Source of the DNA: a virus | Strand: one strand, 5' to 3' | Length of the DNA: 64,000 nucleotides | IMG/VR virus record: IMGVR_UViG_3300017971_000214 | Location: 62,001 to 126,000 of that record | Made by a program: the position numbers and the translations under genes | Notes under the pieces: generated by a model | Seen by the model: only the letters and a program-made list of their open reading frames with translations | The model's database searches: none | What the model was told of the DNA's origin: nothing | Shown here: positions 1-64,000 of the stretch, in pieces | Numbering within the stretch: the first letter of the stretch is position 1 | Layout: each line of letters begins with the position of its first letter

Positions 1-2
1 TC

Positions 3-110
3 TGGGTAACCGTTCGAAGAGTCACCCGAAATCTTGAGGCTACTCCTCTGTGCGAAATCGGCCTTACTGGTCCTCACACTTACTTTGCTTCGGGGCTCGG
101 AACGCACAAC
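3..110 (+). mobile_element. C-terminal end of an intein in the CobS-like ATPase
   Basis: The translated start of the window reads CEIGLTGPHTYFASGLGTHN followed by Ser. This matches the C-terminal splicing blocks of inteins: a hydrophobic strand, a GPHTYFA-type block F, and block G ending in His-Asn with a nucleophilic Ser as +1 residue. The HN|S junction falls at bases 110/111, after which ATPase-like sequence resumes. The N-terminal splicing block and any endonuclease domain lie outside the window. Confidence 0.75.
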
Positions 111-632
111 TCACTGACACCCCAGATGCAGAAGGTGCTCAACGCCCCAACCGACTGGCGGCAACGCATCGAGGTGCCGGAAGCTCGGAAGGTGTTCCGG
201 TTGGAGAAGGGCAAGAAGATTTGGGTAACGGGGACGATGAACACTGCGGTATACGGCGGCGTGTACCAGCTCAACGAAGACCTGAAGAGTCGCATGAGGC
301 TCGTTGCGCTTACCTACCCGAAGTCCTCCAAGGAGAAGGAGATCATCGCCGCGGTCCTCTCCGACACGTCTCTGGATCAGTCGGTAGTCGACCGGGTGAT
401 TCTCCTTGCGCACGAGACTCGACAGCAGTCGTTGGAGTACGCGCTCAGTACACGCGACGTCGTGCAGTTGCTGGAGGACATCGCGGCTATGGATTTGACC
501 AGGGCGCTGCGCATCGTACTCGGCAAGTTCGACGACACCGACCGGGACACGGTGGCAGAGAGAATCCAAAGCATCTTCGGCGTGAGCTTCGATCAGACCT
601 CGCGGCGTCGCGGGGCTGCAGCGAGGGCGTGA
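3..632 (+). CDS. CobS/MoxR-like AAA+ ATPase, C-terminal part (5' truncated, intein-interrupted)
   Basis: The frame is open from base 3, so the gene begins upstream of the window. After the end of an intein (base 110), the extein continues SLTPQMQKVLN and then shows features of a MoxR/CobS-type AAA+ ATPase: the sensor-1 stretch WVTGTMNTA and the following arginine-rich LNEDLKSRMR, usual after sensor 1 in this family. Walker A and B lie outside the window or upstream of the intein. A CobT-like vWA gene starts 2 bases after the stop, the usual MoxR-vWA pairing. In the family the ATPase remodels or loads a target presented by the vWA partner. Its role in a phage is unknown, and cobalamin synthesis need not be implied. 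The family call rests on the C-terminal third only. Confidence 0.7.
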   Translation, partial: WVTVRRVTRNLEATPLCEIGLTGPHTYFASGLGTHNSLTPQMQKVLNAPTDWRQRIEVPEARKVFRLEKGKKIWVTGTMNTAVYGGVYQLNEDLKSRMRLVALTYPKSSKEKEIIAAVLSDTSLDQSVVDRVILLAHETRQQSLEYALSTRDVVQLLEDIAAMDLTRALRIVLGKFDDTDRDTVAERIQSIFGVSFDQTSRRRGAAARA

Positions 633-633
633 G

Positions 634-2775
634 GTGCGGACTCCTTTTTCTCCCCCCGCGGACCCGCTAGCTGCGGCGATGTCGGAAGAGGCTGAGTCCG
701 CCGACACGTTGGCGGACTTACGTCGGTACTCGGTGCTCAAGTCGGTGGCCTACAAGACCGTCGACATGTTCTCCGGCATCACCAAGCGGCGCTTGTGGCT
801 GAAGGACGGCTCCTTCGTGGGGACAGACGGGAACGAGATCAGAGTTCCCTTCTCCGATCCGGACTTCTACCAGCTGGTGGAGCGCCAGCTCGCCCACGTC
901 CTGTTTCGCTCGGACGCCAAGGCCAAGAAGGTGTTCGTCCGGGACTACTCGATGAAGGTGGCGGAGGTAGCCAAGAAGATGGGGGTCGAGCTGAACGCCG
1001 GCCACCTTCAGGGAGCCATCGGCCACATCATCACGGTTCTGGAGAAGCGCCGCGTCACCTCCCTGTGGGGGATCTTGTATCCCGGCAGCCACCAGCTACT
1101 GAAGGAGATCGACCAGGAGTCCGTCGCAGAGCTGATGAATGAAGCGCACGGGAGCCTACTCGCCTATCTGACCTGTTTGGAAGGCGACGGAGCGTCGGTC
1201 GGTGCGGGGGAGATGGATCGATTCCGGCCCTACATCGAGGAAGCCTTCCGGAAGGTGCACAAGCGGGGGTTCTCGGCGACGCTTTCGATCTCCAAGTGGC
1301 TCGTGATGCAGTTCGTCAACGAGATCATCCGAGAGCTGAAGGACATCCCACCCCCTCCCCCGCCCATGCCTACGCCCCAAGGGCAGCCCGGCTCTGCTGG
1401 AAGCTCCGGCGAGAACGATTCAGAGAGGGAGGAAGGTGACGACTGCGACTGCGACGCCCCGAAGGCTGGGGGCAGCTCGGAGGGATCCGGAGAAGAAGGC
1501 GATGAAGGCTCCCAGGAGCCCTCTGAAGGCGACGATGGGGAGGGGGAGGGCGACGCCCCCGACGAAGGCGACGAAGGGCAGGAAGGGGCCTCAGAGGGGG
1601 AAGAAGACGGGGATGGGGATGCCCCCTGGAACCCGCCGCCTCCGCCGGCTACCGGGGCCGAGCGTACCCAGGCGCTGAAAGATCTGATCGACAAGCTGGG
1701 GAAGGCCCCCGAGCAGGTGAAGGACACAATGCTGGAGTCCAAGTTCACCAAGTCTCGGCACTCGCCTAAGGCGCAGGCGCTTGCTTCGCAGGCGTTGAAG
1801 GCGGACGTGAACAACCCGGACAAGTTCGAGGACAGCCTGGATGACTCCGAGCAGGAGATGGAGGACATCCTGGATGCGGCTCTCCGAGCCATGCGCCAGA
1901 AGATGCACCACGACGAGTGGTTGCAGAAAGATGCGATGGCGAAGATCAGCTTCGTCGACAAGGAGGATCAGAAGCACGCCCGGCAGCCCATGAGCTTCGA
2001 GGACCAGCAGACGGTCAACCGTCTGCGCGCGATGTTCCACCGCGTGATGGGCAAGCGCAAGAGCGTGCTGGAGTACGAAGGCACGGAGATCGACGTGAGC
2101 GCCTACATCGAGCGCATGACCACAGGGCTTCCTGTGCCGTGCTTTCGATCGGAGGGCACGGGACGAGGGTTCAAGGCCCTGTTGTTGCTGGACCGATCGA
2201 GTTCGATGGGTGGTGCCAAGACGCAGCAGTGCGAGAGGGCGGGTCGAATCATACGGAGGGCGTTGGAGTTCCCTTTCGTGGAGACCACGGTGTGGGGCTT
2301 CAGCTCGAACGAGCCGGGGCAGATCTCGCTCATCCGGCACAACTCACGCGCCGACGTCGAGCTGCGGGAGGGGGAACGAGGGTCGGGAGGTTCGACGCCG
2401 CTGCACGTGGCTGTTCGTCTGGGGGTACGCGAGCTGGAGCGGGGGACCGAGAGCAAGCAGCTTTTCGTCCTGACCGATGGCTTTCCTACGCACGCTAAGC
2501 GCAACGGGAAGATCTTCGCTACCGAGCAGCTGATGCTGTTTGTCCGCGACGAAGTGCGGAAGGCGCGGAGTAAGGGGATCAACGTCACTTGTGTCTTGGT
2601 GGGCGCACCGGACTGGAGAAAGCCCGACCAGATCCACTACGACATGTCCCCAAAGCAACTTTCCTATATGTTCGGCCCTCGTCGCAACTGGCGTCAGATG
2701 GACCCCGAGCGTGTCGGCAGCGATCTAGTTCACCTTGTTGCCACGAGCTTCGTGGACTTTCTGAAGCGGGGGTAG
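634..2775 (+). CDS. CobT-like von Willebrand factor A (vWA) domain protein
   Basis: 713 residues from a GTG start 2 bases after the ATPase stop (an ATG at 679 is an alternative). Residues about 240-345 form a very acidic, Pro/Gly/Ser-rich linker, as in CobT. The C-terminal 200 residues are a vWA domain: the MIDAS motif DRSSS near residue 519, a GGSTPL threonine and LTDGFPT are all present, so metal binding should be intact. The family works with a CobS/MoxR AAA+ partner, and the adjacent upstream gene supplies one. CobS/CobT-like pairs occur in several large phages, where their function is not settled. Cobalt chelation, virion assembly and host remodelling are all possible. Confidence 0.8.
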   Translation: MRTPFSPPADPLAAAMSEEAESADTLADLRRYSVLKSVAYKTVDMFSGITKRRLWLKDGSFVGTDGNEIRVPFSDPDFYQLVERQLAHVLFRSDAKAKKVFVRDYSMKVAEVAKKMGVELNAGHLQGAIGHIITVLEKRRVTSLWGILYPGSHQLLKEIDQESVAELMNEAHGSLLAYLTCLEGDGASVGAGEMDRFRPYIEEAFRKVHKRGFSATLSISKWLVMQFVNEIIRELKDIPPPPPPMPTPQGQPGSAGSSGENDSEREEGDDCDCDAPKAGGSSEGSGEEGDEGSQEPSEGDDGEGEGDAPDEGDEGQEGASEGEEDGDGDAPWNPPPPPATGAERTQALKDLIDKLGKAPEQVKDTMLESKFTKSRHSPKAQALASQALKADVNNPDKFEDSLDDSEQEMEDILDAALRAMRQKMHHDEWLQKDAMAKISFVDKEDQKHARQPMSFEDQQTVNRLRAMFHRVMGKRKSVLEYEGTEIDVSAYIERMTTGLPVPCFRSEGTGRGFKALLLLDRSSSMGGAKTQQCERAGRIIRRALEFPFVETTVWGFSSNEPGQISLIRHNSRADVELREGERGSGGSTPLHVAVRLGVRELERGTESKQLFVLTDGFPTHAKRNGKIFATEQLMLFVRDEVRKARSKGINVTCVLVGAPDWRKPDQIHYDMSPKQLSYMFGPRRNWRQMDPERVGSDLVHLVATSFVDFLKRG

Positions 2776-2777
2776 CG

Positions 2778-3302
2778 TTGGGGCAGGCGCTTTACACAGG
2801 ACCCAAGGGCCTTTGTCGAGACTGCGGCAAAGAGACCTTCATCCGGCTGGGCTCGATGGTAGGCAAGGTCAAAGAGCGCGCGTGGGAGATCCACCCGGAG
2901 CTGATGCAGCTCATCTACAGCGACATCCGCCGGGCCACCGTGATGCTCAGCAGAGGGAAGCTAGAGGTTCGGTGCCCCGCCTGTATCGAGGACCCCATCG
3001 TCCAGACGCCCAAGGCGTCCAAGCTGATGTGGGTGGCTCTGGACGGTGTTGTGGGCGACGCACCTTCAGGCATGCTCATCGGTCCGTTCTGCAACCAGTG
3101 CTTCAAGGTCCGTCGTCGTAAGTTCGAGTCGCAGGACGGCTTGGCCGCGGACCTGCCCGTCTACTACGTGACGGTCACCCAGAACAACCTGGAGATCGTC
3201 CGAGAGACCCCACGGCCCGTGGAGATTCCCCCCGAAGACGAGCCCAGTCGCGGCGGGGAGCCAGACGACTCCGGAGCAGCGGAGGTGGGGGGACTGTTTT
3301 GA
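2778..3302 (+). CDS. Zinc-binding protein with three CxxC pairs
   Basis: 174 residues from a TTG codon 2 bases after the vWA gene's stop. No ATG or GTG lies nearer the natural beginning. CxxC pairs occur at residues 13/16, 66/69 and 105/108, and the C-terminal 25 residues are acidic and Pro/Gly-rich. It looks like a soluble zinc-ribbon protein and is probably cotranscribed with the CobS/CobT-like pair. I do not recognise the family, so function is unknown. Confidence 0.6.
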   Translation: MGQALYTGPKGLCRDCGKETFIRLGSMVGKVKERAWEIHPELMQLIYSDIRRATVMLSRGKLEVRCPACIEDPIVQTPKASKLMWVALDGVVGDAPSGMLIGPFCNQCFKVRRRKFESQDGLAADLPVYYVTVTQNNLEIVRETPRPVEIPPEDEPSRGGEPDDSGAAEVGGLF

Positions 3303-3322
3303 TGCGTCCATGTGGACGTATT
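3303..3322 (+). promoter_or_regulatory. Palindromic element, copy 1
   Basis: The 17-base sequence CGTCCATGTGGACGTAT lies at 3305-3321, between a stop codon and the Shine-Dalgarno sequence of the Lys-rich gene at 3337. Its arms CGTCCA and TGGACG pair around TG. The identical 17-mer recurs at 52629-52645, again just upstream of a gene start. It could be a DNA operator or an RNA hairpin affecting translation. Confidence 0.5.
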
Positions 3323-3336
3323 GCGGAGGTGAGGTA

Positions 3337-3693
3337 ATGGTGACGAAGAAGAAGGCCAAGAAACCGGCCAAGAAACCGGCCAAGAAGGCCGTCAAGAAGA
3401 CCGCGAAGAAGGCGCAGCCGAAGAAAGCGGCCAAGAAGAAGGTAGCCAAGAAGAAGCGGGCGCCTGCGGGCTCGGATACGGTAGTCGAGCGCGAGGTGCA
3501 GTCGGCTTTGAAGGGTGGTCCCAAGAGCAACCAGGAGCTGCGTTCTCAGCTCGGCACCGAGGACAAGAAGCTGACACGGACGCTGCAGCGGCTGCGACGC
3601 CGCGGGTTGCTGAAGGTGGTCAAGGGCCGCTGGGCTCTGACGACCGTCGAGATCTGCCCCAAGTGCGGCGGCAAAGGCTGGGTCAAGAAGTAG
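3337..3693 (+). CDS. Histone H1-like Lys/Ala-rich protein with winged-helix-like domain
   Basis: 118 residues. ATG at 3337 follows a strong GGAGGTGAGG site, and the upstream in-frame GTG at 3310 has none. Residues 3-42 consist almost only of Lys, Ala and Pro in KKPAKKPAKK-type repeats, like eukaryotic H1 tails and bacterial Hc1/AlgP-type proteins. Residues about 48-105 look like a small winged helix (QELRSQLGTEDKKLTRTLQRL, then a GLLKVVKGRW wing). The end has CPKCGGKG, a DnaJ-like zinc half-site. Probably binds DNA or RNA non-specifically. A second protein of the same design lies at 34308. Confidence 0.65.
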   Translation: MVTKKKAKKPAKKPAKKAVKKTAKKAQPKKAAKKKVAKKKRAPAGSDTVVEREVQSALKGGPKSNQELRSQLGTEDKKLTRTLQRLRRRGLLKVVKGRWALTTVEICPKCGGKGWVKK

Positions 3694-3700
3694 GGCCGCC

Positions 3701-3835
3701 ATGCCCGCTTTCATCGCCGAGAAGCAGCTTCACCCTAAGCTGCGGGCAAGGATCAGTGTGTCCTATTGGGCCGTCGTTCTTCTGTCCTTCGTGCAGGTAG
3801 TGGTTCTGGCAGTCGTCTTGTGGAGGTGTATGTGA
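3701..3835 (+). CDS. Small single-pass membrane protein
   Basis: 44 residues, too short for most gene callers. ATG at 3701 lies 7 bases after the previous stop. Residues about 19-41 (SVSYWAVVLLSFVQVVVLAV...) form one hydrophobic segment, preceded by a basic N-terminus. Its stop overlaps the GTG start of the next gene (ATGTGA), which supports it being translated. Function unknown. Small phage membrane proteins can be holin- or exclusion-related, but nothing here shows that. Confidence 0.5.
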   Translation: MPAFIAEKQLHPKLRARISVSYWAVVLLSFVQVVVLAVVLWRCM

Positions 3836-4275
3836 AGCCTCAGACCACGGAGGAGCTAGCCGATTGGATCGGAATCCGCCACCGCGCGGTAGAAGGGATG
3901 GATGTCGATGAAGAGTGGACGCGGATCTGCACCACTCTTGGGCTCACCAGCGACGAGCTGGAAGCCGCCGGCCCCGAGGGCTGCCGGCGTTTCATCGACA
4001 TCTACGACCGAGGGTTCCGGGCGGCCGAAGGCATGTGGCACGGATCTTTTCAGTCCTTGCGCAAGCAGTACGGAGAGGAAGTGATCGGAAGCGACTACCG
4101 GCTCGCTGGCTTCAGCTTCGTGCAGATCAACGGCCGTATGATTCAGCTCGTAGCGAATCACACCGGGCGCACAGCGGAGGAGATTCGAGCCTACCTAGAA
4201 GGCGACGAACACAACCCGAAGTTGTTCAGGGCGTTTGCTTACTTCGGGGTTCACCCCGTAGGGAAAGGCTTCTGA
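3832..4275 (+). CDS. Hypothetical protein
   Basis: 147 residues from GTG at 3832, chosen because GGAGGT sits about 4 bases upstream and the start overlaps the preceding stop. The frame is open further upstream, but without a convincing start. Sequence is soluble and mixed alpha/beta: ELADWIGIRHRAVEGMD at the start, then GFSFVQINGRMIQLVANHTG and a GKGF end. The stop overlaps the next ATG (TGATG). No family recognised. Confidence 0.6.
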   Translation: MKPQTTEELADWIGIRHRAVEGMDVDEEWTRICTTLGLTSDELEAAGPEGCRRFIDIYDRGFRAAEGMWHGSFQSLRKQYGEEVIGSDYRLAGFSFVQINGRMIQLVANHTGRTAEEIRAYLEGDEHNPKLFRAFAYFGVHPVGKGF

Positions 4276-4688
4276 TGAGCTGGCCCAAAGCCGCGGTCTA
4301 CCTCCCGCCTCCGTGGAACAGCCCACGGACGGTAGACGTCCTAGGATTCTACAGGAACGCCGTGTGTGGCGTAGACGGAAAGGTACGCATTACCAACGGA
4401 GAGTGGACCGAAGAGCTAGGGCTCAAGAACGCGCTGAAGTTCGAGGACATGGCCCCCGGTGTGCACATCGTAGAGGAGCCTATCCTTTGGGTCCGCTTGC
4501 GGCTGGGGTGGCCCGCGTGTGAGCGACGGTTCGAGATCCCAGGACGCGACGTGGTGTGGGTCAACACCGAGGCCGCGCAGGCGTACCGCATAGGAACCAT
4601 GCTGCCCGTCATCGGAGTCGGCTACGCAGCCGACGAGAAACTGAGGCTGTTCAGAGAGGAGTTCGGAGATGGGAAAGCCCCAGCGTAA
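4275..4688 (+). CDS. Hypothetical protein
   Basis: 137 residues, ATG at 4275 overlapping the upstream stop. Soluble, with Trp-rich segments (ILWVRLRLGWPACERRF) and no membrane span or obvious motif. It overlaps the start of the next gene by 20 bases. Part of the 3.7-5.4 kb run of tightly coupled small genes. Function unknown. Confidence 0.6.
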   Translation: MSWPKAAVYLPPPWNSPRTVDVLGFYRNAVCGVDGKVRITNGEWTEELGLKNALKFEDMAPGVHIVEEPILWVRLRLGWPACERRFEIPGRDVVWVNTEAAQAYRIGTMLPVIGVGYAADEKLRLFREEFGDGKAPA

Positions 4689-5235
4689 GCACTACGTGCT
4701 GTTCATCAGTCCGGGGACGTTGTTCTCGGAGACCACTAGCAAGGCCATCGACTCGTGGGACACCAAGAAGGCGGTGGAGCTGTCCAAGGGCATCGAGGAG
4801 CGCCACGGCGCCACGCCCTACGGCTTCCGGTTCGAGACCTACCTGAAGGGCGAACCCGTACCGGATGGAGAGGGAGGAACACTGGAGGTGCGCCCCAAGC
4901 GCGTCGAGACTTCGGGCATTCACTTCTTGGGAGGGAGGATCGAATCCTACGGTGAAGTGGTGACTCGAAACGACCCCAAGGAGGACATCCTTCGCAGCAA
5001 CATGCGAGGCGAGACGGCGTTCATCTGCATCAACACCAACAGCTACAAGAGCACGACGCCCTTCGGGGAGGACGACTGCGTGGTGGACGAAGAGGGCAAC
5101 GTGGTTGAGCGCGGGAACGATCCCGAGCGCATGAAGTACCGCGAAGAGGTCAAGGCGGAATGGGACCGCCAGCACGAAGAGGACATGAAGAGATGGAGAG
5201 CGAGGGAAGAATCCGCATCCGCAAACGAGACCTGA
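4669..5235 (+). CDS. Hypothetical protein (188 aa)
   Basis: ATG at 4669 follows GGAG (GTTCGGAGATGGG). It begins HYVLFISPGTLFSETTSK, and the second half is charged and probably helical (EDMKRWRAREES). No catalytic motif is recognisable. The C-terminus overlaps the start of the small Cys-containing gene at 5193. It belongs to the operon-like run leading to ThyX. Function unknown. Confidence 0.6.
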   Translation: MGKPQRKHYVLFISPGTLFSETTSKAIDSWDTKKAVELSKGIEERHGATPYGFRFETYLKGEPVPDGEGGTLEVRPKRVETSGIHFLGGRIESYGEVVTRNDPKEDILRSNMRGETAFICINTNSYKSTTPFGEDDCVVDEEGNVVERGNDPERMKYREEVKAEWDRQHEEDMKRWRAREESASANET

Positions 5236-5426
5236 TCAGCACAGGCAAGGGCAAGAAGCTGCACATCGTGGAGGGGGTCGAGAACGGGATGGTGCACGTG
5301 CTCTGCTGCGCGCACATCTACGAGGACAACGTGGTGGAGCGCATGTCTCCCAGCTTGGCAGTGCGCGGCCGTGTGTGCCGGCGGTGCCAGGCGTACTTCA
5401 ACAAGTGGAACGCAGCCAAGCGCTGA
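5193..5426 (+). CDS. Small Cys-rich protein, probable zinc binder
   Basis: 77 residues from ATG 5193 (MESEGRIRIRKRDL). Upstream in-frame ATGs exist but lie deeper inside the preceding gene. A CCAH segment in the middle and a CRRCQAYFNKW segment near the end could together coordinate zinc. Basic termini suggest nucleic acid binding. Family not recognised. Confidence 0.5.
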   Translation: MESEGRIRIRKRDLISTGKGKKLHIVEGVENGMVHVLCCAHIYEDNVVERMSPSLAVRGRVCRRCQAYFNKWNAAKR

Positions 5427-5439
5427 CTAGAGGTGAACC

Positions 5440-5880
5440 ATGACCATCAAGAAGACCACCATCCTGATCATTCTGGGCGTACTACTCGCCTGCGGTCTGA
5501 CCGGCTTCGGTTGCTGGGCAGTACCCAAGTGGAACGTCTACAGCCAAGAGATGTCGGGCAAGGCCAAGCTAGCAGAGGCTGAGTCCTCTCGGCAGATCGC
5601 CATTCTCGAAGCCAAGGCTAAGCAGGAAAGCGCCAAGATGCTCGCGGTTGCCGAGGTCGAGCGCGCCAAGGGAGTAGCGCAGGCCAACCAGATCATAGGC
5701 GAGTCGCTGAAGGGCAACGAGAGCTACCTGCGATACCTCTGGATCCAGGGTCTGCAGGACGGTAGCAGCGAGGTCATCTACATTCCGACCGAGGCCAACA
5801 TGCCCATCCTCGAAGCTCGGGACGAGCGCCCCACGCCTAAAGCGGAGAAGGCTGCTACGCCGCCTCCCGAAAAGAAGTAG
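5440..5880 (+). CDS. SPFH/prohibitin-like membrane-anchored coiled-coil protein
   Basis: 146 residues with an AGAGGTG site 5 bases upstream. Residues 7-28 form an N-terminal membrane anchor (ILIILGVLLACGLTGFGCW). A Lys/Glu/Ala-rich helix follows (AKLAEAESSRQIAILEAKAK, then KMLAVAEVERAKGVAQANQI), resembling the helix after the SPFH domain in stomatin/HflK-type proteins. The tail GLQDGSSEVIYIPTEANMPI is also typical. The SPFH domain itself is missing, so this is a minimal version, as seen in some phages. It may sit in the inner membrane and bind a membrane protease, but this is unproven. Confidence 0.6.
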   Translation: MTIKKTTILIILGVLLACGLTGFGCWAVPKWNVYSQEMSGKAKLAEAESSRQIAILEAKAKQESAKMLAVAEVERAKGVAQANQIIGESLKGNESYLRYLWIQGLQDGSSEVIYIPTEANMPILEARDERPTPKAEKAATPPPEKK

Positions 5881-5892
5881 GAGAAGAACGAG

Positions 5893-6819
5893 ATGCGATT
5901 GGTCAAACCGTACTACGAGGTGGAAAACTTCCCTCCCGGTGATGAAGTCCTGGCGATGTTGGAGCGCGCGGCCCGGACTTGCTACAAGTCGGAGGACAAG
6001 ATCGAGGATGGTCGGGAGGTGTGCTCTCACTGCAAGGGCACCGGCTACGAGGCGAAGCTCCGGTACTCCGAGATGGAGGATCGAGTCTCTGGCGCTCACG
6101 TCCAGAAGTGCTCCGAGTGCGGAGGTGTTGGCTACCATCAGATCGACGAGCCTTCGAGCTACGCCATCATCAAGAAGATCCTGAAGTCCAACCGACGCGC
6201 CAAGCTCGTCAAGAAGATCACCGAGCGGCTGGGGTTTGTGGGACGTGCCGGTGTGCTGACGGGAGCCACGGAGGGCGAGCTGGCGGAGGTCGCCGAAGCT
6301 ATCATCGACGACGTGTGGAACGACGACCCGGCACACGAGTCGGTCATCGAGCACGTTAGCGCTACGGTCCGGTTCATCTGTGCTCGCGGCATCACACACG
6401 AGATGGTGCGCCACAGGATCGCAGCCTATTCGCAGGAGTCGACGAGGTACTGCAACTACTCGAAGGGGAAGTTTGGCGAGTCCATCACCTTCATCGACGA
6501 CGAGCACTACCTGACCGACGAGCAGCGCGAGTGGGGCCGGGCTGCGCAGAAGGTCATGGAGGACACGTACATGAAGATGGTGGAGAGCGGTCTCGCTCCG
6601 CAGATCGCGAGGAACTATCTCCCCATCGGGCTGAAGACGGAGATCGTCGCGACCTACAACATGCGCCAGTGGAGAAACGTATTCAAGCAACGGTGCTCCC
6701 CAAGGGCACACCCCCAAATGAGGGAACTGATGGTCCCTTTGCTTCACGACTTCCGTGCGCGTGTTCCGATTCTGTTCGACGACATCTACCCGAACATGAC
6801 GTGGCCGGAGGCGGTATGA
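5893..6819 (+). CDS. thyX: Flavin-dependent thymidylate synthase ThyX with zinc-finger insertion
   Basis: 308 residues, longer than the usual 220-250 for ThyX. The signature RHRX7S is complete: RHRIAAYSQES at residues 173-183. FICARGITHEMV before it and FKQRCSPRAHPQMREL near the end are also family-typical. The enzyme methylates dUMP to dTMP using FAD, NADPH and methylene-tetrahydrofolate. The extra length is mainly a DnaJ-like zinc insertion at residues about 40-80, with CSHCKGTG (Cys44/47) and CSECGGVG (Cys73/76). It is followed by overlapping nucleotide-metabolism genes, so it likely belongs to one dNTP-supply operon. Confidence 0.93.
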   Translation: MRLVKPYYEVENFPPGDEVLAMLERAARTCYKSEDKIEDGREVCSHCKGTGYEAKLRYSEMEDRVSGAHVQKCSECGGVGYHQIDEPSSYAIIKKILKSNRRAKLVKKITERLGFVGRAGVLTGATEGELAEVAEAIIDDVWNDDPAHESVIEHVSATVRFICARGITHEMVRHRIAAYSQESTRYCNYSKGKFGESITFIDDEHYLTDEQREWGRAAQKVMEDTYMKMVESGLAPQIARNYLPIGLKTEIVATYNMRQWRNVFKQRCSPRAHPQMRELMVPLLHDFRARVPILFDDIYPNMTWPEAV

Positions 6820-7499
6820 TCGCCGAAGAAGTCGAGCCCTTGGTACTCGTGGTGCAGGGGACCGAGAAGCCCTGTGGGTACGCGTGTCCGACCTGCAAGA
6901 AGGTGTACGTCAGCGCCTATGACGACCCGAGCGAGAAGGCGATGGCGACGGTGCGAGATGTAGCCCAGCGGTGCTGCGCGGAGAAGGTCTGCCAGGACTG
7001 TGGCAAGATCTCCGGAGACTCCAAGTACGTCTACACGGTGTGCGCCGAGTGCCGGGCCAAGAACGACGCTGAGCGGGAGGCCAAGCGTTTCGAGAAGGCC
7101 AAGAAGGTGCCGCTCTCCGACTACGACGGCGAGACGCTGTACTGGGAGGAGAACTACTACAACGACGTGTGGGAGCTGTACGACCACTGTGTGGACAACA
7201 CCGAGGAAGGTGAGGAGCCTGACTTTCCCGAGTACGTGTGGGCCTGCAAGCGGGTGCCTTTCACGCTCGATGCTGACCGCATGGTGAGCGACGAGTGCGA
7301 GTACAACCACCACGACGAAGCCTACGATCGTATTCCGCGGAGCGAGATCGCAGACCTCCAAGTGTTTCTCGACGGTTGGTGCGAGCAGCAAGGGGTGACG
7401 ACCTACGAGCAGGACACCGGCACAGCAGTCTTGATCCCGCCACCTCCGAAGGACTACCAAGACGGGCTGGAAGACACCCCAGTCGAGAAGGAGTCGTAG
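6816..7499 (+). CDS. Zinc-ribbon-like hypothetical protein
   Basis: 227 residues, ATG overlapping the ThyX stop (ATGA). Early Cys motifs CGYACPTCKK, CCAEKVCQDCGK and TVCAEC suggest two zinc sites in the first 90 residues. The remainder is acidic and aromatic (LYWEENYYNDVWELYDH). No catalytic motif. Its position between ThyX and dNMP kinase suggests a role in DNA or nucleotide processing, but the family is unknown. Confidence 0.6.
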   Translation: MIAEEVEPLVLVVQGTEKPCGYACPTCKKVYVSAYDDPSEKAMATVRDVAQRCCAEKVCQDCGKISGDSKYVYTVCAECRAKNDAEREAKRFEKAKKVPLSDYDGETLYWEENYYNDVWELYDHCVDNTEEGEEPDFPEYVWACKRVPFTLDADRMVSDECEYNHHDEAYDRIPRSEIADLQVFLDGWCEQQGVTTYEQDTGTAVLIPPPPKDYQDGLEDTPVEKES

Positions 7500-7501
7500 G
7501 G

Positions 7502-8212
7502 ATGTTGATCGGAATTTCAGGCATGGCCGGTTCTGGGAAGGACGTGGTCGCCACCGACTTGGTGGAGGACTTCGGGTTCGTGCAGGTCGCCCTGGCGGAC
7601 CCGGTGAAGCGCGCAGCTCGGCATGTGTACGACTTCACGGTGGAGCAGTTGTGGGGGCCGAGCCCCGAGCGCGCGAAGCCTGACACCCGCTACCCGCGCG
7701 AGCATGGCCCGTGGACGGACGACGAGAAGTGTCTGTGCTGCGGCGTGGAGTGGGGCAGGCCGGCGCAGAAGAAGCAGTGCTACCTGACGCCTCGCTTCGC
7801 TATCCAGACGCTCGGGACCGAGTGGGGGCGCGGGTGCTACTTGGACACGTGGGTGGACTACACCATCCGAACCGCCAACCGGCTGCTCGGTCCCCAAGGG
7901 GAGCATCTTCGCTACGATCCTGTGGACGGGATCATCGAAGCACCGTTGCGCGACAGCTGGAAGGCGAAGGGCGTGGTGGTGTCGGACATCCGGTTCCGCA
8001 ACGAGTTGGAGGCCATTCGTGCAGCGGATAGCAAGCTGTGGCGAGTGCTGCGCGTCGGCCACGAGAAGCCCAAATGGAACCACGAGTCCGAAACGGAGCA
8101 GCAGGGTTTCAAAGACGAGGAGTTCGACGTGGTGCTCAAGAACGCGGGCACCTTGGCGGACCTACACACGCTGGTGAAGAGGTCGATGATGGCGATCAAG
8201 GAGCTAGGATGA
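7502..8212 (+). CDS. Deoxynucleoside monophosphate kinase-like P-loop protein
   Basis: 236 residues. The N-terminal P-loop GMAGSGKD (residues 7-14) and overall pattern (a central LGTEWGR stretch, then VVSDIRFRNELEAI and the tail) match phage dNMP kinases of the T4 gp1 type, which phosphorylate dNMPs to dNDPs. A Cys-rich stretch, CLCCGVEW at residues 77-84 with Cys93, interrupts the lid region and may bind zinc. Its end overlaps the MazG-like gene. With ThyX it fits phage dNTP supply. Substrate range cannot be read from sequence. Confidence 0.8.
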   Translation: MLIGISGMAGSGKDVVATDLVEDFGFVQVALADPVKRAARHVYDFTVEQLWGPSPERAKPDTRYPREHGPWTDDEKCLCCGVEWGRPAQKKQCYLTPRFAIQTLGTEWGRGCYLDTWVDYTIRTANRLLGPQGEHLRYDPVDGIIEAPLRDSWKAKGVVVSDIRFRNELEAIRAADSKLWRVLRVGHEKPKWNHESETEQQGFKDEEFDVVLKNAGTLADLHTLVKRSMMAIKELG

Positions 8213-8535
8213 ACTTCAGCGAGTACCAGAAGAAGGCCGGAACGACGGCGCTCTACCCCGACCGAGGCAACCACATCGCCTACCCCGCGCTAGGGCTTGC
8301 CGGCGAAGCTGGCGAGGTCGCAGAGAAGGTGAAGAAGATCTTGCGAGGAGACCGCGAGTTGGACGACGAGTACCGCGCGGTGCTGCGCAAAGAACTCGGG
8401 GATGTCCTGTGGTACGTGGCGGCGATGTGCCACGAGATCGGAGCCGACATGCAGGACGTCGCCGAGGAGAACATCGCGAAGCTCGCCTCGCGGAAGGAGC
8501 GTGGGGTCATCCGCGGAAGTGGGGATGACCGATGA
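8209..8535 (+). CDS. MazG-like nucleotide pyrophosphohydrolase
   Basis: 108 residues, ATG overlapping the upstream stop. Shows the all-alpha NTP pyrophosphatase pattern: GLAGEAGEVAEKVKK supplies the first EExxE-like metal-binding helix and KELGDVLWYVAAMCHEIG the second (E, then D three residues later). Such enzymes hydrolyse (d)NTPs or related nucleotides to monophosphates. In phages they are proposed to clean the nucleotide pool or alter host alarmones. Length fits the compact MazG-like family. Confidence 0.85.
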   Translation: MNFSEYQKKAGTTALYPDRGNHIAYPALGLAGEAGEVAEKVKKILRGDRELDDEYRAVLRKELGDVLWYVAAMCHEIGADMQDVAEENIAKLASRKERGVIRGSGDDR

Positions 8536-8735
8536 AGGTCGAGCCCGGACCCGAGCTGACGAGGGCGCAGGGGGACCTCGTGATGGAGCTGTTGTCCGAT
8601 GCGCGTGACAGCGTGTACCGAGCGGCGCAGGAAATCGGATCGAAGGACCCGGCCCACGACGTCCTGTGGAGCATGGCCGGGAGGATCGAACACGAGAAGG
8701 TCAAGCTGCTGCGGCGGTGCAAACAATGCTCTTGA
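8532..8735 (+). CDS. Small hypothetical protein
   Basis: 67 residues, ATG overlapping the MazG-like stop. Predicted helical with a CKQC near the C-terminus. It is the last gene of the nucleotide-metabolism run. A promoter-like sequence overlaps its end. Function unknown. Confidence 0.5.
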   Translation: MKVEPGPELTRAQGDLVMELLSDARDSVYRAAQEIGSKDPAHDVLWSMAGRIEHEKVKLLRRCKQCS

Positions 8736-8760
8736 CCGATCTGAATGTAGGCGGTAGTCC
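8732..8760 (+). promoter_or_regulatory. Putative sigma70-type promoter upstream of the replication module
   Basis: TTGACC at 8732-8737, a 17-base spacer, then TAGTCC at 8755-8760. It matches the TTGAC-N16..18-TAG/TAA pattern seen before several other operons here. A short ORF starts 3 bases after the -10 element, and the replication initiator starts 177 bases downstream. Confidence 0.45.
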
Positions 8761-8763
8761 TAC

Positions 8764-8913
8764 ATGCCAGGCTGGACTAAGCCTCCAGCACAGTGGGTGG
8801 TCACTCCAGAAGCGAAGAAGAGTCCGGAAGGGGATCTTCACCGGTTTCTCCCCCCTGCCGGTGATGCCCGGCTTAGCTTTCGGGCTCTCCTTCGCCGCTG
8901 GAGTGCGTCTTGA
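8764..8913 (+). CDS. Possible small protein (49 aa)
   Basis: ATG at 8764 just after a promoter-like sequence, ending TGA at 8911-8913. Composition looks protein-like (MPGWTKPPAQWVVTPEAKK, then HRFLPPAGDARLSFRALLRRW). There is no clear Shine-Dalgarno, so it would need near-leaderless translation. It fills most of the 202-base gap between the small gene ending at 8735 and the initiator. The alternative is an untranslated leader. Confidence 0.35.
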   Translation: MPGWTKPPAQWVVTPEAKKSPEGDLHRFLPPAGDARLSFRALLRRWSAS

Positions 8914-8937
8914 AGCCGATGAGAGGAGCCCGTAGCC

Positions 8938-10212
8938 ATGCCCCGACCCAAGAAGCAGCCGGCCCGTGTGAACCCTTGGCGCCTCTTTGTGGGGGCCATG
9001 GTGCCCAACTGGCTGCTGCTGCGCCCCGAGCTGTCCCTCGGTGCCAAGCTCGTCTACGGGCGCCTCGCCCAGTACGCCGGGCGCCGGGGCTACGCCTACC
9101 CACTCATGAAGACCCTCGGGCGCGCGGTAGGGGTCAGCGAGAGGCAAGCGCGACGCTACGTCTCGGAGCTGAAGAACCACGGTCTCCTGGACACGGTCGA
9201 CTACTCGGAGACCAACCGACCGAGCCGGTACTACTTCCTAAGCCACCACTGGATGTATGAAGAGGAAGTACACGAAACCACACTAGAAAGCGCGGGGGAC
9301 CAGGACCAAGAAGAAAACGACCAGGAATTGCAGAGCGATTCCGAGGATTTGACACACCCCCCGGACACATATGACCGGACCCCCCGGACACATATGACCG
9401 GACCCCCCGGACAGATGTGTCCGCCAGAAGAGAGTCAGGGAAGAGAGTCAGAGAAAGAGACTCAGGGTAGCGCCTTGCGGCGCCCCATCCCGGAAACGCC
9501 TCCTTCCGGCCCCCCGTCGAAACCGCAGGATACTGAATACGCCAGGCCACCTGATATGAAACGCGATTGTCAAGTGGGGCGCTCAGTTCCGGTCCCCTCG
9601 GTGGCCGAGCTGGGTGCGGTCGTGAAGGCCGCTCAAGCGGAGGCCGACGACGCCGCGCGCATCAAGGCGGCCAAGAAGAAGGCCGCGGCGGAGCGACGCC
9701 AGCGGTACAACGAGCAGCGCAAGGAGAACCGGAAGAACGAGCAGCGCGCGACCAACCTGCAGGGCAATGGGCTGAACGGGTCGAAGCTCACTCCTGAGCA
9801 GCGCAAGCGCCTGAAGAAGTGCGAGGGGCTGTGGCTATCCGGCATGCGGGCTCGTTGGCCCGACGCTACGTTTGCGGCGTGGAGCGGGAAGGAGCGCGGG
9901 CAGTGCACCAAGTTGCTGAAGCTCTACCCTGGTGACCTCGTAGGGCAAGCGCTATCCTATGTGATAACCAACTGGGATGCGATCAAGGAGAGGCTGTTCA
10001 GAGGCAAAGGCTCCTTCCCCACGGTGGGGATGGTGCTCCGGCTGCACGACGTGCTGGTCCCCGAAGCCGAGACGCTAGGAAAGGCGCTGGCTGTTCGGGA
10101 CGAATACAAGCAGTGGTTCAAAGACAACCCCAACAGCCTGTACCCACCGGATGACCTGGAGGCCAGGTACAACGCGGTCAAACCAGATCTCGAAGCGCTT
10201 GGATTGGAATAG
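8938..10212 (+). CDS. Replication initiator-like helix-turn-helix protein (O/RepA-type)
   Basis: 424 residues, ATG preceded by GAGGAG. Residues about 25-110 form a winged helix typical of phage replication initiators: LSLGAKLVYGRLAQYAGRRG, then GRAVGVSERQARRYVSELKN and a wing. A low-complexity acidic linker follows (about 115-165), encoded partly by 23-bp direct repeats at 9357-9423. The C-terminal half has a basic helix (AAKKKAAAERRQRYNEQRK) and a folded domain that may contact the helicase loader. The DnaC-type loader and DnaB helicase follow immediately, as in lambda O-P-type modules. Confidence 0.75.
   Translation: MPRPKKQPARVNPWRLFVGAMVPNWLLLRPELSLGAKLVYGRLAQYAGRRGYAYPLMKTLGRAVGVSERQARRYVSELKNHGLLDTVDYSETNRPSRYYFLSHHWMYEEEVHETTLESAGDQDQEENDQELQSDSEDLTHPPDTYDRTPRTHMTGPPGQMCPPEESQGRESEKETQGSALRRPIPETPPSGPPSKPQDTEYARPPDMKRDCQVGRSVPVPSVAELGAVVKAAQAEADDAARIKAAKKKAAAERRQRYNEQRKENRKNEQRATNLQGNGLNGSKLTPEQRKRLKKCEGLWLSGMRARWPDATFAAWSGKERGQCTKLLKLYPGDLVGQALSYVITNWDAIKERLFRGKGSFPTVGMVLRLHDVLVPEAETLGKALAVRDEYKQWFKDNPNSLYPPDDLEARYNAVKPDLEALGLE
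9357..9423 (+). repeat. 23-bp iterons inside the initiator gene, candidate replication origin
   Basis: A 23-bp unit, six C followed by GGACACATATGACCGGA, occurs at 9357-9379 and exactly again at 9380-9402. A partial third copy reads CCGGACAGATGTGTCC at 9407-9422. CATATG and GGACAnATGTGTCC give internal dyad symmetry. The 23-bp period is not a multiple of 3, so conservation acts on DNA rather than protein. Position inside an initiator gene is typical of lambda-type origins. Confidence 0.65.
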
Positions 10213-10845
10213 ATGAAGGATGGAGGGAGCAACGTGGAGCGGCTGCGCCGCACGCTAGGTCGATCGGACCTGGAGCGCATGAACATCCCGAAGAAGTTCT
10301 GGGGTGCGAAGGTGCAGTATGCCCCCGAGAGCGTGCGCGACGTCGTGCGCCGCTACCTGCTCAACATCGACAATATGGTGGCCCGCGGGGCCGGCATGTA
10401 CGTCGTCGGGAAGCCCGGCGTGGGCAAGACCTCTATCGCCGTTATGGTCTGCAAGGAAGCGCGTTCCTGCGGCTTCACGGCCTACTTCACCCCCATCTGG
10501 GAGTTGAGGGAGTGCATCAAGTCCAGAGTCATGTTCGAAGAGAACACGTCGGTTCTGGACCGCTGCAAGGAAGTCGATGTTCTGGTGCTCGATGATCTCT
10601 GCGCCGATGACGTCAAAGACTACACGTTCGGCGCTCGTCGCATCGAGGAGCTGCTGTCGTACCGGAGTTCTCAGAAGCTCGTCACTGCGGTTACGACGCG
10701 ATTGGATGCGTCGGAGCTGAAGAGCAAATTCGCATCCTTGATTTCATCGACACGTGGGTGCATGGTGTTCCTCCCCGTCGAAGGCCCAGACCTGAGACGG
10801 AAGCAGGACGAAGAGTTGAATAGAGCGGTGTTCGGTTCGGACTAG
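10213..10845 (+). CDS. DnaC-like helicase loader ATPase
   Basis: 210 residues starting directly after the initiator stop. Walker A GKPGVGKTS at residues 66-74 and Walker B VLVLDDL with Asp127/128. TRLDASELKSKF near the end is the usual sensor region of DnaC/IstB-type AAA+ loaders. In this family it loads the hexameric DnaB helicase at the origin. Gene order initiator, loader, helicase supports this strongly. Confidence 0.88.
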   Translation: MKDGGSNVERLRRTLGRSDLERMNIPKKFWGAKVQYAPESVRDVVRRYLLNIDNMVARGAGMYVVGKPGVGKTSIAVMVCKEARSCGFTAYFTPIWELRECIKSRVMFEENTSVLDRCKEVDVLVLDDLCADDVKDYTFGARRIEELLSYRSSQKLVTAVTTRLDASELKSKFASLISSTRGCMVFLPVEGPDLRRKQDEELNRAVFGSD

Positions 10846-10879
10846 CACGCGATCTGGCGTTGCTGTCTGGGGGATAGTA

Positions 10880-13456
10880 GTGGGCGTTGATCTCGACAAA
10901 GGACTGGTTGCATCCATACTCCGCGATGGCCCCGACGCTTTGAAGGTCGTGAGGGAGTTCGGGATTGACGGCAGCCTTTTGGTAGATCCGGGGCGCAAGT
11001 TGTTCGACTTCGTCGAGCACTACTTTCGGCAGTATGGCCAGCTCCCCACGCCCGAGCTGCTGGTATCGAAGTTCGAGAAGGGCTCTCTTCCCGACGTGAA
11101 GGATCCAATTGAGTACTTCATCTTGGAGATCCGCGGCAGGAAACTGCAGAACGATCTGAAGGGCCGCGTCTACCCGTTCATGAAGATGCTCGAAGACGGG
11201 CAGAAACCCTTCGAGGCTCTAGACGAACTGGACATTCTGATCCGTGGTCTGCGTCAGGCTCACGAGATCACACGGGCTCAAGCCGAGAGCGTGCCGAAGC
11301 TGTGGCCTGAGGTGATGGATCTCTACGACCGGGTGAAGGGCGGGGAGAAGGGCATTCTCACCCCGTGGCCTACGGTGAACAACGAGACGCTAGGCTTCTG
11401 GCCTGAAGACCTCGCGCTGTTCGCGGCCCGGCTCGGCATAGGCAAGTGCGTAGCCGAGGATACGGAGATCGTAGACCCAGAGACAGGTGTTCCGCATACC
11501 ATCCACGAGGTGTGTGAGAGAGAAGATCTCAGGAAGGTGTTCACTTGGAGCAAGGAGCGGGGGGTTCACGCTGCGCGGATAACGGCCAAGGTAGACACGG
11601 GAGTAAAACCCTGTCTGCGGTTCCGCTTTGCGTCTGGTCGCGAGGTCACTGTGACGCCGGAGCACCCTTTTCTGACCTCAGCTGGTTGGGAACCAGCGGC
11701 GGACTTGGTTGTGGGGGCTTCTGTGGGCCTTCCGGCTCGGGTGCCGTTCCCCGAGAGCCCCGAGCAGCTGCTTCCAGAGGCGGTTGATCTCCTCGCACTC
11801 CTGTTGGCGGAAGGGAGCTATAGCGGGAAGCACGTTGGGGTCTCTAGCGATGATGACGTATTGTTGTCGATCGCTAGTCGAGCGTCTGACGCTTTCGGAG
11901 TAGATCTGAAGTACCGCTCGGGAGTCGACTACGATTTCGTCCGGCGGGAGAAGTCAGGCCCCAACCATGTGAGGACGTTTCTACGCTCTCACGATATGGA
12001 CGGGAAGAAGGCCGTAGACAAGATTATCCCAGAAGCCGTGTTTGGTCTCCCTTCCGATCAGCTAGCTCGGTTCCTCGGGCTGTTCTGGATGTGTGACGGG
12101 TACGTAGATGGCACCGGTCCTGGCGTGACGCTTGCCTCCGAGAAGATGGTTCAGCAGCTCCAACATCTTCTCCTCCGTTTTGGGATTCATAGTAGTGTTG
12201 ATCCAAAGAAGGCTACGTGTGAGGGGCGTGTATTCAACGCGTGGCGTCTCAGGGTGTACGCTTCCTCTTGGCCTGTGTTCTTGGCCGCTATTCCGCTGTG
12301 GGGTAGCAAGCGAGAGCGGTTGGAGGAGTTGGAGAGCCTGGACCGAAATCCTAACATCGGCTTCCCCAGGGTTTCAGGGGAGTTCAAGGCGCATCTTTTG
12401 GGATTGGTACGGAAGAGAGAAAACCATGGGAAGCTGAAACAGGTTGGCGAGCGCCTTGGCTGGTCCAGCTATTTCATGTTCCGCAGCCTGTTCGGGAAGG
12501 GCGACACTTTGTTGCTTCGGCGCTTCGCGGTGTTCTGCGAAGTATTTGGGCTGGAAAGGGAGTTCGGTTGGTTGTGGGACAGTGAGATTTTCTGGGACTC
12601 TGTGGAGTCTATCGAGGACGTCGGCCCTACCAAGATCTATGACCTCACTGTCGAGCCTTCTGCGTGTTTCTTGGCCAATGACGTGATCGTTCACAACACG
12701 TGGGCGGCGGCCATCATCGCTCATCACGCGTGGGCCGTGGGCGGCCACAAGGTGCTGTTCGGAACGACGGAGATCTCCAAGATTCGCATCGCCATGCGCT
12801 TCGCGGCGATCCACTTCAAACTCCCCTACCGTGAGATTCGCCTCGGGAAGCTCGACGCCTTCAACGAGAAGAAGATGCGCGATGGCATCAAAGACATCAT
12901 GGATGCCGAGGGGCTGTACGTCATCGGCGGGGACTTCGACTTCCGCGTGGAGTCCTACGAGAACGCCGTCGAAGAGGTGGCGCCCGAGCTGTCGATCTTG
13001 GACGGAGCCTATTTGCTCAAGACGCAGGGGCAAACCAGGACCGAGCGCGCTGCCAACGCCTTCGACGAGCTGAAGCGAATTTGCAAGCGCACGAAGTGCC
13101 CGAGCATCGTCACCATGCAGTTCAACCGCGAGGTGAAGGCAGGCTCCAAGGCCACGGCAGACGCCGGCAACATCGCGCTGACCGACGTCGCTGGCTGGAA
13201 CGCCGATCTCGCCTACGGACTGATCCAGTCCGAGGACATGAAGAAGGACCGCCGTATGATCTTCAAGCCCTTGAAGGTCCGTGAAGGCGAGGGCGAGGAG
13301 TTCGAGGTCAATTGGGACATCGACAAGGTGAACTTCACCGAGCTGCCGAAGCTGGGTGGCGGCGGGGGTGGAGCCGATGATGATGACGATCCGTTCGGTG
13401 CTGGAGTGAACGGCACGGGCGCCAGCTCGGGCGGTTCGGACGAGGTGCCTTTCTAG
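10880..13456 (+). CDS. dnaB: DnaB-type replicative helicase, precursor with an intein in the P-loop
   Basis: 858 residues from GTG 10880 after a GGGGGAT site. Removing the intein (residues 190-606) leaves about 441 residues, normal for DnaB. The N-terminal helical domain and linker are followed by a RecA-fold: the intein splits the P-loop RLGIGK|TWAAAIIA, and SIVTMQFNREVKAG and downstream motifs resemble DnaB-family motifs. The helicase unwinds DNA ahead of the fork and recruits primase. The tail ends GGSDEVPF, like the acidic tip of bacterial SSB. Splicing must occur for ATP binding. Confidence 0.92.
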   Translation: MGVDLDKGLVASILRDGPDALKVVREFGIDGSLLVDPGRKLFDFVEHYFRQYGQLPTPELLVSKFEKGSLPDVKDPIEYFILEIRGRKLQNDLKGRVYPFMKMLEDGQKPFEALDELDILIRGLRQAHEITRAQAESVPKLWPEVMDLYDRVKGGEKGILTPWPTVNNETLGFWPEDLALFAARLGIGKCVAEDTEIVDPETGVPHTIHEVCEREDLRKVFTWSKERGVHAARITAKVDTGVKPCLRFRFASGREVTVTPEHPFLTSAGWEPAADLVVGASVGLPARVPFPESPEQLLPEAVDLLALLLAEGSYSGKHVGVSSDDDVLLSIASRASDAFGVDLKYRSGVDYDFVRREKSGPNHVRTFLRSHDMDGKKAVDKIIPEAVFGLPSDQLARFLGLFWMCDGYVDGTGPGVTLASEKMVQQLQHLLLRFGIHSSVDPKKATCEGRVFNAWRLRVYASSWPVFLAAIPLWGSKRERLEELESLDRNPNIGFPRVSGEFKAHLLGLVRKRENHGKLKQVGERLGWSSYFMFRSLFGKGDTLLLRRFAVFCEVFGLEREFGWLWDSEIFWDSVESIEDVGPTKIYDLTVEPSACFLANDVIVHNTWAAAIIAHHAWAVGGHKVLFGTTEISKIRIAMRFAAIHFKLPYREIRLGKLDAFNEKKMRDGIKDIMDAEGLYVIGGDFDFRVESYENAVEEVAPELSILDGAYLLKTQGQTRTERAANAFDELKRICKRTKCPSIVTMQFNREVKAGSKATADAGNIALTDVAGWNADLAYGLIQSEDMKKDRRMIFKPLKVREGEGEEFEVNWDIDKVNFTELPKLGGGGGGADDDDDPFGAGVNGTGASSGGSDEVPF
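11447..12697 (+). mobile_element. DnaB intein (417 aa, LAGLIDADG endonuclease domain)
   Basis: Starts with Cys (CVAEDTEIVDPETG) and ends VIVHN followed by Thr, with block B TPEHPF and block F YDLTVEPSACFLAND. These are complete class 1 splicing residues. Two dodecapeptide-like motifs, LLALLLAEGSYSG and LGLFWMCDGYVDG, indicate a LAGLIDADG homing endonuclease with the acidic residues retained. Inserted at GK^T of the Walker A motif. The region looks less GC-rich than the surrounding extein by eye. It resembles the first TerL intein in sequence and site. Confidence 0.95.
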
Positions 13457-13462
13457 GGTGAG

Positions 13463-13783
13463 ATGATGGCGCAGGTAGGACAGATTCCCCGGTACGTGAA
13501 ACACGTCACGATGGCCATTCTCAAGAAGAGAGGAATCCATTCGTTCGAGGCTGCTCTCGACATTGCTAGGGCTCAGCTCACCAAGTTCGGCTACCTCGCG
13601 GCGGGCTCGGACAAGGGACCCCCTGCGAGAATCAAGCTGACGGCGGAGGGCAGGAAGAAGAACAGGGAGTTCGCTCGCCGCCCGATGCGCATGCTTTTGG
13701 AGTTCGATCGGGCGTATCAGAAGTCCAAGTGGGGCGGGAAGGACTTGAGCGAGCGGGAGGCGGGTTCAAAATCAGAGGACTAG
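13463..13783 (+). CDS. Hypothetical protein between helicase and primase
   Basis: 106 residues, tandem ATGs at 13463/13466 after GGTGAG. Basic protein (KKRGIHSFEAALDIARAQLTK, then KLTAEGRKKNREFARRP). The first half reads like a helical, possibly winged-helix fold with an IKLTAEGRKK segment. Ends 5 bases before the primase start. Possibly a replisome accessory protein, inferred only from position. Confidence 0.55.
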   Translation: MMAQVGQIPRYVKHVTMAILKKRGIHSFEAALDIARAQLTKFGYLAAGSDKGPPARIKLTAEGRKKNREFARRPMRMLLEFDRAYQKSKWGGKDLSEREAGSKSED

Positions 13784-13788
13784 ACCGG

Positions 13789-14898
13789 ATGGACTTGGAG
13801 CAGATAGAGAAGTTGTTCAAGGTCTTGGGGTGCCTAGAGACGCGGTACAGCGGCACGTGGCTGAACGCCTCGTGCCCCTTCGCTGCGTGGAAGCACAAGA
13901 AGGGCCGCGACTCCCGTCCGAGCTTCGGCATCTCGATAGCGCCCGGCTGCGTGAGTCGGTATCGGTGCTTCGCGTGTTCGACTTCGGGGGACCTTCCCAC
14001 GTTTTTGTGGGCGTTGCAGAAGCTGAAGGGCGACGGCCCCTGGTTCGAGAGGGCTTCCAAGATCCTCATGGACCACGAGCATCCATCGCTTCGGGAGATC
14101 GAAGCTCGTATTGCTTTCGCCGAGGACCCGGAGAAGACGATTGCCGACCGACTGGCTCGGGCGCCTTCGGGTTGGGCGTACTCGGAGGCGAAGAAGCCTA
14201 GCTTCGCGTTCGATCAGAAGAGCGACGGGCGGAAGGCGCTGAAGCTAGACCACCTCGAATACGTGAAGATTCCAGAGGAGCATCTGGATCCTTTCCACTC
14301 CATTCCTCCCGAGGTGCTGGACTACCTGACAGGCCCAAGGCGTAAATTGCAGCACACCGCTATCGCGTTGTGGGATCTGGGGTGGCACCCACACAAGCGC
14401 CGAGTGGTGATCCCTATTCGAGACTGGGATGGGAACCTCGTAGCTCTCACCGGGCGCTGTCTCGACCAGTACGACGCCAAGGACGACAAGTGGTGGCACG
14501 AGCAGGAGCCCAAGTTCCTTCACAGCAAAGGTTTCAAGCGGGACTACTTTCTGTTCGGCGAGCACTTGGTGGAGCAGGGAGAACCCGGCATTCTCGTGGA
14601 GGGTCACTTCGACGCCATGTACCTCCGGCAGATGGGTTACCCCAACACGGTGGCGGTGATGGGCTCCTATTTGAGCAAGGTACAGGTCGAGAAGATCGTG
14701 TCGATGTTCAGCGAGGTCACCATCTTCCCGGACGGTGACGAGGCTGGCGGAATCGCTGCCGAGAAGTGGGAGCACGCGCTGAAAGGCCGGGTCGATGTCA
14801 AGGTGCTCACGGTACACACGGGCCGCGATCCTGACGATTACGACGACGAGGAGTTGTTGGAGCTGATGGGCTTTGACTATCAGGACGCACCCTGCTAG
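13789..14898 (+). CDS. DnaG-type DNA primase
   Basis: 369 residues from ATG 13789, 5 bases after the upstream stop (the frame is open upstream without need). N-terminal zinc-binding region CPFAAWKH...RYRCFACSTSGD. Toprim domain from about residue 260: ILVEGHFDAMYL with catalytic Glu, then IFPDGDEAGG, the DxDxxG metal site. Synthesises RNA primers at the fork with the adjacent DnaB helicase. The helicase-binding C-terminal domain of bacterial DnaG is absent, as in many phage primases. Confidence 0.88.
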   Translation: MDLEQIEKLFKVLGCLETRYSGTWLNASCPFAAWKHKKGRDSRPSFGISIAPGCVSRYRCFACSTSGDLPTFLWALQKLKGDGPWFERASKILMDHEHPSLREIEARIAFAEDPEKTIADRLARAPSGWAYSEAKKPSFAFDQKSDGRKALKLDHLEYVKIPEEHLDPFHSIPPEVLDYLTGPRRKLQHTAIALWDLGWHPHKRRVVIPIRDWDGNLVALTGRCLDQYDAKDDKWWHEQEPKFLHSKGFKRDYFLFGEHLVEQGEPGILVEGHFDAMYLRQMGYPNTVAVMGSYLSKVQVEKIVSMFSEVTIFPDGDEAGGIAAEKWEHALKGRVDVKVLTVHTGRDPDDYDDEELLELMGFDYQDAPC

Positions 14899-14910
14899 AG
14901 TTTTCCCCCT

Positions 14911-14938
14911 GCGACTCCGTAAAGGGTCGTTCGTTTTT
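14911..14938 (+). terminator. Possible weak terminator after primase
   Basis: GCGACTCC and GGGTCG can pair around GTAAA with one bulge, and TTCGTTTTTC follows. The stem is short and imperfect, so it may only attenuate transcription before the next gene. Confidence 0.3.
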
Positions 14939-14979
14939 CAACATCAGCGCGTAGCGTGAAAGCACGCCAGGAGATAGAA

Positions 14980-15783
14980 ATGAGCGAAGAACAGTCTTGG
15001 TACAACACTGGGTACGACGGCGTCTCGAAGGAAGAGGCGCGCATCCAGGCATCGCGCGGCCCGAGCCGCGTGTGGATCAAAGGGGGGACGGGGAAAGACC
15101 TCGTCCTTGTCGACGGGGAACCGTTCTGCATCTACGAGCACAATGCGAAGATCGACGGCAACTGGCGCAACCATCACACTTGTATGCGGGGGTTCGAGGA
15201 TCCCTGCCTGTCGTGTGAGACGCTGGGGGCCAAGAGCCGGTACTACTGCGGCTACCTTACTGCGGTGGACTGCTCGCTCTGGGAGGACAAGAAGGGCAAC
15301 AAGTACCAGTTCGAGGTGAAGCTCATCGGCGGCAAGCTGGGGCAGCTCAAGAAGTGGAAGCGCAAGCAGGAGTCGCGGGAAGAGGACGGCAAGGGCGGCC
15401 TGGCGATGACCAAGTGGAAGGTCTTCCGGGAGGACGACACGAAGGCGTCTACGGGCGATGAGTGGGAAGCTGACGGCGAGGTAACGAAGCCGGAAAAGCT
15501 GTTCGAGGTCGCCAACTACCGCGGGAAGCTGCTGTCCGAGATGTGGGACGAGGCGGAAAAAGAGGAGCCCAAGATGGTGGCTCTCAAGAAGATTTTCCAG
15601 CTGGAGTTCGACGACGACGGCAATCTCGTGCGCAAGGTTGTCCCGTTCAACTACATGGAAGTCCTGAAGCCGAGGGGCAACCAGTTCGTGAAGGACATGC
15701 TTCGCGGAGCTTCGACGGACGACGACACCAACAGCGATAAGTCTGGTGGCGCTGGAGGGTCGGAGGACGACGTTCCGTTCTAG
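14980..15783 (+). CDS. Zinc-containing putative ssDNA-binding protein with SSB-like acidic tail
   Basis: 267 residues from ATG 14980, preceded by AGGAGAT. Residues about 40-90 contain His and Cys ligands spaced for zinc (HHTC, then DPCLSCETLG and YYCGY). The last 25 residues are acidic and end EDDVPF, close to the DDDIPF tip of bacterial SSB and like tails of T4 gp32 and T7 gp2.5. A DNA-replication position, zinc site and acidic tail make a gp32-like ssDNA-binding role plausible. A separate OB-fold SSB lies at 23940. Followed by a good terminator. Confidence 0.55.
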   Translation: MSEEQSWYNTGYDGVSKEEARIQASRGPSRVWIKGGTGKDLVLVDGEPFCIYEHNAKIDGNWRNHHTCMRGFEDPCLSCETLGAKSRYYCGYLTAVDCSLWEDKKGNKYQFEVKLIGGKLGQLKKWKRKQESREEDGKGGLAMTKWKVFREDDTKASTGDEWEADGEVTKPEKLFEVANYRGKLLSEMWDEAEKEEPKMVALKKIFQLEFDDDGNLVRKVVPFNYMEVLKPRGNQFVKDMLRGASTDDDTNSDKSGGAGGSEDDVPF

Positions 15784-15801
15784 GGGCGTAGCTGAGGCTA
15801 T

Positions 15802-15849
15802 GCCCCGCCGGCTGCCTATTCCCCCCTTGGTGGTCGGCGGGGCTTTTTC
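15802..15849 (+). terminator. Rho-independent terminator
   Basis: GCCCCGCCG (15802-15810) pairs with CGGCGGGGC (15835-15843) around a 24-base loop, followed by TTTTT. Nine GC-rich pairs plus a T-run immediately after a stop codon. It ends the replication operon. Confidence 0.85.
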
Positions 15850-15863
15850 ATTGGGAGACGGGC

Positions 15864-16073
15864 ATGAGTGAGCGGAGTCGGGTGGTGTTCGCTGTACTGC
15901 ACTTGGGGCGAAGCGGCATGGAGGTGGTGAGCGAACGTGGAGGCAGGAAGCGCAAGGTGAACATCACCTGGCACCGGAAGGATGTCTCTGACGCTCCTCC
16001 CGAAGACTGGGCGAATCAGGTCAGCAAAGAGCAGGATTTCCAGGACTCTGATCGTATGCCGGACATGGGGTAA
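15864..16073 (+). CDS. Small hypothetical protein
   Basis: 69 residues, ATG after GGGAGACGGGC. Begins MSERSRVVFAVLHLGRSG, then a basic stretch (GGRKRKVNITWH) and an acidic end. Lies just after the terminator and 4 bases before the helicase start. Not recognised. Confidence 0.5.
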   Translation: MSERSRVVFAVLHLGRSGMEVVSERGGRKRKVNITWHRKDVSDAPPEDWANQVSKEQDFQDSDRMPDMG

Positions 16074-16077
16074 TCTG

Positions 16078-17424
16078 TTGCGGGTCGTAATCGACAAGCT
16101 CGCCTGGATCTCGAAGGCCGACCTCGAACCTGCCAAGGAGCAGGTGCTTCGTCGACAGCTCACCGTGACTCCCCGCAAGGTCGGGGACTATCCAGGGGAC
16201 CCCCCGAGCCCCATCAAGCTGTGGGTTGAGACAGAGACTCACATGGGGATCCCTCGCGAGTACTACCGCGAGAACAAGAAGGACGATCACGAGGTCGTTT
16301 ACGAGTACACGATGGGAGCGAAGCTCCCGAGCGTTCTCGCGTTCGAGGGCGAGCTGCGTGAGGAGCAGAACGAGGCGCTGCACTGCCTGTTGGACACGTT
16401 TCCCGATGAGGCATGCACCGGAGGTCTCGTGAGGGCCGCGCCCGGATGGGGCAAGACGGTCTGGTGCTGTGCGGCCATCGCGACTCTGAACGTCCCGACG
16501 CTGGTCGTGGTGCACAAGGAGTTCCTGATGAACCAGTGGCGCGAGCGCATTCAGCAGTTTTTGCCGGATGCGGAGATCGGCCACGTGCAGCAGGACACCT
16601 GCGACTTCAAGGGCCGCCACGTCGTCTTGGCCATGGTTCACTCGCTGGCGCAGAAGTCCTATCCTGATGATCTTTACTCCTACTTCGGTCTGGTGGTTAC
16701 CGACGAGGTGCATCGCATCGGGGCCGAAACGTGGTCCGCGGTCCCCGCCAAGTTCGCAGCTCGGTGGCGCTTGGGTGTCACGGCGACGCCACGGCGGAAG
16801 GACCGCGCGGACAACGTGTTCAAGTACCACATCGGTTCGATCTTCTTCACGGCGCACGAGCAGCGCCTGAAGGTGAAGATCAAGCGGGTGTGGACTGACT
16901 TCAAGCTCGTCAAAACCTCGCGGTTCAACCCGTCGTTGGCCCCCCGCTCGCTCATCCTGAAGTTCCTGGTGGCGAGCAAGCAGCGCAACCGGCGCATCGC
17001 CGGGCAGATCATCAGCGCGGCGGAAGCAGGCCGGAAGATCTTGGTGCTCAGTGAGCGCCTGAACCACCTGGACCTGCTGGACGGATGTTTCCGGGAAGGG
17101 TGGCGAGAGAAGCACCCGAAGGACGACGTGCCCTCGGTGGGCTACTACGTGGGCGGTATGGAGGAAGATGAGCGCAAGGAGTCCGCTCAGGCGCAGGTCA
17201 TCTTCGCCACGAAACAGTACGCTTCTGAAGGTCTCGATATTCCGGCTCTGGATACGCTCGTCATCGCTACTCCTATGGGGGATGTGGAGCAGGCTGTTGG
17301 TCGGATCCAACGCCCCCACCCGGACAAGAAGGAGCCCATCGTAGTGGACATTCGGGACGACTACGTCCGGCCCTTCAAGTTCTCCGGACAGACTCGGGAC
17401 AAGTTCTACCTCCGGGTGACTTGA
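16078..17424 (+). CDS. SF2 DNA helicase (DEAD/DEAH, UvsW/RadD-like)
   Basis: 449 residues from TTG 16078. The start is uncertain because no ATG or GTG fits. Motif I GWGKT (APGWGKTVW), motif II DEVH (VVTDEVHRIG), motif III GVTATP, and motif VI QAVGRIQRP are all present, in the order of SF2 enzymes. Motif II reads DEVH rather than DEAD. Such phage helicases (T4 UvsW type) remodel forks, R-loops and recombination intermediates. It lies upstream of the RecA and resolvase genes, which supports this role. Confidence 0.88.
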   Translation: MRVVIDKLAWISKADLEPAKEQVLRRQLTVTPRKVGDYPGDPPSPIKLWVETETHMGIPREYYRENKKDDHEVVYEYTMGAKLPSVLAFEGELREEQNEALHCLLDTFPDEACTGGLVRAAPGWGKTVWCCAAIATLNVPTLVVVHKEFLMNQWRERIQQFLPDAEIGHVQQDTCDFKGRHVVLAMVHSLAQKSYPDDLYSYFGLVVTDEVHRIGAETWSAVPAKFAARWRLGVTATPRRKDRADNVFKYHIGSIFFTAHEQRLKVKIKRVWTDFKLVKTSRFNPSLAPRSLILKFLVASKQRNRRIAGQIISAAEAGRKILVLSERLNHLDLLDGCFREGWREKHPKDDVPSVGYYVGGMEEDERKESAQAQVIFATKQYASEGLDIPALDTLVIATPMGDVEQAVGRIQRPHPDKKEPIVVDIRDDYVRPFKFSGQTRDKFYLRVT

Positions 17425-17449
17425 CAATTCAGAAACCACCTGCTAAGTT
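17421..17449 (+). promoter_or_regulatory. Putative sigma70-type promoter
   Basis: TTGACA at 17421-17426, 17-base spacer, TAAGTT at 17444-17449. The next ATG is at 17459, about 3 bases after the expected start site, with no Shine-Dalgarno, so the mRNA may be leaderless. It overlaps the helicase stop codon. Confidence 0.55.
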
Positions 17450-17458
17450 ATTGATAAT

Positions 17459-18280
17459 ATGGGAAACGGCGACTCAGGCTTTAGTTTCAGGGACTGGTAC
17501 GCCGAGAACGGCAAGCGCCTGAACAAGAAACGACGCAGGCGCTACCAGGATGATCCGGAGTACCGCGAGCGCGTGCTGGAGATGAACCGAGTCTCCCGCG
17601 AGCGTCGGCGCAAAGAGCAGGAGACAAAGCGGCGCAAGGAGCGGAGCGCGTCCAAGGTCAAGACGCGGCCGTTACCCTTCAAGACAGTGCGGGCCGTGGT
17701 GGAGACCGCGGATGGCAAAGAGGGGGAGGAACAGCTGTTCACCATCGGAGCGCTGGCTCGGACGGTGGGGTGTTCGGTGCAGGCCATTCGCCTGTGGGAG
17801 AAGCAGGGTGTGCTACCTCCCACAGAGATTCGGAACGAGAAGGGCGATCGGCTGTACACTGCTCAGCAAGTGGAGATGATCTACGAGCTGATGAAGCAGC
17901 AGGGGAGGCTCAACGAGAAGCAGGCTAACAAGCCTCGCAAGCGAGACGAGCCCCGGCCCTTCTTCCGCGACGTCGACTTCGGGGGTGGGCAGGTGGAGGA
18001 GATACCTCTATTCCGCATTGGCGTGCTTGCGCAGGCCATTGGGCGCACGGTGCTGACGGTCGAGCAGATGGAGAGCCGGGGTGCGCTTCCCGAGACCCCG
18101 TTCCGAGCTGCGAGCACCCGGTATCGTCTCTATACCGGCGAGATGATCGAGGCCGTAGCGAAGGCTATGGATGCTCGGGGCGGGACAATTAGGGGGAAGG
18201 CCCGCTGGCAGGCTTTCCACGATGAGATTTTGGACGCGTGGAATCGCCTGGGGGTGATGGAAGCATCGCTCGCAGGGTAG
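17459..18280 (+). CDS. Tandem MerR-like helix-turn-helix protein
   Basis: 273 residues. A basic N-terminal helix (KKRRRRYQ...RERRRKEQETKRRK) is followed by two MerR-type DNA-binding modules. The first (about residues 92-140) has LFTIGALARTVGCSVQAIRL, WEKQGVLPPT and a RLYTAQQ wing. The second (about 180-235) has LFRIGVLAQAIGRTV, ESRGALPETPF and YRLYTGEM. Single-chain tandem modules could bind DNA without dimerising. Likely a transcription regulator, or a DNA-binding architectural protein. Expressed probably from its own promoter at 17421. Confidence 0.7.
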   Translation: MGNGDSGFSFRDWYAENGKRLNKKRRRRYQDDPEYRERVLEMNRVSRERRRKEQETKRRKERSASKVKTRPLPFKTVRAVVETADGKEGEEQLFTIGALARTVGCSVQAIRLWEKQGVLPPTEIRNEKGDRLYTAQQVEMIYELMKQQGRLNEKQANKPRKRDEPRPFFRDVDFGGGQVEEIPLFRIGVLAQAIGRTVLTVEQMESRGALPETPFRAASTRYRLYTGEMIEAVAKAMDARGGTIRGKARWQAFHDEILDAWNRLGVMEASLAG

Positions 18281-18290
18281 AGGGGACGAC

Positions 18291-18641
18291 ATGTCGAAGA
18301 AGAACGCGGTGCAGCCCACCGTCGTAACGGTGAGGCGTCAGTTTCTGGAGGGTGGGGAGCCCGCGAGCCTTCCTGAAGAGAAGACCGAAGTGATCGAAGT
18401 CCACCGCTTCGTCGTCGAACCCGCGAAGGTCCAGGTCGGTCGGGGCCTTACCTTGAACATGGGCAACTACGAGTCTGCTCGCTTGGATGTGGGCATCGAG
18501 GTCCCCTGCTACGTCGAAGAAGTCGACTCTGCTTACGAGTGGGCGCGCCGCTGGGTCGAGAAGCGTATCGGTGAGGAGCACAAGTCGATCAAGGGGCACG
18601 TTGACAAGAAGAAGTCTGGGTCGGAGGAGAACCCGTTCTGA
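18291..18641 (+). CDS. Conserved-looking hypothetical protein with acidic ENPF tail
   Basis: 116 residues, ATG after GGGGACGAC. Contains LNMGNYESARLDVGIEVPCY and helix YEWARRWVEKRIGEEH. It ends SEENPF, another SSB-tail-like terminus, one base overlapping the RecA start. The NYES..DV pattern recalls small proteins seen near recombination genes in other phages, but I cannot name the family. A ssDNA- or RecA-accessory role is inference from position and tail. Confidence 0.55.
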   Translation: MSKKNAVQPTVVTVRRQFLEGGEPASLPEEKTEVIEVHRFVVEPAKVQVGRGLTLNMGNYESARLDVGIEVPCYVEEVDSAYEWARRWVEKRIGEEHKSIKGHVDKKKSGSEENPF

Positions 18642-20881
18642 TGGCCAAGAAGAAGGACAACAAGCCCGGCGTGGAACTCGCGTCCTCGTTGGACAAGCTG
18701 CTTGCCAGCAAGGCCATGGCATCCATCCACAAGGATCACGGGGACGCCATCTTCATGAAGGCGTCCGAGCATGACTCGGCTATCCCTCGGATCCCAACGG
18801 GGGTTTTCAGGATGGACTACGCCACCGGAGGCGGCCTCCCCGTGGGGCGCGTCACGGTGATTTGGGGGCACAAGTCGAGTGCCAAGACGACCACCTATCT
18901 GAAGACCATCGCCAACGCGCAGAAGATGTGCGCGAGCTGCTGGCAATTTCAGGAAACGTGCAACTGCGGGAACTACAGGGATCCCGTCATCGCGTTCCTC
19001 GATGTGGAGGGAACACTCGACCTTCGGTGGGCCAAGGTGCTCGGTGTAGATCTGGACCGGATGCTCTACTCCAAACCGGAGTACGCCGAGCAGACGCTCG
19101 ACATTGCGGAGGCCATCATACGCAACGGTGCCGACATCATGGTCATCGACTCGCTCGCGTTCCTAGCGCCTGCAGCAGAGATCATGAAGTCGACGAGCGA
19201 GGACACAGTGGGACTGCAAGCGCGCCAGCTCGGCAAGGGCACGCGCAAGTTCGTTGCGGCCGTCAACACTGTGTCCAACGCTCGTGGTATCGGCCCCACG
19301 TTGTTCTTCACCAATCAGGTTCGCATGAAGGTTGGTGTCATGTTCGGCTGCTTCCCCTACCAGGCTCCCGTCCTACTGGCAGACGGAACCAAACGAAGTA
19401 TCGGTCAGATCGTCAATCAGAAGCAGCCTGTGGAGGTACTGAGTTGGAATGCACACGAAAAGAGATTTGAGCCCAAGCGGGTGGTCCGCTGGTGGAAGCA
19501 AGGGGTTGATGTAGACGAATGCTGTCTGTCGGACAACGACATCGGGGCGCTACGTCAGGAGTACCGCACTCTTGTTGTGTCGTATCCGGATGGCAGCGGT
19601 CACACCAAGATCACCGCTACTCCGAATCATGAGATATCGACGCCGCGTGGGTTCGTTTCTGCCGACACGCTCGACTTGGACGACGAGGTATATTGCCGAC
19701 ATGAGCGTGTGGTATTCAGCCACGACTTGGAGCAGTTGATCTTCGGCTCGCTGCTCGGCGACGGGTCGATCAGGAAATCGGGAAGGCATACTTCGTACTT
19801 CCGAGAGTCCCACGCTCAGAAAGAGCGCCAGTACTTGATGTGGAAGCGCGAATGCTTTGGCGACTTGGTTCGCGAGAGCCTGACCGACAGAGACGACGAG
19901 AGATCAGAGGTAGGTTTCGAGACGAGGGCTCTGTCTTCCTTTTCTCAGTACAAGCGGTTGTTCTACGGGGAGTCCGGTAGGTACAAGCGGATTCCTCGGT
20001 CGTGGCCGATGGTTCTTTCTCCGTTTGCTCTGGCCATTTGGTATCAGGACGATGGTTGGCTGGCAGACGAAGGCGGCACGAGAAAGCGCAACGTGATTTG
20101 CCTCCACGAGACTACGCCGGATGAAAAGGATCACATCAAGAAATTGATCGAGGGGCTATTCGGACTGCAGGTCGCAGTGTGCTCCGGCGGCCATCGCACT
20201 GATATCCAGTTCAACGGGGAGGTAGCGGACAAATTCGAGAAGATAGTGGCTGGTTGGGTTCATCCCAGCATGTCGCACAAGCTGCGGACAACTGCCGGTG
20301 TGGGTCAGCTGCTGCCTCGACTCGAATTTGGGTGGTGCACTGAGGTTGTTGCTCATCCGTGTCCTGTTGTTGAGATCCGAAGGTCTATGCGAGAGGGATC
20401 TTCTGGAGTCCGGTACAACTTGGAGGTGGAGGATAACGCCACCTACGTTGTTGGAGATGCCATCGTCCACAATTCGCCCGAGACGCAGCCCGGCGGTCTG
20501 TCGACCGGCTTTGCTTCTTCGCTGGAGATCAAGACCAGGGCGGGCAAGTTCGAGATGGACGAGGTGCTAGGAAAGCCTCTTACTGCGGGCTTCGCGTTTC
20601 GCGTCGAGAAGAACAAGGCCGGCGTGCCTAAGATGGAGGGCGACTTCAAGCTGCTGCTGATGAGCACGGAGCACCGGCGTGTTGGGGATGCGGTCAACGA
20701 GCCCTTCATGGTCGACATGGCGCAGAAGGTCGGGCTCGTGGAAGGCGGCGGTTCCTCGTGGAAGGCGCTCGGAGAGAAGTTCAAGTCCAAGACCGCCATC
20801 GAGGAAGCAATGATCCAGAGCCCCGACTTCTACCTGCGCATGCACAGCGCTTTGATGGCTGTGCTGCTGTCGGATGACTAG
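18641..20881 (+). CDS. recA: RecA-like recombinase, precursor with an intein
   Basis: 746 residues. Without the intein (residues 237-611) the protein is 371 residues, normal for RecA. The Walker A site reads GHKSSAKTT (76-84), with Ala replacing the usual second Gly, and Walker B is IMVIDSLAFLAP. The L2-region sequence NQVRMKVGVMFG|SPET..GG is split by the intein. A CASCWQFQETCNC cluster (Cys97/100/107/109) is inserted after the first helix and probably binds zinc. Catalyses strand exchange, with nuclease, resolvase and SSB genes following. A diverged but plausible ATPase. Confidence 0.92.
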   Translation: MAKKKDNKPGVELASSLDKLLASKAMASIHKDHGDAIFMKASEHDSAIPRIPTGVFRMDYATGGGLPVGRVTVIWGHKSSAKTTTYLKTIANAQKMCASCWQFQETCNCGNYRDPVIAFLDVEGTLDLRWAKVLGVDLDRMLYSKPEYAEQTLDIAEAIIRNGADIMVIDSLAFLAPAAEIMKSTSEDTVGLQARQLGKGTRKFVAAVNTVSNARGIGPTLFFTNQVRMKVGVMFGCFPYQAPVLLADGTKRSIGQIVNQKQPVEVLSWNAHEKRFEPKRVVRWWKQGVDVDECCLSDNDIGALRQEYRTLVVSYPDGSGHTKITATPNHEISTPRGFVSADTLDLDDEVYCRHERVVFSHDLEQLIFGSLLGDGSIRKSGRHTSYFRESHAQKERQYLMWKRECFGDLVRESLTDRDDERSEVGFETRALSSFSQYKRLFYGESGRYKRIPRSWPMVLSPFALAIWYQDDGWLADEGGTRKRNVICLHETTPDEKDHIKKLIEGLFGLQVAVCSGGHRTDIQFNGEVADKFEKIVAGWVHPSMSHKLRTTAGVGQLLPRLEFGWCTEVVAHPCPVVEIRRSMREGSSGVRYNLEVEDNATYVVGDAIVHNSPETQPGGLSTGFASSLEIKTRAGKFEMDEVLGKPLTAGFAFRVEKNKAGVPKMEGDFKLLLMSTEHRRVGDAVNEPFMVDMAQKVGLVEGGGSSWKALGEKFKSKTAIEEAMIQSPDFYLRMHSALMAVLLSDD
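19349..20473 (+). mobile_element. RecA intein (375 aa, LAGLIDADG endonuclease domain)
   Basis: Begins with Cys (CFPYQAPVLLADGTKRSIGQ), block B TATPNHEI, and ends VVGDAIVHN followed by Ser. Dodecapeptides LIFGSLLGDGSIR and LAIWYQDDGWLAD retain the catalytic Asp residues. It splits the RecA sequence at VMFG|SPE, within the conserved core. Codon choice looks less GC-biased than the flanking extein. Confidence 0.95.
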
Positions 20882-20884
20882 CTC

Positions 20885-21304
20885 GTGGGGGAAGGTAGGA
20901 TCAAGAAGCCTAGCCCCAAGTGGCTGGAGGATGGCGGCGACCGAGGAGCGCGGACGAGGCGATCGAAGAAGAGCGAGGAGAAGCTAGCAGGGCGCTTGGG
21001 TGGTCGTAGGCTTCCGGGGTCGGGAAACAAGTCATGGTCAAAGCACGACAAGACGACGGCGCAGGGGGATGTGGGGGTCGCCGGGTTTCATCTGGAGCAC
21101 AAGGAGACCGAGAACGAGTCGATCGGGTTGAAGAGGGAATGGCTGCACAAGGTGGAGGCCGGAGCGCGAAGGACGATGAAGGATCCCGGACTGGTGATGA
21201 AGTTCGTGAGGCCCGTTGGGGAAGGGGACGAAGAGTACGTCATTCTCCCTTTGGAGGTATTCGAGCGTTTACGGGCCGCCTGCGGACTCGATTCCGAGAG
21301 GTGA
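20885..21304 (+). CDS. PD-(D/E)XK Holliday-junction-resolvase-like nuclease
   Basis: 139 residues from GTG 20885, 3 bases after the RecA stop. After a basic N-terminus comes GRRLPGSGNKS, then AQGDVGVAGFHLEHKETENE, giving Asp62 and Glu71-x-Lys73 in PD-(D/E)XK order. YVILPLEVF follows, as in phage RecU/VRR-type resolvase-like proteins. Probably cleaves branched DNA before packaging. A RuvC-fold candidate is also present at 23395, so roles may be split. Confidence 0.6.
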   Translation: MGEGRIKKPSPKWLEDGGDRGARTRRSKKSEEKLAGRLGGRRLPGSGNKSWSKHDKTTAQGDVGVAGFHLEHKETENESIGLKREWLHKVEAGARRTMKDPGLVMKFVRPVGEGDEEYVILPLEVFERLRAACGLDSER

Positions 21305-21459
21305 TCCGAGCCTTCTACTGGGAGGCGGCCGATTTCAAGAACGACCCGCTGTTCCGCGCAGCTCTGGACGACGCCTGGTGGGAGGGGTTCTCCACAGGAG
21401 ATCCGCTTCGGCGGGGCAAGAAGGAGTGCGAGGAGATCGCCAAGAAGAATTTGTCGTGA
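21301..21459 (+). CDS. Small hypothetical protein
   Basis: 52 residues from GTG 21301 overlapping the preceding stop (GTGA). Reads VIRAFYWEAADFKNDPLFRA, then DDAWWEGF and a charged end. Short, soluble, likely helical. The coupling to the resolvase-like gene is the main support for it. Confidence 0.4.
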   Translation: MIRAFYWEAADFKNDPLFRAALDDAWWEGFSTGDPLRRGKKECEEIAKKNLS

Positions 21460-21468
21460 GGATGCACC

Positions 21469-21786
21469 ATGAATGACGAGGAGATGGCAGAGTTCATCAA
21501 CGAGGCCGTCGAGCAGTACCGGGAGGTAACGCTCGAATTTTTGGAGGCGCTGGACGACGAAGACGCTCCGGACGTTGTGGTGGCCTTGTTGCACGCGGTG
21601 GCTCACGAGCAGGGACACGTGGAGGGGATGGCCGCGCTGTTGGGTAATTCGAAGGAGGACCGGGCGGCGGCGCGAGCCAGCTCGCGGCGCCAGGGGATGG
21701 AGGAAGCTCTAGCCAACCACGACGAGGGGCCGTGTGAGGGGTGCCGGGCGTCCGAGGAGCTACGTCTGGAGCTGTTCGCCAACTAG
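21469..21786 (+). CDS. Hypothetical helical protein
   Basis: 105 residues, ATG 21469 (preceded by GTGAGGATGCACC). Acidic and helical (EEMAEFINEAVEQYREVTLE), with a CEGC near the C-terminus. HAVAHEQGHVEGMAALLG may form a helical hairpin. Not recognised. Lies in the recombination cluster. Confidence 0.5.
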   Translation: MNDEEMAEFINEAVEQYREVTLEFLEALDDEDAPDVVVALLHAVAHEQGHVEGMAALLGNSKEDRAAARASSRRQGMEEALANHDEGPCEGCRASEELRLELFAN

Positions 21787-21795
21787 GAGCTGCCC

Positions 21796-22155
21796 ATGCC
21801 CTCTCGCCCCCTACCTGCGCTGGTCAAGGTCCGAAGCGACTTGCACCTGTCGTCGGACGAGCAGGTGCGCATGGTCTTCGAGGGGGACGAGCGCGTTCCG
21901 CTCTTTGAGTGCTTTCCCTGTGAGACGTTGCTCCGCTGGTCGGAGGAGAAGGGCTGGTGGGAGTGCCCGAGTTGCACCTACGAACTGACTCCTACGGAAG
22001 CCGAGGAGCTGGTAGACTTGGCCATTCGCCGACTACAGATCATTTTGACGGACGTTAGGCGCAAGCAGGGAAAGGACGATGGGAAATGGGGCGAAGAAAA
22101 CTGGTTCTTCCGGATACTCCGTCGATTGTTCGGAGGATCGAAAAGGAGTTCATAA
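21796..22155 (+). CDS. Zinc-ribbon hypothetical protein
   Basis: 119 residues. FECFPCETLLRWSEEKGWWECPSCTY gives two CxxC half-sites of a zinc ribbon in the middle. The C-terminal 25 residues are basic and aromatic. It overlaps the next gene by 70 bases, which may mean that the later start of that gene is the true one. Function unknown. Confidence 0.55.
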   Translation: MPSRPLPALVKVRSDLHLSSDEQVRMVFEGDERVPLFECFPCETLLRWSEEKGWWECPSCTYELTPTEAEELVDLAIRRLQIILTDVRRKQGKDDGKWGEENWFFRILRRLFGGSKRSS

Positions 22156-22946
22156 GGGAGCGCGAGGTTCCGCCGCTGACTGCGGGGGGCACGATACGAG
22201 CTTCCTCCCTTCCCAACCTCTGCGCTCGCGAGGAAGTGCTGGCGGCCCAGCTGGAGATCACCCGGCGGGACGATGTGGACGCCGACCTGAACCTCACCTT
22301 CGCGCAGGGCACCGGTATGCACTGGGTCATGCAGAACGAGGTCTTGCCTGTGCTCGGCAAGGTGCTCGTAGGCAAGTGGCAGTGCAAGGTGTGCGGGGAG
22401 GTCTACGGTGGTCTCGACACAGAGGACGGCAACATCCCGATGCCGGACTCATGCACGATGTGCGAGGAGTTGGGAGAGAGCCCGATCTTCGACGGCGACT
22501 TCCGCTTCGAGTTCATGGAGCAGGAGTTCATCAACGTCGAGTACCAATTCACGGGGCACAACGATGGGTTCTTGAGACTGCCCGAAGCTGACGGGGACGG
22601 AGTTTTCGAGCTGAAGAGCTGTAGCGCGTACAAGGCCAAGCAGATCAAAGACGTGCCTGACATGGGTCACGTGGCGCAGGCGCAGTCGTACATGTGGCTC
22701 ACCAACACGCGGTGGGCTTTGCTTCTCTACTGGGACAAGGGGACGTTTCGTGGGCCTCTTACGGAGCACTTCGTCGAGCGGGATGAAGAAGCTATCGAGG
22801 AGATCAAGTCGATGCTACGAAGTGTTTGGGAGGGCATCGAGACGGGTGAACTCCCAGATCGCATCTGTACTTCGGTGGACTGCAATCGCGCGGAAGAGTG
22901 CCCGGTGGCGAAGCCGTGCTTCGAATACGAGCTGAGGGTGAAATGA
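22086..22946 (+). CDS. Cas4-like PD-(D/E)XK exonuclease with iron-sulphur-type cysteines
   Basis: 286 residues. Core motifs: GHNDGFLRL with Asp and VFELKSCS giving ExK, the usual Cas4/RecB nuclease active site. Cys46 (PNLCAREE) plus Cys261, 266, 272 and 278 in the C-terminal CTSVDC...CPVAKPC segment match the one-plus-three cluster of Cas4/AddB. A second Cys pair set (CKVCGEVYGG and CTMCEE) is inserted near residues 99-123. Cas4-like exonucleases occur in many actinophages without CRISPR. Role is probably end processing for RecA-dependent recombination. Confidence 0.8.
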   Translation: MGRRKLVLPDTPSIVRRIEKEFIREREVPPLTAGGTIRASSLPNLCAREEVLAAQLEITRRDDVDADLNLTFAQGTGMHWVMQNEVLPVLGKVLVGKWQCKVCGEVYGGLDTEDGNIPMPDSCTMCEELGESPIFDGDFRFEFMEQEFINVEYQFTGHNDGFLRLPEADGDGVFELKSCSAYKAKQIKDVPDMGHVAQAQSYMWLTNTRWALLLYWDKGTFRGPLTEHFVERDEEAIEEIKSMLRSVWEGIETGELPDRICTSVDCNRAEECPVAKPCFEYELRVK

Positions 22947-23395
22947 CGGACGACGAGAAGTTGATCGAGGTTCCGGACCAGGAGCCGGTATCGGGGACGC
23001 AGGAACGACCGAGGATGGTGCCGCTGGTGTTGGACACCAGGATGCTGCGCCCTCTTCCTCAGTCTCTCTACGACGCGGCGTGTAGCAACTGCGACAAGCG
23101 CCAGTCCCGGTGGGAGATGGGGCCGGCGAATACGGATCGCTGCGTGTTTGTGTGTTCGCTCTGCTTCCTTTACGAGTCGAAGTGGGGCGAGGCTCGGCGG
23201 GACCAGATCGACATTCTGGTCGACGAAGTGGAGAAGGAGAGGGGGCAGAAGTTCCTTCGATCTGTGGACGGTACGTCGCTGCTTCGGTGCCAGGACGCTG
23301 ATCAGATCCTGGCTTCTGTCGCGCTCACCTCCCGCATGTTCCAGGTTCACGACACCATCGAGGCGGTACGCGGAGGAGCCAAAGGGGGGACCTAA
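22943..23395 (+). CDS. Hypothetical protein with CxxC pairs
   Basis: 150 residues, ATG overlapping the Cas4-like stop (ATGA). CSNCDKRQSRWEMG and CVFVCSLCFLYES give zinc-ribbon-like sites in the middle, followed by a helical second half. The last base of its stop is the first base of the RuvC-like start. Possibly a nuclease partner, given only its position. Confidence 0.5.
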   Translation: MTDDEKLIEVPDQEPVSGTQERPRMVPLVLDTRMLRPLPQSLYDAACSNCDKRQSRWEMGPANTDRCVFVCSLCFLYESKWGEARRDQIDILVDEVEKERGQKFLRSVDGTSLLRCQDADQILASVALTSRMFQVHDTIEAVRGGAKGGT

Positions 23396-23943
23396 TGGCC
23401 ACGGTACTCGGGATCGACACCGGGTTCGCGGCCTGTGGGTACAGCCGCATCGAGCTGGGGCTCGACTCCGAAGAGGTGCTGGCTCTGGGAGTGGTGCGGA
23501 CGGCCAAGTCTCCCAACAAGCGGGGCTTCAAGGCTGCGGACGACAACATCCGCAGGGGCCGTGAGATAGCGCAGGTGCTCATCCCGGTCGGTGAGGGAGT
23601 GGACGCTCTGTGTGTGGAAGCCCCCTCGCTACCGCGCAACGCGAGCACGTCGTTCAAGCTCGGGATCTGCTACGGCATCCTGTGCTGTCTGACCGAAGTG
23701 CTCGCCGTGCCAGTGGTCATGGTGAGCCCCCAGGAGCTGAAGAAGGGGGTCTGTGGCAACCCTCAGGCGTCGAAGGACGACGTCGCGCAGGCACTCGATC
23801 AGCGATTCGGTCGCGATTTCGGGGCTGAGCTGATACAAGGTGGTATCCCGAAGGGCGCGCACGAGCACGCCTACGACTCGATCGGGGCCGTGATCTCCAG
23901 TCTCGACGCAGAGATCATTCGGATGGTCCGGAGGATGCCATGA
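23395..23943 (+). CDS. ruvC: RuvC-like Holliday junction resolvase
   Basis: 182 residues. RNase H-like fold with GIDTGFAACGY (Asp8), CVEAPS (Glu75), and HEHAYDSIGAV (His158, Asp161), in RuvC order. RuvC binds as a dimer and cleaves four-way junctions symmetrically. It is flanked by nuclease and SSB genes with overlapping starts, so it is probably part of one recombination operon. The length matches bacterial RuvC (about 170). Confidence 0.85.
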   Translation: MATVLGIDTGFAACGYSRIELGLDSEEVLALGVVRTAKSPNKRGFKAADDNIRRGREIAQVLIPVGEGVDALCVEAPSLPRNASTSFKLGICYGILCCLTEVLAVPVVMVSPQELKKGVCGNPQASKDDVAQALDQRFGRDFGAELIQGGIPKGAHEHAYDSIGAVISSLDAEIIRMVRRMP

Positions 23944-24245
23944 ATGTCGTCGCGATCTCAGGAAATGTATCAGCCAAGATCGAGTTTGCGAGGACCGGAG
24001 GGGGAACCCCCGTCTGCACGTTCCAGATGGCTTCCGACCGCCACACCCGCGACACGGTCATTACCGCCTGGGTGAAAGTCAACGCTTACGGGGCGGGGCT
24101 CGTTGAGGCTTGCCGCCAGAGGCTCGCCAAGGGAAGATACGTGGTGGTGGAAGGCGAGCTGATGAACCGGGACGGTAGGATGGGCGAGTTGCTAGAAGTC
24201 CGGGCTCGGCGGATCGACTTCCCGAACAACAACAACGAGAGTTGA
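23940..24245 (+). CDS. ssb: Single-stranded DNA-binding protein, OB fold
   Basis: 101 residues, overlapping the RuvC-like stop. Contains the SSB core: MNVVAISGNVSAKIEF, TFQMASDRHTRDTVITAWVK and GRYVVVEGELMNRDGR. It ends at NNNNES immediately after the OB fold, so it lacks the acidic DDDIPF tail of bacterial SSB. That tail appears instead on other replication proteins here (13456, 15783, 18641 ends). Small size is usual for phage or short SSBs. Confidence 0.85.
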   Translation: MNVVAISGNVSAKIEFARTGGGTPVCTFQMASDRHTRDTVITAWVKVNAYGAGLVEACRQRLAKGRYVVVEGELMNRDGRMGELLEVRARRIDFPNNNNES

Positions 24246-24261
24246 AGGAGCGCGGGGAACT

Positions 24262-25203
24262 ATGGGAGCCAAGGCAGCTGCCGTGGTGAGTATCGGTGTC
24301 GGTTCGAAAAAGTGGGCGGACAGGCTAAAGAAGCGGTCCAAGGAGATCGTAGAGCAGATGGATGTCGCGTATGTGGAGCTGGCGGACCTTCTTCACCTTG
24401 CGCACGACATTCCGGTGGACAACGACCCCAAGGGGCCTCCGACCTACACTCGGTGGGGATACACGACGTTTGGCTCCTACGCGGAGGGTGCTCTTGGGTT
24501 GCAGCGCCGAAAGGCGGAGCGCCTGCGTAGCATTGGGAGGCTTCTCAATATCGAGCTGGCCGGGCTGGACCCGGCGTTGAAGAAGCGCCTCACGGAGCTA
24601 GGTTGGACCAAGCTGACCGAGCTTGTTCGGATTCTCATGAACAAGCACGACCGCAAGACGGTCGAGAAGTGGGTCGAGTTCGCTGAAGAGAACAGCTACG
24701 AGCAGCTTTGGCGTGCTGTGGGGAAGGCCCTGGACAAGATGGGTGTCAAGAACGGAGAGGTCGTGGACGACGTGACGGAGAGCGTGGTCGACGAGGACGC
24801 TGAAGAAGAGGACGAGAGTGTTTTGGAGGACAGCGGCGAGGACGACGGATTCTACGGGGCCGGAAAGATGACGGTGAAGGACGCTGCCGACGCGCTACCT
24901 TCTCCTGCGCGAACGAAGATGTTCAACTTCATGTGCATCGACGAGCAGATCGATGTGGTGGCTGCGGCTTTGCAGCGCGCCGAGGAGATGGGCGCTGACA
25001 ACCTCAGCAAGTCCTCTCGTCTCGCGCTAATTTGCACGGACTTTCTCGCGACCAACACGTTCGGTAAGCCGCACGACCCCAAGTCTCGCGTTGCGTTTCT
25101 CAAGAAGCTGGAGAATTTCCTTGGGTGTAAGATCATAGCGGTCAACAACAAGGCCGATGTGTTCTACGGCTTCAAGACGCTCAAGAAGATAGCGGACAAG
25201 TGA
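24262..25203 (+). CDS. Hypothetical DNA-binding-like protein with acidic linker
   Basis: 313 residues, ATG after AAGGAGCGCGGGG. N-terminal half has YVELADLLHLAHD and a GYTTFGSYAEGALGLQRRKA segment. This resembles the GY.SF..Y...LGLSR.TA pattern of helix-turn-helix-like domains often seen in actinobacterial, myxobacterial and plasmid proteins. An acidic linker follows (about residues 168-205), then a C-terminal globular domain. Upstream of a ParB-like gene. May be a plasmid/phage-type regulator, but the identification is tentative. Confidence 0.5.
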   Translation: MGAKAAAVVSIGVGSKKWADRLKKRSKEIVEQMDVAYVELADLLHLAHDIPVDNDPKGPPTYTRWGYTTFGSYAEGALGLQRRKAERLRSIGRLLNIELAGLDPALKKRLTELGWTKLTELVRILMNKHDRKTVEKWVEFAEENSYEQLWRAVGKALDKMGVKNGEVVDDVTESVVDEDAEEEDESVLEDSGEDDGFYGAGKMTVKDAADALPSPARTKMFNFMCIDEQIDVVAAALQRAEEMGADNLSKSSRLALICTDFLATNTFGKPHDPKSRVAFLKKLENFLGCKIIAVNNKADVFYGFKTLKKIADK

Positions 25204-25204
25204 C

Positions 25205-25426
25205 ATGCTGACTGTATCGACACCAGTGATCCAGAACGAGCTGGAGACGGCGAAGAAGATCATCGAGAAGTGGCAGGAGAAGATCGAGATGCTGCCAGGC
25301 GTGAATGTTCCTGCGGGGGACCCGGCGGCTTTCGACAACTACATGCGCGAGTTCATCGGCGAGCTGCAGGTTGTCTCTGGCAAGTGCGACACGTTGGCTG
25401 AAGCGCTTTCGGGGTCGTTGCCGTGA
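25205..25426 (+). CDS. Small helical hypothetical protein
   Basis: 73 residues, ATG just after the preceding stop (AGTGACATG). Charged helix (ELETAKKIIEKWQEKIEML) followed by a Gly/Pro turn and a second helix. Its stop overlaps the GTG start of the ParB-like gene, so translation is probably coupled. Function unknown. Confidence 0.5.
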   Translation: MLTVSTPVIQNELETAKKIIEKWQEKIEMLPGVNVPAGDPAAFDNYMREFIGELQVVSGKCDTLAEALSGSLP

Positions 25427-26244
25427 CTGAGGCTGCTGAACAAGAAGGGTCGGTTGACGTCAACATCGCGGACTCCGCGACGATCGACGTGGACGACATG
25501 GAGCCGGTCGCTTGGAATCCCAACGAGATGAACTCCGAGGAGTTCGACATGCTCGTTGAGAACATCAAGGAGGTGGGCTTCATCGACTACCCACAGGTCG
25601 TCCCGATGGTGGACGGCTCCTACCGGATCATCGGTGGGGCACATCGGTGGCAGGCCGCCAAGGTGCTGGGGCTGAAGAAGATCCCTTGCGTCCTGTTGTC
25701 TCACGAGCGCTGGACGGACGAGGACTTGCAGAAGTTCGTCACGGTCCGGCTCAACACGCTGCACGGTCGCATCAACCCCGAGAAGATGGTGGCGCTTCAT
25801 CGGGAGATGGCCGCCAAGTACGGCGACAAGGCGATGCGTCGGATGTTCGCCTACACGGACAAGGCGGGGTGGCAGAAGATCGTCAAGCAGATGAAGAAGG
25901 GCATGAAGTCAGCCGGCATGCCTAAGCAGGCGCAGGACAAGTTCGAGGAAGCCACGAAGGACGCCAAGACCGTCAACGACTTGGGGCACGTCTTGAACCA
26001 CCTGTTCAACGAGTACGGCGACACGTTGGAGTACTCGTTCATGGTGTTCGACTACGGAGGCAAGGAACACCTGTACATTGCCATGAGCAAGAAGACCAAG
26101 CGGGTGATGGATCGGGTGATGGAGGTCTGCCGGAGCTGGGGTCGCGATGTGAACGAGGTCGTCGGGGAGGTCACCGAAGAGTGGCTAAAGAAAGCCGAGC
26201 AGATCGAGGACGAAGAGATCGACGCAGAGATAGACGCCAGCTGA
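25423..26244 (+). CDS. ParB/Srx-fold nuclease-like protein
   Basis: 273 residues from GTG 25423. N-terminal ParB-type domain: after DMEPVAWNPNEM and NIKEVGFIDYPQVVPM comes GGAHRWQAAKVLG at residues 71-83, a variant of the GERRxxA CTP/nuclease motif with His in place of Glu. The remainder is helical and acidic at the end. In phages such proteins act as DNA-binding or nuclease proteins as often as in segregation. No centromere-like repeats were seen next to it. Confidence 0.7.
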   Translation: MTEAAEQEGSVDVNIADSATIDVDDMEPVAWNPNEMNSEEFDMLVENIKEVGFIDYPQVVPMVDGSYRIIGGAHRWQAAKVLGLKKIPCVLLSHERWTDEDLQKFVTVRLNTLHGRINPEKMVALHREMAAKYGDKAMRRMFAYTDKAGWQKIVKQMKKGMKSAGMPKQAQDKFEEATKDAKTVNDLGHVLNHLFNEYGDTLEYSFMVFDYGGKEHLYIAMSKKTKRVMDRVMEVCRSWGRDVNEVVGEVTEEWLKKAEQIEDEEIDAEIDAS

Positions 26245-26270
26245 CCGGATCTCCTGTTGTGTGGTAGAAG
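26241..26270 (+). promoter_or_regulatory. Putative sigma70-type promoter
   Basis: CTGACC at 26241-26246, an 18-base spacer, TAGAAG at 26265-26270. Next gene has a Shine-Dalgarno (TAGGAG) before ATG 26310, so a conventional leader is expected here. It separates the recombination operon from the giant-protein operon. Confidence 0.4.
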
Positions 26271-26309
26271 ATGGGAGTCCCCCGGAATCCGCTAGCTAGG
26301 AGATCTCCC

Positions 26310-27035
26310 ATGCGCTCTCTACAGGAGAACATCGCCGTTGCTCGGGCTCTGATGGAGTCGAACGCCATCCGAACCCCCTCGGTTCGCGTCGCTGACGCCT
26401 GGCGCAAGACCATCCGAATGGGCGATCAGTACTTGGAACTTCTGACACAGGCGGCGCAGGCGGCTTCGAAGGCGGCGAAGGCCGATGACCCGGTGGCCTC
26501 CAGGCGTGCCAACTCGGACGTCTCGGGGGTCATGACGAAGTTCGTTCCTCTGACCAACAAGTTCTACTCGTCGCACAAGGATGCCATGCTTTTCATGGAC
26601 AAGCTGGGCGAGCAGTTGGACCTTCCGACGTACCGTCCGTGGCCCAAGAAATTGAAGTCCCCTGCTAACCTCACGTCGATGTCGGACGATGAGATCAGGA
26701 AGCAGTTGGAGAAGGCCGCGAGGAACGCCATCGGCGGGTGGCGAGACATGTTGGAGAAGGGCGCCTCTGCGTCCCGGATGTTCCGGGAGGCCGCCAAGAG
26801 CAAGGAGACGCCGAGCAACGAGTTTGTATCGGAGATCATCCAGGACGGGCTGAACTTCAGGGACTCGGTGGGCATCAACGTCTACGCACGGACGAACGGG
26901 ATCATCCGAAGGGTGGTCGAGCTGTCCAACCGCGCTTGGGAGGCCATGGCGCTGGAAGCACGGTTGGACGAGGGCTCGATGCTCCGGTGGAACCCGCCGT
27001 GGCGTGGTGAGATTGGCGACGCCGAGGTCATCTGA
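26310..27035 (+). CDS. Hypothetical protein upstream of giant protein
   Basis: 241 residues from ATG 26310, chosen because TAGGAG lies 8 bases upstream. An in-frame ATG at 26271 would begin at the promoter itself. Basic, helical protein (RSLQENIAVARALMESN) with regions of Lys/Ala, and a Trp-containing end. Its stop overlaps the ATG of the giant gene. Probably cotranscribed with it, perhaps a packaged or chaperone partner. Not recognised. Confidence 0.55.
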   Translation: MRSLQENIAVARALMESNAIRTPSVRVADAWRKTIRMGDQYLELLTQAAQAASKAAKADDPVASRRANSDVSGVMTKFVPLTNKFYSSHKDAMLFMDKLGEQLDLPTYRPWPKKLKSPANLTSMSDDEIRKQLEKAARNAIGGWRDMLEKGASASRMFREAAKSKETPSNEFVSEIIQDGLNFRDSVGINVYARTNGIIRRVVELSNRAWEAMALEARLDEGSMLRWNPPWRGEIGDAEVI

Positions 27036-30000
27036 TGGACGAGATCTTCTTCGCGCGCCCCGCGGGACTGGCTCTGTGGGAGGACGCCGCAGGCGTCCTG
27101 CTCGAAAGCACCGGCTTCGTCAATGAGGTCAAGATCATCGGAGTCAAGACGGACGACTCCGGCAACAAGAAGATCTTGGTCTGGAAGAACTACAAGTCCG
27201 GCCCCAAGCCCGCGTGGATTTCGTCGAAGAACCTCCACAAGCACGCGAGCGACCTGATGGACCCCCCAGAGGGGACCACGGATGAGTACCCCCCGGTGGG
27301 GGACATCTCCGACCCTGCGAGCTTCACCGGAAGCACCACCGACATCAAGCCCCTGCCAGGCAAGGAGACAGTTCCCGAGATGGGGGCCGACGTGTGGGTG
27401 CCTTCCGTTGCGCTGAAGAACCTTGCCAAGAAGGTCAAGGCCATGGGCCTGAAGCCTCAGGACACCTTCCAGAAGGCGGTTGCTGCCGGCGAGCCCATCC
27501 CGAAGGAGATCCCGAAGGCTGTCGGCCTGTCCGGGCTCCCCAAGGCGGACGAGCCCGCCAAGGCCCCTGAGACGCCTCCAGAGGCGCCGAAGGAGCCCGA
27601 GGCCCCCGAGCCCCCGGCAGAGCCAGAAGCGCCTCCAGAGGCCCCTGCGGAGCCCGCAAAGCCTGCTCTCGTGATGACTCCGGACGAGGTGGCGCAGGCC
27701 GCCAAGGCTGGGGACATCGACAAGTTGGATCAGAACGCTGAGAAGTTGGGGATCAAGGGGCGCGAGGAGCTGAAGAAGGCGGCCCTCGGCGCCCATGACT
27801 CGGGGGACTACGAGAAGGCGGCCAAGCTCGCTGGGGTGTTGGCGAAGGCATTCGAGAAGACGAAGGGTGCTAGCCACGCGTTCACCAAGGCGTGGGCGGA
27901 CAAGGCGCAGGAGTTTGCGAAGAAGGCGAGCGGGGAAGAGCCGGCGCCTCCAGAGCCCGAGAAGCCCAAGGCTGCGGAGCCTGGGGGGCCGATTGGGGAC
28001 GATGCTATTCAGGCTGCGTCTGTTTCCGGTGATTGGAGCCAGGTCGTAGCGAGTGCCAAGGAGCTTACTCCAGAGCAGATCAATACCGTCACCAACGCGT
28101 TCAACGCCGCATCGGCTGGAGACGATCACAAGAAGGCCGCAAGCGTGGCCGAGGCCATGGCGGAGATCCAGCAGGCGCGTGGGGAGGATATTTCGGCCAA
28201 GTTCTGGAAGGAGGACGCCGAAGAGGCCAAGAAGCTCGCGGGCCTACCCGTCGAGATGTCGGTTCCTCAGGTCAAAGACGCTGTTGAGGCCGGAGACATC
28301 GCCACGCTGAAGCAGAACGCCACGAAGCTCGGGGCCGCGCGAAAGTTCGTGGCCGCTGACATGGAGTTCGCCATTCAGGACGGCAACTGGAGCAAGGCGT
28401 CCGAGCTGGCTTCGATTCTCTCGGACTCCTACAAGGAGCACGGCATTCCGAGCATGGTTGAGTCCTATGCTCAGGCCGCGGAGAGCTACAAGAAGAAGGC
28501 AGAGGATCAGGCGGCGGCGAAGGATGCGGTCAGCGACGTCCAGGTAGACGACGCCCTCAGCTCCGGCAACTACGATGCGATCGTGGATAACGCCACCAAG
28601 CTGACGCCTCACCAGAAGAGCAAGTTCTGCGGGCACGTGGCGGACATGATGGTCGCGGCCGAGAAGGACCCCACCGCGGAGAAGGCGCAGAAGGTGGCGG
28701 AGGGGTGTGGTGCGCTGAAGAAGACCTACGAGGCGCTGGGCGAGGACACCATGGCGGAAGCCATGGGGGTCGAAGCGGAGAAGTGGGAGACCAAAGCAAA
28801 GGAGGCGCAGCCTTCGCCGATGGACGACTCAGAGATCGATCAAGCGGTCTCTGACGGCAACTACCAGAAGCTCATCAACAACGCCACGAAGCTGAGCGCG
28901 GACCAGATCGACAACGTAAAGGACGCGCACGAGAAGCTGTTCGATGTGGGCGAGTACGAAAAGGCGTCTGATCTAGCTAAGGCGATCTCTGAGGTAGAGA
29001 CCCAGCTGAAGGATGACTACGCCGCCACGCAGTGGGCGAAGAAGGCCCAGCAGCTCGGACCAGGATTCGCGCAGAACGAGTTGAGCAGCGCCATCGCTTC
29101 GGGGGACACCGAGGCGATCAAGAAAAACGCGGACTCGTTGGGGCTGGACGAGAAGTACCTCATCGCGAATGGAGCAGAGGAAGCGGCAGAAGCGGGCGAG
29201 TACGAGAAGGCGGCGAACCTTCTCACGGCTCTCGCGGAGGTTCAGGAGCAGAAGGGTGAGGAGAAGTCCGCGCAGAAGCTGAAGGCCAAGGCCAAGAACT
29301 TCCAGGCGCAGGCCGATCACGGGGAGGCGTTCTCCGAAGCGCTGGCGCAGGGCGACGCCGACTACATGGTGGCTAACGCCGAGAAGTTGTCGGCGCAACA
29401 GCGCGGCACCCTCGGGGAAGCTCTCACGAAGCTGGAGTCCGACCAGGATTGGGGCAACGCCGCGAAGATCGCCGAGGCCATTGCCGAGTCGTACAAGCAC
29501 GAGGACTCCCCCGCGGCCCCGTTCTGGGAGAACGAATCGAAGAAGTACGCCAAGCTCGCGGGGAAGGAAGTCTCTTCGCCCGTGCCAGAGCCGTTCAACG
29601 CTGCGGGGAATCTGACGCCTATGGCTGTTAACGCAGCCTTGGACAAGGGGGACTTGGACTTCCTAGCTGCGCACGCCGGCAAGTTGCAGGACAAGTCAGG
29701 AGTGCTGGAGGCATACACCGACGCGCAGTCTTTTGGGGACTGGGGGAAAGCCGCCAAGATAGCTGGGGTCATGGTGGCGCACTATGAGTCCAAGCTCGCT
29801 GGAGAGGAGCTGCCCGAGTCGCTGGCGGACACGTACCAGGCGGTTTTGGGAAACTGGCAGGGCGAGCAGGCTTTCGCGGCGGAGAAGATGGGGAAGGAAG
29901 CTCCTCCATCGGCGAAGGCTGCTGCTGAAGCGCAGGGAGAGTCCGCCTACACCAAGTACGGCTACGTCAAGGCAGCCGTGGCGGACAAGGCTGCGCAGAA

Positions 30001-33000
30001 CGGCGACTTCGACTTTCTGATGGAGAACGCCTCGAAGATGGGGAAGGCGTCTTTGGGGAAGGTGAGGGACGGGTTCGAGGTATCTCTGCACACAGGCAAG
30101 CCGGGCGATGCCGCCAAGTTCGCGGCGGTCATGGTGGCCCACTACCAGTTCAAGAAGAACGGCAAGAAGGCTACGTACTGGAAGGAGATCCAAGACGAGT
30201 ACGCAGCGGAAGCGGGAGGCGCAGAGGCGGGCGAGGTTCCTTCCAACGCTGACGTCGACAAGCTGGCGGAGCAGTACTCGGCCGCGCACAAGGCCAACGA
30301 CTTCGTACAGGCTGCAAACGTCGCCAAGAAGCTGTCGGGAGCCCTAGCGGCCAAGGGCGACGCGGCAGGAGCGGAGCTGTGGGGGAAGCTCTCGGACGAT
30401 GTCGGCAAGAACGTGATCGCCTCGGCTGTTTCCCCTGACGCAGAGGAGTCGAAGAAGATCGGCGACGAGCTGTTCGATGCCTCTTTGTCCATCGGGAAGG
30501 TAACCGAACTGGCAGAGAAGGATCTGTCCGACTCTCAGGTGATGAAGCTGGAAGAGGTATTCCAGCAGGCTTTGGAGGACGAGGACCACGGGAAGGCGGC
30601 GCAGGTTGCGGAGGCGCTATCTAAGATCCACAAGGACAAGGGCAATGAAGCGACGGCGGAGAAGTGGGCCGAGTCTGCGGCTTACCACAAGGATCTAGCG
30701 GAGAAGAAGCCGGAGGATCCGTACAAGCCCAAGGCCGCCGAGCCGGCCCCCACTCTGGAGGAGATGGAAGCGAGCGGCGTTCTGGTTCTTCCGTGGAACG
30801 CCAAGCCTGCGAAGGGTAAGGAGCACCCGACCGCGGCACAAGCCGCTTCAGCGCAGGGCACCTTGGGCCTGGCGGTGGACGAGTTCGTGCATCCCGTGTC
30901 CAAGGAGGTGTGGAAGGTCGTGGGGATCATCGAGAATGAGTACATCGACCCCAACGACGGCATTGTCTACGACAAGAAGACCGGAAAGCCCATCAAGGGC
31001 AAGGGCAAGTTCAACATCGTGGAGACGGGGAAGTCTGTCGAAGGGGAGCCCGCAGAAGCCGCTCCTTCAGGCCCCACGGAAAACTTCCCCATGCCCGAGC
31101 CGGCCCCTCCGCCTGCCCCGCCTACGCCAGTTCCGTCTTCGGCTAAGGATGCTGTGGACGTCATCAAGGCGACGCCGCTACCGAAGGGTGTTCCGAGCCC
31201 CGAAGACCTCACGTTGGAGGGGAGCGCCAATCACCTTGGAGGCGCTGGAACGAAGTACACGTACACGGACAAGGACGGGAACAAGTGGCTTCACAAGCAT
31301 GCCTACGCCAAGGGCAGCAGCAGTGCGGCAAAGCCCTACGCCATGATGGCGCAGCAAGTGTGGTCCCAGGTAGCACTTCGCGCGCGCGGGGAGCATCTAC
31401 CCATTGCGGCGATGGAGGTATCAGGCCCTGGTGGCAAGAAGGCCCTCGGTACGTTGCAGCCGCTGGTGGAACGAGACGCCAAGCAGCCTGACCTTCGCGG
31501 GGTGGATCCAAAGACGCTGTCCGACGAGGACCGTTCGACCATCGCCAAGGAGCATGTGCTCGACTGGCTGATGAGTCAGCACGACAGCCACGCGGCCAAC
31601 TTCATCCGTCGAGCTGAGGATGGGAAGATCTTCTCGGTCGACAAGGAGCAGGGCTTTCGCTTCTTCGGCTCGGACAAGCTGAGCATCGACTACGCGCCGA
31701 ACTCCGATCTCTACGGCGAGAACCCGCCCTTCTACAACAAGGTTTGGAGCGGCTGGGTCAAGGGTGACTACGACATGGACCCGAAGGGACTTCAGGAGAC
31801 GGTCGAAAAGATCGATGCCATCCCCGTGAAGGAATACATCGATATGATGAAGCCCTACGCGGAGACCATGTGGCCGGGGAAGCCGGACAAGCAGCTTGAG
31901 TTCTTGAAGGCCGCGCGGCGCCGCAAGCTCGACATCCGGAAGGACTTCGAGAGGTTCTTCACCGAGCTGTATCGGAAGAAGACCGGAGACGACGGCAATT
32001 TCACCTTCGACGCCGGATGGTCCGGAGACAAGCCGAGTGAAGAAGGACCCAAGGTCATCAAGCACACTGTCTCGGCCAAGGACTACATCAAGGTCTTTGC
32101 GTCCGAGCACGACACCACGATGAAGTGGGAGGAGTTCGACGACCCTCAGACAGGTAAGGACCCCTCCAAGCTCACGGTGAAGGTAGCCAACAGCGACACC
32201 AACGGGCAGAAGAAGCTGGAGAAGATGCTGGCGAAGACGGGGGTGTCCCCTCTGAACACTACGCCAGTCAAGGGCGGCTACTACACGATGCTCTTCGTGA
32301 ACGCCGAGGAGTTCAACAACGCCACGGTGGACTACGAGGAGATCCAGCAGCCGGTCAAGCCGGGCGACATCGCTCCGACGCCCAAGACCCCCCGTTACTT
32401 CCCAGACGACTACGAGCACGCGGTGGCCTCTTCGAACACCGAAGAGATCAAGAACCTTCAGAACATCTCGACGGGACGTGGAGGGAAGCGCTACGAGTCG
32501 GATGGTACAGCGGTGGAGGGAAGTTCTCTGCGGGCACGCCGTTACGAGGACAAGAACGGATCGTACTTCGGTTTCCAGTTCAAGCTGCGCCCGGAGATCT
32601 GGGAAGCTCTGCGGGACTCGGGGACTGGCGAGCCCTCCACGCTAAAGTTCAAGCAGTCGGAGTACATCGAGGCAAAGGACGCCTACGTCGAAACGGGCTC
32701 GACCATCGACACCGCCAATGCTCGACGTTGGGCGGTGGGATCCTCGGACATCCATTTGGTTCCTGGCAGTGAGGATAACAAGTCCTCCGACAAGTACTCC
32801 TACGTGGGCATGGTTCAGGCGAAGGTTCGCCCCAAGCCAGGACAGTCACCTTACGATGCGCTGGCGGAGTTGTTGGAGGAGATGAAGCCTGGGTTGGCGA
32901 AGGACGTGCTTCGGACCGCGACGCCCGAGGAGAAGGAGATCTGGAAGCTCAGCCAACTCCTGTGGGCGCGGGCACCGCAGATGGCAGACAAGCTGGAGGA

Positions 33001-33769
33001 GAAGGATCGGACCGTCAAGAACCTTCGCAAGAAGCTGAAGTCCAAGGGTGTGTCTCAGGAAGAGATCGAAAACACTGAGCTGCGTGAGGTGCTTCCGGGG
33101 TTTTCGACACATGTGGAGAAGGGTCGCTGGAAGAAGCTGCGCGAGAAGGGCGCACGTTTCGTTTTCCACGGCGCCGACCTGGGGTCGATCGTTTCCATCG
33201 TCCAGCGCGGGGCGCTGGGCATCAATGAGCGCAACGCGGCCGGCGTTCCCAAGACTGGCGTATCGTACAGCCAGGACGTGAAGACGGGTTCAGGCGATGG
33301 CGTGTTGGGTTACGTGGCGCACTCGGCCCAAGGCGGGAAGAGCCCTGGGTCCTACAGCTTCAGTAAGCAGGTTCAGGTCATCTTCGACCCGCGCGAGCTG
33401 GAACGCCTCGACGCCTACATGCATTACGGCGATTGCTACGGCACTTGCACGCCTTACAACAACGGCACGAAGTCGGGGTCGGTGTGGAACAAGAGGCAGT
33501 CTTTGGAGAAGCGTGTAGAGGGGCTGGCTAGCCAGGGCAGCTCGCACGAGATCTCGTTCCGCCGAGGCATCTCTCCCACAAGCATCCTTCGGCTCAACGT
33601 AGCGAACGAGACGACGCGGAAGAAGGTCATCAAAGACCTTCGAGCTGCAGGCATCGAGGAAGTGAACGGGCTGCCGGTGGAAGATCTCGTCGTCGTGGGC
33701 GGCTCCAACGAGGAGATCTACAAGAAGTACGTCGAGCCCATGATGACGGAGAGGCGAAATGCAGCCTAA
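27035..33769 (+). CDS. Giant multidomain protein (2244 aa) with helical repeats, kinase-like and putative ADP-ribosyltransferase-like domains
   Basis: N-terminus about 1-85 small domain, then Pro/Glu/Ala linker (165-210). Residues about 213-1228 hold about 11 diverged helical repeats of 75-95 residues: a half like SDGNYQKLINNATKL and a half like GEYEKASDLAKAI. A kinase-like domain follows (1380-1640): GGAGTKYTYTDKDGNKWLHK, DWLMSQHDSHAANFI (catalytic-loop D.H..N) and IFSVDKEQGFRF, recalling HipA/PI-kinase-type folds. After a middle domain (1690-1950), residues about 2040-2240 (RFVFHGADLGSIVSIVQRGA...) resemble ART-type enzymes. It resembles packaged polyvalent proteins. Both catalytic assignments are tentative. 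Confidence 0.7.
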   Translation: MDEIFFARPAGLALWEDAAGVLLESTGFVNEVKIIGVKTDDSGNKKILVWKNYKSGPKPAWISSKNLHKHASDLMDPPEGTTDEYPPVGDISDPASFTGSTTDIKPLPGKETVPEMGADVWVPSVALKNLAKKVKAMGLKPQDTFQKAVAAGEPIPKEIPKAVGLSGLPKADEPAKAPETPPEAPKEPEAPEPPAEPEAPPEAPAEPAKPALVMTPDEVAQAAKAGDIDKLDQNAEKLGIKGREELKKAALGAHDSGDYEKAAKLAGVLAKAFEKTKGASHAFTKAWADKAQEFAKKASGEEPAPPEPEKPKAAEPGGPIGDDAIQAASVSGDWSQVVASAKELTPEQINTVTNAFNAASAGDDHKKAASVAEAMAEIQQARGEDISAKFWKEDAEEAKKLAGLPVEMSVPQVKDAVEAGDIATLKQNATKLGAARKFVAADMEFAIQDGNWSKASELASILSDSYKEHGIPSMVESYAQAAESYKKKAEDQAAAKDAVSDVQVDDALSSGNYDAIVDNATKLTPHQKSKFCGHVADMMVAAEKDPTAEKAQKVAEGCGALKKTYEALGEDTMAEAMGVEAEKWETKAKEAQPSPMDDSEIDQAVSDGNYQKLINNATKLSADQIDNVKDAHEKLFDVGEYEKASDLAKAISEVETQLKDDYAATQWAKKAQQLGPGFAQNELSSAIASGDTEAIKKNADSLGLDEKYLIANGAEEAAEAGEYEKAANLLTALAEVQEQKGEEKSAQKLKAKAKNFQAQADHGEAFSEALAQGDADYMVANAEKLSAQQRGTLGEALTKLESDQDWGNAAKIAEAIAESYKHEDSPAAPFWENESKKYAKLAGKEVSSPVPEPFNAAGNLTPMAVNAALDKGDLDFLAAHAGKLQDKSGVLEAYTDAQSFGDWGKAAKIAGVMVAHYESKLAGEELPESLADTYQAVLGNWQGEQAFAAEKMGKEAPPSAKAAAEAQGESAYTKYGYVKAAVADKAAQNGDFDFLMENASKMGKASLGKVRDGFEVSLHTGKPGDAAKFAAVMVAHYQFKKNGKKATYWKEIQDEYAAEAGGAEAGEVPSNADVDKLAEQYSAAHKANDFVQAANVAKKLSGALAAKGDAAGAELWGKLSDDVGKNVIASAVSPDAEESKKIGDELFDASLSIGKVTELAEKDLSDSQVMKLEEVFQQALEDEDHGKAAQVAEALSKIHKDKGNEATAEKWAESAAYHKDLAEKKPEDPYKPKAAEPAPTLEEMEASGVLVLPWNAKPAKGKEHPTAAQAASAQGTLGLAVDEFVHPVSKEVWKVVGIIENEYIDPNDGIVYDKKTGKPIKGKGKFNIVETGKSVEGEPAEAAPSGPTENFPMPEPAPPPAPPTPVPSSAKDAVDVIKATPLPKGVPSPEDLTLEGSANHLGGAGTKYTYTDKDGNKWLHKHAYAKGSSSAAKPYAMMAQQVWSQVALRARGEHLPIAAMEVSGPGGKKALGTLQPLVERDAKQPDLRGVDPKTLSDEDRSTIAKEHVLDWLMSQHDSHAANFIRRAEDGKIFSVDKEQGFRFFGSDKLSIDYAPNSDLYGENPPFYNKVWSGWVKGDYDMDPKGLQETVEKIDAIPVKEYIDMMKPYAETMWPGKPDKQLEFLKAARRRKLDIRKDFERFFTELYRKKTGDDGNFTFDAGWSGDKPSEEGPKVIKHTVSAKDYIKVFASEHDTTMKWEEFDDPQTGKDPSKLTVKVANSDTNGQKKLEKMLAKTGVSPLNTTPVKGGYYTMLFVNAEEFNNATVDYEEIQQPVKPGDIAPTPKTPRYFPDDYEHAVASSNTEEIKNLQNISTGRGGKRYESDGTAVEGSSLRARRYEDKNGSYFGFQFKLRPEIWEALRDSGTGEPSTLKFKQSEYIEAKDAYVETGSTIDTANARRWAVGSSDIHLVPGSEDNKSSDKYSYVGMVQAKVRPKPGQSPYDALAELLEEMKPGLAKDVLRTATPEEKEIWKLSQLLWARAPQMADKLEEKDRTVKNLRKKLKSKGVSQEEIENTELREVLPGFSTHVEKGRWKKLREKGARFVFHGADLGSIVSIVQRGALGINERNAAGVPKTGVSYSQDVKTGSGDGVLGYVAHSAQGGKSPGSYSFSKQVQVIFDPRELERLDAYMHYGDCYGTCTPYNNGTKSGSVWNKRQSLEKRVEGLASQGSSHEISFRRGISPTSILRLNVANETTRKKVIKDLRAAGIEEVNGLPVEDLVVVGGSNEEIYKKYVEPMMTERRNAA

Positions 33770-34187
33770 GTTCAGGTTCCGGGACGTCTACGTGGTTACC
33801 GCTCCTCCGGGGGACTACAACGGCATCGACATCGCCGTTGGGGTGCGGGTGGTGGAGGGCCACGTCAACCCCGGTACTAAGCAGAAGGAGAGGTCCATCG
33901 AGTGGCTAGCTGCGGACGGCAGCTTCCAGGGGGGCCACACTCTTTTCGGGGACGTGGTCAAGGCGGAGAACGACATCACCGAGGTGCAGGACACCAGCAT
34001 CGAGGAAGGCGAAGTCTTTCGCTTCGAGCCTTTGACTATGAGCCTGTGGAAGAAGCTGCTAGATGGAGGGTTCATCCGAGCTTCGGATTCCCTGGCAGCT
34101 ATTACGGATATAGGCATTCTGAAGAATGCGCTCATTCAAGACGTGTTGGAAGAGTGGTGGGTCGAAGAGCCCGAGGACGTCTGGTGA
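33759..34187 (+). CDS. Hypothetical protein downstream of giant protein
   Basis: 142 residues, ATG 33759 overlapping the giant gene's C-terminus by 11 bases. Begins FRFRDVYVVTAPPGDYNGID with repeated beta strands and ends with acidic aromatics (WWVEEPEDVW). It may partner the giant protein, as an immunity or chaperone protein for a packaged effector, but this is inferred only from overlap. A promoter-like site follows. Confidence 0.5.
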   Translation: MQPKFRFRDVYVVTAPPGDYNGIDIAVGVRVVEGHVNPGTKQKERSIEWLAADGSFQGGHTLFGDVVKAENDITEVQDTSIEEGEVFRFEPLTMSLWKKLLDGGFIRASDSLAAITDIGILKNALIQDVLEEWWVEEPEDVW

Positions 34188-34206
34188 TCGACAGATCTTC
34201 TTTCCC

Positions 34207-34235
34207 TTGACAATCGATCTCCTTGTTGCTAGGCT
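34207..34235 (+). promoter_or_regulatory. Putative sigma70-type promoter
   Basis: TTGACA at 34207-34212, 17-base spacer, TAGGCT at 34230-34235. An in-frame ATG at 34245 lies 9 bases after the -10, so near-leaderless initiation is possible. A stronger Shine-Dalgarno precedes ATG 34308. Confidence 0.6.
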
Positions 34236-34307
34236 GGTGCCTAGATGGAGGACGACCCCCTTGGCGATCGACCCCATCAGGTAGAGCTGCATGGAGAAGT
34301 GAGGCGT

Positions 34308-35150
34308 ATGATTCGGACTTCGACGAAGAAGGTCGCTGTCCCTCTCGGCAAGGGGCTCTTTCGAGAGACCACCATCGAGATGGAGCAGCACTACCACGAC
34401 AACACGAAGAAGCTCGTCAAGACGGAGGAGAAGAGCCGGACTGAGGGGAGGCTCCTTCGGGCGGCCGAGCAGAAAGAGAAGGCTTCCGTCCAGCTGATGG
34501 ATGCCGACACCTTCGAGGTTCTTTCGTTGGTGGAGGCTACAGAGTCGCAGGCGGTTTCGGTTCAGGAGCAGCCGGCGGAAGAGCCGGCAGAGGAGCAACC
34601 CAAGGTTGCTTCACCTGCTCAGGAACCTTCGGCGGCTCAAGCCGCGGACGTAGGGAAAAGTGAAGAGGACGACATGGCAAAGGCAGTAGCAAAGAAGGGC
34701 GCGGCCAAAGCGAAGGCTGCGGCCAAGAAGAAGACCACAACCAAGGCCAAGGCGGCGCCGAAGAAGAAGGCGGCGCCGAAGAAGAAGGCGGCGCCGAAGA
34801 AGAAGGCGGCTTCGAAGAGCAACGGCAAGAAGGCCGCTCCGAAGAGCAACGGCGCTCCGAAGACCGCTCCTGCTAGCGGGCAGAGCGGACCGCCCATCGA
34901 CATGAGCGAGAAGGCGCTCAACGCCAAGGAGCTGAAGATCTTGAGTGCTCTCTGCAACGGGCAGGGCACCATGACGATCAAGGAGCTGGCGTCGGCGTGC
35001 TTCAAGGGCAAAGCCAAGGCGCAGGCAAACAGCTGGGTGCGGAACTCGCTCCGGAGGCCGGCCCGAGCTGGGCTCATCGAGCAGGTCGAGCGCGGGACCT
35101 ACAAGGCCACCGCGAAGGGCAAGAAGCACGCAGCTGACGCCAAGAAGTGA
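34308..35150 (+). CDS. Histone H1-like protein with Lys/Ala repeat tail
   Basis: 280 residues from ATG 34308 (GGAGAAGTGAGG upstream). ATG 34245 at the promoter is an alternative adding 21 residues. The N-terminal 70 residues form a charged domain, then an acidic Gln/Glu/Pro stretch. A Lys/Ala-rich block follows (about 122-185), including three exact 18-bp repeats encoding AAPKKK. The C-terminal domain has LKILSALCNGQGTMTIKELA and a GLIEQVERGTYKATAKG wing, a winged-helix layout. Similar to the gene at 3337, so the phage carries two H1-like proteins. Probably compacts or coats DNA. Confidence 0.65.
   Translation: MIRTSTKKVAVPLGKGLFRETTIEMEQHYHDNTKKLVKTEEKSRTEGRLLRAAEQKEKASVQLMDADTFEVLSLVEATESQAVSVQEQPAEEPAEEQPKVASPAQEPSAAQAADVGKSEEDDMAKAVAKKGAAKAKAAAKKKTTTKAKAAPKKKAAPKKKAAPKKKAASKSNGKKAAPKSNGAPKTAPASGQSGPPIDMSEKALNAKELKILSALCNGQGTMTIKELASACFKGKAKAQANSWVRNSLRRPARAGLIEQVERGTYKATAKGKKHAADAKK
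34752..34805 (+). repeat. 18-bp coding repeats in H1-like gene
   Basis: GCGGCGCCGAAGAAGAAG occurs three times in tandem (34752, 34770, 34788), and a diverged fourth copy follows. It encodes the repeated Ala-Ala-Pro-Lys-Lys-Lys of the tail. In-frame period, so likely to vary in copy number between relatives. Confidence 0.8.
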
Positions 35151-36895
35151 CCCAGTACGAGGTAGTCCGCGACGCTGAGCGCCTAGGCCCCATCGCGAAC
35201 GAGGTCGACAGCGCTCAGGTCGTAGGGCTAGACATCGAGACGACGCACCTGTCGCCTCTCCATGGCGATATTCGACTGGTACAGCTGAACACCGGTCAAG
35301 GTACGTATGTCGTTGACCTCTTTGAGACCGGAACACTTGGACCGGTAGCGGATGCTCTGGGGTCCCAGTCGTCCGTCAAGGTGGTCCAGAACGCGAAGTT
35401 CGAGCAGAAGTGGTTCCTTCACAAGCACGACGTGGAGCTGTGGCCGCTGTTCGACACGTTTCGCGCTAGCGCCCTCATTCACAACGGCAAGCACCTGGGG
35501 CACAACCTGTATGATCTCTACAACCGAGAGCTGCAGGTTGCGCCCGGTGTTGACGATCAGGGCGGGTCGGACTGGACCGGCTCCCTGACGCAGAAGCAGC
35601 TCGACTACGCTGCGGAGGACGTCACGTACCTCCACCCGCTGCGCGACAGCTTGAAGCCGCAGCTCGCGAAGGCGGGGTTGAACAAGATCGCCCTGCTGGA
35701 GTTCGGGGCCATCCTTCCCGAGTCCCGCATCGAGCTGAACGGTTTTCGCGTAGACAAGGATCGATGGGTAGCTCTCGCGCGCAAGAACGAGGAGCGTGTC
35801 AAGGAGCTGCGGTTGAAGCTCGACCGCATGCTGCCCCACCCCAAGGGGCTCTTGTTTCTTCCGGGTATCGAGGTGGGGTTCAACCTCAACTCCCCGATGC
35901 AGGTGAAGGAGTCCTTCAAGAAGCTGGGTATCGACCTTCCGGACACTCGTGAGGATACGATGGCGATGATCGCCACCAAGCACGAGGCGATCCCTCTATT
36001 CATGGAGTACCGCAAGGTCGCCAAGCTGCTGAGTGCCTTCGGTGCGGATTACCTGAAGCATCTCGACCCCGAGACGGACCGGGTGCACACCGACTTCTGG
36101 CCGCTGACGGGGGCTGGACGGTATGCCTCGCGAGCGCCGAACCTCCAGCAGATTCCTCGGGTGTTCGAGTACCGGGACTGCTTCCGACCTGGGGATGGGA
36201 AGATCATCATCGTCTGTGACTACGGGCAAATCGAGCTGCGCATCGCGGCGCAGATCACCGGAGATCCGACGCTGCGCGGTATCTACCTGAAGGGTGAGGA
36301 CGCGCATCGGCGCACCGCGAGCATCGTCTCGGGCGTGCCCATAGACAAGGTGACCAAGGCGCAGCGCCAGGCCGCGAAGCCCGTGAACTTCGGGCTCATC
36401 TACGGACTCGGTGCTGAGAGGTTGGTCGTCTACTCGATGTCGAACTACGGTGTGGCGATCACGCTTCGGCAGGCGAAGCAGTTCATCAAGCGGTACTTCG
36501 ACGGCTACCCACGCATTCGGTCTTGGCAGGACCGAGCACTGCGCGACGGCGAGCGTACCGCTACGGCTCGCACTCTATGGGGGCGCAGGCGTTTTTTGGA
36601 TCCTAAAAAGGCCCGCAATGAATTTCTAAACACCCCGATCCAAGGGACTGGGGCAGATGGCCTGAAGCGCGCGTTGCGCAACGTCTACTTCGGTCTGAAG
36701 CAGTTCGAGGGCAGGGCGAAGATGATCCACATGGTGCACGACGAGATCGTAGTCGAGTGTGACGACGACCCCGAGCTGGTTCCGCAGGTCAAGCAGACCA
36801 TCGAGCAATGCATGGTGGATGGCATCCAGCCAATGCTTCCTGACGTGCCGGTGGTAGCCGAAGCAGATATTGGAAGATCGTGGGCAGCGCATTAA
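35147..36895 (+). CDS. polA: Family A DNA polymerase with 3'-5' exonuclease
   Basis: 582 residues from GTG 35147 overlapping the H1-like stop. Exonuclease motifs GLDIETTHL (Asp29, Glu31), VQNAKFEQKW and LDYAAEDVTYL are intact. Polymerase motif A is DYGQIELRI (Asp358), motif B RQAAKPVNFGLIYG, and motif C MVHDEIVVE (Asp532). The O-helix position that discriminates dideoxynucleotides is Phe, as in Escherichia coli Pol I. There is no 5'-3' exonuclease domain, hence the short length. Presumably the phage replicative polymerase. Confidence 0.95.
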   Translation: MTQYEVVRDAERLGPIANEVDSAQVVGLDIETTHLSPLHGDIRLVQLNTGQGTYVVDLFETGTLGPVADALGSQSSVKVVQNAKFEQKWFLHKHDVELWPLFDTFRASALIHNGKHLGHNLYDLYNRELQVAPGVDDQGGSDWTGSLTQKQLDYAAEDVTYLHPLRDSLKPQLAKAGLNKIALLEFGAILPESRIELNGFRVDKDRWVALARKNEERVKELRLKLDRMLPHPKGLLFLPGIEVGFNLNSPMQVKESFKKLGIDLPDTREDTMAMIATKHEAIPLFMEYRKVAKLLSAFGADYLKHLDPETDRVHTDFWPLTGAGRYASRAPNLQQIPRVFEYRDCFRPGDGKIIIVCDYGQIELRIAAQITGDPTLRGIYLKGEDAHRRTASIVSGVPIDKVTKAQRQAAKPVNFGLIYGLGAERLVVYSMSNYGVAITLRQAKQFIKRYFDGYPRIRSWQDRALRDGERTATARTLWGRRRFLDPKKARNEFLNTPIQGTGADGLKRALRNVYFGLKQFEGRAKMIHMVHDEIVVECDDDPELVPQVKQTIEQCMVDGIQPMLPDVPVVAEADIGRSWAAH

Positions 36896-37359
36896 AGATC
36901 GGGGACAGGGTGGTCTGGCGCTCCGCTTCGTGGGGGCGTTGGGCGGAGAAGGTCGGCGTGGTGGTCTACGTGGGGCCTTCGGCTGACACCCCCGAGCAGC
37001 TTCCCGAGAATCCTGACTACTGGTTGAGCGAAGCTGTGCGTGATGACGTGCGCAATCGAGAGCCCTCCTACTGGGAGCTGTGTCGTCAGTACCCCTCCCC
37101 CGGACGGGAGGGAGGCTACTGTCTGCCTGCAGGGGCCGACCGCCCCCAGTGGACCAAGCGGTCCCGCTACAAGTTCGAGCGGTGCCACAACGGCATCATC
37201 GTGTCGGTGTACGAGCGCCGGCAGCTTCCTCACGGGGCCGTTCGGATCATTCCTCGCCGGCCGCTTTTCTACTCGCCTACCTTGGAGCCTTCCAAGAAGG
37301 ACACCGGTCCGGTGCTGTGGTGCGACGGGGACCCCAGGCCCACGTTCGAGGTGCCATGA
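36880..37359 (+). CDS. Hypothetical protein
   Basis: 159 residues from GTG 36880, overlapping the polymerase end by 16 bases. First 40 residues resemble a KOW-like barrel (LKIGDRVVWRSASWGRWAEK, then VGVVVYVGP). The rest is Pro- and Arg-rich with two isolated Cys. Its stop overlaps the VanW-domain start. Not recognised. Confidence 0.5.
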   Translation: MGSALKIGDRVVWRSASWGRWAEKVGVVVYVGPSADTPEQLPENPDYWLSEAVRDDVRNREPSYWELCRQYPSPGREGGYCLPAGADRPQWTKRSRYKFERCHNGIIVSVYERRQLPHGAVRIIPRRPLFYSPTLEPSKKDTGPVLWCDGDPRPTFEVP

Positions 37360-38318
37360 AGGCGCGCTGGAAGTTCCTGGCGGTGGCGGTCGCTGCCGCC
37401 TTGGTGGGGGTCCTGACGTCCTCGGGCACGCAGCACGAGGCCCCAGAGGCCCCGCCCGCTACGGCCCTTCAGACGGCCTCTGAGGCGCCGGAAGACGCTG
37501 GGGTCCCTGAGGTCGCTCCCGCCCCCAAAGAGCACGGAGAGGTGATCCTAGGGGCCTACACGACCTACTACAAGGATGGGCTCGACGACGGGCGCGTCCA
37601 CAACATCACGAAGCTGGCGCTGGCGCTCAACTTCGTCGTAGCCCCCGGCGAGGTGTGGAGCTTCAACGAGGCTTTGGGGCCGCGGACCAAGGAGCGCGGA
37701 TACCTGCCTGCACCAACCATCGTGCTCGGGGAGATGACGGAGAGCTACGGCGGCGGCACCTGCCAGGTCAGCTCGACGCTGTTCGTGGCGGCGCTGCGTG
37801 CTGGGCTGGAGGTGGTCGAGCGTAGACCCCACTCACGCCCGTCGAGCTACATCCCGAAGGGGATGGACGCCACGGTGAGCTACCCCGAGGAGTGCTGGGT
37901 GGAGAAGCCGGACATTCGCATCTGCCCTGACCTGAAGATCAAGAACCCCTACGACTCCCCGATAGCCATCAAGGGGCTCGGAGGCGTGGAGGGTCCAGAC
38001 GGCGGACGAGTGCCCGAGGGGAAGGGCGCGCTGGAGGTGGTCATCATGGGGGAGGGCGAGCCCCCGAAGGTCACGATGAAGTGGCGCTCGTGGAAGACCA
38101 CTGACCCGGAGAAGCGATTCCGCAAGGTGCTGCACAAGGGGGCGAACAGCTGCCAGAAGCAGAAGCCGGCCCTCGGCGTGGAAGGCGTGCTCGTCGTGAA
38201 GATCAACGGCGAGGAGAAGAGGTTCATCAGTCGGTACAAGCCGGTGGACGAGATCTGGTACGTCCCGACCGACTGGGAAGAAGAGACAGAAGACGATCCG
38301 TATCCGGAGGAGCCATGA
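37356..38318 (+). CDS. VanW-domain protein, predicted secreted or membrane-anchored
   Basis: 320 residues, ATG overlapping the previous stop (CATGA). N-terminal signal sequence or anchor at residues 5-22 (WKFLAVAVAAALVGVLT), then a Pro/Ala linker. Core has GAYTTYYKDGLDDGRVHNI, PGEVWSFNEALGPRTKERGY and GGGTCQVSSTLFVAAL, the hallmark of VanW/YoaR proteins. In bacteria VanW lies with vancomycin-resistance or L,D-transpeptidase-type cell-wall genes and its biochemistry is unresolved. In a phage it may act on host envelope during entry, lysis or exclusion. Cys in the hallmark is retained. Confidence 0.85.
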   Translation: MKARWKFLAVAVAAALVGVLTSSGTQHEAPEAPPATALQTASEAPEDAGVPEVAPAPKEHGEVILGAYTTYYKDGLDDGRVHNITKLALALNFVVAPGEVWSFNEALGPRTKERGYLPAPTIVLGEMTESYGGGTCQVSSTLFVAALRAGLEVVERRPHSRPSSYIPKGMDATVSYPEECWVEKPDIRICPDLKIKNPYDSPIAIKGLGGVEGPDGGRVPEGKGALEVVIMGEGEPPKVTMKWRSWKTTDPEKRFRKVLHKGANSCQKQKPALGVEGVLVVKINGEEKRFISRYKPVDEIWYVPTDWEEETEDDPYPEEP

Positions 38319-38959
38319 AGTTCTCAGAGTTGAATCTGCTCTCCGTGGGCAACACCATCCAGCTCGTGGGCGCCATTTGGCGCGGGGAGGGGAAGGTGCT
38401 GTTGTGCTTCTTCCCCGAGGACGACGCCGAGCTGTATGTCGGGACTACCGAGTTCGGGAAGGGGGAGCCGATCTTGTTTGATGGTCCTGAGCTTCCGGAC
38501 GAGGTTGAGACGTTGGCCATGTCGTTGGAGGAGTGGCAGAAGTTCGTCCGGCAGACCGACGTCATGGAGACTGAGGTGCTGGCGCAAGCGAAGGACGGGA
38601 AGCTGTCGAAGATCATCTTGCGTAAGAGCGCTCGGCAGATCTCGCAGGGCGTCTCGTGGAAGGTCTTCAAGCGGGACCGCTACGCCTGCCGTTACTGCGG
38701 GAAGGACGACGTCCCGCTGACTGTAGACCACCTTGTTCTCTGGGAACTGGGAGGTCCATCGACGGAGGACAACCTTCTGGCGTCGTGCCGCAAGTGCAAT
38801 AAGAAGCGCGGCAACCTCCCTTACGACGAGTGGCTGAAGCACCCTTACTACAAGAAGGTGTCGGCCAACCTTTCTGATCTCAACCGTTCCATCAACGCGG
38901 CCATCGCCGAACGGTTGGACAAGGTGGAGAGAGTCCACCACAAGCACACGAAGCGGTAG
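38315..38959 (+). CDS. HNH endonuclease
   Basis: 214 residues, ATG overlapping the VanW stop. C-terminal HNH: FKRDRYACRYCGKDDV, VDHLVLWELGGPSTEDNLL and CRKCNKKRGN give zinc Cys pairs plus the His-Asn catalytic pattern. The first 110 residues are a separate domain of unknown function. HNH nucleases next to terminase genes often assist packaging by nicking, or are free-standing homing endonucleases. Either fits here. Confidence 0.85.
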   Translation: MKFSELNLLSVGNTIQLVGAIWRGEGKVLLCFFPEDDAELYVGTTEFGKGEPILFDGPELPDEVETLAMSLEEWQKFVRQTDVMETEVLAQAKDGKLSKIILRKSARQISQGVSWKVFKRDRYACRYCGKDDVPLTVDHLVLWELGGPSTEDNLLASCRKCNKKRGNLPYDEWLKHPYYKKVSANLSDLNRSINAAIAERLDKVERVHHKHTKR

Positions 38960-39012
38960 GACACTCCAGGGCTGTGGAGTCGGCGGCGCGCGAGGGAAAA
39001 CTCCCGTAACTC

Positions 39013-39040
39013 CTGACTATCCGCTGCTCTGTGGTAGACT
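39013..39040 (+). promoter_or_regulatory. Putative sigma70-type promoter, likely leaderless downstream gene
   Basis: CTGACT at 39013-39018, 16-base spacer, TAGACT at 39035-39040. GTG of the next gene is at 39047, exactly where transcription would start, and there is no Shine-Dalgarno. The 87-base gap also holds a small ACTCCA/TGGAGT hairpin without a T-run. Confidence 0.6.
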
Positions 39041-39046
39041 GACTTC

Positions 39047-39802
39047 GTGGCGAAGAAGGGCAAGAAGCGTCGATCCCCGGCGTTCACGAGCAAGCGTCCT
39101 GTAGGCAGGGAGCGGGGCTTCCAGAAGTTGCGGGCTCTCAAGTGCTTCGACGAGGTCCACCGGCGGATTCTCGAAGGTTGGGGGATGCCGGCCCTGGCGC
39201 AGTACATCCAGGAGGAGTGCGACGAGTACACGGAGGTTTCGGCGCAGGGTTTGATCTCCGTATTGCGGCGCTACCGCGACACCATTCCTCCGGCCCAGCT
39301 CATTCAGAAGCGCATCCCTTCGAAGTTTGCCAGTGCGCAGGAGCAGGTGGACGAAGGACTCGACGAGCTGCAGGAGCTGTGGAACCTGTACCAGCTCCAG
39401 ATGGAGCGTTTGGGCATCGAGTTGCAGAACGAGCGCACCATCAAGAAGCTCTTCCCGTCGATGACGCAGGAGATTCGGACGACCCGAGAGATCTTGAGCA
39501 CCATCGCTGAGTTGAAGATGGACCTCGGGCTCAACAATCGGCAGATCGGAACGGTCGACATCGACGCGCACATCACGGCGCATGTAGCCGAGCGTTTCTC
39601 CAATCCGAGGGTGGCGCAGGTTCTTGCCAGCCCTGAGAAGCGCCGGAAGCTGTTGGGGATTGCCAAGCAGCTTGCCAAGAAGGCCGATGCGCCGGTGGTC
39701 ATCGACGCGGAAGCGGAGACGGTGGAGGCCAAGGAGGCTCCGCCCGAGTCCGGTCCCGGTTCGCCTGAGCCCCCATCCGAGCTGCAGGAGACGGGCTCGT
39801 GA
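39047..39802 (+). CDS. Probable terminase small subunit
   Basis: 251 residues from GTG 39047. After a basic N-terminus (AKKGKKRRSPAFTSKR), FDEVHRRILEGWGMPALAQY resembles a helix-turn-helix region, followed by a long coiled-coil-like helix (QEQVDEGLDELQELWNLYQL and onward) and a Pro/Glu-rich tail. Size, layout and position right before TerL fit small terminases, which bind packaging sites as ring oligomers. It is not confirmed by a strong motif. Stop overlaps the TerL start. Confidence 0.55.
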   Translation: MAKKGKKRRSPAFTSKRPVGRERGFQKLRALKCFDEVHRRILEGWGMPALAQYIQEECDEYTEVSAQGLISVLRRYRDTIPPAQLIQKRIPSKFASAQEQVDEGLDELQELWNLYQLQMERLGIELQNERTIKKLFPSMTQEIRTTREILSTIAELKMDLGLNNRQIGTVDIDAHITAHVAERFSNPRVAQVLASPEKRRKLLGIAKQLAKKADAPVVIDAEAETVEAKEAPPESGPGSPEPPSELQETGS

Positions 39803-42800
39803 TCGTCGACCAGGACGGCCGGTCCCTCAGCAAACGAACGGCCGAAGAGGACGAGGATACGCTACGCAAGGAGCTGGCAGGGCTGTCTCCTGACGAGCGC
39901 GAGGCTCTGATGCTCATGCTCGCCGAGTTGGAGGAAGAGCCCGAAGAAGGCGAGAAGCAGCTCATCCAGCTCGTCAGTGAGGCCGAGTGGAAGAGGGTCC
40001 CGGTCGACATCGAGACGTTCGTCAAAGACGAGTACTACCTCGGCAACACCTGTGCGGTGCTCTATCCGCAGCTTCTGGAGGACATGAAGGAGCTGTTTGA
40101 GGGGGGCGAGTACCAGGAAGCGGTGCTCACCGGCAGCATCGGTTACGGCAAGTGCGTGGACCCGGACACGGAGATCTTCGACCCTGCCCGCGGCCGACGC
40201 CGAGCTGGTGACCTCGGAGAGGATTGGTCCGTGGTGTCGATGGATCAGGACACCGGGAAGCTGTGCGTGTCGTCTGCGTCAGCTTTCGCTTCCGGGACCA
40301 AGGAATGCATCCAGCTTCGGCTCGCCGGAGGGCAACGCATCGATCTCAGTTACGACCACCCGGTGTTCACTGCTCGTGGTTGGGTTCCAGCCGCGAAACT
40401 TCGGTTGGACGACCTCGTGGCGACGCCGCGCCGGTTGCCGGGGCCAACCACGCCCCTTGAGATCTCTGACGACGAGGTAAAGCTCGTGGCGTACCTTGCT
40501 GGGGATGGCGGCTGTACCGGGAACACCACCTTCACGAACATGGATCCGGGCGTCCTCCAGGAGTTCTCCGAAGTCGCTCTGGTGTGCGCTGACACTTCTC
40601 AGTACGATCGTTTTCACCGGCACATCGAGCCCGAGGTGACGGTTGCGGAAGGCGCGAATAGTGGGCAGGCGACGACGCTTCAGGTGAAGGGTATTCGACA
40701 CCTCGTGAAGCGCCACGGGATGGATTCTCGCGCCAAGGAGAAACGCGTCCCCGCAGAGTTCTACCTACTGCCCGATCGTCAGGTGGCGCTCTTCTTGAAC
40801 CGTTTCTGGGCCTGTGATGGGTCCATTGGTGTGCAGGGTCCCTGGACCGTCGAGACGACGTTGGCGTCGGAGGGTTTGGTAGACGACCTTCGGTTCTTGC
40901 TGCTCCGGTTGGGGGTGCTTTCTCGGAAGTGCTTCAACCCGAAGAAGATCGAGAAGAAGAAGTACGACGCGTGGACCCTTTCGATCAGCGGCGCTGACAA
41001 CGTGCGTGCTTTCCTCGAAGCGGTCGGTCCTGTCTTCTCGAAGGAAGAGGCGTGTGCTGTTGCCATGGACCGGGCGGTGAGCACCAAGTCGAACACCAAC
41101 GTCGACATCGTGCCGGTGGGTATTGAAGAACTTCGGGAGATCCGAGGAGAGTTGGGGGCTCAAGGCGCGCGACTCACCCAAGACTTTGGTTGTCCCGCAG
41201 GGCAGCGTCTCAGTCGTGAGAGGTTTCGTCGCTTGGTGCAGGAGCGCGACTACAGCGGCAAGTACGCGTGGTTGGCCGACACGGACATCTTGTGGGAGCG
41301 GGTGCGGGAGCTGAAGCAGCTTGAGGCGCGGCCCGTGGTGGACTTGTCGGTTCCTGGCGACACCAACTTCGTAGCCAACGGCATCGTGATCCACAACACC
41401 TTCTTCGCGTCGATTGGGATCTGCCGCATCCTTTACGAGCTGTCGTGCATGAACGACCCGCATCGGTCTCTCGGACTCGCACCGGACACCGACATTTCGA
41501 TCGTGTGCTTGAGCGTCAACGAGGCTTTGGCCATGAAGGTCGCGTTCGACAACGTGGCCACCAAGCTGAAGGCTAGCCCGTACTTCGAGGAGCACTTCCC
41601 CTTCAAGAGCACGAAGAAGGAGTTCCGCTTCCCGCACAATGTGTGGTTGGCCGCGAGGGCGACCACGGATTCCTCCGCCTTGGGTCTCAACGTGATCGGA
41701 TCTTTGCTCGATGAGACCAACTTCATGGACCGCGGTCGCAAGGTAGACCCGCGCCACGGCGCCGTCGACCACGCGGAGATGCTTTACACCGGTATCATGC
41801 GTCGTATGAAGTCCCGTTTCGGCCGCAGCGGGAAGCTGCCCGGAATGATCTTCTTGGTCTCGTCGAAGAAGACCCGAGACGATTTCACGGCCCGGCGCAT
41901 CCGGGAGTCCCGCAACGACCCTCACGTGTTCGTCCGAGACTACGCGCTATGGGACGTCAAGCCTTCGGCGTACTACAGCAGCAAGAAGTTCTTTGTCATC
42001 TGCGGCAACGAGCAGACCCCTTCGCGCATTCTTCAGAAGGACGAGGAGCAGCAGGTCAAGAGCCAACTACCCGACGACGTGACGCTCATCGAAGTCCCCG
42101 AGGACTTCCGGTTCGACTTCGAACACGATCTGGAAGGTTGCTTGACTGGAGACACTCTTATTCCGTTGTTGGATGGAACGGAGGCACGGATCGAAGACTT
42201 GGTAGGTCGGGAGGAGTTCTGGACGTACTCCTACACCCCGGACGGACGGTTTTGTCCGGGTAGAGGTAGCGATGCTAGGTTGACCAGGAAGAACGCGAAA
42301 TTGGTTCAGGTGACCTTGGACAACGGCGAGGTCGTCCGTTGTACATCCAACCACCCGTTCATGCTTCGTTCCGGGGAGTACAAGGAGGCCGGAGAACTAC
42401 AGCCTGACGACTCTTTGATGCCTTTGTACTGGCGCAGGGACAGGTATGGCTATGAGCTGATCAAGTCAAATGCGGGTGGTAAGTGGATCCATACGCATCG
42501 GTTGGTAGCCAGGGAGGCGTTGAACGAGGGGGGAGCACTGAGCAGCGCTCTGGTTGTCCATCATCGCAATTTCGACCGCCTGGACAACTCTCCGTGGAAT
42601 TTGGAGGTGATGACGGAAGCTGAGCACGCCGAGTTGCATCGGAGGTACTTGCATGAGGGGATGCTCTCTGAAGAGTCGAAAGCGCGGGCGCGTGCAGGGC
42701 GGAAGGCTCGGCGTGAGGCGAATCCGGAAGAAGCACGGGCGAAGTCGTTGGCGGCGTTGAAGAAGGCTAGTGAGGTCTACAACAGCGACGCCTACGATCA

Positions 42801-44232
42801 TTCGGAGGTAGCTAGGAAGGTCGGGAAGACGTATGGGTGGGGGGCCGAAAATCCGTCTGCGGCGATTGTGGAGGCGCGTAGCCGGAATGGAACCAAGAAC
42901 ATCACGAGGTTGAACAAGTCAGATCAGAACCCGGCACGTAAACCCGCCAACAGGGCCGCGTCGGCGGCACGTCTGGCAGAGGCGGTTCGATCAGATCCTA
43001 GAATGCGTGTAGGCCGTATCAAAGGATTGCACACACGTTGGCACACCGGACCGTTTGAGACTTGCCCTCGTTGTCAGGAGTCCCTCCGGGCGGATGGTAA
43101 CAACCACAAGGTGGTCAGTGTGGAACCAGCCGGTCGGGCTGACGTGTACGACATCACTGTTGAAGGAGTACACAACTTTGCGTTGTCGGCAGGGGTGGTG
43201 GTCCACAATTCCATTCGGGACATTGCGGGCGTGGCCACTGTGGCCATCAGCCCGTTCATCCAGCGTCGCGAGAAGCTGGTCTTCAACGCCGAGCGCCGCC
43301 ACCCCTTCAGTGTTGAGATCTACGACCCCTCGCGACCGGGAACCTTCTTGTGGGATCTGATGGTCCGCAAGATGCAGATGAAGGACTTCTCCGGTCATGT
43401 GCACGAGGCTCTGAAGCCGATCGTGAACCCGAAGGCCCCCCGGCACATCCACATCGACCCTGCATACCGGAAGGACGCGGTAGGTATTTGCATGTCGCAC
43501 ATCTCGGGGTGGACGGACGTTGTGCGGCGAGCTGAGGACGGCTCTGTTTTCCAGGAGCGCCAGCCACGGTTCTTCGTCGATCTCATTTTGCAGGTCGTTC
43601 CTCCGGTGGGGGACGAGATCGTCCTGGGAGATCTGAGGCGTCTGGTCTACTCCCTGAGCGACCATGGCTACATGATCACCTTGGTTACGATGGACACCTG
43701 GCAGTCCGTCGATTCGTTGCAGCAGCTCAAACAGAAGGGGTACGCCGCGGAGCACCTGTCGGTGGACACCAAGATGGACCCTTACGAGCATCTGAAGTCC
43801 GCTTTCTACGAGGATCGGGTCGACCTCTACAACTACCCCAGGCTATTCAAGGAGCTGCGGGAGCTGGAGAAAGACGAGAAGAAGAAGAAAGTCGATCACC
43901 CACCTCGTGGCAGCAAAGATATTGCAGATGCTTTGGCCGGTTGCTTGTACACTCTGGCCAAGCATCAGGCGACGCAGCCCCTTCCGATCTTATCGGGGCT
44001 GTCGTATTCTCCCGATGCTTGGATGGAGGAACAGCTACATGCCGCCGCAGCGCACCAGCGAGGATCCCAGGGAGCGCCGGGAAACCGGTTCTACCCCGAG
44101 AACCCCCAAGCTGGTGCAGGGGGCGGTTACCCGCTCCAGGTACTGCCTCCGGTGTTGGGGGGTGGACCGAACGGTTCGCCGGGCGGAGGCGGCCCTGATT
44201 GGGGCGGCGGCTGGAACCCTTCATCTCTGTAG
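39799..44232 (+). CDS. terL: Terminase large subunit, precursor with two inteins
   Basis: 1477 residues from GTG 39799. After splicing of residues 119-533 and 781-1137 it is about 705 residues. P-loop SIGYGK|TFFAS is split by intein 1. Walker B is GSLLDETNF (Asp638 in the precursor), and FLVSSKK follows as motif III. The nuclease domain has HIDPAYRKDAVG, LVTMDTWQSVD and KDIADALAG with the acidic residues of an RNase H-like packaging nuclease. Powers DNA translocation into proheads through the portal. The end is a Gly/Pro-rich tail. Confidence 0.95.
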   Translation: MIVDQDGRSLSKRTAEEDEDTLRKELAGLSPDEREALMLMLAELEEEPEEGEKQLIQLVSEAEWKRVPVDIETFVKDEYYLGNTCAVLYPQLLEDMKELFEGGEYQEAVLTGSIGYGKCVDPDTEIFDPARGRRRAGDLGEDWSVVSMDQDTGKLCVSSASAFASGTKECIQLRLAGGQRIDLSYDHPVFTARGWVPAAKLRLDDLVATPRRLPGPTTPLEISDDEVKLVAYLAGDGGCTGNTTFTNMDPGVLQEFSEVALVCADTSQYDRFHRHIEPEVTVAEGANSGQATTLQVKGIRHLVKRHGMDSRAKEKRVPAEFYLLPDRQVALFLNRFWACDGSIGVQGPWTVETTLASEGLVDDLRFLLLRLGVLSRKCFNPKKIEKKKYDAWTLSISGADNVRAFLEAVGPVFSKEEACAVAMDRAVSTKSNTNVDIVPVGIEELREIRGELGAQGARLTQDFGCPAGQRLSRERFRRLVQERDYSGKYAWLADTDILWERVRELKQLEARPVVDLSVPGDTNFVANGIVIHNTFFASIGICRILYELSCMNDPHRSLGLAPDTDISIVCLSVNEALAMKVAFDNVATKLKASPYFEEHFPFKSTKKEFRFPHNVWLAARATTDSSALGLNVIGSLLDETNFMDRGRKVDPRHGAVDHAEMLYTGIMRRMKSRFGRSGKLPGMIFLVSSKKTRDDFTARRIRESRNDPHVFVRDYALWDVKPSAYYSSKKFFVICGNEQTPSRILQKDEEQQVKSQLPDDVTLIEVPEDFRFDFEHDLEGCLTGDTLIPLLDGTEARIEDLVGREEFWTYSYTPDGRFCPGRGSDARLTRKNAKLVQVTLDNGEVVRCTSNHPFMLRSGEYKEAGELQPDDSLMPLYWRRDRYGYELIKSNAGGKWIHTHRLVAREALNEGGALSSALVVHHRNFDRLDNSPWNLEVMTEAEHAELHRRYLHEGMLSEESKARARAGRKARREANPEEARAKSLAALKKASEVYNSDAYDHSEVARKVGKTYGWGAENPSAAIVEARSRNGTKNITRLNKSDQNPARKPANRAASAARLAEAVRSDPRMRVGRIKGLHTRWHTGPFETCPRCQESLRADGNNHKVVSVEPAGRADVYDITVEGVHNFALSAGVVVHNSIRDIAGVATVAISPFIQRREKLVFNAERRHPFSVEIYDPSRPGTFLWDLMVRKMQMKDFSGHVHEALKPIVNPKAPRHIHIDPAYRKDAVGICMSHISGWTDVVRRAEDGSVFQERQPRFFVDLILQVVPPVGDEIVLGDLRRLVYSLSDHGYMITLVTMDTWQSVDSLQQLKQKGYAAEHLSVDTKMDPYEHLKSAFYEDRVDLYNYPRLFKELRELEKDEKKKKVDHPPRGSKDIADALAGCLYTLAKHQATQPLPILSGLSYSPDAWMEEQLHAAAAHQRGSQGAPGNRFYPENPQAGAGGGYPLQVLPPVLGGGPNGSPGGGGPDWGGGWNPSSL
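40153..41397 (+). mobile_element. TerL intein 1 (415 aa, LAGLIDADG, in the P-loop)
   Basis: Begins CVDPDTEIFDP, block B SYDHPVF, and ends FVANGIVIHN followed by Thr. Dodecapeptide-like motifs VAYLAGDGGCTG and LNRFWACDGSIG. Inserted at GK^T, the same position as the DnaB intein, with several matching segments (TLASEGLVDDL against TLASEKMVQQL). All splicing residues present. Confidence 0.95.
42139..43209 (+). mobile_element. TerL intein 2 (357 aa, HNH endonuclease type)
   Basis: Begins CLTGDTLIPLLDGTEARIED, block B TSNHPFM, and ends LSAGVVVHN followed by Ser. Instead of LAGLIDADG motifs it carries VVHHRNFDRLDNSPWNLEVM, an HNH catalytic segment, followed by SEESKARARAGRKA, reminiscent of the DNA-binding NUMOD motifs of homing nucleases. 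Inserted in DLEG|SIRDIAG, between the ATPase and nuclease domains. Confidence 0.93.
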
Positions 44233-44265
44233 TCGTAGACCGGAGGGTCGTGTAGGGAGGTAAGG

Positions 44266-44613
44266 ATGTCCAAACCGCTCAACAAGCTGATCGAGGATTT
44301 GAGAATCCTCATGCTCGAACCCCCGTGGTCTCACTTCGTGAAGCTGCTTCGCATGGTCGACTCGATGGACGAGTCGCCGGAGCTGGAGCGGCTGACAAAC
44401 GACGAGCTGCGTTCCTTCAAGGGGTTCCGCATCACGTTGCATCGCGCCGCCACCATGGAGCCCGAGACGATGCTCAAGCACGTCGCTGCGCATTGGCTCG
44501 GGACGGTGGAACAGGCCGTTCGGAAGCTCCCCATCGGGTCGGAGGCCGTCAAGGTCATGGACGACATGATGGGTTACTCGGGCGGCGGCGTGACGCACGG
44601 GATGTTGACGTGA
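44266..44613 (+). CDS. Hypothetical protein after terminase
   Basis: 115 residues with a strong GGGAGGTAAGG before ATG 44266. All-helical, with MDESPELERLTNDELRSFKG and a Met/Gly-rich end. Stop overlaps the next GTG. A small packaging or head-assembly accessory is possible by position. No motif recognised. Confidence 0.55.
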   Translation: MSKPLNKLIEDLRILMLEPPWSHFVKLLRMVDSMDESPELERLTNDELRSFKGFRITLHRAATMEPETMLKHVAAHWLGTVEQAVRKLPIGSEAVKVMDDMMGYSGGGVTHGMLT

Positions 44614-44945
44614 GGCATACACGGCGCAAGCGGCTCGTTGAGCGGGTGCTTCGGGAAGGGCCGATCAGCACCGGAGTCGTGCTGACTACTCCGGACGCCA
44701 TGTCCCAGCGCGAAGCTCTTGCTGCTGCGGAGGGGGTCAAGCTGAACGGCGTCCTGCGGGACATGGGCACGCTGGCAGGTCGAGCGTTGGCCGATGAGCT
44801 GGAGGTCGAGCAACTGCGCCCCGCAGACTACTCGGAGTGGCACGAGCTGAGCGTCAGGGTTCGTGAACGTCTAGTGCAGCGCCTCGCCCGCGGGTGTAGA
44901 GAGTTCGACGAGGCCCTAGCCATGGCTCTACGGGGGCGTGGCTAG
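44610..44945 (+). CDS. Hypothetical protein before portal
   Basis: 111 residues from GTG 44610 overlapping the upstream stop. Basic, helical (RHTRRKRLVERVLREG and RVRERLVQRLARGCREF). Lies 32 bases before the portal start. Unrecognised. Confidence 0.5.
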   Translation: MRHTRRKRLVERVLREGPISTGVVLTTPDAMSQREALAAAEGVKLNGVLRDMGTLAGRALADELEVEQLRPADYSEWHELSVRVRERLVQRLARGCREFDEALAMALRGRG

Positions 44946-44977
44946 CGGCGGGACGTTAGCGCATTCAAGGGGACGCC

Positions 44978-46810
44978 GTGGGATTCTTCTCCAACATAGC
45001 CAACAGGATCAGATCAGCCTGGACCAAAGACAAGGAACAGGTTGCGATCCAACTCGCCAAGGGAGCCACGGCCGCAGGCTACCCGGCGACGGGCTACGAC
45101 ATTCTTCAGGCTTACGGCTATGAGGTCGTGGCCGACTACCTTCGGCTGGAGCAAGACCTGCTCGCGAGGTACGTCGACTACGAGGAGATGGACGACTACC
45201 CGGAGATCAGCGCGGCCATCGACATCTTCGCGGACGACGCGACTCAGCCGGACACGCAGCTCAACCGAACGGTGTGGGTGACCTCTCCCAACCAGAACAT
45301 TCAGACGACGCTGGACGACATGCTCAACAAGCGTCTGAGGATCGACGAGGAGATTTGGGAGATCGCTAGGACCATCGTCAAGTACGGCAACGACTTCGAG
45401 GAGCTGTTGGTCACGGGCGAGGGCGTGGTCGGTTTGAACTACCTTCCGCCTCCTACCGTGCGGCGCATCGAAGGCCCTCGCGGCGAGCTGTACGGCTTCA
45501 TCCAGGACTTCGAGGGCCGCTTCGGCTGGTCCCCCGAGGACTTCAAGACGATCCTTGCCAAGCGCACGGCCGCTATCCAGGCGAGCCAGTTCCAGGGCGC
45601 CATTGACGCCGCATCCATGCCGGCTGTGGCGGCGTTGGAGGACTGGGAGGTGGTGCACTTCCGCCTGCGCGGCAAGCACCGCCGGAGCATCTACGGCTAC
45701 TCGGTACTGGAAGCGGCCCGATGGATCTGGAAGCGGCTCATGCTTCTGGAGGACTCGGCACTCATCTACCGCCTGCAGCGGGCGCCTGAGCGCTACGCTT
45801 TTTACGTGGACGTGGGCAATCTTCCGGCTCCTGAAGCCTTGGCTTACGTCAACCGCGTTCGGCAGCAGTACCGAAAGAGGAAGTACGTCAACCCGTCCAC
45901 GAACAAGCTCGACCTGCGGTACGACGCGCTGTCTCCGGACGAGGACTTCTTCTTGCCTACGAGGCAGGGGCAGGAAGGAACGAGGATCGATGTCATCAGC
46001 TCGCCCCAGTGGCAGCACATGGACGACATCGAGTATTTCCAGAACAAGCTGTTCTCTTCGATCAAGATCCCGAAGGCGTACTTGGCTCAGGACGACAACA
46101 CGGCTCGGTCTGTGCTGTCTTCGGAGGACGTTCGGTTCGCCCGTACCGTGATGCGCATCCAGCGCGAACTTCGCAACGGGATGCGGAAGATGTGCCGCGT
46201 TCACTTGGCGGCCATCGGCGTCGACCCGCATCAGCAAGAGTACGAGGTGAACATGACTGTTCCCTCGTCGATCTTCGAGCTAGCGCAGTTGGAAGTTCGG
46301 AATGCTCGCGCCGACCTAGCTTCTCGGATGCGGGAGTTCATGTCGTTGTACTGGGTCTACAAGAATGTGTTCGACCTAAGCGACGAGGAGATCAAAGCCA
46401 TCGAGGCTCAGCGGGAAAGCGATCAGGAGAACGAGGCGGTGTGGGGAGCCCGTGCCGAGATGGCAGCTCAGAAGGAACAGGGGGGCGCCGAGGGCGAAGG
46501 CGAGGGCGGAGGTGGGGGAGCCCCCCCAGGGATGTTTGCGGGGTCCGAGCCCCCGACTGGCGCCGAGATGAAGCTCATTCGCGACTCTCGCCAGCTCGCC
46601 CGACGTTTGAACGGGGGCCGACGCTCGTCTCTTCTGAGCCCTGTTCGACGAGGATCCGAAAGGGAACTGATGGCGGGCAGGAACACCGAGGCGGAGAAGA
46701 GGGCGGCGGACAAGTTGGAGCGTCTTCTTCGCAACGACGTGGCCCTGAAAAGGTCTTTGAACGAATTGGGGTCGTTGGTGCGTGATCTCGCTCGATCCCC
46801 AAGGCGTTAG
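44978..46810 (+). CDS. Portal protein, T4 gp20-like
   Basis: 610 residues from GTG 44978. ALEDWEVVHFRLRGKHRRSI, YGYSVLEAARWIWKRLMLLE and the later FEDSALIYRL-type run match the gp20 portal family, as do RKYVNPSTNKLDLRYDALSP and PKAYLAQDDNTARS. The C-terminal 100 residues are Gly/Glu-rich then basic. It forms the dodecameric DNA channel at the head vertex and docks the terminase. Position after terminase fits. Confidence 0.9.
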   Translation: MGFFSNIANRIRSAWTKDKEQVAIQLAKGATAAGYPATGYDILQAYGYEVVADYLRLEQDLLARYVDYEEMDDYPEISAAIDIFADDATQPDTQLNRTVWVTSPNQNIQTTLDDMLNKRLRIDEEIWEIARTIVKYGNDFEELLVTGEGVVGLNYLPPPTVRRIEGPRGELYGFIQDFEGRFGWSPEDFKTILAKRTAAIQASQFQGAIDAASMPAVAALEDWEVVHFRLRGKHRRSIYGYSVLEAARWIWKRLMLLEDSALIYRLQRAPERYAFYVDVGNLPAPEALAYVNRVRQQYRKRKYVNPSTNKLDLRYDALSPDEDFFLPTRQGQEGTRIDVISSPQWQHMDDIEYFQNKLFSSIKIPKAYLAQDDNTARSVLSSEDVRFARTVMRIQRELRNGMRKMCRVHLAAIGVDPHQQEYEVNMTVPSSIFELAQLEVRNARADLASRMREFMSLYWVYKNVFDLSDEEIKAIEAQRESDQENEAVWGARAEMAAQKEQGGAEGEGEGGGGGAPPGMFAGSEPPTGAEMKLIRDSRQLARRLNGGRRSSLLSPVRRGSERELMAGRNTEAEKRAADKLERLLRNDVALKRSLNELGSLVRDLARSPRR

Positions 46811-46825
46811 TAGGGATCCGTCTTA

Positions 46826-46855
46826 TTGACATGGTTCAGATGGTGCAGGTAGGGT
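46826..46855 (+). promoter_or_regulatory. Putative sigma70-type promoter
   Basis: TTGACA at 46826-46831, 18-base spacer, TAGGGT at 46850-46855. The next gene has a GGGAGG Shine-Dalgarno before ATG 46873. It would start transcription of the head genes. Confidence 0.5.
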
Positions 46856-46872
46856 TGGGAGGCATTGAGCCC

Positions 46873-47808
46873 ATGAATCGCTATATCCCCCTCGAAGAGA
46901 TCAAGAAGCTGACGGCAGGCAGCTACGAGCATGTCATCGCCGTTGTCGAGAAGGTCGTACAGGAGAACTCAGAGGGGATCTTCGGGAAGGCGATCGGAGT
47001 TCGGTTGCTAGGAACCTTTCCTGGGTTCGCCATTGCTCTTTCTGAGGAAGGGAGTTTGGCGAGGATCCAGTTCGAGCGATCTGACGACGGCTCCGTTCGT
47101 ATCTCGAAGCACGAGGAGCTGGAGCTTCCGAGCTTCGAGAAAGATCGTCTGGAGGACTACGCTCGAAGTCAAGTGCGCCAGGCAGTGGAGGCTTGGCACG
47201 CCGGGCGCGTGGAAGAGGCTCGTCAGATTCTAGCCGCGGTGTCGCCTTACATCGGGGAGAAGCTGCCCCGGTCTCAGGACGAGGACGTGGTGGAGTCGTT
47301 GGTGTCAGCTTTCCAGGCCGAGCGGCCATGGAAGCAGATGTTCAAGGAGAGATCCGAGAACTTCCGCAAGGCGCTGGCGGCTGAGGAGCTGACGCGGTTG
47401 GACGAGTCGCGAATGGAAAAGAAGTTCGCGGCGCTGTACAACGGCACGATCTCGGAGGACCGAATGGCTCGGTACGACGAGGTTGTGAGATCAGACCTCG
47501 CTTACCTCACGGCCCGAGTAGAGTCGCTAAGAGATCTTGCTTCGTCCAGTTACGAGGCCCTAAGATCTGTGATAAGGTCCGAGGACTTGGCGGAGGCCGC
47601 GGTCTCCACCTTGGCCTTGTTCGCCGAAGATCTTGTTTCCGATCTCCGAAGACTTCACACCGTGATCACTGAGTCAGCGAGAAAGCTAACCAGGACCGAT
47701 TGCCTCGGCAAACTGTACGACGTCGTAGCCGAGGGGATGTACGAATACGAGATCGCCGGCCGTTTCGTTTCGGCCATGTCGACGAGACTTTGCGAAGCCA
47801 GCACCTAG
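46873..47808 (+). CDS. Hypothetical head-region protein
   Basis: 311 residues from ATG 46873 (GGGAGG upstream, whereas the ATG at 46831 lies inside the promoter). Early HVIAVVEKVVQENSEGIFGK and FPGFAIALSEEGSLARIQF, later long helices (KKFAALYNGTISEDRMARYD). Located between portal and scaffold, so probably an assembly or internal protein. No family recognised. Confidence 0.55.
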   Translation: MNRYIPLEEIKKLTAGSYEHVIAVVEKVVQENSEGIFGKAIGVRLLGTFPGFAIALSEEGSLARIQFERSDDGSVRISKHEELELPSFEKDRLEDYARSQVRQAVEAWHAGRVEEARQILAAVSPYIGEKLPRSQDEDVVESLVSAFQAERPWKQMFKERSENFRKALAAEELTRLDESRMEKKFAALYNGTISEDRMARYDEVVRSDLAYLTARVESLRDLASSSYEALRSVIRSEDLAEAAVSTLALFAEDLVSDLRRLHTVITESARKLTRTDCLGKLYDVVAEGMYEYEIAGRFVSAMSTRLCEAST

Positions 47809-47818
47809 GAGAACGAAG

Positions 47819-49213
47819 ATGGCACTCAGGCACCCTGTTGTGATCACCCCGCTGGAAGAAGATCTGAAGAGGATCGGTCTCCTACGGGAGCAAGACGATG
47901 AAGAGCCCGCCCCCGAGCCCGATCCCGAGGGCGGCTACGCCGAGATGGGCGACGAGACTCCGGAAGACGAGCCGGACAAGCCCATGGGTGAGCAGGCTGA
48001 TGACGAAGAGCCTGCGCCTGAGCCTGACCCCGAGGGCGGCTATGCCACCGAGGAAGAGGGAGAGGACGACGAGGACGACGAGGACGCCGCCGTGGAGGCC
48101 ATCGGCACGTTGGCGGGCCACTTCCTCGCGCAGCATCAGGCGATCGGCCCGAAGCCTGCCGGCGCCGTGGCTGAGGGCAAGCCCGCGCAGCGCGGTCGCC
48201 CCCTGCACGAGTCCAAGGCGCAGAGGGTGCAGCGTCTCGCGACGGGCAACCTGTTCGGTGGTTCTCCGAAGCGCGCTCCCGAGCCCACCAATCGGGTGAC
48301 GGCTCTGCTGGAGGAAGTTTCCGACATCGTCGGTGACATCCACCGCTCTCGCAAGGAGGAGCAGATCAAGGGCTTCGCGAACATCGCCGTGATTGCCGAC
48401 ACGCTGGCCTCGCGGTTCAGTGATTGGGGCATGGCGCTGAGCGAGGGCAACCTCTACCGCGTCGGCGCCATGATGAAGAAGCTCTCCGAGCAGTCGGCCG
48501 ACATGGCCGTCAAGCTCGACACTCCTCCGGGTGAAGAAGACCCCGAGATGGAGATGGACGAGCCTCCGATGGACGACGAGCCCGAAGATGCCGCCGCCAT
48601 GGAGCAGGAAGGTGGCGACGACGCGAAGGTCGATGAGCTGTTCAAGAAGTTCATGGCCAAGCTGCTCGACGCGCTGCAGCTCTACAACGACGTGACCGGC
48701 AAGTCCGAGAGCGACGAAGAGCTTCCTGGCGACGACAAGGAAGACAGCGTGGACGACGCCGACATGGACGACGACGATGACGCGGCCGAGAACGACCCCG
48801 AGATCGACGACGCCGACATGGGCGAGATGGACGACGAGCCCGCGCTCGACGACGAGCCCGACGACCCCGACATGGAGTCCGGCGAGATCCCTCCGGGCAT
48901 CAAGACCTCCGAGACCGACCCTGAGGGGGACGATGACGAGGACGAAGAACCCATGGGCGAGCAGGAAGGCGATGACGAGGAAGGCGATGACGAGGGAGGC
49001 GACGAGAAGGACCCTCCCTACGGCGTGGGTGCCGAGGAGTCAGCCATTTCCGAGGCCCGCAAGCGCCTGACGGCGATGAAGAAGAAGCTCACGGCCAAGA
49101 AGAAGGGCAAAGGCAAGAAGGTCCTGAAGGGTGGCAAGGGCAAGCTGCAGGACGGACTCCCTTTCGTGCACACGACGAAGGGCAAGCCGGGGGCGAAGAA
49201 GAAGAGGAAGTAG
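47819..49213 (+). CDS. Highly acidic head protein with basic C-terminal tail
   Basis: 464 residues, ATG 47819 after TAGGAGAACG. Two copies of DDEEPAPEPDPEGGYA near the N-terminus. Glu/Asp-rich stretches at about 225-275 and 300-400. Helical folded part at about 150-225, and a Lys/Gly-rich tail at 420-464. Charge pattern and place between portal and protease suggest a scaffold-like or internal core protein. This is inference. Low complexity prevents a family call. Confidence 0.55.
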   Translation: MALRHPVVITPLEEDLKRIGLLREQDDEEPAPEPDPEGGYAEMGDETPEDEPDKPMGEQADDEEPAPEPDPEGGYATEEEGEDDEDDEDAAVEAIGTLAGHFLAQHQAIGPKPAGAVAEGKPAQRGRPLHESKAQRVQRLATGNLFGGSPKRAPEPTNRVTALLEEVSDIVGDIHRSRKEEQIKGFANIAVIADTLASRFSDWGMALSEGNLYRVGAMMKKLSEQSADMAVKLDTPPGEEDPEMEMDEPPMDDEPEDAAAMEQEGGDDAKVDELFKKFMAKLLDALQLYNDVTGKSESDEELPGDDKEDSVDDADMDDDDDAAENDPEIDDADMGEMDDEPALDDEPDDPDMESGEIPPGIKTSETDPEGDDDEDEEPMGEQEGDDEEGDDEGGDEKDPPYGVGAEESAISEARKRLTAMKKKLTAKKKGKGKKVLKGGKGKLQDGLPFVHTTKGKPGAKKKRK

Positions 49214-49215
49214 AT

Positions 49216-49395
49216 GAAGCCTGGCGTGCTCGCCGGACTGCGTACCGGTCGGGCCGCCTGGAGCTGATAGGCTTCGAGAAGGACGTCAAAGATCCGCCGA
49301 ACAAGAGGAAGCACCGACTGACCAAGGGACTGAGGAACCGCTCCGCGATTTGGGCCACCCCTTTCCGGAGCAACTTTCGCTGGCGAGTTCACTGA
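49216..49395 (+). CDS. Possible small basic protein, start codon unclear
   Basis: The frame 49216-49395 reads like a protein (GRLELIGFEKDVKDPPNK, then KHRLTKGLRNRSAIWATPF), and its TGA overlaps the ATG of the protease gene (TGATG), the coupling used throughout. There is no ATG, GTG or TTG in frame, only CTG at 49258 and 49264. It could use CTG, be fused by -1 frameshift to the acidic protein, or result from a sequence error. The gap between annotated genes is 181 bases. Confidence 0.35.
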   Translation, partial: EAWRARRTAYRSGRLELIGFEKDVKDPPNKRKHRLTKGLRNRSAIWATPFRSNFRWRVH

Positions 49396-51005
49396 TGCGC
49401 ATCGAGCTGACAGAAGAAGCACAACCCGGACCGGGCCAGACGTGGCTGGTGGACTCCCTTCCCATCGCTCTCCAATTGGTGGAAGATGGCACGGACGGCG
49501 GCCGAGTCGTCGTCCGTGGGGAGTTTGCCAGGTCGGGTCAGGCGACCGAGAACAAGCGCATCTACCCCGAGTCGTTGTGGGAGAGGGAGGTTCGACGTCT
49601 CGCTCCCATGATGACGGAGAAGAAGCTCTTCGGTGAGTTGGACCACCCCAACGACGGGCGGACCCAACTCACTCGGGTGTCTCACATCGTTACCGGGATG
49701 TCGATCACCGACTCCGGGCACGTGATGGGGGAGGCTGAGGTTCTTGACACTGCGCGTGGCAAGGATCTCAAAGCGATGCTGAAGGCTGGCTGCAAGGTCG
49801 GTGTCAGCTCTCGGGGCTACGGATCCACGCGCACCAACGACAAGGGCGAGGAAGTGGTCCAGGAAGACTACAACCTCGTGACTTTCGATTTCGTTGCCGA
49901 ACCGGCAGACAGCACTGCGTACCCTGACGTATTCAGCGAGGACAAGGAGACGGGCATGGGCACTCAAGCTCAGAGGGAAGACGACCAGGCCAAGGCCAAG
50001 GCATTCGCTGCCAAGGTGGAGCAGGAAGCGCAGGCGCAAGCCGGGGCTGAGGACTTGAAGAGGCAGTTCGAGCAGGACATCCTGGCGAATCTCGGCAAAC
50101 TCTCCGCGGAGCAGCGAGAGAAGATCAAGTCCGAGATGATGTCGGACCCGGCGGTGGCCGGGGCGAAGGACGTCGTCGAGAAGATCATTGGCTTGCTGAA
50201 GCCTTTCCTCTCCGAGAAGTGTGAGGGGGAGGACGGCGACGACGAAGAAGGCGGCGAGGAGATCGAGTCCCTTCGGAAGCAGGTCAAGGAGCAGGAGCTG
50301 AAGCTCGCCGAGGCACATCAGGAGATCGAGCAGCTGTCGGGCCTGGCGCGCGAGGCGGGATACAAGTTCTACCTGGAGAGGGCGCTGTCGGAGAACCCGG
50401 ACCGCCCCCTGGTGATGAAGCTCATCGGCGATCTCAAGCAGTACGAGAACGCGGACGCGCTGAAGTCGAAGCTGGAGGGCATCCTCGGCGAGATGAAGGC
50501 GCGACGCGAGGAAGAGGCTGCCAGGCAAGCCGAGGTCGAGCAGCGGGAAGAGGAGATCCGCAAGGCTGCCGAGGCAGAGCGGAGCCGGTCGCAGCAGGTG
50601 GAGTCCGAGCTGAAGGACAACGTCAACAAGCTGACCGAGGCGCTGGAGAAGGCGTTGGAGGCGAACAAGGTCATGGGCCTTCAGCTCTACGCCGAGCAGC
50701 GCTTGGCCGGGCATCCTCAGAAGAAGACCATCATGCGTCTGGTCGAAGCCGCGGGGGCTGAGACCAAAGATCAGGTGGAAGAGATCATTGCAGAGAACCG
50801 CGAGGTCCCCCGCGACACCGACGACTTGGAGTCCATTCGGGCTCGGGTGCGTCGTGTGACGCAAGGCGGGCGCGGCTCTACCCCCGCAGAGGAAGAGACT
50901 CCTAGGCCGGCCGCGCGTCGTGCACTGCAGGAGGACAACTACAACGGGCTCGGGGTGGACATCAGCACTCTGCAGCAGCTTTCGGGCATGCGTAGGGACA
51001 ACTGA
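49395..51005 (+). CDS. Prohead core protease fused to coiled-coil scaffold (T4 gp21/gp22-like)
   Basis: 536 residues from ATG 49395. N-terminal 190 residues match the S80 prohead protease: NKRIYPESLWEREVRRLAP, FGELDHPNDG with catalytic His83, GMSITDSGHVMGEAEVL and KVGVSSRGYGS with Ser138/139 as nucleophile candidates. From residue about 190 long coiled coils follow (EQELKLAEAHQEIEQL and EEEIRKAAEAERSRSQQVES), scaffold-like. The fusion would assemble inside the prohead and cleave its neighbours and itself. Placed between portal and capsid, in T4 order. Confidence 0.85.
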   Translation: MRIELTEEAQPGPGQTWLVDSLPIALQLVEDGTDGGRVVVRGEFARSGQATENKRIYPESLWEREVRRLAPMMTEKKLFGELDHPNDGRTQLTRVSHIVTGMSITDSGHVMGEAEVLDTARGKDLKAMLKAGCKVGVSSRGYGSTRTNDKGEEVVQEDYNLVTFDFVAEPADSTAYPDVFSEDKETGMGTQAQREDDQAKAKAFAAKVEQEAQAQAGAEDLKRQFEQDILANLGKLSAEQREKIKSEMMSDPAVAGAKDVVEKIIGLLKPFLSEKCEGEDGDDEEGGEEIESLRKQVKEQELKLAEAHQEIEQLSGLAREAGYKFYLERALSENPDRPLVMKLIGDLKQYENADALKSKLEGILGEMKARREEEAARQAEVEQREEEIRKAAEAERSRSQQVESELKDNVNKLTEALEKALEANKVMGLQLYAEQRLAGHPQKKTIMRLVEAAGAETKDQVEEIIAENREVPRDTDDLESIRARVRRVTQGGRGSTPAEEETPRPAARRALQEDNYNGLGVDISTLQQLSGMRRDN

Positions 51006-51053
51006 GGTCGACGGACGGGCACAGCGAGAACGAGAGATACCAAGGAGATAACA

Positions 51054-52553
51054 ATGGGCACCGAAGCTCGACAGATCCTCAACGAAGACGCGCGGCGAAC
51101 CGTGGCCGACAAGAGCTACGTCGGCGCGCTGGTACGGAAGTGGCGGGAGTTCCTGGAGGGACTTCCGGAGCGCACCGAGCAAGACCGCTACACGCTCGGC
51201 GTCACGGCCGTTCTCATGGAGAACGAGTCGCAGTACCTGCAGAACCTCAACGAAGAGACGCGGACGGTCAACGTCGGCAGCTTCACGAAGTTCATCTTTC
51301 CGGTTCTGCGCCGCGTTTTCCCGAACCTGATCGCCAACGAGATCGTCTCGGTTCAGCCGATGACGGCTCCGGTCGGTGCGGTCTTCTTCCTGGACTACGT
51401 CTACGGCACCACCAAGGGTGCGACGACGGCCGGCAACCTCTTCCCCCGCGATTTCGATCGCGACTACTCCTCGGAGTACATCAACGGGGAGGCGCTGGTC
51501 ACCGGCGACGCCACCAACTACGGTGGTGGTGGAACCGCTCTGACGGCGACCCTGGCGTTCACGCCGGTTCGTCCGCTGGATGCCTCTCGGGGCTACAGCG
51601 TGGTCGTCAGCGAGATCAACGCGACCACGGGCGCGGTCGTTCAGACGGCGACCGATGACGGCGCGGGTGGCTTCACCGGTGCGGTCTCGGCCGGAACGAT
51701 CAACTACTCGAACGGCGCCATCACCGGCTTCCTGTTCACCAACCCGCCCGCCACGGGCAATCAGGTCAAGGCGTACTACTACTACGACGGCGAGCTGAAC
51801 ACCCAGGTTCCGCAGATCAACCTGGATGTCAAGAAGGCTCCCGTCGAGGCAGTGCCGCGGCGTCTGAAGGCTCTGTGGTCCGCCGAGGCCGCGGAAGACC
51901 TCCGCGCTTTCCACGGCGTCGATGCCGAGACCGAGATGGTCTCCGCCATCGCGCAGGAGATCGCACTGGAGATCGACCGCGAGATCATCCAGCAGCTGTT
52001 CGCGTCCTCCACAGGCACGACCGGCACGTTCGACCGGGTTCCCCCGGCCGGCATCAACGAGCTGGATCACCTGCGGGCGCTGATCACCACGATCAGCACC
52101 GTGTCCAACCTCATCCACAAGAAGACGCTGCGCGCGCCGGCCAACTGGATCGTCACCTCCCCCGAGGTCTCGGCCCTGCTGACCCAGCTCACCACGCACG
52201 GCGACTTCCGACCGCTGTGGGTCTCGGGCGGCGAGAGCCCCTACGGCCCGGTGGACGCACCGCGTCCGCTCACGCAGCACGGGCAGTTCTCGATCTACAA
52301 GGTCGGGACGCTCATGAACAAGTGGCTCGTGTACGAGGATCCATTCTTCACCTCTGACCAGATGCTCATCGGCCTGAAGGGCGCGAGCTACCTGGACAGC
52401 GGTTTCGTGTGGGCTCCCTACATCCCGCTGCAGGTCACCCCGACCTTCCTCGATCCGAACGACTTCTCGTTCCGCAAGGGTCTCCGCACGCGCTACGCGT
52501 CGAAGATGCTGCGCAGCGAGTTCTACGGATCCGTCAGGATTCAGAACCTCTGA
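51054..52553 (+). CDS. Major capsid protein, T4 gp23-like
   Basis: 499 residues with AAGGAGATAACA before ATG. T4/HK97-type: EETRTVNVGSFTKFIFPVLR, RVFPNLIANEIVSVQPM and PTAPVGAVFFLDY early, and RADFHGVDAETEM-like, NWIVTSPEVSALL and QMLIGLKG later. Residues about 128-257 appear to be an inserted beta domain (DDGAGGFTGAVSAGTINY..., ending VKAYYYYDG). A strong terminator follows. The head shell protein, expected most abundant, agrees with the good Shine-Dalgarno. Confidence 0.9.
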   Translation: MGTEARQILNEDARRTVADKSYVGALVRKWREFLEGLPERTEQDRYTLGVTAVLMENESQYLQNLNEETRTVNVGSFTKFIFPVLRRVFPNLIANEIVSVQPMTAPVGAVFFLDYVYGTTKGATTAGNLFPRDFDRDYSSEYINGEALVTGDATNYGGGGTALTATLAFTPVRPLDASRGYSVVVSEINATTGAVVQTATDDGAGGFTGAVSAGTINYSNGAITGFLFTNPPATGNQVKAYYYYDGELNTQVPQINLDVKKAPVEAVPRRLKALWSAEAAEDLRAFHGVDAETEMVSAIAQEIALEIDREIIQQLFASSTGTTGTFDRVPPAGINELDHLRALITTISTVSNLIHKKTLRAPANWIVTSPEVSALLTQLTTHGDFRPLWVSGGESPYGPVDAPRPLTQHGQFSIYKVGTLMNKWLVYEDPFFTSDQMLIGLKGASYLDSGFVWAPYIPLQVTPTFLDPNDFSFRKGLRTRYASKMLRSEFYGSVRIQNL

Positions 52554-52578
52554 GTCCCCTTCCTCGTTCTCGCCGCAA

Positions 52579-52617
52579 GGCCCCTCATCCCCGCTGCGGG
52601 GTGGGGGGCTTTGTGTT
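52579..52617 (+). terminator. Rho-independent terminator after capsid gene
   Basis: GCCCCTCATCCCC (52580-52592) pairs with GGGGTGGGGGGC (52598-52609) around GCTGC, followed by TTTGTGTT. GC-rich stem with a G-T mismatch and a short T-rich tail. Confidence 0.75.
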
Positions 52618-52623
52618 ATTCAT

Positions 52624-52648
52624 GCATACGTCCATGTGGACGTATGAA
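52624..52648 (+). promoter_or_regulatory. Palindromic element, copy 2
   Basis: The 17-mer CGTCCATGTGGACGTAT at 52629-52645 is identical to 3305-3321, with the symmetry here extended by the arms CATGCATA and TATGAATG. It lies between a terminator and the GGAGGG ribosome-binding site of the next gene. Confidence 0.5.
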
Positions 52649-52662
52649 TGGACGGAGGGACC

Positions 52663-53049
52663 ATGAAAGGCGCAGCGCTGCAGATCGAAAGCGAGCTGGC
52701 TAGTTTGGGAATGGACGACGAGGAGCCGCCGGTGGAGCCGGATATTCCGCCCGAGGCCGCGGACGAGCCTGTAGGGGTAGACGACCCCGCAGACGAGCCG
52801 GACGACACCGACCGCGAGCACGCCGCCAAGACGGCTCAGGCCCTAGCGCGAGCTGTCGATCAGATGGCCGCGTCGTTCGAACAGGTGCGGCAGGCCGCCC
52901 ACGCGCTCTGTGAGGCGCTGGAGCCTCGGCCGAACGCCCTGGTGGAAGAGGATGCCGATGCGGGGGAGGACCCCGAGGTCTCGGTCACAGTGGACGGTGG
53001 TGAGCAAGAGAAGGACGGTGAGGAAGATGATGGCGAGGAAGCGGTTTAG
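52663..53049 (+). CDS. Acidic hypothetical protein
   Basis: 128 residues from ATG 52663 after GGAGGGACC. Acidic ends flank a helix (ALARAVDQMAASFEQVRQAA). First gene after the capsid terminator and palindrome. Perhaps head decoration or assembly, by position only. Confidence 0.5.
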   Translation: MKGAALQIESELASLGMDDEEPPVEPDIPPEAADEPVGVDDPADEPDDTDREHAAKTAQALARAVDQMAASFEQVRQAAHALCEALEPRPNALVEEDADAGEDPEVSVTVDGGEQEKDGEEDDGEEAV

Positions 53050-53464
53050 GTTCCGGAAGCGCGCGGACAAGGATCTCGTGTTCCTTCCCGGCGTGGGGCG
53101 GGTAGCCCCAGGTCAGATCTTGGAAGGCCCCGAGTTCAAGCAGTTCTGCCCCGAGCTGCTGGAGAGGATCGAAGACCCCGGCGACAACGGGGCCGCTAAG
53201 GCCCCTGAGAGCCCCGTGAAGGCCGCCGAGGAGATCAAGGAGCCCGAGCCCCCTCGGGAGCCAGAAGTGGCTTCTGAGCCCCCACCAGCCCCCGTAGGAC
53301 CCTCCGTGGTGGAGTCCCCCGAGGATTTCGAGGAGCCGGAGCCTGTGGGGGAGGTTGAGGAGCAGTCAGATCTCTCCGAGTCCGCGGAGTCCGAGACTGC
53401 AGGTCAGACCTCGGCTAAAATGAAGAGGCGAGCTGCAGCTCGCAGGAAGCGGAGGACGACATGA
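53030..53464 (+). CDS. Hypothetical protein with basic termini and Pro/Glu linker
   Basis: 144 residues from ATG 53030 (53027 also possible). N-terminus is Arg-rich (ARKRFRFRKRADKD) with VFLPGVGRVAPGQILEGPEF, a pattern resembling small phage head-tail or capsid-associated proteins. Then a Pro/Glu/Ser linker and a basic end. Its start overlaps the preceding gene and its stop overlaps the next ATG. Confidence 0.5.
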   Translation: MARKRFRFRKRADKDLVFLPGVGRVAPGQILEGPEFKQFCPELLERIEDPGDNGAAKAPESPVKAAEEIKEPEPPREPEVASEPPPAPVGPSVVESPEDFEEPEPVGEVEEQSDLSESAESETAGQTSAKMKRRAAARRKRRTT

Positions 53465-53631
53465 ACTGTCCCAAGTGCAACGCTCCAGGGCTTCTGGTCG
53501 AAGCGTCTCCGGACGGCAAGACCCAGAAGATCAGGTGCCAGAAGTGCGGTTTCACCGAGGTGAAGGATCATCAGGGCAGGAAGCTGCTCACCGAGGTAGT
53601 TCCTCACCCCCAGACGCCGATCTACGGCTGA
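53461..53631 (+). CDS. Small zinc-ribbon protein
   Basis: 56 residues, ATG 53461 overlapping the previous stop (ATGA). MNCPKCNAPGLLVEAS and then IRCQKCGFTEVKDH form a complete CxxC...CxxC zinc ribbon. Good coupling and coherent motif support a real gene despite short length. Ends 10 bases before the neck-protein gene. Confidence 0.65.
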   Translation: MNCPKCNAPGLLVEASPDGKTQKIRCQKCGFTEVKDHQGRKLLTEVVPHPQTPIYG

Positions 53632-53641
53632 GGTGTGACCA

Positions 53642-54388
53642 ATGACGGCGGAGAATCCAGCGTTCAAGTCCCAGACCAAGGACAAAGAGGCTCTTGGGAA
53701 GTGGATTCTCCGTCGCCTTGGCGCGCCCATCTGGAAGGTCGAGCTGACACAGGAGCACATCGACGACGCCATTGAGGACGCGAAGAGATGGTTCGCCGAG
53801 AAGAAGGGGCTACTCAAGCTCGGCTCCCTCGATGTGGTGAGTGGGCAGCCTTGCTACCCGCTTCCCGACGAAGTGGACTTCATCATCGACGTGGCCTTCG
53901 AGCAGTCGCCTTCGGACATGGGAAGTATCTTCTCTCCCTTTCTGCTGATGGAGGAAGAGATCCCCTACGATGTGTTTGCGGCTCCGCAGAGCCTCGGTCT
54001 CTACTCGACCTACGTTCAGTCCCTATCGTACATCGAGATGGCGCAGCGTATCACCGGGTCGGAGATGGAGTGGTGGCAGCAGAACCGTCATCTCTACGTT
54101 GCCCCCACCCCGGCGAACAGCAAGAAGATCATCTACGTGTACAAGACCTCCGTGTTTGCTATCGACCAGCTGTCGGAGCGCGACCACAACTTCATCAAGA
54201 AGTACGCGCTGGCGTGCGCCAAGCGGGACCTCGGTCGCATCCGTTCCAAGTACGATGGGTTTCAGGGGGCGCAGGGGCAGCAGTCGATGGATGGATCTGT
54301 GCTTCTAGACGAGGCACGAGACGCCATCGAGAAGTTGGATGAAGAGATCATCCTCGCTGGCTATCCAATGCTTTTTCTCACTGGCTGA
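53642..54388 (+). CDS. Probable neck protein (T4 gp13-like)
   Basis: 248 residues, ATG 53642. KEALGKWILRRLGAPIWKVE and TQEHIDDAIEDAKRWFAEK resemble gp13-type neck proteins of T4-like and cyanobacterial phages, as does the later DQLSERDHNFIKKYALACAK. In that family they close the head after packaging. Located between capsid and sheath genes. A moderate family match, read by eye. Confidence 0.65.
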   Translation: MTAENPAFKSQTKDKEALGKWILRRLGAPIWKVELTQEHIDDAIEDAKRWFAEKKGLLKLGSLDVVSGQPCYPLPDEVDFIIDVAFEQSPSDMGSIFSPFLLMEEEIPYDVFAAPQSLGLYSTYVQSLSYIEMAQRITGSEMEWWQQNRHLYVAPTPANSKKIIYVYKTSVFAIDQLSERDHNFIKKYALACAKRDLGRIRSKYDGFQGAQGQQSMDGSVLLDEARDAIEKLDEEIILAGYPMLFLTG

Positions 54389-54417
54389 ACTTTCAAAAGC
54401 ATGGGATGACCTAGGTA

Positions 54418-55005
54418 ATGGCCATCAACACCAGCAAGAAGGTAGAGCCCATCCGTCTCGACACGAGGCGGAAGGTAGAGCCCGCTGGTGAGTTCGACCT
54501 AGAGAGCGAGAACGACGAGCTACAGTCGATTTGGGCTCAGGAGCAGGTGCAGGGTGGAGGGACAACGGTAGACTATTGGGGGGAGGATCTACAGGGCTCC
54601 ACATTGGATCCTGTCTACAACGAGCCCTCCGAGCGGAACTGGTTTGGGCCGTACCGTTTCAAGGCTTTCGTGGAGTTTCCTCCACAGACTTTCGAGGTTC
54701 GCGAAGAGGGGAATGCGATCTCTTGGGAAGCTATGATGTGGATTCCTCGGCGCGCCGTAGAGGACGCCGAAATGCCAGCGTCTCCCAAGGAGGGGGATGT
54801 CGTGAGGATCTGGCAGATACCTCACTTCGACAACTTCTCTCAGGGGGCGGACACGAACATTCCGGGGGCCGGTTACTATTTCGATGTGATCGGGGTGGAA
54901 GAGGACGGACATGTGCACGACAACGCCGAGTTCACCGGGTTCTCGTGCACCATCAAGCGGCGCACGTGGTTCACTCCAGAGCGTCGTGTGTTGAACGAGA
55001 CGTAG
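54418..55005 (+). CDS. Probable neck/head-completion protein
   Basis: 195 residues, ATG 54418 after ATGACCTAGGTA. Beta-rich, with PPQTFEVREEGNAISWEAM, VVRIWQIPHFDNFSQG and GYYFDVIGVEEDGHVHDN. It follows the gp13-like gene, in the place of gp14 in T4-type gene orders, which is the main argument. No diagnostic motif. Confidence 0.45.
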   Translation: MAINTSKKVEPIRLDTRRKVEPAGEFDLESENDELQSIWAQEQVQGGGTTVDYWGEDLQGSTLDPVYNEPSERNWFGPYRFKAFVEFPPQTFEVREEGNAISWEAMMWIPRRAVEDAEMPASPKEGDVVRIWQIPHFDNFSQGADTNIPGAGYYFDVIGVEEDGHVHDNAEFTGFSCTIKRRTWFTPERRVLNET

Positions 55006-55021
55006 GCCAACTGAGGGGACT

Positions 55022-55552
55022 ATGCCGATCACTGTCGAGATGATGAAGGCGGCTTCGAAGGCGGGGCTGTCGATCGTGTGTGCGTCGTGCGAGCTGTATT
55101 GGGAGGCGCGAGACAAGGGCCTCGTGGGGGACCAGTGCCTAGCGACTAACGGTTGCGGCTCCCCGCTGGCGGGCGACTGCTTCCACGAGTACCGCGGCAT
55201 CATGACGGCTGACGCCTTTCGGAAGTTCTGCTTCGTGTGCGGCGCCGACGCTACGCATCAGCTGGACCACCCGACGTGGCCGCGGGTCATTGGGGTGTGT
55301 AGGGATCATGTGGGGTGGATGAAGGACGCCCAGATGCGGCGCCCGCAGCGTCGCCCCTACGTAGGTGCTCCGCCGAACGGCAAGAAGTTCGAGCTGCCCC
55401 CGGAGGAATCGCTCATAGGTAAGATCGTTCGAACGGAGATCGAATGGGCGAATGAAGGCGGCTACGAGTTCGACCCCAAGGAGTTCTTGAAGGGCGGCGA
55501 CGCCGAGGAGAAGGATGTCGAAAGTCTCGATGAAGGTGACGCTGAAGTCTGA
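55022..55552 (+). CDS. Cys-rich zinc-binding hypothetical protein
   Basis: 176 residues, ATG 55022 after TGAGGGGACT. Many cysteines in the first 100 residues: VCASCEL, CLATNGCG, DCFHEY, FCFVCGADATHQLDH and GVCRDHVGWM. These form at least two likely zinc sites. Acidic end. Lies among head-tail genes, so possibly a structural or scaffold role. Unrecognised. Confidence 0.5.
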   Translation: MPITVEMMKAASKAGLSIVCASCELYWEARDKGLVGDQCLATNGCGSPLAGDCFHEYRGIMTADAFRKFCFVCGADATHQLDHPTWPRVIGVCRDHVGWMKDAQMRRPQRRPYVGAPPNGKKFELPPEESLIGKIVRTEIEWANEGGYEFDPKEFLKGGDAEEKDVESLDEGDAEV

Positions 55553-56354
55553 CGAGACGAAAGGCATCGAAAGACTGCTCCGAGAGTGGCCGGAGAGAGC
55601 AGAGAAAGCCAGAGCCCACCTTTCTTACCTCGCGGCCGAGTACGCCTACAAAGATCTGAAGCGGCGCATACCGAAGGGGAAGCACACTGCGTCGTACCGA
55701 GAAGGGATCGACTTCGCGGAGGTCAGCGGGGTGGGTGCGGGCGAAGCGGCCCATGCGATCTACGTTGACGTCAACAGCTCGAAGGTCCGCAAAGTTGACG
55801 CTCGGAAGGCCGTTCTGTATGTTCGTGCGAAGAAAAGATCGCGCCGAACTCCTCCAGAAATCGCTATTCTGGAGCGCTTCAACCCATGGACTGCCAGCTC
55901 TCTTCCATTTCTTCCGAGCAAGAAGGACGCGTTGGTGGTTTCGCGCAAGGCGCGCAAGCGCGACGTCATCAAGATCTCCGAATCTCGGCATCGGGATCGC
56001 CCCAAGTGGGCGCCGTTGTTGCGTCGAGCTGGAGTTCGGAAGATCCGCAAAGACCACGACATGAAGATCCCGCGGAAGCTGCGGGCGCTTCCCGACGTGG
56101 CGCTGCAAGCGATCAAGATGGAGTTCGGGTTGGGGGCCGAGAAGCCGAAGGCCCACTGGCGCCCGTCGATCCTAGGCTTGCGGAAGAGCGGATTGCGGCG
56201 GATACTACGGGCCGAGCGAGAGCTGACGTCGGTCTTCACCAGATCGGATTTTCGGCACTGGAAGAAATGGCCCAAAAAGACCAGTCGAAAGGTTAGACTC
56301 GGGGAGGCTCGCAAGTTCGAGGCGTTCCAAAAGAAGCTCGGTGTCCGGGCTTAG
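55515..56354 (+). CDS. Probable head-tail/neck joining protein
   Basis: 279 residues, ATG 55515 inside the end of the previous gene. MKVTLKSDETKGIERLLREW, AEYAYKDLKRRIPKGKHTAS and IDFAEVSGVGAGEAAHAIYV resemble HK97 gp10-like joining proteins in the first 120 residues. The remainder is Lys/Arg-rich. Position between neck and tail genes is consistent. Low confidence in exact role. Confidence 0.45.
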   Translation: MSKVSMKVTLKSDETKGIERLLREWPERAEKARAHLSYLAAEYAYKDLKRRIPKGKHTASYREGIDFAEVSGVGAGEAAHAIYVDVNSSKVRKVDARKAVLYVRAKKRSRRTPPEIAILERFNPWTASSLPFLPSKKDALVVSRKARKRDVIKISESRHRDRPKWAPLLRRAGVRKIRKDHDMKIPRKLRALPDVALQAIKMEFGLGAEKPKAHWRPSILGLRKSGLRRILRAERELTSVFTRSDFRHWKKWPKKTSRKVRLGEARKFEAFQKKLGVRA

Positions 56355-56371
56355 AGACGGAAGGAAGGATC

Positions 56372-56794
56372 ATGAACACTCGCATCAACGCGGTTTTGGA
56401 GGACATTCGGACTCAGCTGTCTGAGGAAGAAGGCGAAAGCACGGACGTCACGGCAGCAGGGCCTGGTGTTCCCGCAGACGTTGGTGGTGACTCGACCGCC
56501 GACGCCGAGGCGGGCTCCGGTGGTGCGGTGAACCCGCCCAACGTGAGCGACACCCTCGATCTCTACCTTTCGGAGATCGCCGATCTGCTCACCGTCGAGT
56601 ACGGCAAGGGTGCAGAGGACGCCTTCAAGTTCGTGTTCGACGCCGCCAAGGCGCTGGCTGACGAGGGGGCCATTCCGATGATCCCCGAGGACGAGGCCGC
56701 GGACGAGGAGATTGCCATCTGGCTCGGCAAGGCCAAGAGCGTTCAGTTCGGTCATCAGGTGTTGAACAAGGCGCGCGAGATGATGGGCGCGTAG
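56372..56794 (+). CDS. Hypothetical structural protein
   Basis: 140 residues, ATG 56372 after GGAAGGATC. Short acidic, Gly/Ala/Pro-rich middle, then helical DTLDLYLSEIADLLTVEYG. Probably head-tail region. Not recognised. Confidence 0.5.
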   Translation: MNTRINAVLEDIRTQLSEEEGESTDVTAAGPGVPADVGGDSTADAEAGSGGAVNPPNVSDTLDLYLSEIADLLTVEYGKGAEDAFKFVFDAAKALADEGAIPMIPEDEAADEEIAIWLGKAKSVQFGHQVLNKAREMMGA

Positions 56795-56801
56795 AGGGCC
56801 T

Positions 56802-57560
56802 GTGGGAGATCCAAAGATCACACCCCCTTTCTCTGAAGGCGAGCGCGAGGCTTTTCTGCGCCGCCAACGGGGGCACGACCAGCAAGGCACGGTCGGCATC
56901 CGTGACTTCGATCAGGGCCTCATCGAGACGATGGGCGCCTTTGTCGAGGATCAGAGATACTGGCTGACCATTCCGGGCATCGACCCTCCGCCCGGACGGC
57001 CTGGGGTGTTGGTTACGTTTTCCTTCCCCGAAGCCGAGTTCAAATCCTACGTCCTGCCCCTGGTGCTCATTCGCCGGGACGACATCTCTCCAGCCATGGA
57101 GAGGTGGCACCCCGGCTGTGTCACCTATCGGACGCCACCGGCAGACGCGTTGCCTGTGAAGCTCCCGGACGATGGGACGATCAACGCGAACAAGGCGGGG
57201 CACGATCGAAGGGAGATGGCCTACCAGGCGACGCCTTTCGACATCACCTACACCATCTCTTGCTTGGCGCACTACCGAGGCGCGCCGGGGCAGCGGGGGC
57301 AGGTCCAGTCCGTGTTTCATCACGTGCTTCGGACCTATGGCCCCTATTCGACCGTACTCCTGCACGACAGCCTAGGAGATCCGAGGGAGTACCACACGTT
57401 CACAGAGTCCACGTCCGTTTTGGACGAGCACTCCGAGATAGCTGATCGCATCATCGGGCTGGCTGTTAGCCTGCGGGTGGAGGCGGAACTCGATCTTTAC
57501 GAGCCGGGAACCTTCAAGACCGTCACCCAGCCGTTGACCATAAACCTCAGACAACTGTAA
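56802..57560 (+). CDS. Possible tail terminator/sheath stabiliser
   Basis: 252 residues from GTG 56802. Globular, no low complexity: GVLVTFSFPEAEFKSYVLPL, AYQATPFDITYTISCLAHYR and YGPYSTVLLHDSLGD, ending PLTINLRQL. Ten to twenty residues of this order occur in T4 gp3/gp15-type and other tail-completion proteins, but only loosely. Its location directly before the sheath supports a tail-terminator role, with low certainty. Confidence 0.4.
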   Translation: MGDPKITPPFSEGEREAFLRRQRGHDQQGTVGIRDFDQGLIETMGAFVEDQRYWLTIPGIDPPPGRPGVLVTFSFPEAEFKSYVLPLVLIRRDDISPAMERWHPGCVTYRTPPADALPVKLPDDGTINANKAGHDRREMAYQATPFDITYTISCLAHYRGAPGQRGQVQSVFHHVLRTYGPYSTVLLHDSLGDPREYHTFTESTSVLDEHSEIADRIIGLAVSLRVEAELDLYEPGTFKTVTQPLTINLRQL

Positions 57561-57563
57561 TGT
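57534..57563 (+). promoter_or_regulatory. Possible promoter
   Basis: TTGACC at 57534-57539, an 18-base spacer, TAATGT at 57558-57563. It overlaps the end of the previous gene. The next gene starts at 57573. Confidence 0.3.
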
Positions 57564-57572
57564 AGGTGCGTC

Positions 57573-57983
57573 ATGGGCATGTACTACAACCGCGGGCGAG
57601 GCAATCTCCCCCTGACCCTCACTGAAGGCCGTTCGATCTCCGTCCCCGGAAACTCTTGGGTAGAGCTGACCGGTGCGGACGAGACCGTTGCCAGCGTCAT
57701 GCGCGCCGTCCGCAAGGGACAGCTCCATCGAAAGCCCGAGCGTCCGAAGAAGGCCGCTAAGGCCGAGCCAGCCCCCAAGGCCCCGGCCCCCGTTCCGGCC
57801 AAGGCGCCCGCCAAGGCGCCCGAGAAGATCTCCCCCGTAGCTCCGGCTGCGGTCAAGGAAGAGGCAAAGACCCCAGCTCCGGTTGGGGAAGAGGCAGCAG
57901 CGACCGCGACTGCTGATCCGAAGCCTTCGACAGCGGGCAAGTCCAGTCGTCGTAGCAGGAAGTCTTCTTCGTCGCTCGACTAG
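57573..57983 (+). CDS. Pro/Ala/Lys-rich hypothetical protein
   Basis: 136 residues, ATG 57573. First 50 residues form a small folded part (MGMYYNRGRGNLPLTLTEGR and WVELTGADETVASVMRAVRK), followed by a Pro/Ala/Lys-rich tail. A tail or head-tail linker protein is possible. Not recognised. Confidence 0.5.
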   Translation: MGMYYNRGRGNLPLTLTEGRSISVPGNSWVELTGADETVASVMRAVRKGQLHRKPERPKKAAKAEPAPKAPAPVPAKAPAKAPEKISPVAPAAVKEEAKTPAPVGEEAAATATADPKPSTAGKSSRRSRKSSSSLD

Positions 57984-58026
57984 AAGTTTTCCAGCTGCTC
58001 CGAAAAGCCATCTGTAGGAGGTAGTC

Positions 58027-61000
58027 GTGGCTGAGTTTCTAAGCCCAGGCGTATTCATCGAAGAGGTTCCCTCTTCGACTCAGGTCGTTCAGGCCGTCTC
58101 CACATCCAACATGGGGATCGTGGGGTTCACTTCGAAGGGTCCGACAGACGAAGCGACTTTGGTCACTTCGGTCGATCAGTTCTACAAGAAGTTCGGTGAA
58201 CTCTCCGCCGAGACTTTCACCGGCCACTGCGTCCTGGCGTTCTTCGCCAACGGCGGTCGGCGATGCTTCGTCGTTCGTGTCATGCCGAACGACTCGACGG
58301 AGGCGGACGTCGACATCACGAGCCGGGTGTACGGTCAGCAGATCAACACCGGTGACGGCTCGACGACCAACTTCACCGACTCCTCTCCGGGGACGCCGAT
58401 CGATCTCAAGACCACGATCATCGGCTACAACGGCCCCACGGGCGTCAACCCCGGCATCATCATCAAGTGGCGAGCAGCCGGCACGGCGGTCACGACGGAG
58501 AACCTGCGCAACCGCGATGACTCTGGCGACGTCACCCAGGTGGGCACCCCCACTCCGGAGCAGAGCTACGAGTTCCGCGTCGACCCCTCGTCGCTGCCAG
58601 CTCTCGCCGAAGGCGACTACAAGCAGTACGTCATCGACCCCTCCGCGAACTTCGTGCTGAACTTCGATCCGGACGGCGCGACTCCTTCGACCATCACCGT
58701 GGCCACCCCGACGTCGGGGACTGTGGGAACCACGACGACGGCAGCAGGCTCTGTGTGCTCGTTCGACTTCGCCACAGGCAAGGGTTCGGTGCGCTTCGCC
58801 GGCTCCGAGGCGATCGTGGCTGGTGGTCACGGCACCACGCTGACCGCGGACTACACGCCGACCACCACCACGTATGCCATCCGTGACGATGGTTCGGGCA
58901 ACCTAGTCGACTCTGTTGCGGGGTCGATCGACAGCGGTGGGACGAACACCATCGACTACAACACGGGTGAGTACGACTTCACGACGGCTACCGCCTACCT
59001 CCCCCATGACGACGCCCCCATCCTGACGTACTACGACTACTCGGCGTGGGACATGGACCCCGTGTCGAACGGCGTGTGGGCCAACAACGTCCAGATCGAG
59101 GTCCGCGGCAACGCCGACTACTTCGACGCTGCGACGCAGTCCTACTCGCGGCACGACGTGTTCGTGCGGGAGTACAACAGCGCCTCTGGGTCCTACGACA
59201 TCGTCGAGTCCTACGACTCGCTCGACTTCACCGACTCGTCGTCGACCGAGTACTTCCCGGATGTGGTCAACGAGCTGTCGGACCTCGTGTCCGTCGAGAC
59301 CCCTGGTGGCGACGTCTACCCCGGTTCCTTGGACGGCTTCCTGTCCACGGTGATCATGGGCGGAGGAGACGAGGACAACACGACGGGCAACTCGACGTTC
59401 GCTTCGGCGGCTGACCAGATCTTGCCGACGTTCTTGGGCAACTACGAGGTTGGCGCGCGCTCCGTGAACATCACGGGCACGGCGGCAGGCACTTCGGCGT
59501 CGGGCACGATCGTATCTGTCGCTCAGGCCAACTACGTGGATGGCGAGCAGTTCGTTCTCAACGACGGTGTGAACCCTCCGGTGACTTTCTGGATCGACCA
59601 GACCGGAACGTACACTCCGGGCGGTGGCTACGACGCCACCAACATCCACGTGGATGTCTCGGGCGATACCTCTGCCACCGACACGGCAGACACCATCGTG
59701 GCGGCCATCAACGGCGTGTCCGCGCTGCTCATCTACGCCGACAACACCGGAGGCACCTCGGCCACGGTCGACCTGATCCACCTGCAGCAGCTCGCCGCAG
59801 GCAATCAGACGATCACCGATACCGTGGCGGACGTGGGATTCACCACCACCGGTATGGCTGGTGGCGCGGATGCAGCGGCCATCGCCATCTCCGACGATGG
59901 CAACGGCAACCTGACAGGCTCTGTCGACCCGACCTACGCCACGTCGGTAACGGTTGGCGGGGTGACGCTCGACCCGAACACCGTGGACTACGCTACGGGC
60001 TACGTGAACTTCAAGACCGTGTCGCCCATTCAGGGTGGGTCGGTTCTCACGGCGGCCTACTACGTCGAGCCGGAGGAGAGCACGCACATCGAGCAGTTCG
60101 GCGACACCACCAAGCAGTTCACCGACTCGCTCGCAGTCGTGCACTACGCGGCGGGCACGGACGGCACCTTCACCGGGTCCACCTACACGCGAGGCGAGTT
60201 CACCAACCCGACGTTGCAGGCTTCCAAGCGAGGCGTGTACGCGTTCGACGAGGTGGACGAGCTGTTGCAGGTCGTCATCCCCGACTTCGCCGGGGACGTG
60301 ACGGTGACCGGAGACCTTCTCGACTACGCAGCTTCCCGAGCGAACCTGCCATCGGGTGGCGACCGCTTCATCATCCTGACGGTCCCGCTGGGCTCCGACC
60401 CGCAGGAAGCGGTGGACTGGTTCCGCTTCGACCTCGGGCGCTTCTCCAAGTGGGCGGCCCTTTACTGGCCGTGGATCAACGTGGCCGACCCCCTCGCCAA
60501 CGGTCGCACGCTGACGATGCCCCCGATGGGTCACATCGCCGGCATCTACGCCCGGACCGACAACAACAAGAGCGTGGGCAAGGCACCGGCCGGAACGGTC
60601 GACGGTGCGCTCAACTGGCTCACGGGGCTGGAGTACGTCGCGACTCAGGGCGAGCGCGACTTCGTGTACCCCAACAAGATCAACCCGCTCATCTCGTCGC
60701 CGCAGACGGGGCTCGCTGTGTGGGGTGCTCGCACCATCGCGCAGGAGAGCGAGTGGCGGTACGTGCATGCCCGTCGCCTCTTCATGTTCATGGAGAAGTC
60801 GATCTACAACAGCACGGCCTGGATTGTGTTCGAGAACAACGGCGAAGCGCTGTGGGCTCGAATCAAGGGCCAGATTGACGGCTTCATGAACGGGCTTTTC
60901 AACTCGGGCTTGTTCTTCGGGAACAGCCCACAGGAAGCGTACTTCGTCATCGTGGACTCCTCGAACAACGACGCGTCTTCCATCGAGGCCGGACAGGTCA

Positions 61001-61080
61001 TCATCGACGTTGGGGCCGCTCCGAACCGCCCGGCAGAGTTCGTGCGGTTCAGGTTCCAGCAAGCCACGATCGCTGCCTGA
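58027..61080 (+). CDS. Tail sheath protein (1017 aa)
   Basis: GTG 58027 after GTAGGAGGTAG. N-terminus MAEFLSPGVFIEEVPSST and C-terminal FVYPNKINPLISSPQTGLAV, ESEWRYVHARRLFMFMEKSI, FENNGEALWARIKGQIDGF are classic T4 gp18-like sheath sequence. This shows a contractile tail. It is longer than T4 gp18 (659) because of inserted beta modules in the middle, about residues 105-345 and 470-700. At least three carry the same pattern as the capsid insertion. The sheath contracts to drive the tube through the host envelope. Confidence 0.93.
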   Translation: MAEFLSPGVFIEEVPSSTQVVQAVSTSNMGIVGFTSKGPTDEATLVTSVDQFYKKFGELSAETFTGHCVLAFFANGGRRCFVVRVMPNDSTEADVDITSRVYGQQINTGDGSTTNFTDSSPGTPIDLKTTIIGYNGPTGVNPGIIIKWRAAGTAVTTENLRNRDDSGDVTQVGTPTPEQSYEFRVDPSSLPALAEGDYKQYVIDPSANFVLNFDPDGATPSTITVATPTSGTVGTTTTAAGSVCSFDFATGKGSVRFAGSEAIVAGGHGTTLTADYTPTTTTYAIRDDGSGNLVDSVAGSIDSGGTNTIDYNTGEYDFTTATAYLPHDDAPILTYYDYSAWDMDPVSNGVWANNVQIEVRGNADYFDAATQSYSRHDVFVREYNSASGSYDIVESYDSLDFTDSSSTEYFPDVVNELSDLVSVETPGGDVYPGSLDGFLSTVIMGGGDEDNTTGNSTFASAADQILPTFLGNYEVGARSVNITGTAAGTSASGTIVSVAQANYVDGEQFVLNDGVNPPVTFWIDQTGTYTPGGGYDATNIHVDVSGDTSATDTADTIVAAINGVSALLIYADNTGGTSATVDLIHLQQLAAGNQTITDTVADVGFTTTGMAGGADAAAIAISDDGNGNLTGSVDPTYATSVTVGGVTLDPNTVDYATGYVNFKTVSPIQGGSVLTAAYYVEPEESTHIEQFGDTTKQFTDSLAVVHYAAGTDGTFTGSTYTRGEFTNPTLQASKRGVYAFDEVDELLQVVIPDFAGDVTVTGDLLDYAASRANLPSGGDRFIILTVPLGSDPQEAVDWFRFDLGRFSKWAALYWPWINVADPLANGRTLTMPPMGHIAGIYARTDNNKSVGKAPAGTVDGALNWLTGLEYVATQGERDFVYPNKINPLISSPQTGLAVWGARTIAQESEWRYVHARRLFMFMEKSIYNSTAWIVFENNGEALWARIKGQIDGFMNGLFNSGLFFGNSPQEAYFVIVDSSNNDASSIEAGQVIIDVGAAPNRPAEFVRFRFQQATIAA

Positions 61081-61118
61081 TCGGAAGTTTTCAGCCAGCT
61101 ACCCCTTAGGAGATAGTC

Positions 61119-61481
61119 ATGCAGGTCACATTCACGAATGCCAGTGCCGACGAGATCTTCGTCTCGGCGCTCTACGCTCAGTTGGCTGCCGGAGCTTCGG
61201 TGACGGCGAGTCGGACTCCCGCACAGATGGACGACCAGGGTCTGAAGGCTCTGATCGAGGCGGGAACTCTCACGGTGTCCGTCGCCTTGGAGACCGGGGA
61301 CACGGTTCAGATCCAGAACTTGGATCCGGACGTGTACTGGTACGTGCCGGTGCACACCGATGCGAACCGGCCGCTTCCCACCGCGGTGACGCCGGGCACG
61401 GTCATCTGGAACTCGGACGACGGGTTCTCGAACTACAGCGACGGCACCGACTGGTACGACCCGACTGGCGCTACCACCTGA
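61119..61481 (+). CDS. Tail protein paralogue A
   Basis: 120 residues, ATG 61119 after CTTAGGAGATAG. Beta-rich (MQVTFTNASADEIFVSALYA). Its first 55 residues align with those of the protein at 61575, so both come from one domain duplication. Probably a sheath- or tube-associated, or surface-displayed protein. Confidence 0.55.
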   Translation: MQVTFTNASADEIFVSALYAQLAAGASVTASRTPAQMDDQGLKALIEAGTLTVSVALETGDTVQIQNLDPDVYWYVPVHTDANRPLPTAVTPGTVIWNSDDGFSNYSDGTDWYDPTGATT

Positions 61482-61502
61482 TCTTTGGTGGCTGGTTGAG
61501 CG

Positions 61503-61534
61503 CGGCCCCCGCTTCGATGGTGAGGTGGGGGCCG
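61503..61534 (+). terminator. Intergenic GC hairpin between tail paralogues
   Basis: CGGCCCCC (61503-61510) pairs with GGGGGCCG (61527-61534). No T-run follows, so it is not a standard rho-independent terminator. It may set relative expression of the genes on either side. Confidence 0.35.
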
Positions 61535-61574
61535 TGGCTGGACGTCGGCTAGGATAACGGACGAAGGAGACATC

Positions 61575-62186
61575 ATGGCAACGCTGGAGATCACCAACAC
61601 CTCTTCGGACGAGGTCTACCTCGCAGACCTCTACACGAAGATCGCCGTAGGGGCGACCAAGACCATCGAGCGTTCTGCGACCGACTTGCCTCGCATGCGG
61701 TCGCTCCAAGAAGCGATGGCAGACGGCAGGGTTTCCCTGTCGGTCACGTACAGCAACGACGAGGTGGCGTCTGGGCTTCATGCCCCGCCGTCGACCATCG
61801 AGGCTGTGGACATTGCGCCTGTGGCGGCGGCTACCCCAGCGGCTGGCCTCGCCACGATCTACGTCCCCCTTCCTGTGGGGGCCGGGGGTGCGCCGGACGA
61901 CGTGGAGATCTACCCCGCCGGCTCGCTCCCCTTCAAGTTCCGCGTCGTGGATTTCGTCTTGTACGTCTCCACGGCCGTAGTGGGCTCTTCGGTGGAGATC
62001 AGGGACGAGGCTGCTGGCGCCGGAGCCCAGCTCGCGTCTGCGAGTGCTGCGGCGGCAGGCCGGATCCCCAACGCCGAAAATCAGACGGCTGTTGCCACAC
62101 CGGCGGCTGCGAAGGGCCTATTCGCACGTCGATCTGACTCAGGGATCGAGGGAGAGGTCGTTCTTTTCGTCCGTCCTGAGCTGTAG
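61575..62186 (+). CDS. Tail protein paralogue B
   Basis: 203 residues, ATG 61575 after GAAGGAGAC. First 58 residues (MATLEITNTSSDEVYLADLY and on) repeat the domain of the preceding protein. The remainder is an Ala/Pro-rich stretch, then a beta domain (LPFKFRVVDFVLYVSTAVVG) and an Ala-rich end. Possibly tail-surface decoration. Function unknown. Confidence 0.55.
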   Translation: MATLEITNTSSDEVYLADLYTKIAVGATKTIERSATDLPRMRSLQEAMADGRVSLSVTYSNDEVASGLHAPPSTIEAVDIAPVAAATPAAGLATIYVPLPVGAGGAPDDVEIYPAGSLPFKFRVVDFVLYVSTAVVGSSVEIRDEAAGAGAQLASASAAAAGRIPNAENQTAVATPAAAKGLFARRSDSGIEGEVVLFVRPEL

Positions 62187-62227
62187 TACGCTACCGGTGA
62201 GGTAACAGCCCGAAGGAGAGTTTTCCA

Positions 62228-62791
62228 ATGGCCCGTCCCGCAAGCACTGACTTCATGCACGCGATGCGCTTCCACGTCGTGGTTCTCGGCACGAACGCCG
62301 AGGAGTACCTGACGGGCGGAGCCGCTTACGCTGACCCGAACATGGCGATCCCGCAAGCGGGCTTCACCACGTGTTCGATCCCCGAGCTGTCGATCGAGTC
62401 GGTGGAGTACAAGGAAGGCACCTTCATCTACCCCCGTAAGTACCCCGGCAACCCGGCGGTGAGCGACTGCTCCTTCGCGCGAGGCGTGACTCGGGACGAC
62501 AGCTCGTTCTGGCAGTGGGCGAAGAACTCCGTGGAGGGTTCGGGTGGCGGTGTCGAGTATCGCTTGGACATGGACATCAAGCACTACCACCGCGACCAGA
62601 TCCTCCCGAACGCGCAGGGCCAGATCGCCAACGTCGAGAATGTCGTTCCCGGACGGACCTACCGCATCTACGAGTGCTTCCCCATCCGGTGCAAGCCGGC
62701 CGGAGACCTCGATGCGACTTCGTCCGAGATCTCCATCCAGGAGATGGACGTCGCCGTCGAGCGCATCGACGCCACGAACGGCAACTTCTAG
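62228..62791 (+). CDS. Tail tube protein (gp19-like)
   Basis: 187 residues, ATG 62228. MARPASTDFMHAMRFHVVVL, NPAVSDCSFARGVTRDDSSF, FWQWAKNSVEG and YRLDMDIKHYHRDQ fit the T4 gp19-like tube family, which stacks as hexamers inside the sheath. Gene order, sheath then tube, agrees. Two adjacent paralogues lie between them. Confidence 0.85.
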   Translation: MARPASTDFMHAMRFHVVVLGTNAEEYLTGGAAYADPNMAIPQAGFTTCSIPELSIESVEYKEGTFIYPRKYPGNPAVSDCSFARGVTRDDSSFWQWAKNSVEGSGGGVEYRLDMDIKHYHRDQILPNAQGQIANVENVVPGRTYRIYECFPIRCKPAGDLDATSSEISIQEMDVAVERIDATNGNF

Positions 62792-62796
62792 GCGGC

Positions 62797-63045
62797 GTGA
62801 AGCTGCCCATCATCGAGCCGTTGCAAGGGCCAGTCAACGGCTCGAATCTCCTCTTCCGCACTAGCGTCGACTACGTGCCCGGCTCCACCCGCGTGTTTCT
62901 CAACGGGGTGGTCTGGACACAGCACCTGGAGAACGGCTGGGACGAGCTGGGAGGCCGGACCCTCCGGATGAAAGAGGCTCCCCGAGCGGAGCCTCCCCCC
63001 AGCAACCCGGACGTGCTCTCGGTCTACTACCTTCCTTTGGTCTGA
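62797..63045 (+). CDS. Small beta-rich tail protein
   Basis: 82 residues from GTG 62797, 5 bases after the tube stop (TAGGCGGC). Reads PIIEPLQGPVNGSNLLFRTS and DYVPGSTRVFLNGVVW, the pattern of small beta-sandwich phage modules, similar to the inserts in the capsid and sheath. Ends SVYYLPLV. Confidence 0.5.
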   Translation: MKLPIIEPLQGPVNGSNLLFRTSVDYVPGSTRVFLNGVVWTQHLENGWDELGGRTLRMKEAPRAEPPPSNPDVLSVYYLPLV

Positions 63046-63410
63046 TGGCGGCGTTCGACCCCCACCCGGACACCTACCTCCCTCGTAATCCGTGGGAGAC
63101 CGGGACCGTCTGGTACACGAATGTGACCCCCCAGACGCTCTCCCTAGACTGTTGGGCTACGGGTTCGAACTACCCTCCCCCGCGGCCGAGCCCGCAGGAG
63201 CCCCAGGAGAGCCCCCGAGCTGCCGAGCTGCGGAGACATAGGGCGGCGTCAAGACGGGCCGTTCTGGAGGCCCTGGCGGCCCGCAGAGGGCTTCGTGACG
63301 ATCCCTCCCCTCTGGTGCCCCTTCCGGCGAGGAAGGGCTTCAGCGGGCGCCCAGCGGCCCGCAAACGGGTCTGCGCCGGCTCCAGCCGCTACCGCGTTCT
63401 GGTCAACTGA
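63045..63410 (+). CDS. Hypothetical protein, Arg/Pro-rich
   Basis: 121 residues, ATG 63045 overlapping the previous stop (TGATG). N-terminal 45 residues look folded (YLPRNPWETGTVWYTNVTPQ). The remainder is Arg- and Pro-rich and low complexity. Probably real through coupling, but function unknown. Confidence 0.4.
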   Translation: MAAFDPHPDTYLPRNPWETGTVWYTNVTPQTLSLDCWATGSNYPPPRPSPQEPQESPRAAELRRHRAASRRAVLEALAARRGLRDDPSPLVPLPARKGFSGRPAARKRVCAGSSRYRVLVN

Positions 63411-63457
63411 GCTGTTGACAGATCGGTCGTGGATGAAGACCCTGGACGGTCTGATCC

Positions 63458-63811
63458 ATGAACCTCCGTGTCCTATCCACCACGCCGCCGTTCGGCACCC
63501 CGCGCATGGGCTTCAGGCTGTGCTGGGAGGGGTGCCCCTGCCAGGAGACGGGGCAGTGGATGTGGCCCTCCGAGGTCTGCGGCGACTCGCTTCACCCCGA
63601 CGTCGCGTCCTTCATCGCCGTCCACGTCATCGAGCGATGGGCAAAAATGGGAGTGCGGTTTGTAGACCTATCCCTTCGGAAGCCCAAGCCTTCTCTCCAC
63701 GGCGCCCCCCTGCTCGAAAGATTCGTGGTTGCACGAGCCCTCACTCATGCGATACGTAGGGGTGAGAGGTACGACCGACACGAGGTTGAGGCGTCAGAGA
63801 TTTTCGCTTGA
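63458..63811 (+). CDS. Hypothetical protein
   Basis: 117 residues, ATG 63458. CWEGCPCQETGQWMW and SEVCGDSLH give a Cys-rich middle, then a mixed helical end. It overlaps a promoter-like site at its stop. Not recognised. Confidence 0.45.
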   Translation: MNLRVLSTTPPFGTPRMGFRLCWEGCPCQETGQWMWPSEVCGDSLHPDVASFIAVHVIERWAKMGVRFVDLSLRKPKPSLHGAPLLERFVVARALTHAIRRGERYDRHEVEASEIFA

Positions 63812-63835
63812 CACTTTTTCCCTATGTGATAAGGT
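63808..63835 (+). promoter_or_regulatory. Putative sigma70-type promoter
   Basis: TTGACA at 63808-63813, a 16-base spacer, TAAGGT at 63830-63835. The next ATG is at 63848. Confidence 0.5.
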
Positions 63836-63847
63836 CGTGATCTAGCC

Positions 63848-64000
63848 ATGACGTTCGTACACAGGCATACCACAGCAGCTCGCGCGGCGCGGAAAGCGTC
63901 GGCGCTGTGGTGTGCTCTGTTTTCAGGCATGGGCTATCGCGGACAAGGCACGCCAGAAGCTATCCAGCTCCAGCCGACCTCCCTCGATAGCACCCTGAAT
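63848..64000 (+). CDS. Partial gene at window end
   Basis: ATG 63848 opens a frame that runs off the window (51 codons seen). Basic N-terminus (MTFVHRHTTAARAARKASAL), then GYRGQGTPEAIQLQPTS. It follows a promoter-like site. The product cannot be identified from this part. Confidence 0.4.
   Translation, partial: MTFVHRHTTAARAARKASALWCALFSGMGYRGQGTPEAIQLQPTSLDSTLN

Follow-up and report, generated by a model that had tools for sequence, protein, structure and literature searches.

A probable replication origin of lambda type within the initiator gene of a large uncultured myovirus

Why should the gene of a replication initiator carry, between the coding regions of its two folded domains, tandem DNA repeats of 23 bp, a period that cannot preserve the reading frame from one copy to the next? 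The gene in question lies in a window of 64,000 nucleotides, which spans bases 62001-126000 of a viral record 126,260 bp long, and a contractile tail sheath, encoded near 58-61 kb, identifies the phage as a myovirus. The first-pass annotation of this DNA had taken the repeats to mark a likely replication origin. The answer developed here is similar: the region 9356-9483 is very probably a lambda-type replication origin of the phage, contained within the initiator gene, with initiator binding and firing proposed by analogy with lambda. The annotation had also placed loader and helicase genes just downstream, where a DnaC-like loader and an intein-bearing DnaB are indeed encoded, with a primase further on. 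In window coordinates, the genes and domains concerned are:

8938-10212, plus strand: initiator gene, 424 aa (open reading frame; Pfam HTH_36, 1.5e-9; PHROG replication initiation / O-like; AlphaFold2 model)
9028-9189, plus strand: region coding for the winged helix (HTH_36; Pfam match, aa 31-84)
9793-10197, plus strand: conserved C-terminal helical domain of the initiator, the presumed contact to loader or helicase (alignment, AlphaFold2 model)
10213-10845, plus strand: DnaC-like AAA+ helicase loader (PHROG DnaC-like, 6.3e-21; Pfam IstB_IS21, 5.8e-7)
10880-13456, plus strand: DnaB-like replicative helicase with an intein (LAGLIDADG domain; PHROG, Pfam)
13729-14898, plus strand: DNA primase (Toprim; PHROG, Pfam; 55% identical relative in record L032)

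By profile models the protein belongs to the HTH_36 phage initiators (37.9 bits against a cut-off of 25), and it matches the phage families phrog_270 (4.3e-14) and the O-like phrog_391. AlphaFold2 predicts a confident winged helix at about aa 34-100, disorder at about 106-220, a coiled coil at 222-276 and a confident helical domain at 286-420, i.e. a disordered linker between two folded domains. The nearest solved folds, weak matches with a best E value of 0.009, are those of the N-terminal domain of RepA proteins from staphylococcal plasmids, including one DNA complex; DnaD, MarR, ArsR and CodY types are also among the results. The repeats are encoded in the linker:

9356-9378, plus strand: iteron 1, 23 bp, ACCCCCCGGACACATATGACCGG, dyad core 9361-9378
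9379-9401, plus strand: iteron 2, 23 bp, ACCCCCCGGACACATATGACCGG, identical to iteron 1, dyad core 9384-9401
9402-9424, plus strand: iteron 3, 83% identical to iterons 1 and 2, core 9407-9424

The array had been described as two exact copies and a partial one at 9357-9423, which agrees with these limits to within one base and with the two identical units and imperfect third. Internal dyads, likewise part of that description, are present in the units, and it is the 'partial' copy whose core, GGACA-GATG-TGTCC, is more symmetric and comes nearest to a true palindrome. Taken alone, the dyad symmetry of the array (7 of 9 pairs) has a P value of 0.02. The claimed change of frame at each copy is borne out as well: as a consequence of the 23-bp period every copy is read in another frame, so that the three yield unrelated peptides (PPDTYDR, TPRTHMTG and PPGQMCPP). 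The core CCGGACACATATGACCGG has three matches with up to three mismatches in the 64-kb window, against 0.02 expected, and elsewhere in the 126,260-bp record no further close copy was detected. When the exact core was sought across all viral contigs, 24 single-site matches were returned and set aside as chance, since none of these contigs has a second copy. The best tandem self-match in the initiator gene scores 37.5, whereas none of 40 codon shuffles scored above 12. In the protein the repeats correspond to aa 140-162, part of the predicted disordered stretch, a location probably explained by the tolerance of such a stretch for almost any peptide. Each is a hyphenated inverted repeat, as in lambda, and the array, a predicted binding site of the initiator, shows the lambda-type placement between the DNA-binding and C-terminal domains.

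On their 3' side the repeats are followed by these features:

9424-9469, plus strand: purine-rich, easily melted tract, the presumed unwinding element (stability, purine content), comprising the three 13-bp repeats
9427-9439, 9440-9452 and 9454-9466, plus strand: three 13-bp repeats, GAAGAGAGTCAGG (repeat search)
9470-9483, plus strand: hairpin GCGCC-TTGC-GGCGC (sequence; enrichment at such an offset across relatives)
9490-9509, plus strand: second hairpin CCGGAA-ACGCCTCC-TTCCGG (sequence)

The 13-bp copies, at 9427-9466, account for the further direct repeats that had been reported at about 9428-9465. The tract ranks among the least stable 0.35% and the most purine-rich 0.4% of the whole 64-kb window, and thus provides the easily unwound neighbour of a lambda-type origin by its low stability, though only about 50% of it is AT. 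The hairpin at 9470-9483 was also considered as an intrinsic terminator and rejected, there being no T-run after the stem and no entry for it in the terminator scan list.

Could the repeats instead be an operator, through which the initiator regulates its own operon or stalls RNA polymerase? Winged-helix proteins are often repressors, dyad repeats are typical operators, and the MarR, ArsR and CodY types returned by the fold search fit such a role. The array, however, sits about 420 bp into the gene, a scan of 8300-10300 for sigma-70-like promoters found none, and regulation would leave unexplained why an unstable tract and, frequently, a hairpin are coupled to the repeats in the order of the lambda origin. 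We therefore regard an operator in place of an origin as unlikely; the two roles could coexist.

How might such an origin work? By analogy with lambda, we infer that dimers of the initiator winged helix would occupy the 23-bp dyads of 9356-9424, and that the bound initiator would wrap or bend the DNA, the resulting strain opening the neighbouring unstable purine-rich tract at 9424-9469. The C-terminal domain of the initiator could then recruit the phage-encoded DnaC-like loader, which would deliver the DnaB helicase of the phage to the opened strand, whereupon the phage primase would begin synthesis. The hairpin at 9470-9483 is probably a third element of the site, bordering the melted tract on its distal side. 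The adjacency of the predicted loader, helicase and primase genes, taken with the comparison across relatives described below, strongly supports the proposed origin. Counting against it is the presence of only three repeats, the third of them imperfect. No switch of GC or AT skew occurs at the site, the GC skew being flat and positive across it, and uninformative. The array might conceivably be a partition (parS-like) or packaging (pac-like) site bound by the protein, since sites of these kinds likewise contain repeats and may lie within genes. Given that the operon is one of initiator, loader, helicase and primase, that the large terminase, with its two inteins, is encoded 30 kb away (39799-44232), and that those neighbouring genes which were examined did not include one for ParA, such a function appears highly improbable.

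Is the arrangement peculiar to this phage? A search with the initiator protein returned no relatives among viral contigs or genome contigs, and a single weak match in a collection of about 50,000 sequenced phage records. As the initiator has diverged too far to be searched with directly, relatives were reached via the primase and portal proteins, and then with a loader profile. The primase route led to L032 (55% identity) and the portal route to 80 loci. Of 34 primase or portal records searched with the loader profile, 20 had a match, two of the matches being flagged '1 TGA inside', and the open reading frame directly upstream of the loader was read in each; two profiles built from closer C-terminal domains recovered only records that were already known. 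All counts below refer to 17 non-redundant, complete open reading frames upstream of the loader, from the present phage and 16 relatives. L145, L152 and L154 duplicate L144, L151 and L153, and each pair is counted once; left out are L150, cut by the contig end, and L148 (G026), whose initiator region is in several frames. In the latter record, positions 2405-3807 upstream of the loader hold several short frames, reflecting either sequencing error or a decayed initiator.

Linker arrays of two to four repeats, spaced by about 22-24 bp and degenerate in a few cases, are present in 16 of the 17 initiators. Tandem Repeats Finder detected 12 of them, with periods of 22-24 bp (22 or 23 in 11 of the 12); three emerged from a self-similarity scan (L142, L144 and L149, the last two less regular), and one, in L146, consists of degenerate copies at 22-bp spacing recognised by eye. 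The sole exception is the short initiator of L157, in which neither Tandem Repeats Finder nor the self-similarity scan found an array. Both the DNA and the encoded peptide of the unit differ in each phage (for instance GGTGTTCCCAAAAGGGAACAGGG in L032, CCCCAGGACACCAGTGTCTCGAC in L140 and CGTAGGGAGTGAAAACGCTCCCT in L155), as the first-pass annotation would have it in expecting homologous phages to conserve the repeats and not the linker protein. The usual period of 22 or 23 shifts the frame at each copy. In 176 kb of control DNA outside the initiators of the same phages there are five arrays of period 21-24; all have a period of 21 or 24, divisible by three as arrays that code for protein repeats should be, and none has one of 22 or 23.

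By nearest-neighbour stability, the 42-46 bp directly 3' of the repeats fall within the least stable 2% of the gene at 13 of 15 loci, and within 6% and 10% at the remaining two. With P values that treat related phages as independent and are consequently too small, the repeat units are mostly dyad-symmetric (combined P ~1e-11 against shuffled units), the 3' segment is richer in A (P 3e-14) and in purines (P 1e-8) than the remainder of each gene, and hairpins at +45 to +84 from the last repeat, an offset window picked after inspecting the sequences, reach a mean score of 16.1, where random anchors within these genes give 10.8 (sd 0.67; P 5e-5). Their stems start mostly 45-60 bp beyond the last repeat, as in GGCGAGC-CTTC-GCTCGCC of L139 or GCGAATCAGC-ATGAA-GCTGATTCGC of L156; individually the hairpin is clear in about two-thirds of the loci and weak in L140, L141, L151, L153 and L155. 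Alignment shows the C-terminal domain to be recognisably common to the relatives. The type of winged helix varies, some being good HTH_36 matches and others matching only other winged-helix models.

These comparisons bear on a further explanation, that the array is a functionless tandem duplication which arose by chance or slippage in a low-complexity linker. Slippage does produce exact tandem copies, and the linker would tolerate changes in length. Yet the period, the position, the dyads and the unstable tract are kept across 16 phages whose sequences have fully diverged, and the 176 kb of control DNA, devoid of such periods, largely refute it, so that very little probability can be assigned to this explanation. 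The comparison across loader-linked initiators thus supports the original suggestion that iterons inside the initiator gene form a likely replication origin.

The closest parallel is phage lambda, in which, as in its Stx-phage relatives, dyad repeats at 20-24 bp lie in the linker-coding part of the initiator gene (PMC5043065, PMC7466680). Dimers of lambda O bind the iterons and open an adjoining 40-bp A+T-rich tract (PMC5043065), and the published lambda origin comprises the iterons and the AT-rich tract at 39034-39160 (PMC3349717). In the public record of lambda O, annotated iteron starts are 20, 24 and 23 bp apart, an A/purine-rich tract follows, and an interrupted palindrome, GTCAGAG...CTCTGAC, starts 44 bp beyond the last of them. 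The palindrome occupies 39162-39189 (1163-1190 of L160), directly to the right of the AT-rich tract and just outside the usual minimal origin, at an offset like that of the hairpins in the relatives; owing to a long loop and a mismatch, its stem receives no score in the perfect-stem test. Palindromes of this kind appear in early accounts of lambdoid origins. Both systems therefore share the succession of repeats, A/purine-rich melting tract and palindrome, with the loader gene directly downstream. Unlike in lambda, the repeats here number three rather than four and are of unrelated sequence, the putative melted tract is purine-rich with only 50% AT rather than AT-rich, and the loader is DnaC-like AAA+ rather than lambda P; a P-type loader capturing host DnaB was not found, DnaB and primase both being encoded by the phage. 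Evidence of ancestry common to this initiator and those of lambda and plasmids is limited to the winged helix.

Origins within initiator genes are not confined to lambdoid phages. The winged-helix N-domain is like that of the RepA_N plasmids of staphylococci, such as pSK41 and pTZ2162 (top PDB folds 4PQL, 4PT7 and 5KBJ), a likeness at the fold level only, as Pfam RepA_N (PF06970) has no match in the initiator and HTH_36 alone does. The origin of pSK41 has four Rep boxes in the middle of rep, where the encoded linker is dispensable, and a separate C-terminal domain follows (PMC5703833); the predicted origin likewise lies in the part of the initiator gene that encodes the linker, ahead of a separate C-terminal domain. 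Unlike these plasmids, the present replicon is a large myovirus, which itself encodes a loader, a helicase and a primase. Among smaller phages, gene 44 of Microbacterium phage Gingerbug, directly before the loader gene, similarly combines palindromic repeats about 22 bp apart, an A-rich tract and a hairpin with an 8-bp stem, CCTCCTGC-TGAC-GCAGGAGG. In contrast to the present initiator, gp44 is shorter, has another repeat sequence and is annotated only as a helix-turn-helix protein. Its gene (L169, 2477-3214), with palindromic AGGTCAGTCTGACCTA repeats, is itself a likely, unannotated origin.

What, then, is new? The locus is a very divergent case of a known arrangement, mildly novel in that the layout is fixed, the sequence free and the hairpin recurrent. 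It is possible, if rather doubtful, that the in-gene phage origin constitutes a portable three-part machine of dyads at 22-24-bp pitch, a melted purine-rich tract of about 45 bp and a hairpin at a fixed distance, whose layout was kept from lambda to large uncultured myoviruses as repeat sequence and winged-helix type were exchanged together. Were this true, the hairpin would have a conserved function, for instance in halting the melting or as a place on the single strand for loading or priming; its recurrence beside the melted tract poses a concrete, testable question. In any case an origin is predicted to the base pair for a lineage of large, uncultured phages, and a sequence-independent rule (frame-shifting 22-24-bp dyads in the linker region of whichever gene precedes the loader, a weak tract, a hairpin) could locate origins in many unannotated phages, with naturally matched winged helices and repeats as raw material for recognition rules.

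Other features of the window deserve mention. An open reading frame of 2244 aa (27035-33769) consists of many repeated helical segments with almost no Pfam match. At least four intein-like insertions occur in three genes, namely those for DnaB (10880-13456; LAGLIDADG), RecA (18641-20881; LAGLIDADG_2) and the large terminase (39799-44232; LAGLIDADG and HNH). The 275-aa protein encoded after the primase (14956-15783), with a weak match to phrog_17226 only, may be the single-strand DNA-binding protein of the phage; it ends in the acidic tail EDDVPF, and the helicase (10880-13456) ends in DEVPF.

Follow-up and report, generated by a model that had tools for sequence, protein, structure and literature searches.

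A giant protein of a T4-like myovirus combines predicted kinase and DarT/KptA-like ADP-ribosyltransferase folds and is a candidate head-packaged effector

Polyvalent proteins are large multidomain phage proteins that carry host-modifying enzyme domains (PMC5512222). It is established that polyvalent proteins packaged in the head can carry ADP-ribosyltransferase (ART) domains and that ARTs are encoded near myovirus head genes (PMC5512222, PMC9503650, PMC5576092), and temperate phages are known to have MuF toxins that bear such domains (PMC5576092). A clade of polyvalent-protein kinases has lost the C-terminal subdomain and carries an insert between the catalytic His and Asp (Iyer et al. 2017, PMC5512222). 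DarT, a DNA ADP-ribosyltransferase in which the key residue is a glutamate (PMC11281641), offers a further point of comparison. So does gp54 of Mycobacterium phage McProf, whose gene adjoins the portal gene and which is annotated as a fusion of a minor capsid protein and an ADP-ribosyltransferase. T4 Alt, an ART of the R-S-E type, has no kinase domain. A search of the literature outside most subscription journals found no published description of the kinase reported here paired with a DarT-like ART.

The giant protein described in this work is encoded at 27035-33769 (plus strand) of a 64,000-nucleotide stretch of DNA (the window), which represents positions 62001-126000 of a linear virus record of 126,260 bases. 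Reading of the window DNA revealed one uninterrupted open reading frame of 2244 codons, free of stops and frameshifts, which is also intact on the parent record and is found as an identical copy in a second, independent IMG/VR contig. The position, the length and every motif given for this protein in the initial annotation were recovered in the translation. The source phage is a T4-type myovirus, an assignment based on its T4-like major capsid protein, portal and tail sheath; a protease was identified as well, and the parent record ends within the tail genes. In the gene call made in this analysis, the giant gene lies inside a co-directional run and overlaps both neighbours (Table 1). The upstream one, g141, whose start is placed by the script gene call at 26310 (giving 241 aa), has 40% identity to its positional counterpart in one of the two closest relatives (L015) and, apart from a weak match to AbiEi, gave no antitoxin-like match.

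The giant gene is found among replication genes (RuvC, SSB, ParB-like and DNA polymerase), ~6 kb before the terminase gene, which opens a block of packaging and head genes that the initial annotation had not mentioned. The large distance from the tail genes that it had noted was confirmed; with these genes ~24 kb away and an enzyme-like C-terminus, a tape-measure role, already regarded as unlikely, is rejected. Pfam searches found PF04233 (MuF) nowhere on the contig and neither a MuF nor a VG15 domain (PF04233/PF25310) in the giant protein. The whole protein gave no match to Pfam, NCBIfam or PDB sequences beyond RecX_HTH1, which was dropped as below threshold, and a sole, sub-threshold match to PHROGs, to a family of unknown function. 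Elsewhere in the window, the terminase large subunit gene (39799-44232) carries two inserts absent from L015, at residues ~120-532 and, with a match to HNH, at residues ~783-1134, which are probably two inteins, and a UvsX-like recombinase (18641-20881) contains a LAGLIDADG-type insert (residues ~360-549), absent from the other closest relative (L131), which is a probable intein.

Table 1. Domains of the giant protein and neighbouring genes, in window coordinates
Feature	Coordinates	Strand	Details
g140, ParB-like nuclease	25423..26244	+	upstream neighbour, conserved
g141, partner gene, 254 aa	26271..27035	+	stop overlaps start of giant gene; counterparts in L015 and L131
N-terminal domain, residues 1-165	27035..27529	+	conserved; 62% identity to L015, 57% to L131
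Helical repeat region	27674..30700	+	repeat profile
Short conserved stretch, residues 1250-1313	30782..30973	+	common to L015 and L131
Kinase-fold domain (predicted), residues 1388-1655	31196..31999	+	K1421, H1516-D1517, H1519, N1522, D1536
Middle region, residues 1660-2030	32012..33124	+	alpha+beta
DarT/KptA-like ART-fold domain (predicted), residues ~2036-2225	33140..33709	+	H2045, S2077, D2081, invariant E2172
g143, 142 aa	33759..34187	+	start overlaps end of giant gene; no family match
Packaging/head genes, downstream of giant gene	39799..52553	+	large terminase, portal, protease, major capsid protein
Portal	44978-46810	+	within downstream head block
Protease	49395-51005	+	within downstream head block
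Major capsid protein	51054-52553	+	within downstream head block
Tail sheath	58027-61080		tail region of window

The protein begins with a domain for which no family match was found, followed by a long helical repeat region. This region spans residues 214-1222 and is built of ten full units of ~85 aa, starting at residues 214, 319, 407, 499, 595, 679, 763, 858, 976 and 1141, and a partial one (residues 1070-1124). A profile HMM built from the ten proposed units and evaluated by leaving one out gave 41-60 bits per unit, whereas 200 shuffles of each unit reached no more than 10.5 bits, in agreement with the earlier count of about 11 helical repeats. In the shorter full-length proteins of L015 (1336 aa) and L131 (1326 aa), the N-terminal domain and all that lies beyond residue ~1250 are retained, with a single degenerate repeat copy in between, and the repeat rod is therefore an expansion in the window lineage.

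The kinase-like domain, originally proposed from a D.H..N motif and a later VDKE, was borne out by structure prediction and by conservation of the motif residues. In an AlphaFold2 model computed with a 29-sequence alignment (pLDDT 91.9, pTM 0.88), the N-lobe has five strands, helix C is present and the C-lobe is helical; a Foldseek search of the PDB returned protein kinases (E ~1e-5, probability 1.00), with low TM-scores. The D.H..N motif corresponds to HDSHAANF (D1517, H1519 and N1522), and the Asp of VDKE is D1536. D1517, H1519 and D1536 are identical in all 29 aligned sequences; K1421 is kept in 28, the one replacement being Arg, and position 1522 is always Asn or Gln. As modelled, the domain is of the protein-kinase-like fold, with a beta-rich N-lobe, helix C, the Lys, the catalytic Asp and the metal Asp. 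Its weak Pfam matches lean toward HipA_C, PI3/PI4-kinase and Fam20C, and the predicted kinase is therefore atypical. At the helix-C position that holds Glu or Asp in nearly all other sequences of the alignment, the window clade has Gln, which is a caveat for the predicted kinase activity. The domain falls outside the clade of Iyer et al. 2017, having a helical C-lobe in the model and a contiguous HDxH in 29/29 aligned sequences.

No fold match was found for the middle region (residues 1660-2030); L015 and L131 share it, and the MuF-type relatives show weak conservation of it. The C-terminus was recognised by none of the family libraries searched, Pfam included, had no match above the PF14487 (DarT) cut-off and, used alone as a tblastn query, had no phage match. 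A model of residues 1660-2244 is of moderate confidence (pLDDT 71, pTM 0.63). Its best fold match in the PDB is DarT1 with NAD+ (8baq; E 1.4e-3, probability 1.00), and the next are DarT2 of T. africanus (E 1.3e-2), M. tuberculosis (E 4.7e-2) and Thermus (E 6.8e-2). A tRNA 2'-phosphotransferase is also among the top matches (E 6.5e-2), and an unrelated homing endonuclease (E 2.4e-2) is interspersed among them. In profile comparisons with hhalign, for which trimmed alignments were used, untrimmed ones being uninformative, the C-terminal family scored 31.3 against 16 DarT sequences, where 30 column-shuffled profiles reached 18.4 at most; with a larger sequence set the score was 24.8 and the highest of 60 shuffles 16.5; control families scored 14-17, and the probabilities were low, at 31% and 7%. 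The invariant Glu2172 aligns with the DarT glutamate. The relation to DarT is proposed because two weak-to-moderate methods, fold match and profile comparison, agree. On the model, the C-terminal domain of ~190 residues is a divergent ART with a fold nearest DarT and tRNA 2'-phosphotransferase; the predicted fold and the putative catalytic Glu place it in the ARTD/DarT-like part of the ART superfamily. The ADP-ribosyltransferase resemblance claimed in the initial annotation stands at the level of the fold (DarT1, DarT2, tRNA 2'-phosphotransferase), with the correction that the type is DarT/KptA-like and not the Alt/VIP2 type usual in phages. That annotation was to be given up if structure prediction produced no kinase or ART fold; the models contain both. 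PADLOC found no defence-system match for either domain.

The kinase domain recurs on ~35 viral contigs. A search with residues 1388-1649 gave matches at 34 viral loci, in twelve mycobacteriophage records (~30% identity), in two bacterial contigs assembled from metagenomes and in 28 plasmids, of which 25 are from Streptomyces. Large plasmids of Streptomyces, Kitasatospora, Mycolicibacterium and Euzebya (L050, L051 and others) carry the same domain in hypothetical proteins. It also occurs as a stand-alone protein of 293 aa in a 114-kb virus contig (L020:9911-10792) and at the N-terminus of Phrappuccino gp195 (L006:5938-12030), where several apparent ART-like repeats, unrecognised by Pfam, come after it; the gp195 gene adjoins one annotated as a virion structural protein. 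Eleven of the 27 non-redundant kinase-domain proteins are fused to a head domain, Phage_Mu_F in six and VG15 in five. In many of the proteins an ART comes after the kinase, and it is of either of two types whose profiles show no detectable similarity to each other: ADPrib_exo_Tox, present in 9/27 proteins, takes the place of the DarT-like domain of the others. The association of the same kinase with either of two unrelated ART types is an argument for ART function of the C-terminal domain. Relatives of the C-terminal domain, found via the kinase loci, are of three types, namely that of the window protein, L015 and L131, that of L034-L045, sitting in 2.1-2.8-kaa proteins, and the MuF type (L016, L019, L021 and 48 loci), which profile comparison joins with a probability of 96-100%. 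His2045, part of an FHG motif, is found in L131 and in all MuF-clade members examined; at this position L015 has Asn, and the L034-L045 clade Val.

By gene context or by fusion, most relatives are tied to head proteins. In L016 and L019 the order is terminase, portal, giant and capsid protein, and the McProf gene also lies between the portal and capsid genes. The giant gene adjoins minor-head and capsid genes in L034, L040, L041, L044 and L045; a minor head protein gene precedes it in L041, L044 and L045, and in L045 at least, scaffold and capsid genes follow. The MuF-type phages L016 and L019 have large DNA methyltransferase genes (L016:13400-15772, L019:15495-19067) that separate the gene of the MuF-kinase protein from that of the capsid protein. 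The closest relatives keep the ParB-gp141-giant order. In L015 the gene order of the window is matched from RuvC to portal, with DNA polymerase, terminase and portal after the giant gene; in L131 the match is confined to the upstream genes, with no terminase in the next 6.5 kb.

Compared with the described systems, the giant protein resembles McProf gp54 in that one large protein carries a kinase-like domain, homologous between the two (31%), and behind it a C-terminal ART, but it lacks both its N-terminal VG15 and its ADPrib_exo_Tox-type ART. The MuF-kinase-DarT-like proteins of uncultured phages (L016, L019, L058-L104) share the order of kinase, middle region and DarT-like C-terminus; they differ in belonging to another phage type and in carrying MuF and SAP-like repeats where the giant protein has its N-terminal domain and helical repeats. 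DarT is the nearest solved fold of the C-terminal domain, with the catalytic Glu aligned, whereas by sequence the domain is not PF14487 and it has no DarG partner, no DarG-like macrodomain being seen beside the gene. T4 Alt is likewise an ART of a T4-like phage, and head-packaged delivery of the giant protein is proposed by analogy with it. No N-terminal motif shared with Alt was seen, and when a T4-type capsid-targeting sequence was sought, the T4 capsid protein cleavage region was found to be absent from the capsid protein of this phage. The polyvalent-protein layout suggested at the outset holds in part: kinase and ART folds are predicted together in one 2244-aa protein, and the relatives are fused to MuF or VG15 or lie in head modules, often with the ART next to the kinase. 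The kinase, however, is not of the Iyer et al. 2017 clade, and the gene itself is ~6 kb from the terminase and without MuF.

We propose, with moderate confidence, that the giant protein serves its T4-like myovirus as a polyvalent effector with two enzymes, most likely packaged in the head and injected with the DNA. The kinase fold and the conservation of its active site, the ART fold, the repeats and the head association of the relatives are established computationally; packaging, which we infer from the relatives only, catalysis and target belong to the proposed mechanism. The N-terminal domain and the repeat rod would be targeting and spacer parts. The kinase domain would phosphorylate one or more host targets, and the DarT/KptA-like domain would split NAD+ with Glu2172 and move ADP-ribose onto, or process phosphate on, nucleic acid or protein. 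The protein would most likely be put in the head at assembly and enter the cell with the DNA, like T4 Alt, disabling host functions or defences as infection starts. The same genome encodes, outside the window, a nicotinamidase-like protein (L007:3814-4434) and a clear nicotinate phosphoribosyltransferase (L007:7492-8664), an NAD+ salvage pair that would recycle the nicotinamide released by the ART but could equally serve as a defence against host NADases.

Packaging is opposed by the lack of MuF and VG15, the position amid replication genes and the L131 locus. A rival reading is an early-made intracellular enzyme for host takeover or self-regulation, comparable to the T7 gp0.7 kinase or T4 ModA/ModB, which would never be packaged; the RuvC, SSB, ParB-like and DNA polymerase neighbours, the lack of MuF in protein and contig and the stand-alone kinase protein of L020 favour it. 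We regard it as unlikely, though a serious contender, as most relatives are fused or adjacent to head proteins, DNA polymerase, terminase and portal come after the gene in L015, and 2244 residues with a long repeat rod are unusual for a soluble early enzyme. The two-enzyme reading is weakened by the helix-C Gln, the variable His2045 and the moderate C-terminal model. The first two of these, together with the growth of the repeats from one copy in L015 and L131 to about eleven, fit a structural or ejection head protein in which the repeats do the work and the enzyme domains are decayed relics. This is improbable, given that K1421, D1517, H1519, D1536 and E2172 are retained, that the kinase is 57% identical to that of L015 and that the frame is unbroken. 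A toxin of the MuF polymorphic type, acting in superinfection exclusion or against competitors with g141 or g143 as immunity protein, would agree with the ART-bearing MuF toxins of temperate phages (PMC5576092), the toxin fold of DarT and the small conserved neighbour g141, but is highly improbable given head genes of T4 type, a g141 that lies before and not after the giant gene and has only the weak AbiEi match, and no DarG-like macrodomain alongside. T4-type phages are best known as virulent.

Head-packaged ARTs and kinases are each already known as phage takeover tools. In the proteins described in this work, a single conserved kinase domain goes together with an ART in the heads of many unrelated phages, the ART being swapped between two unrelated types, and this pairing and swap predict a joint function of the two domains, for which the giant protein offers clear active-site residues. 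More speculatively, and with a likelihood well below even, the giant protein may represent an undescribed head-delivered module in which an atypical HipA/PI3K-like kinase and a DarT-like nucleic-acid ART are injected with the genome as writers of phosphate and ADP-ribose that act on the nucleic acid of the host, with a fold that bacteria turn on phages. A DarT-like enzyme on the phage side would make a phage weapon of an anti-phage fold.
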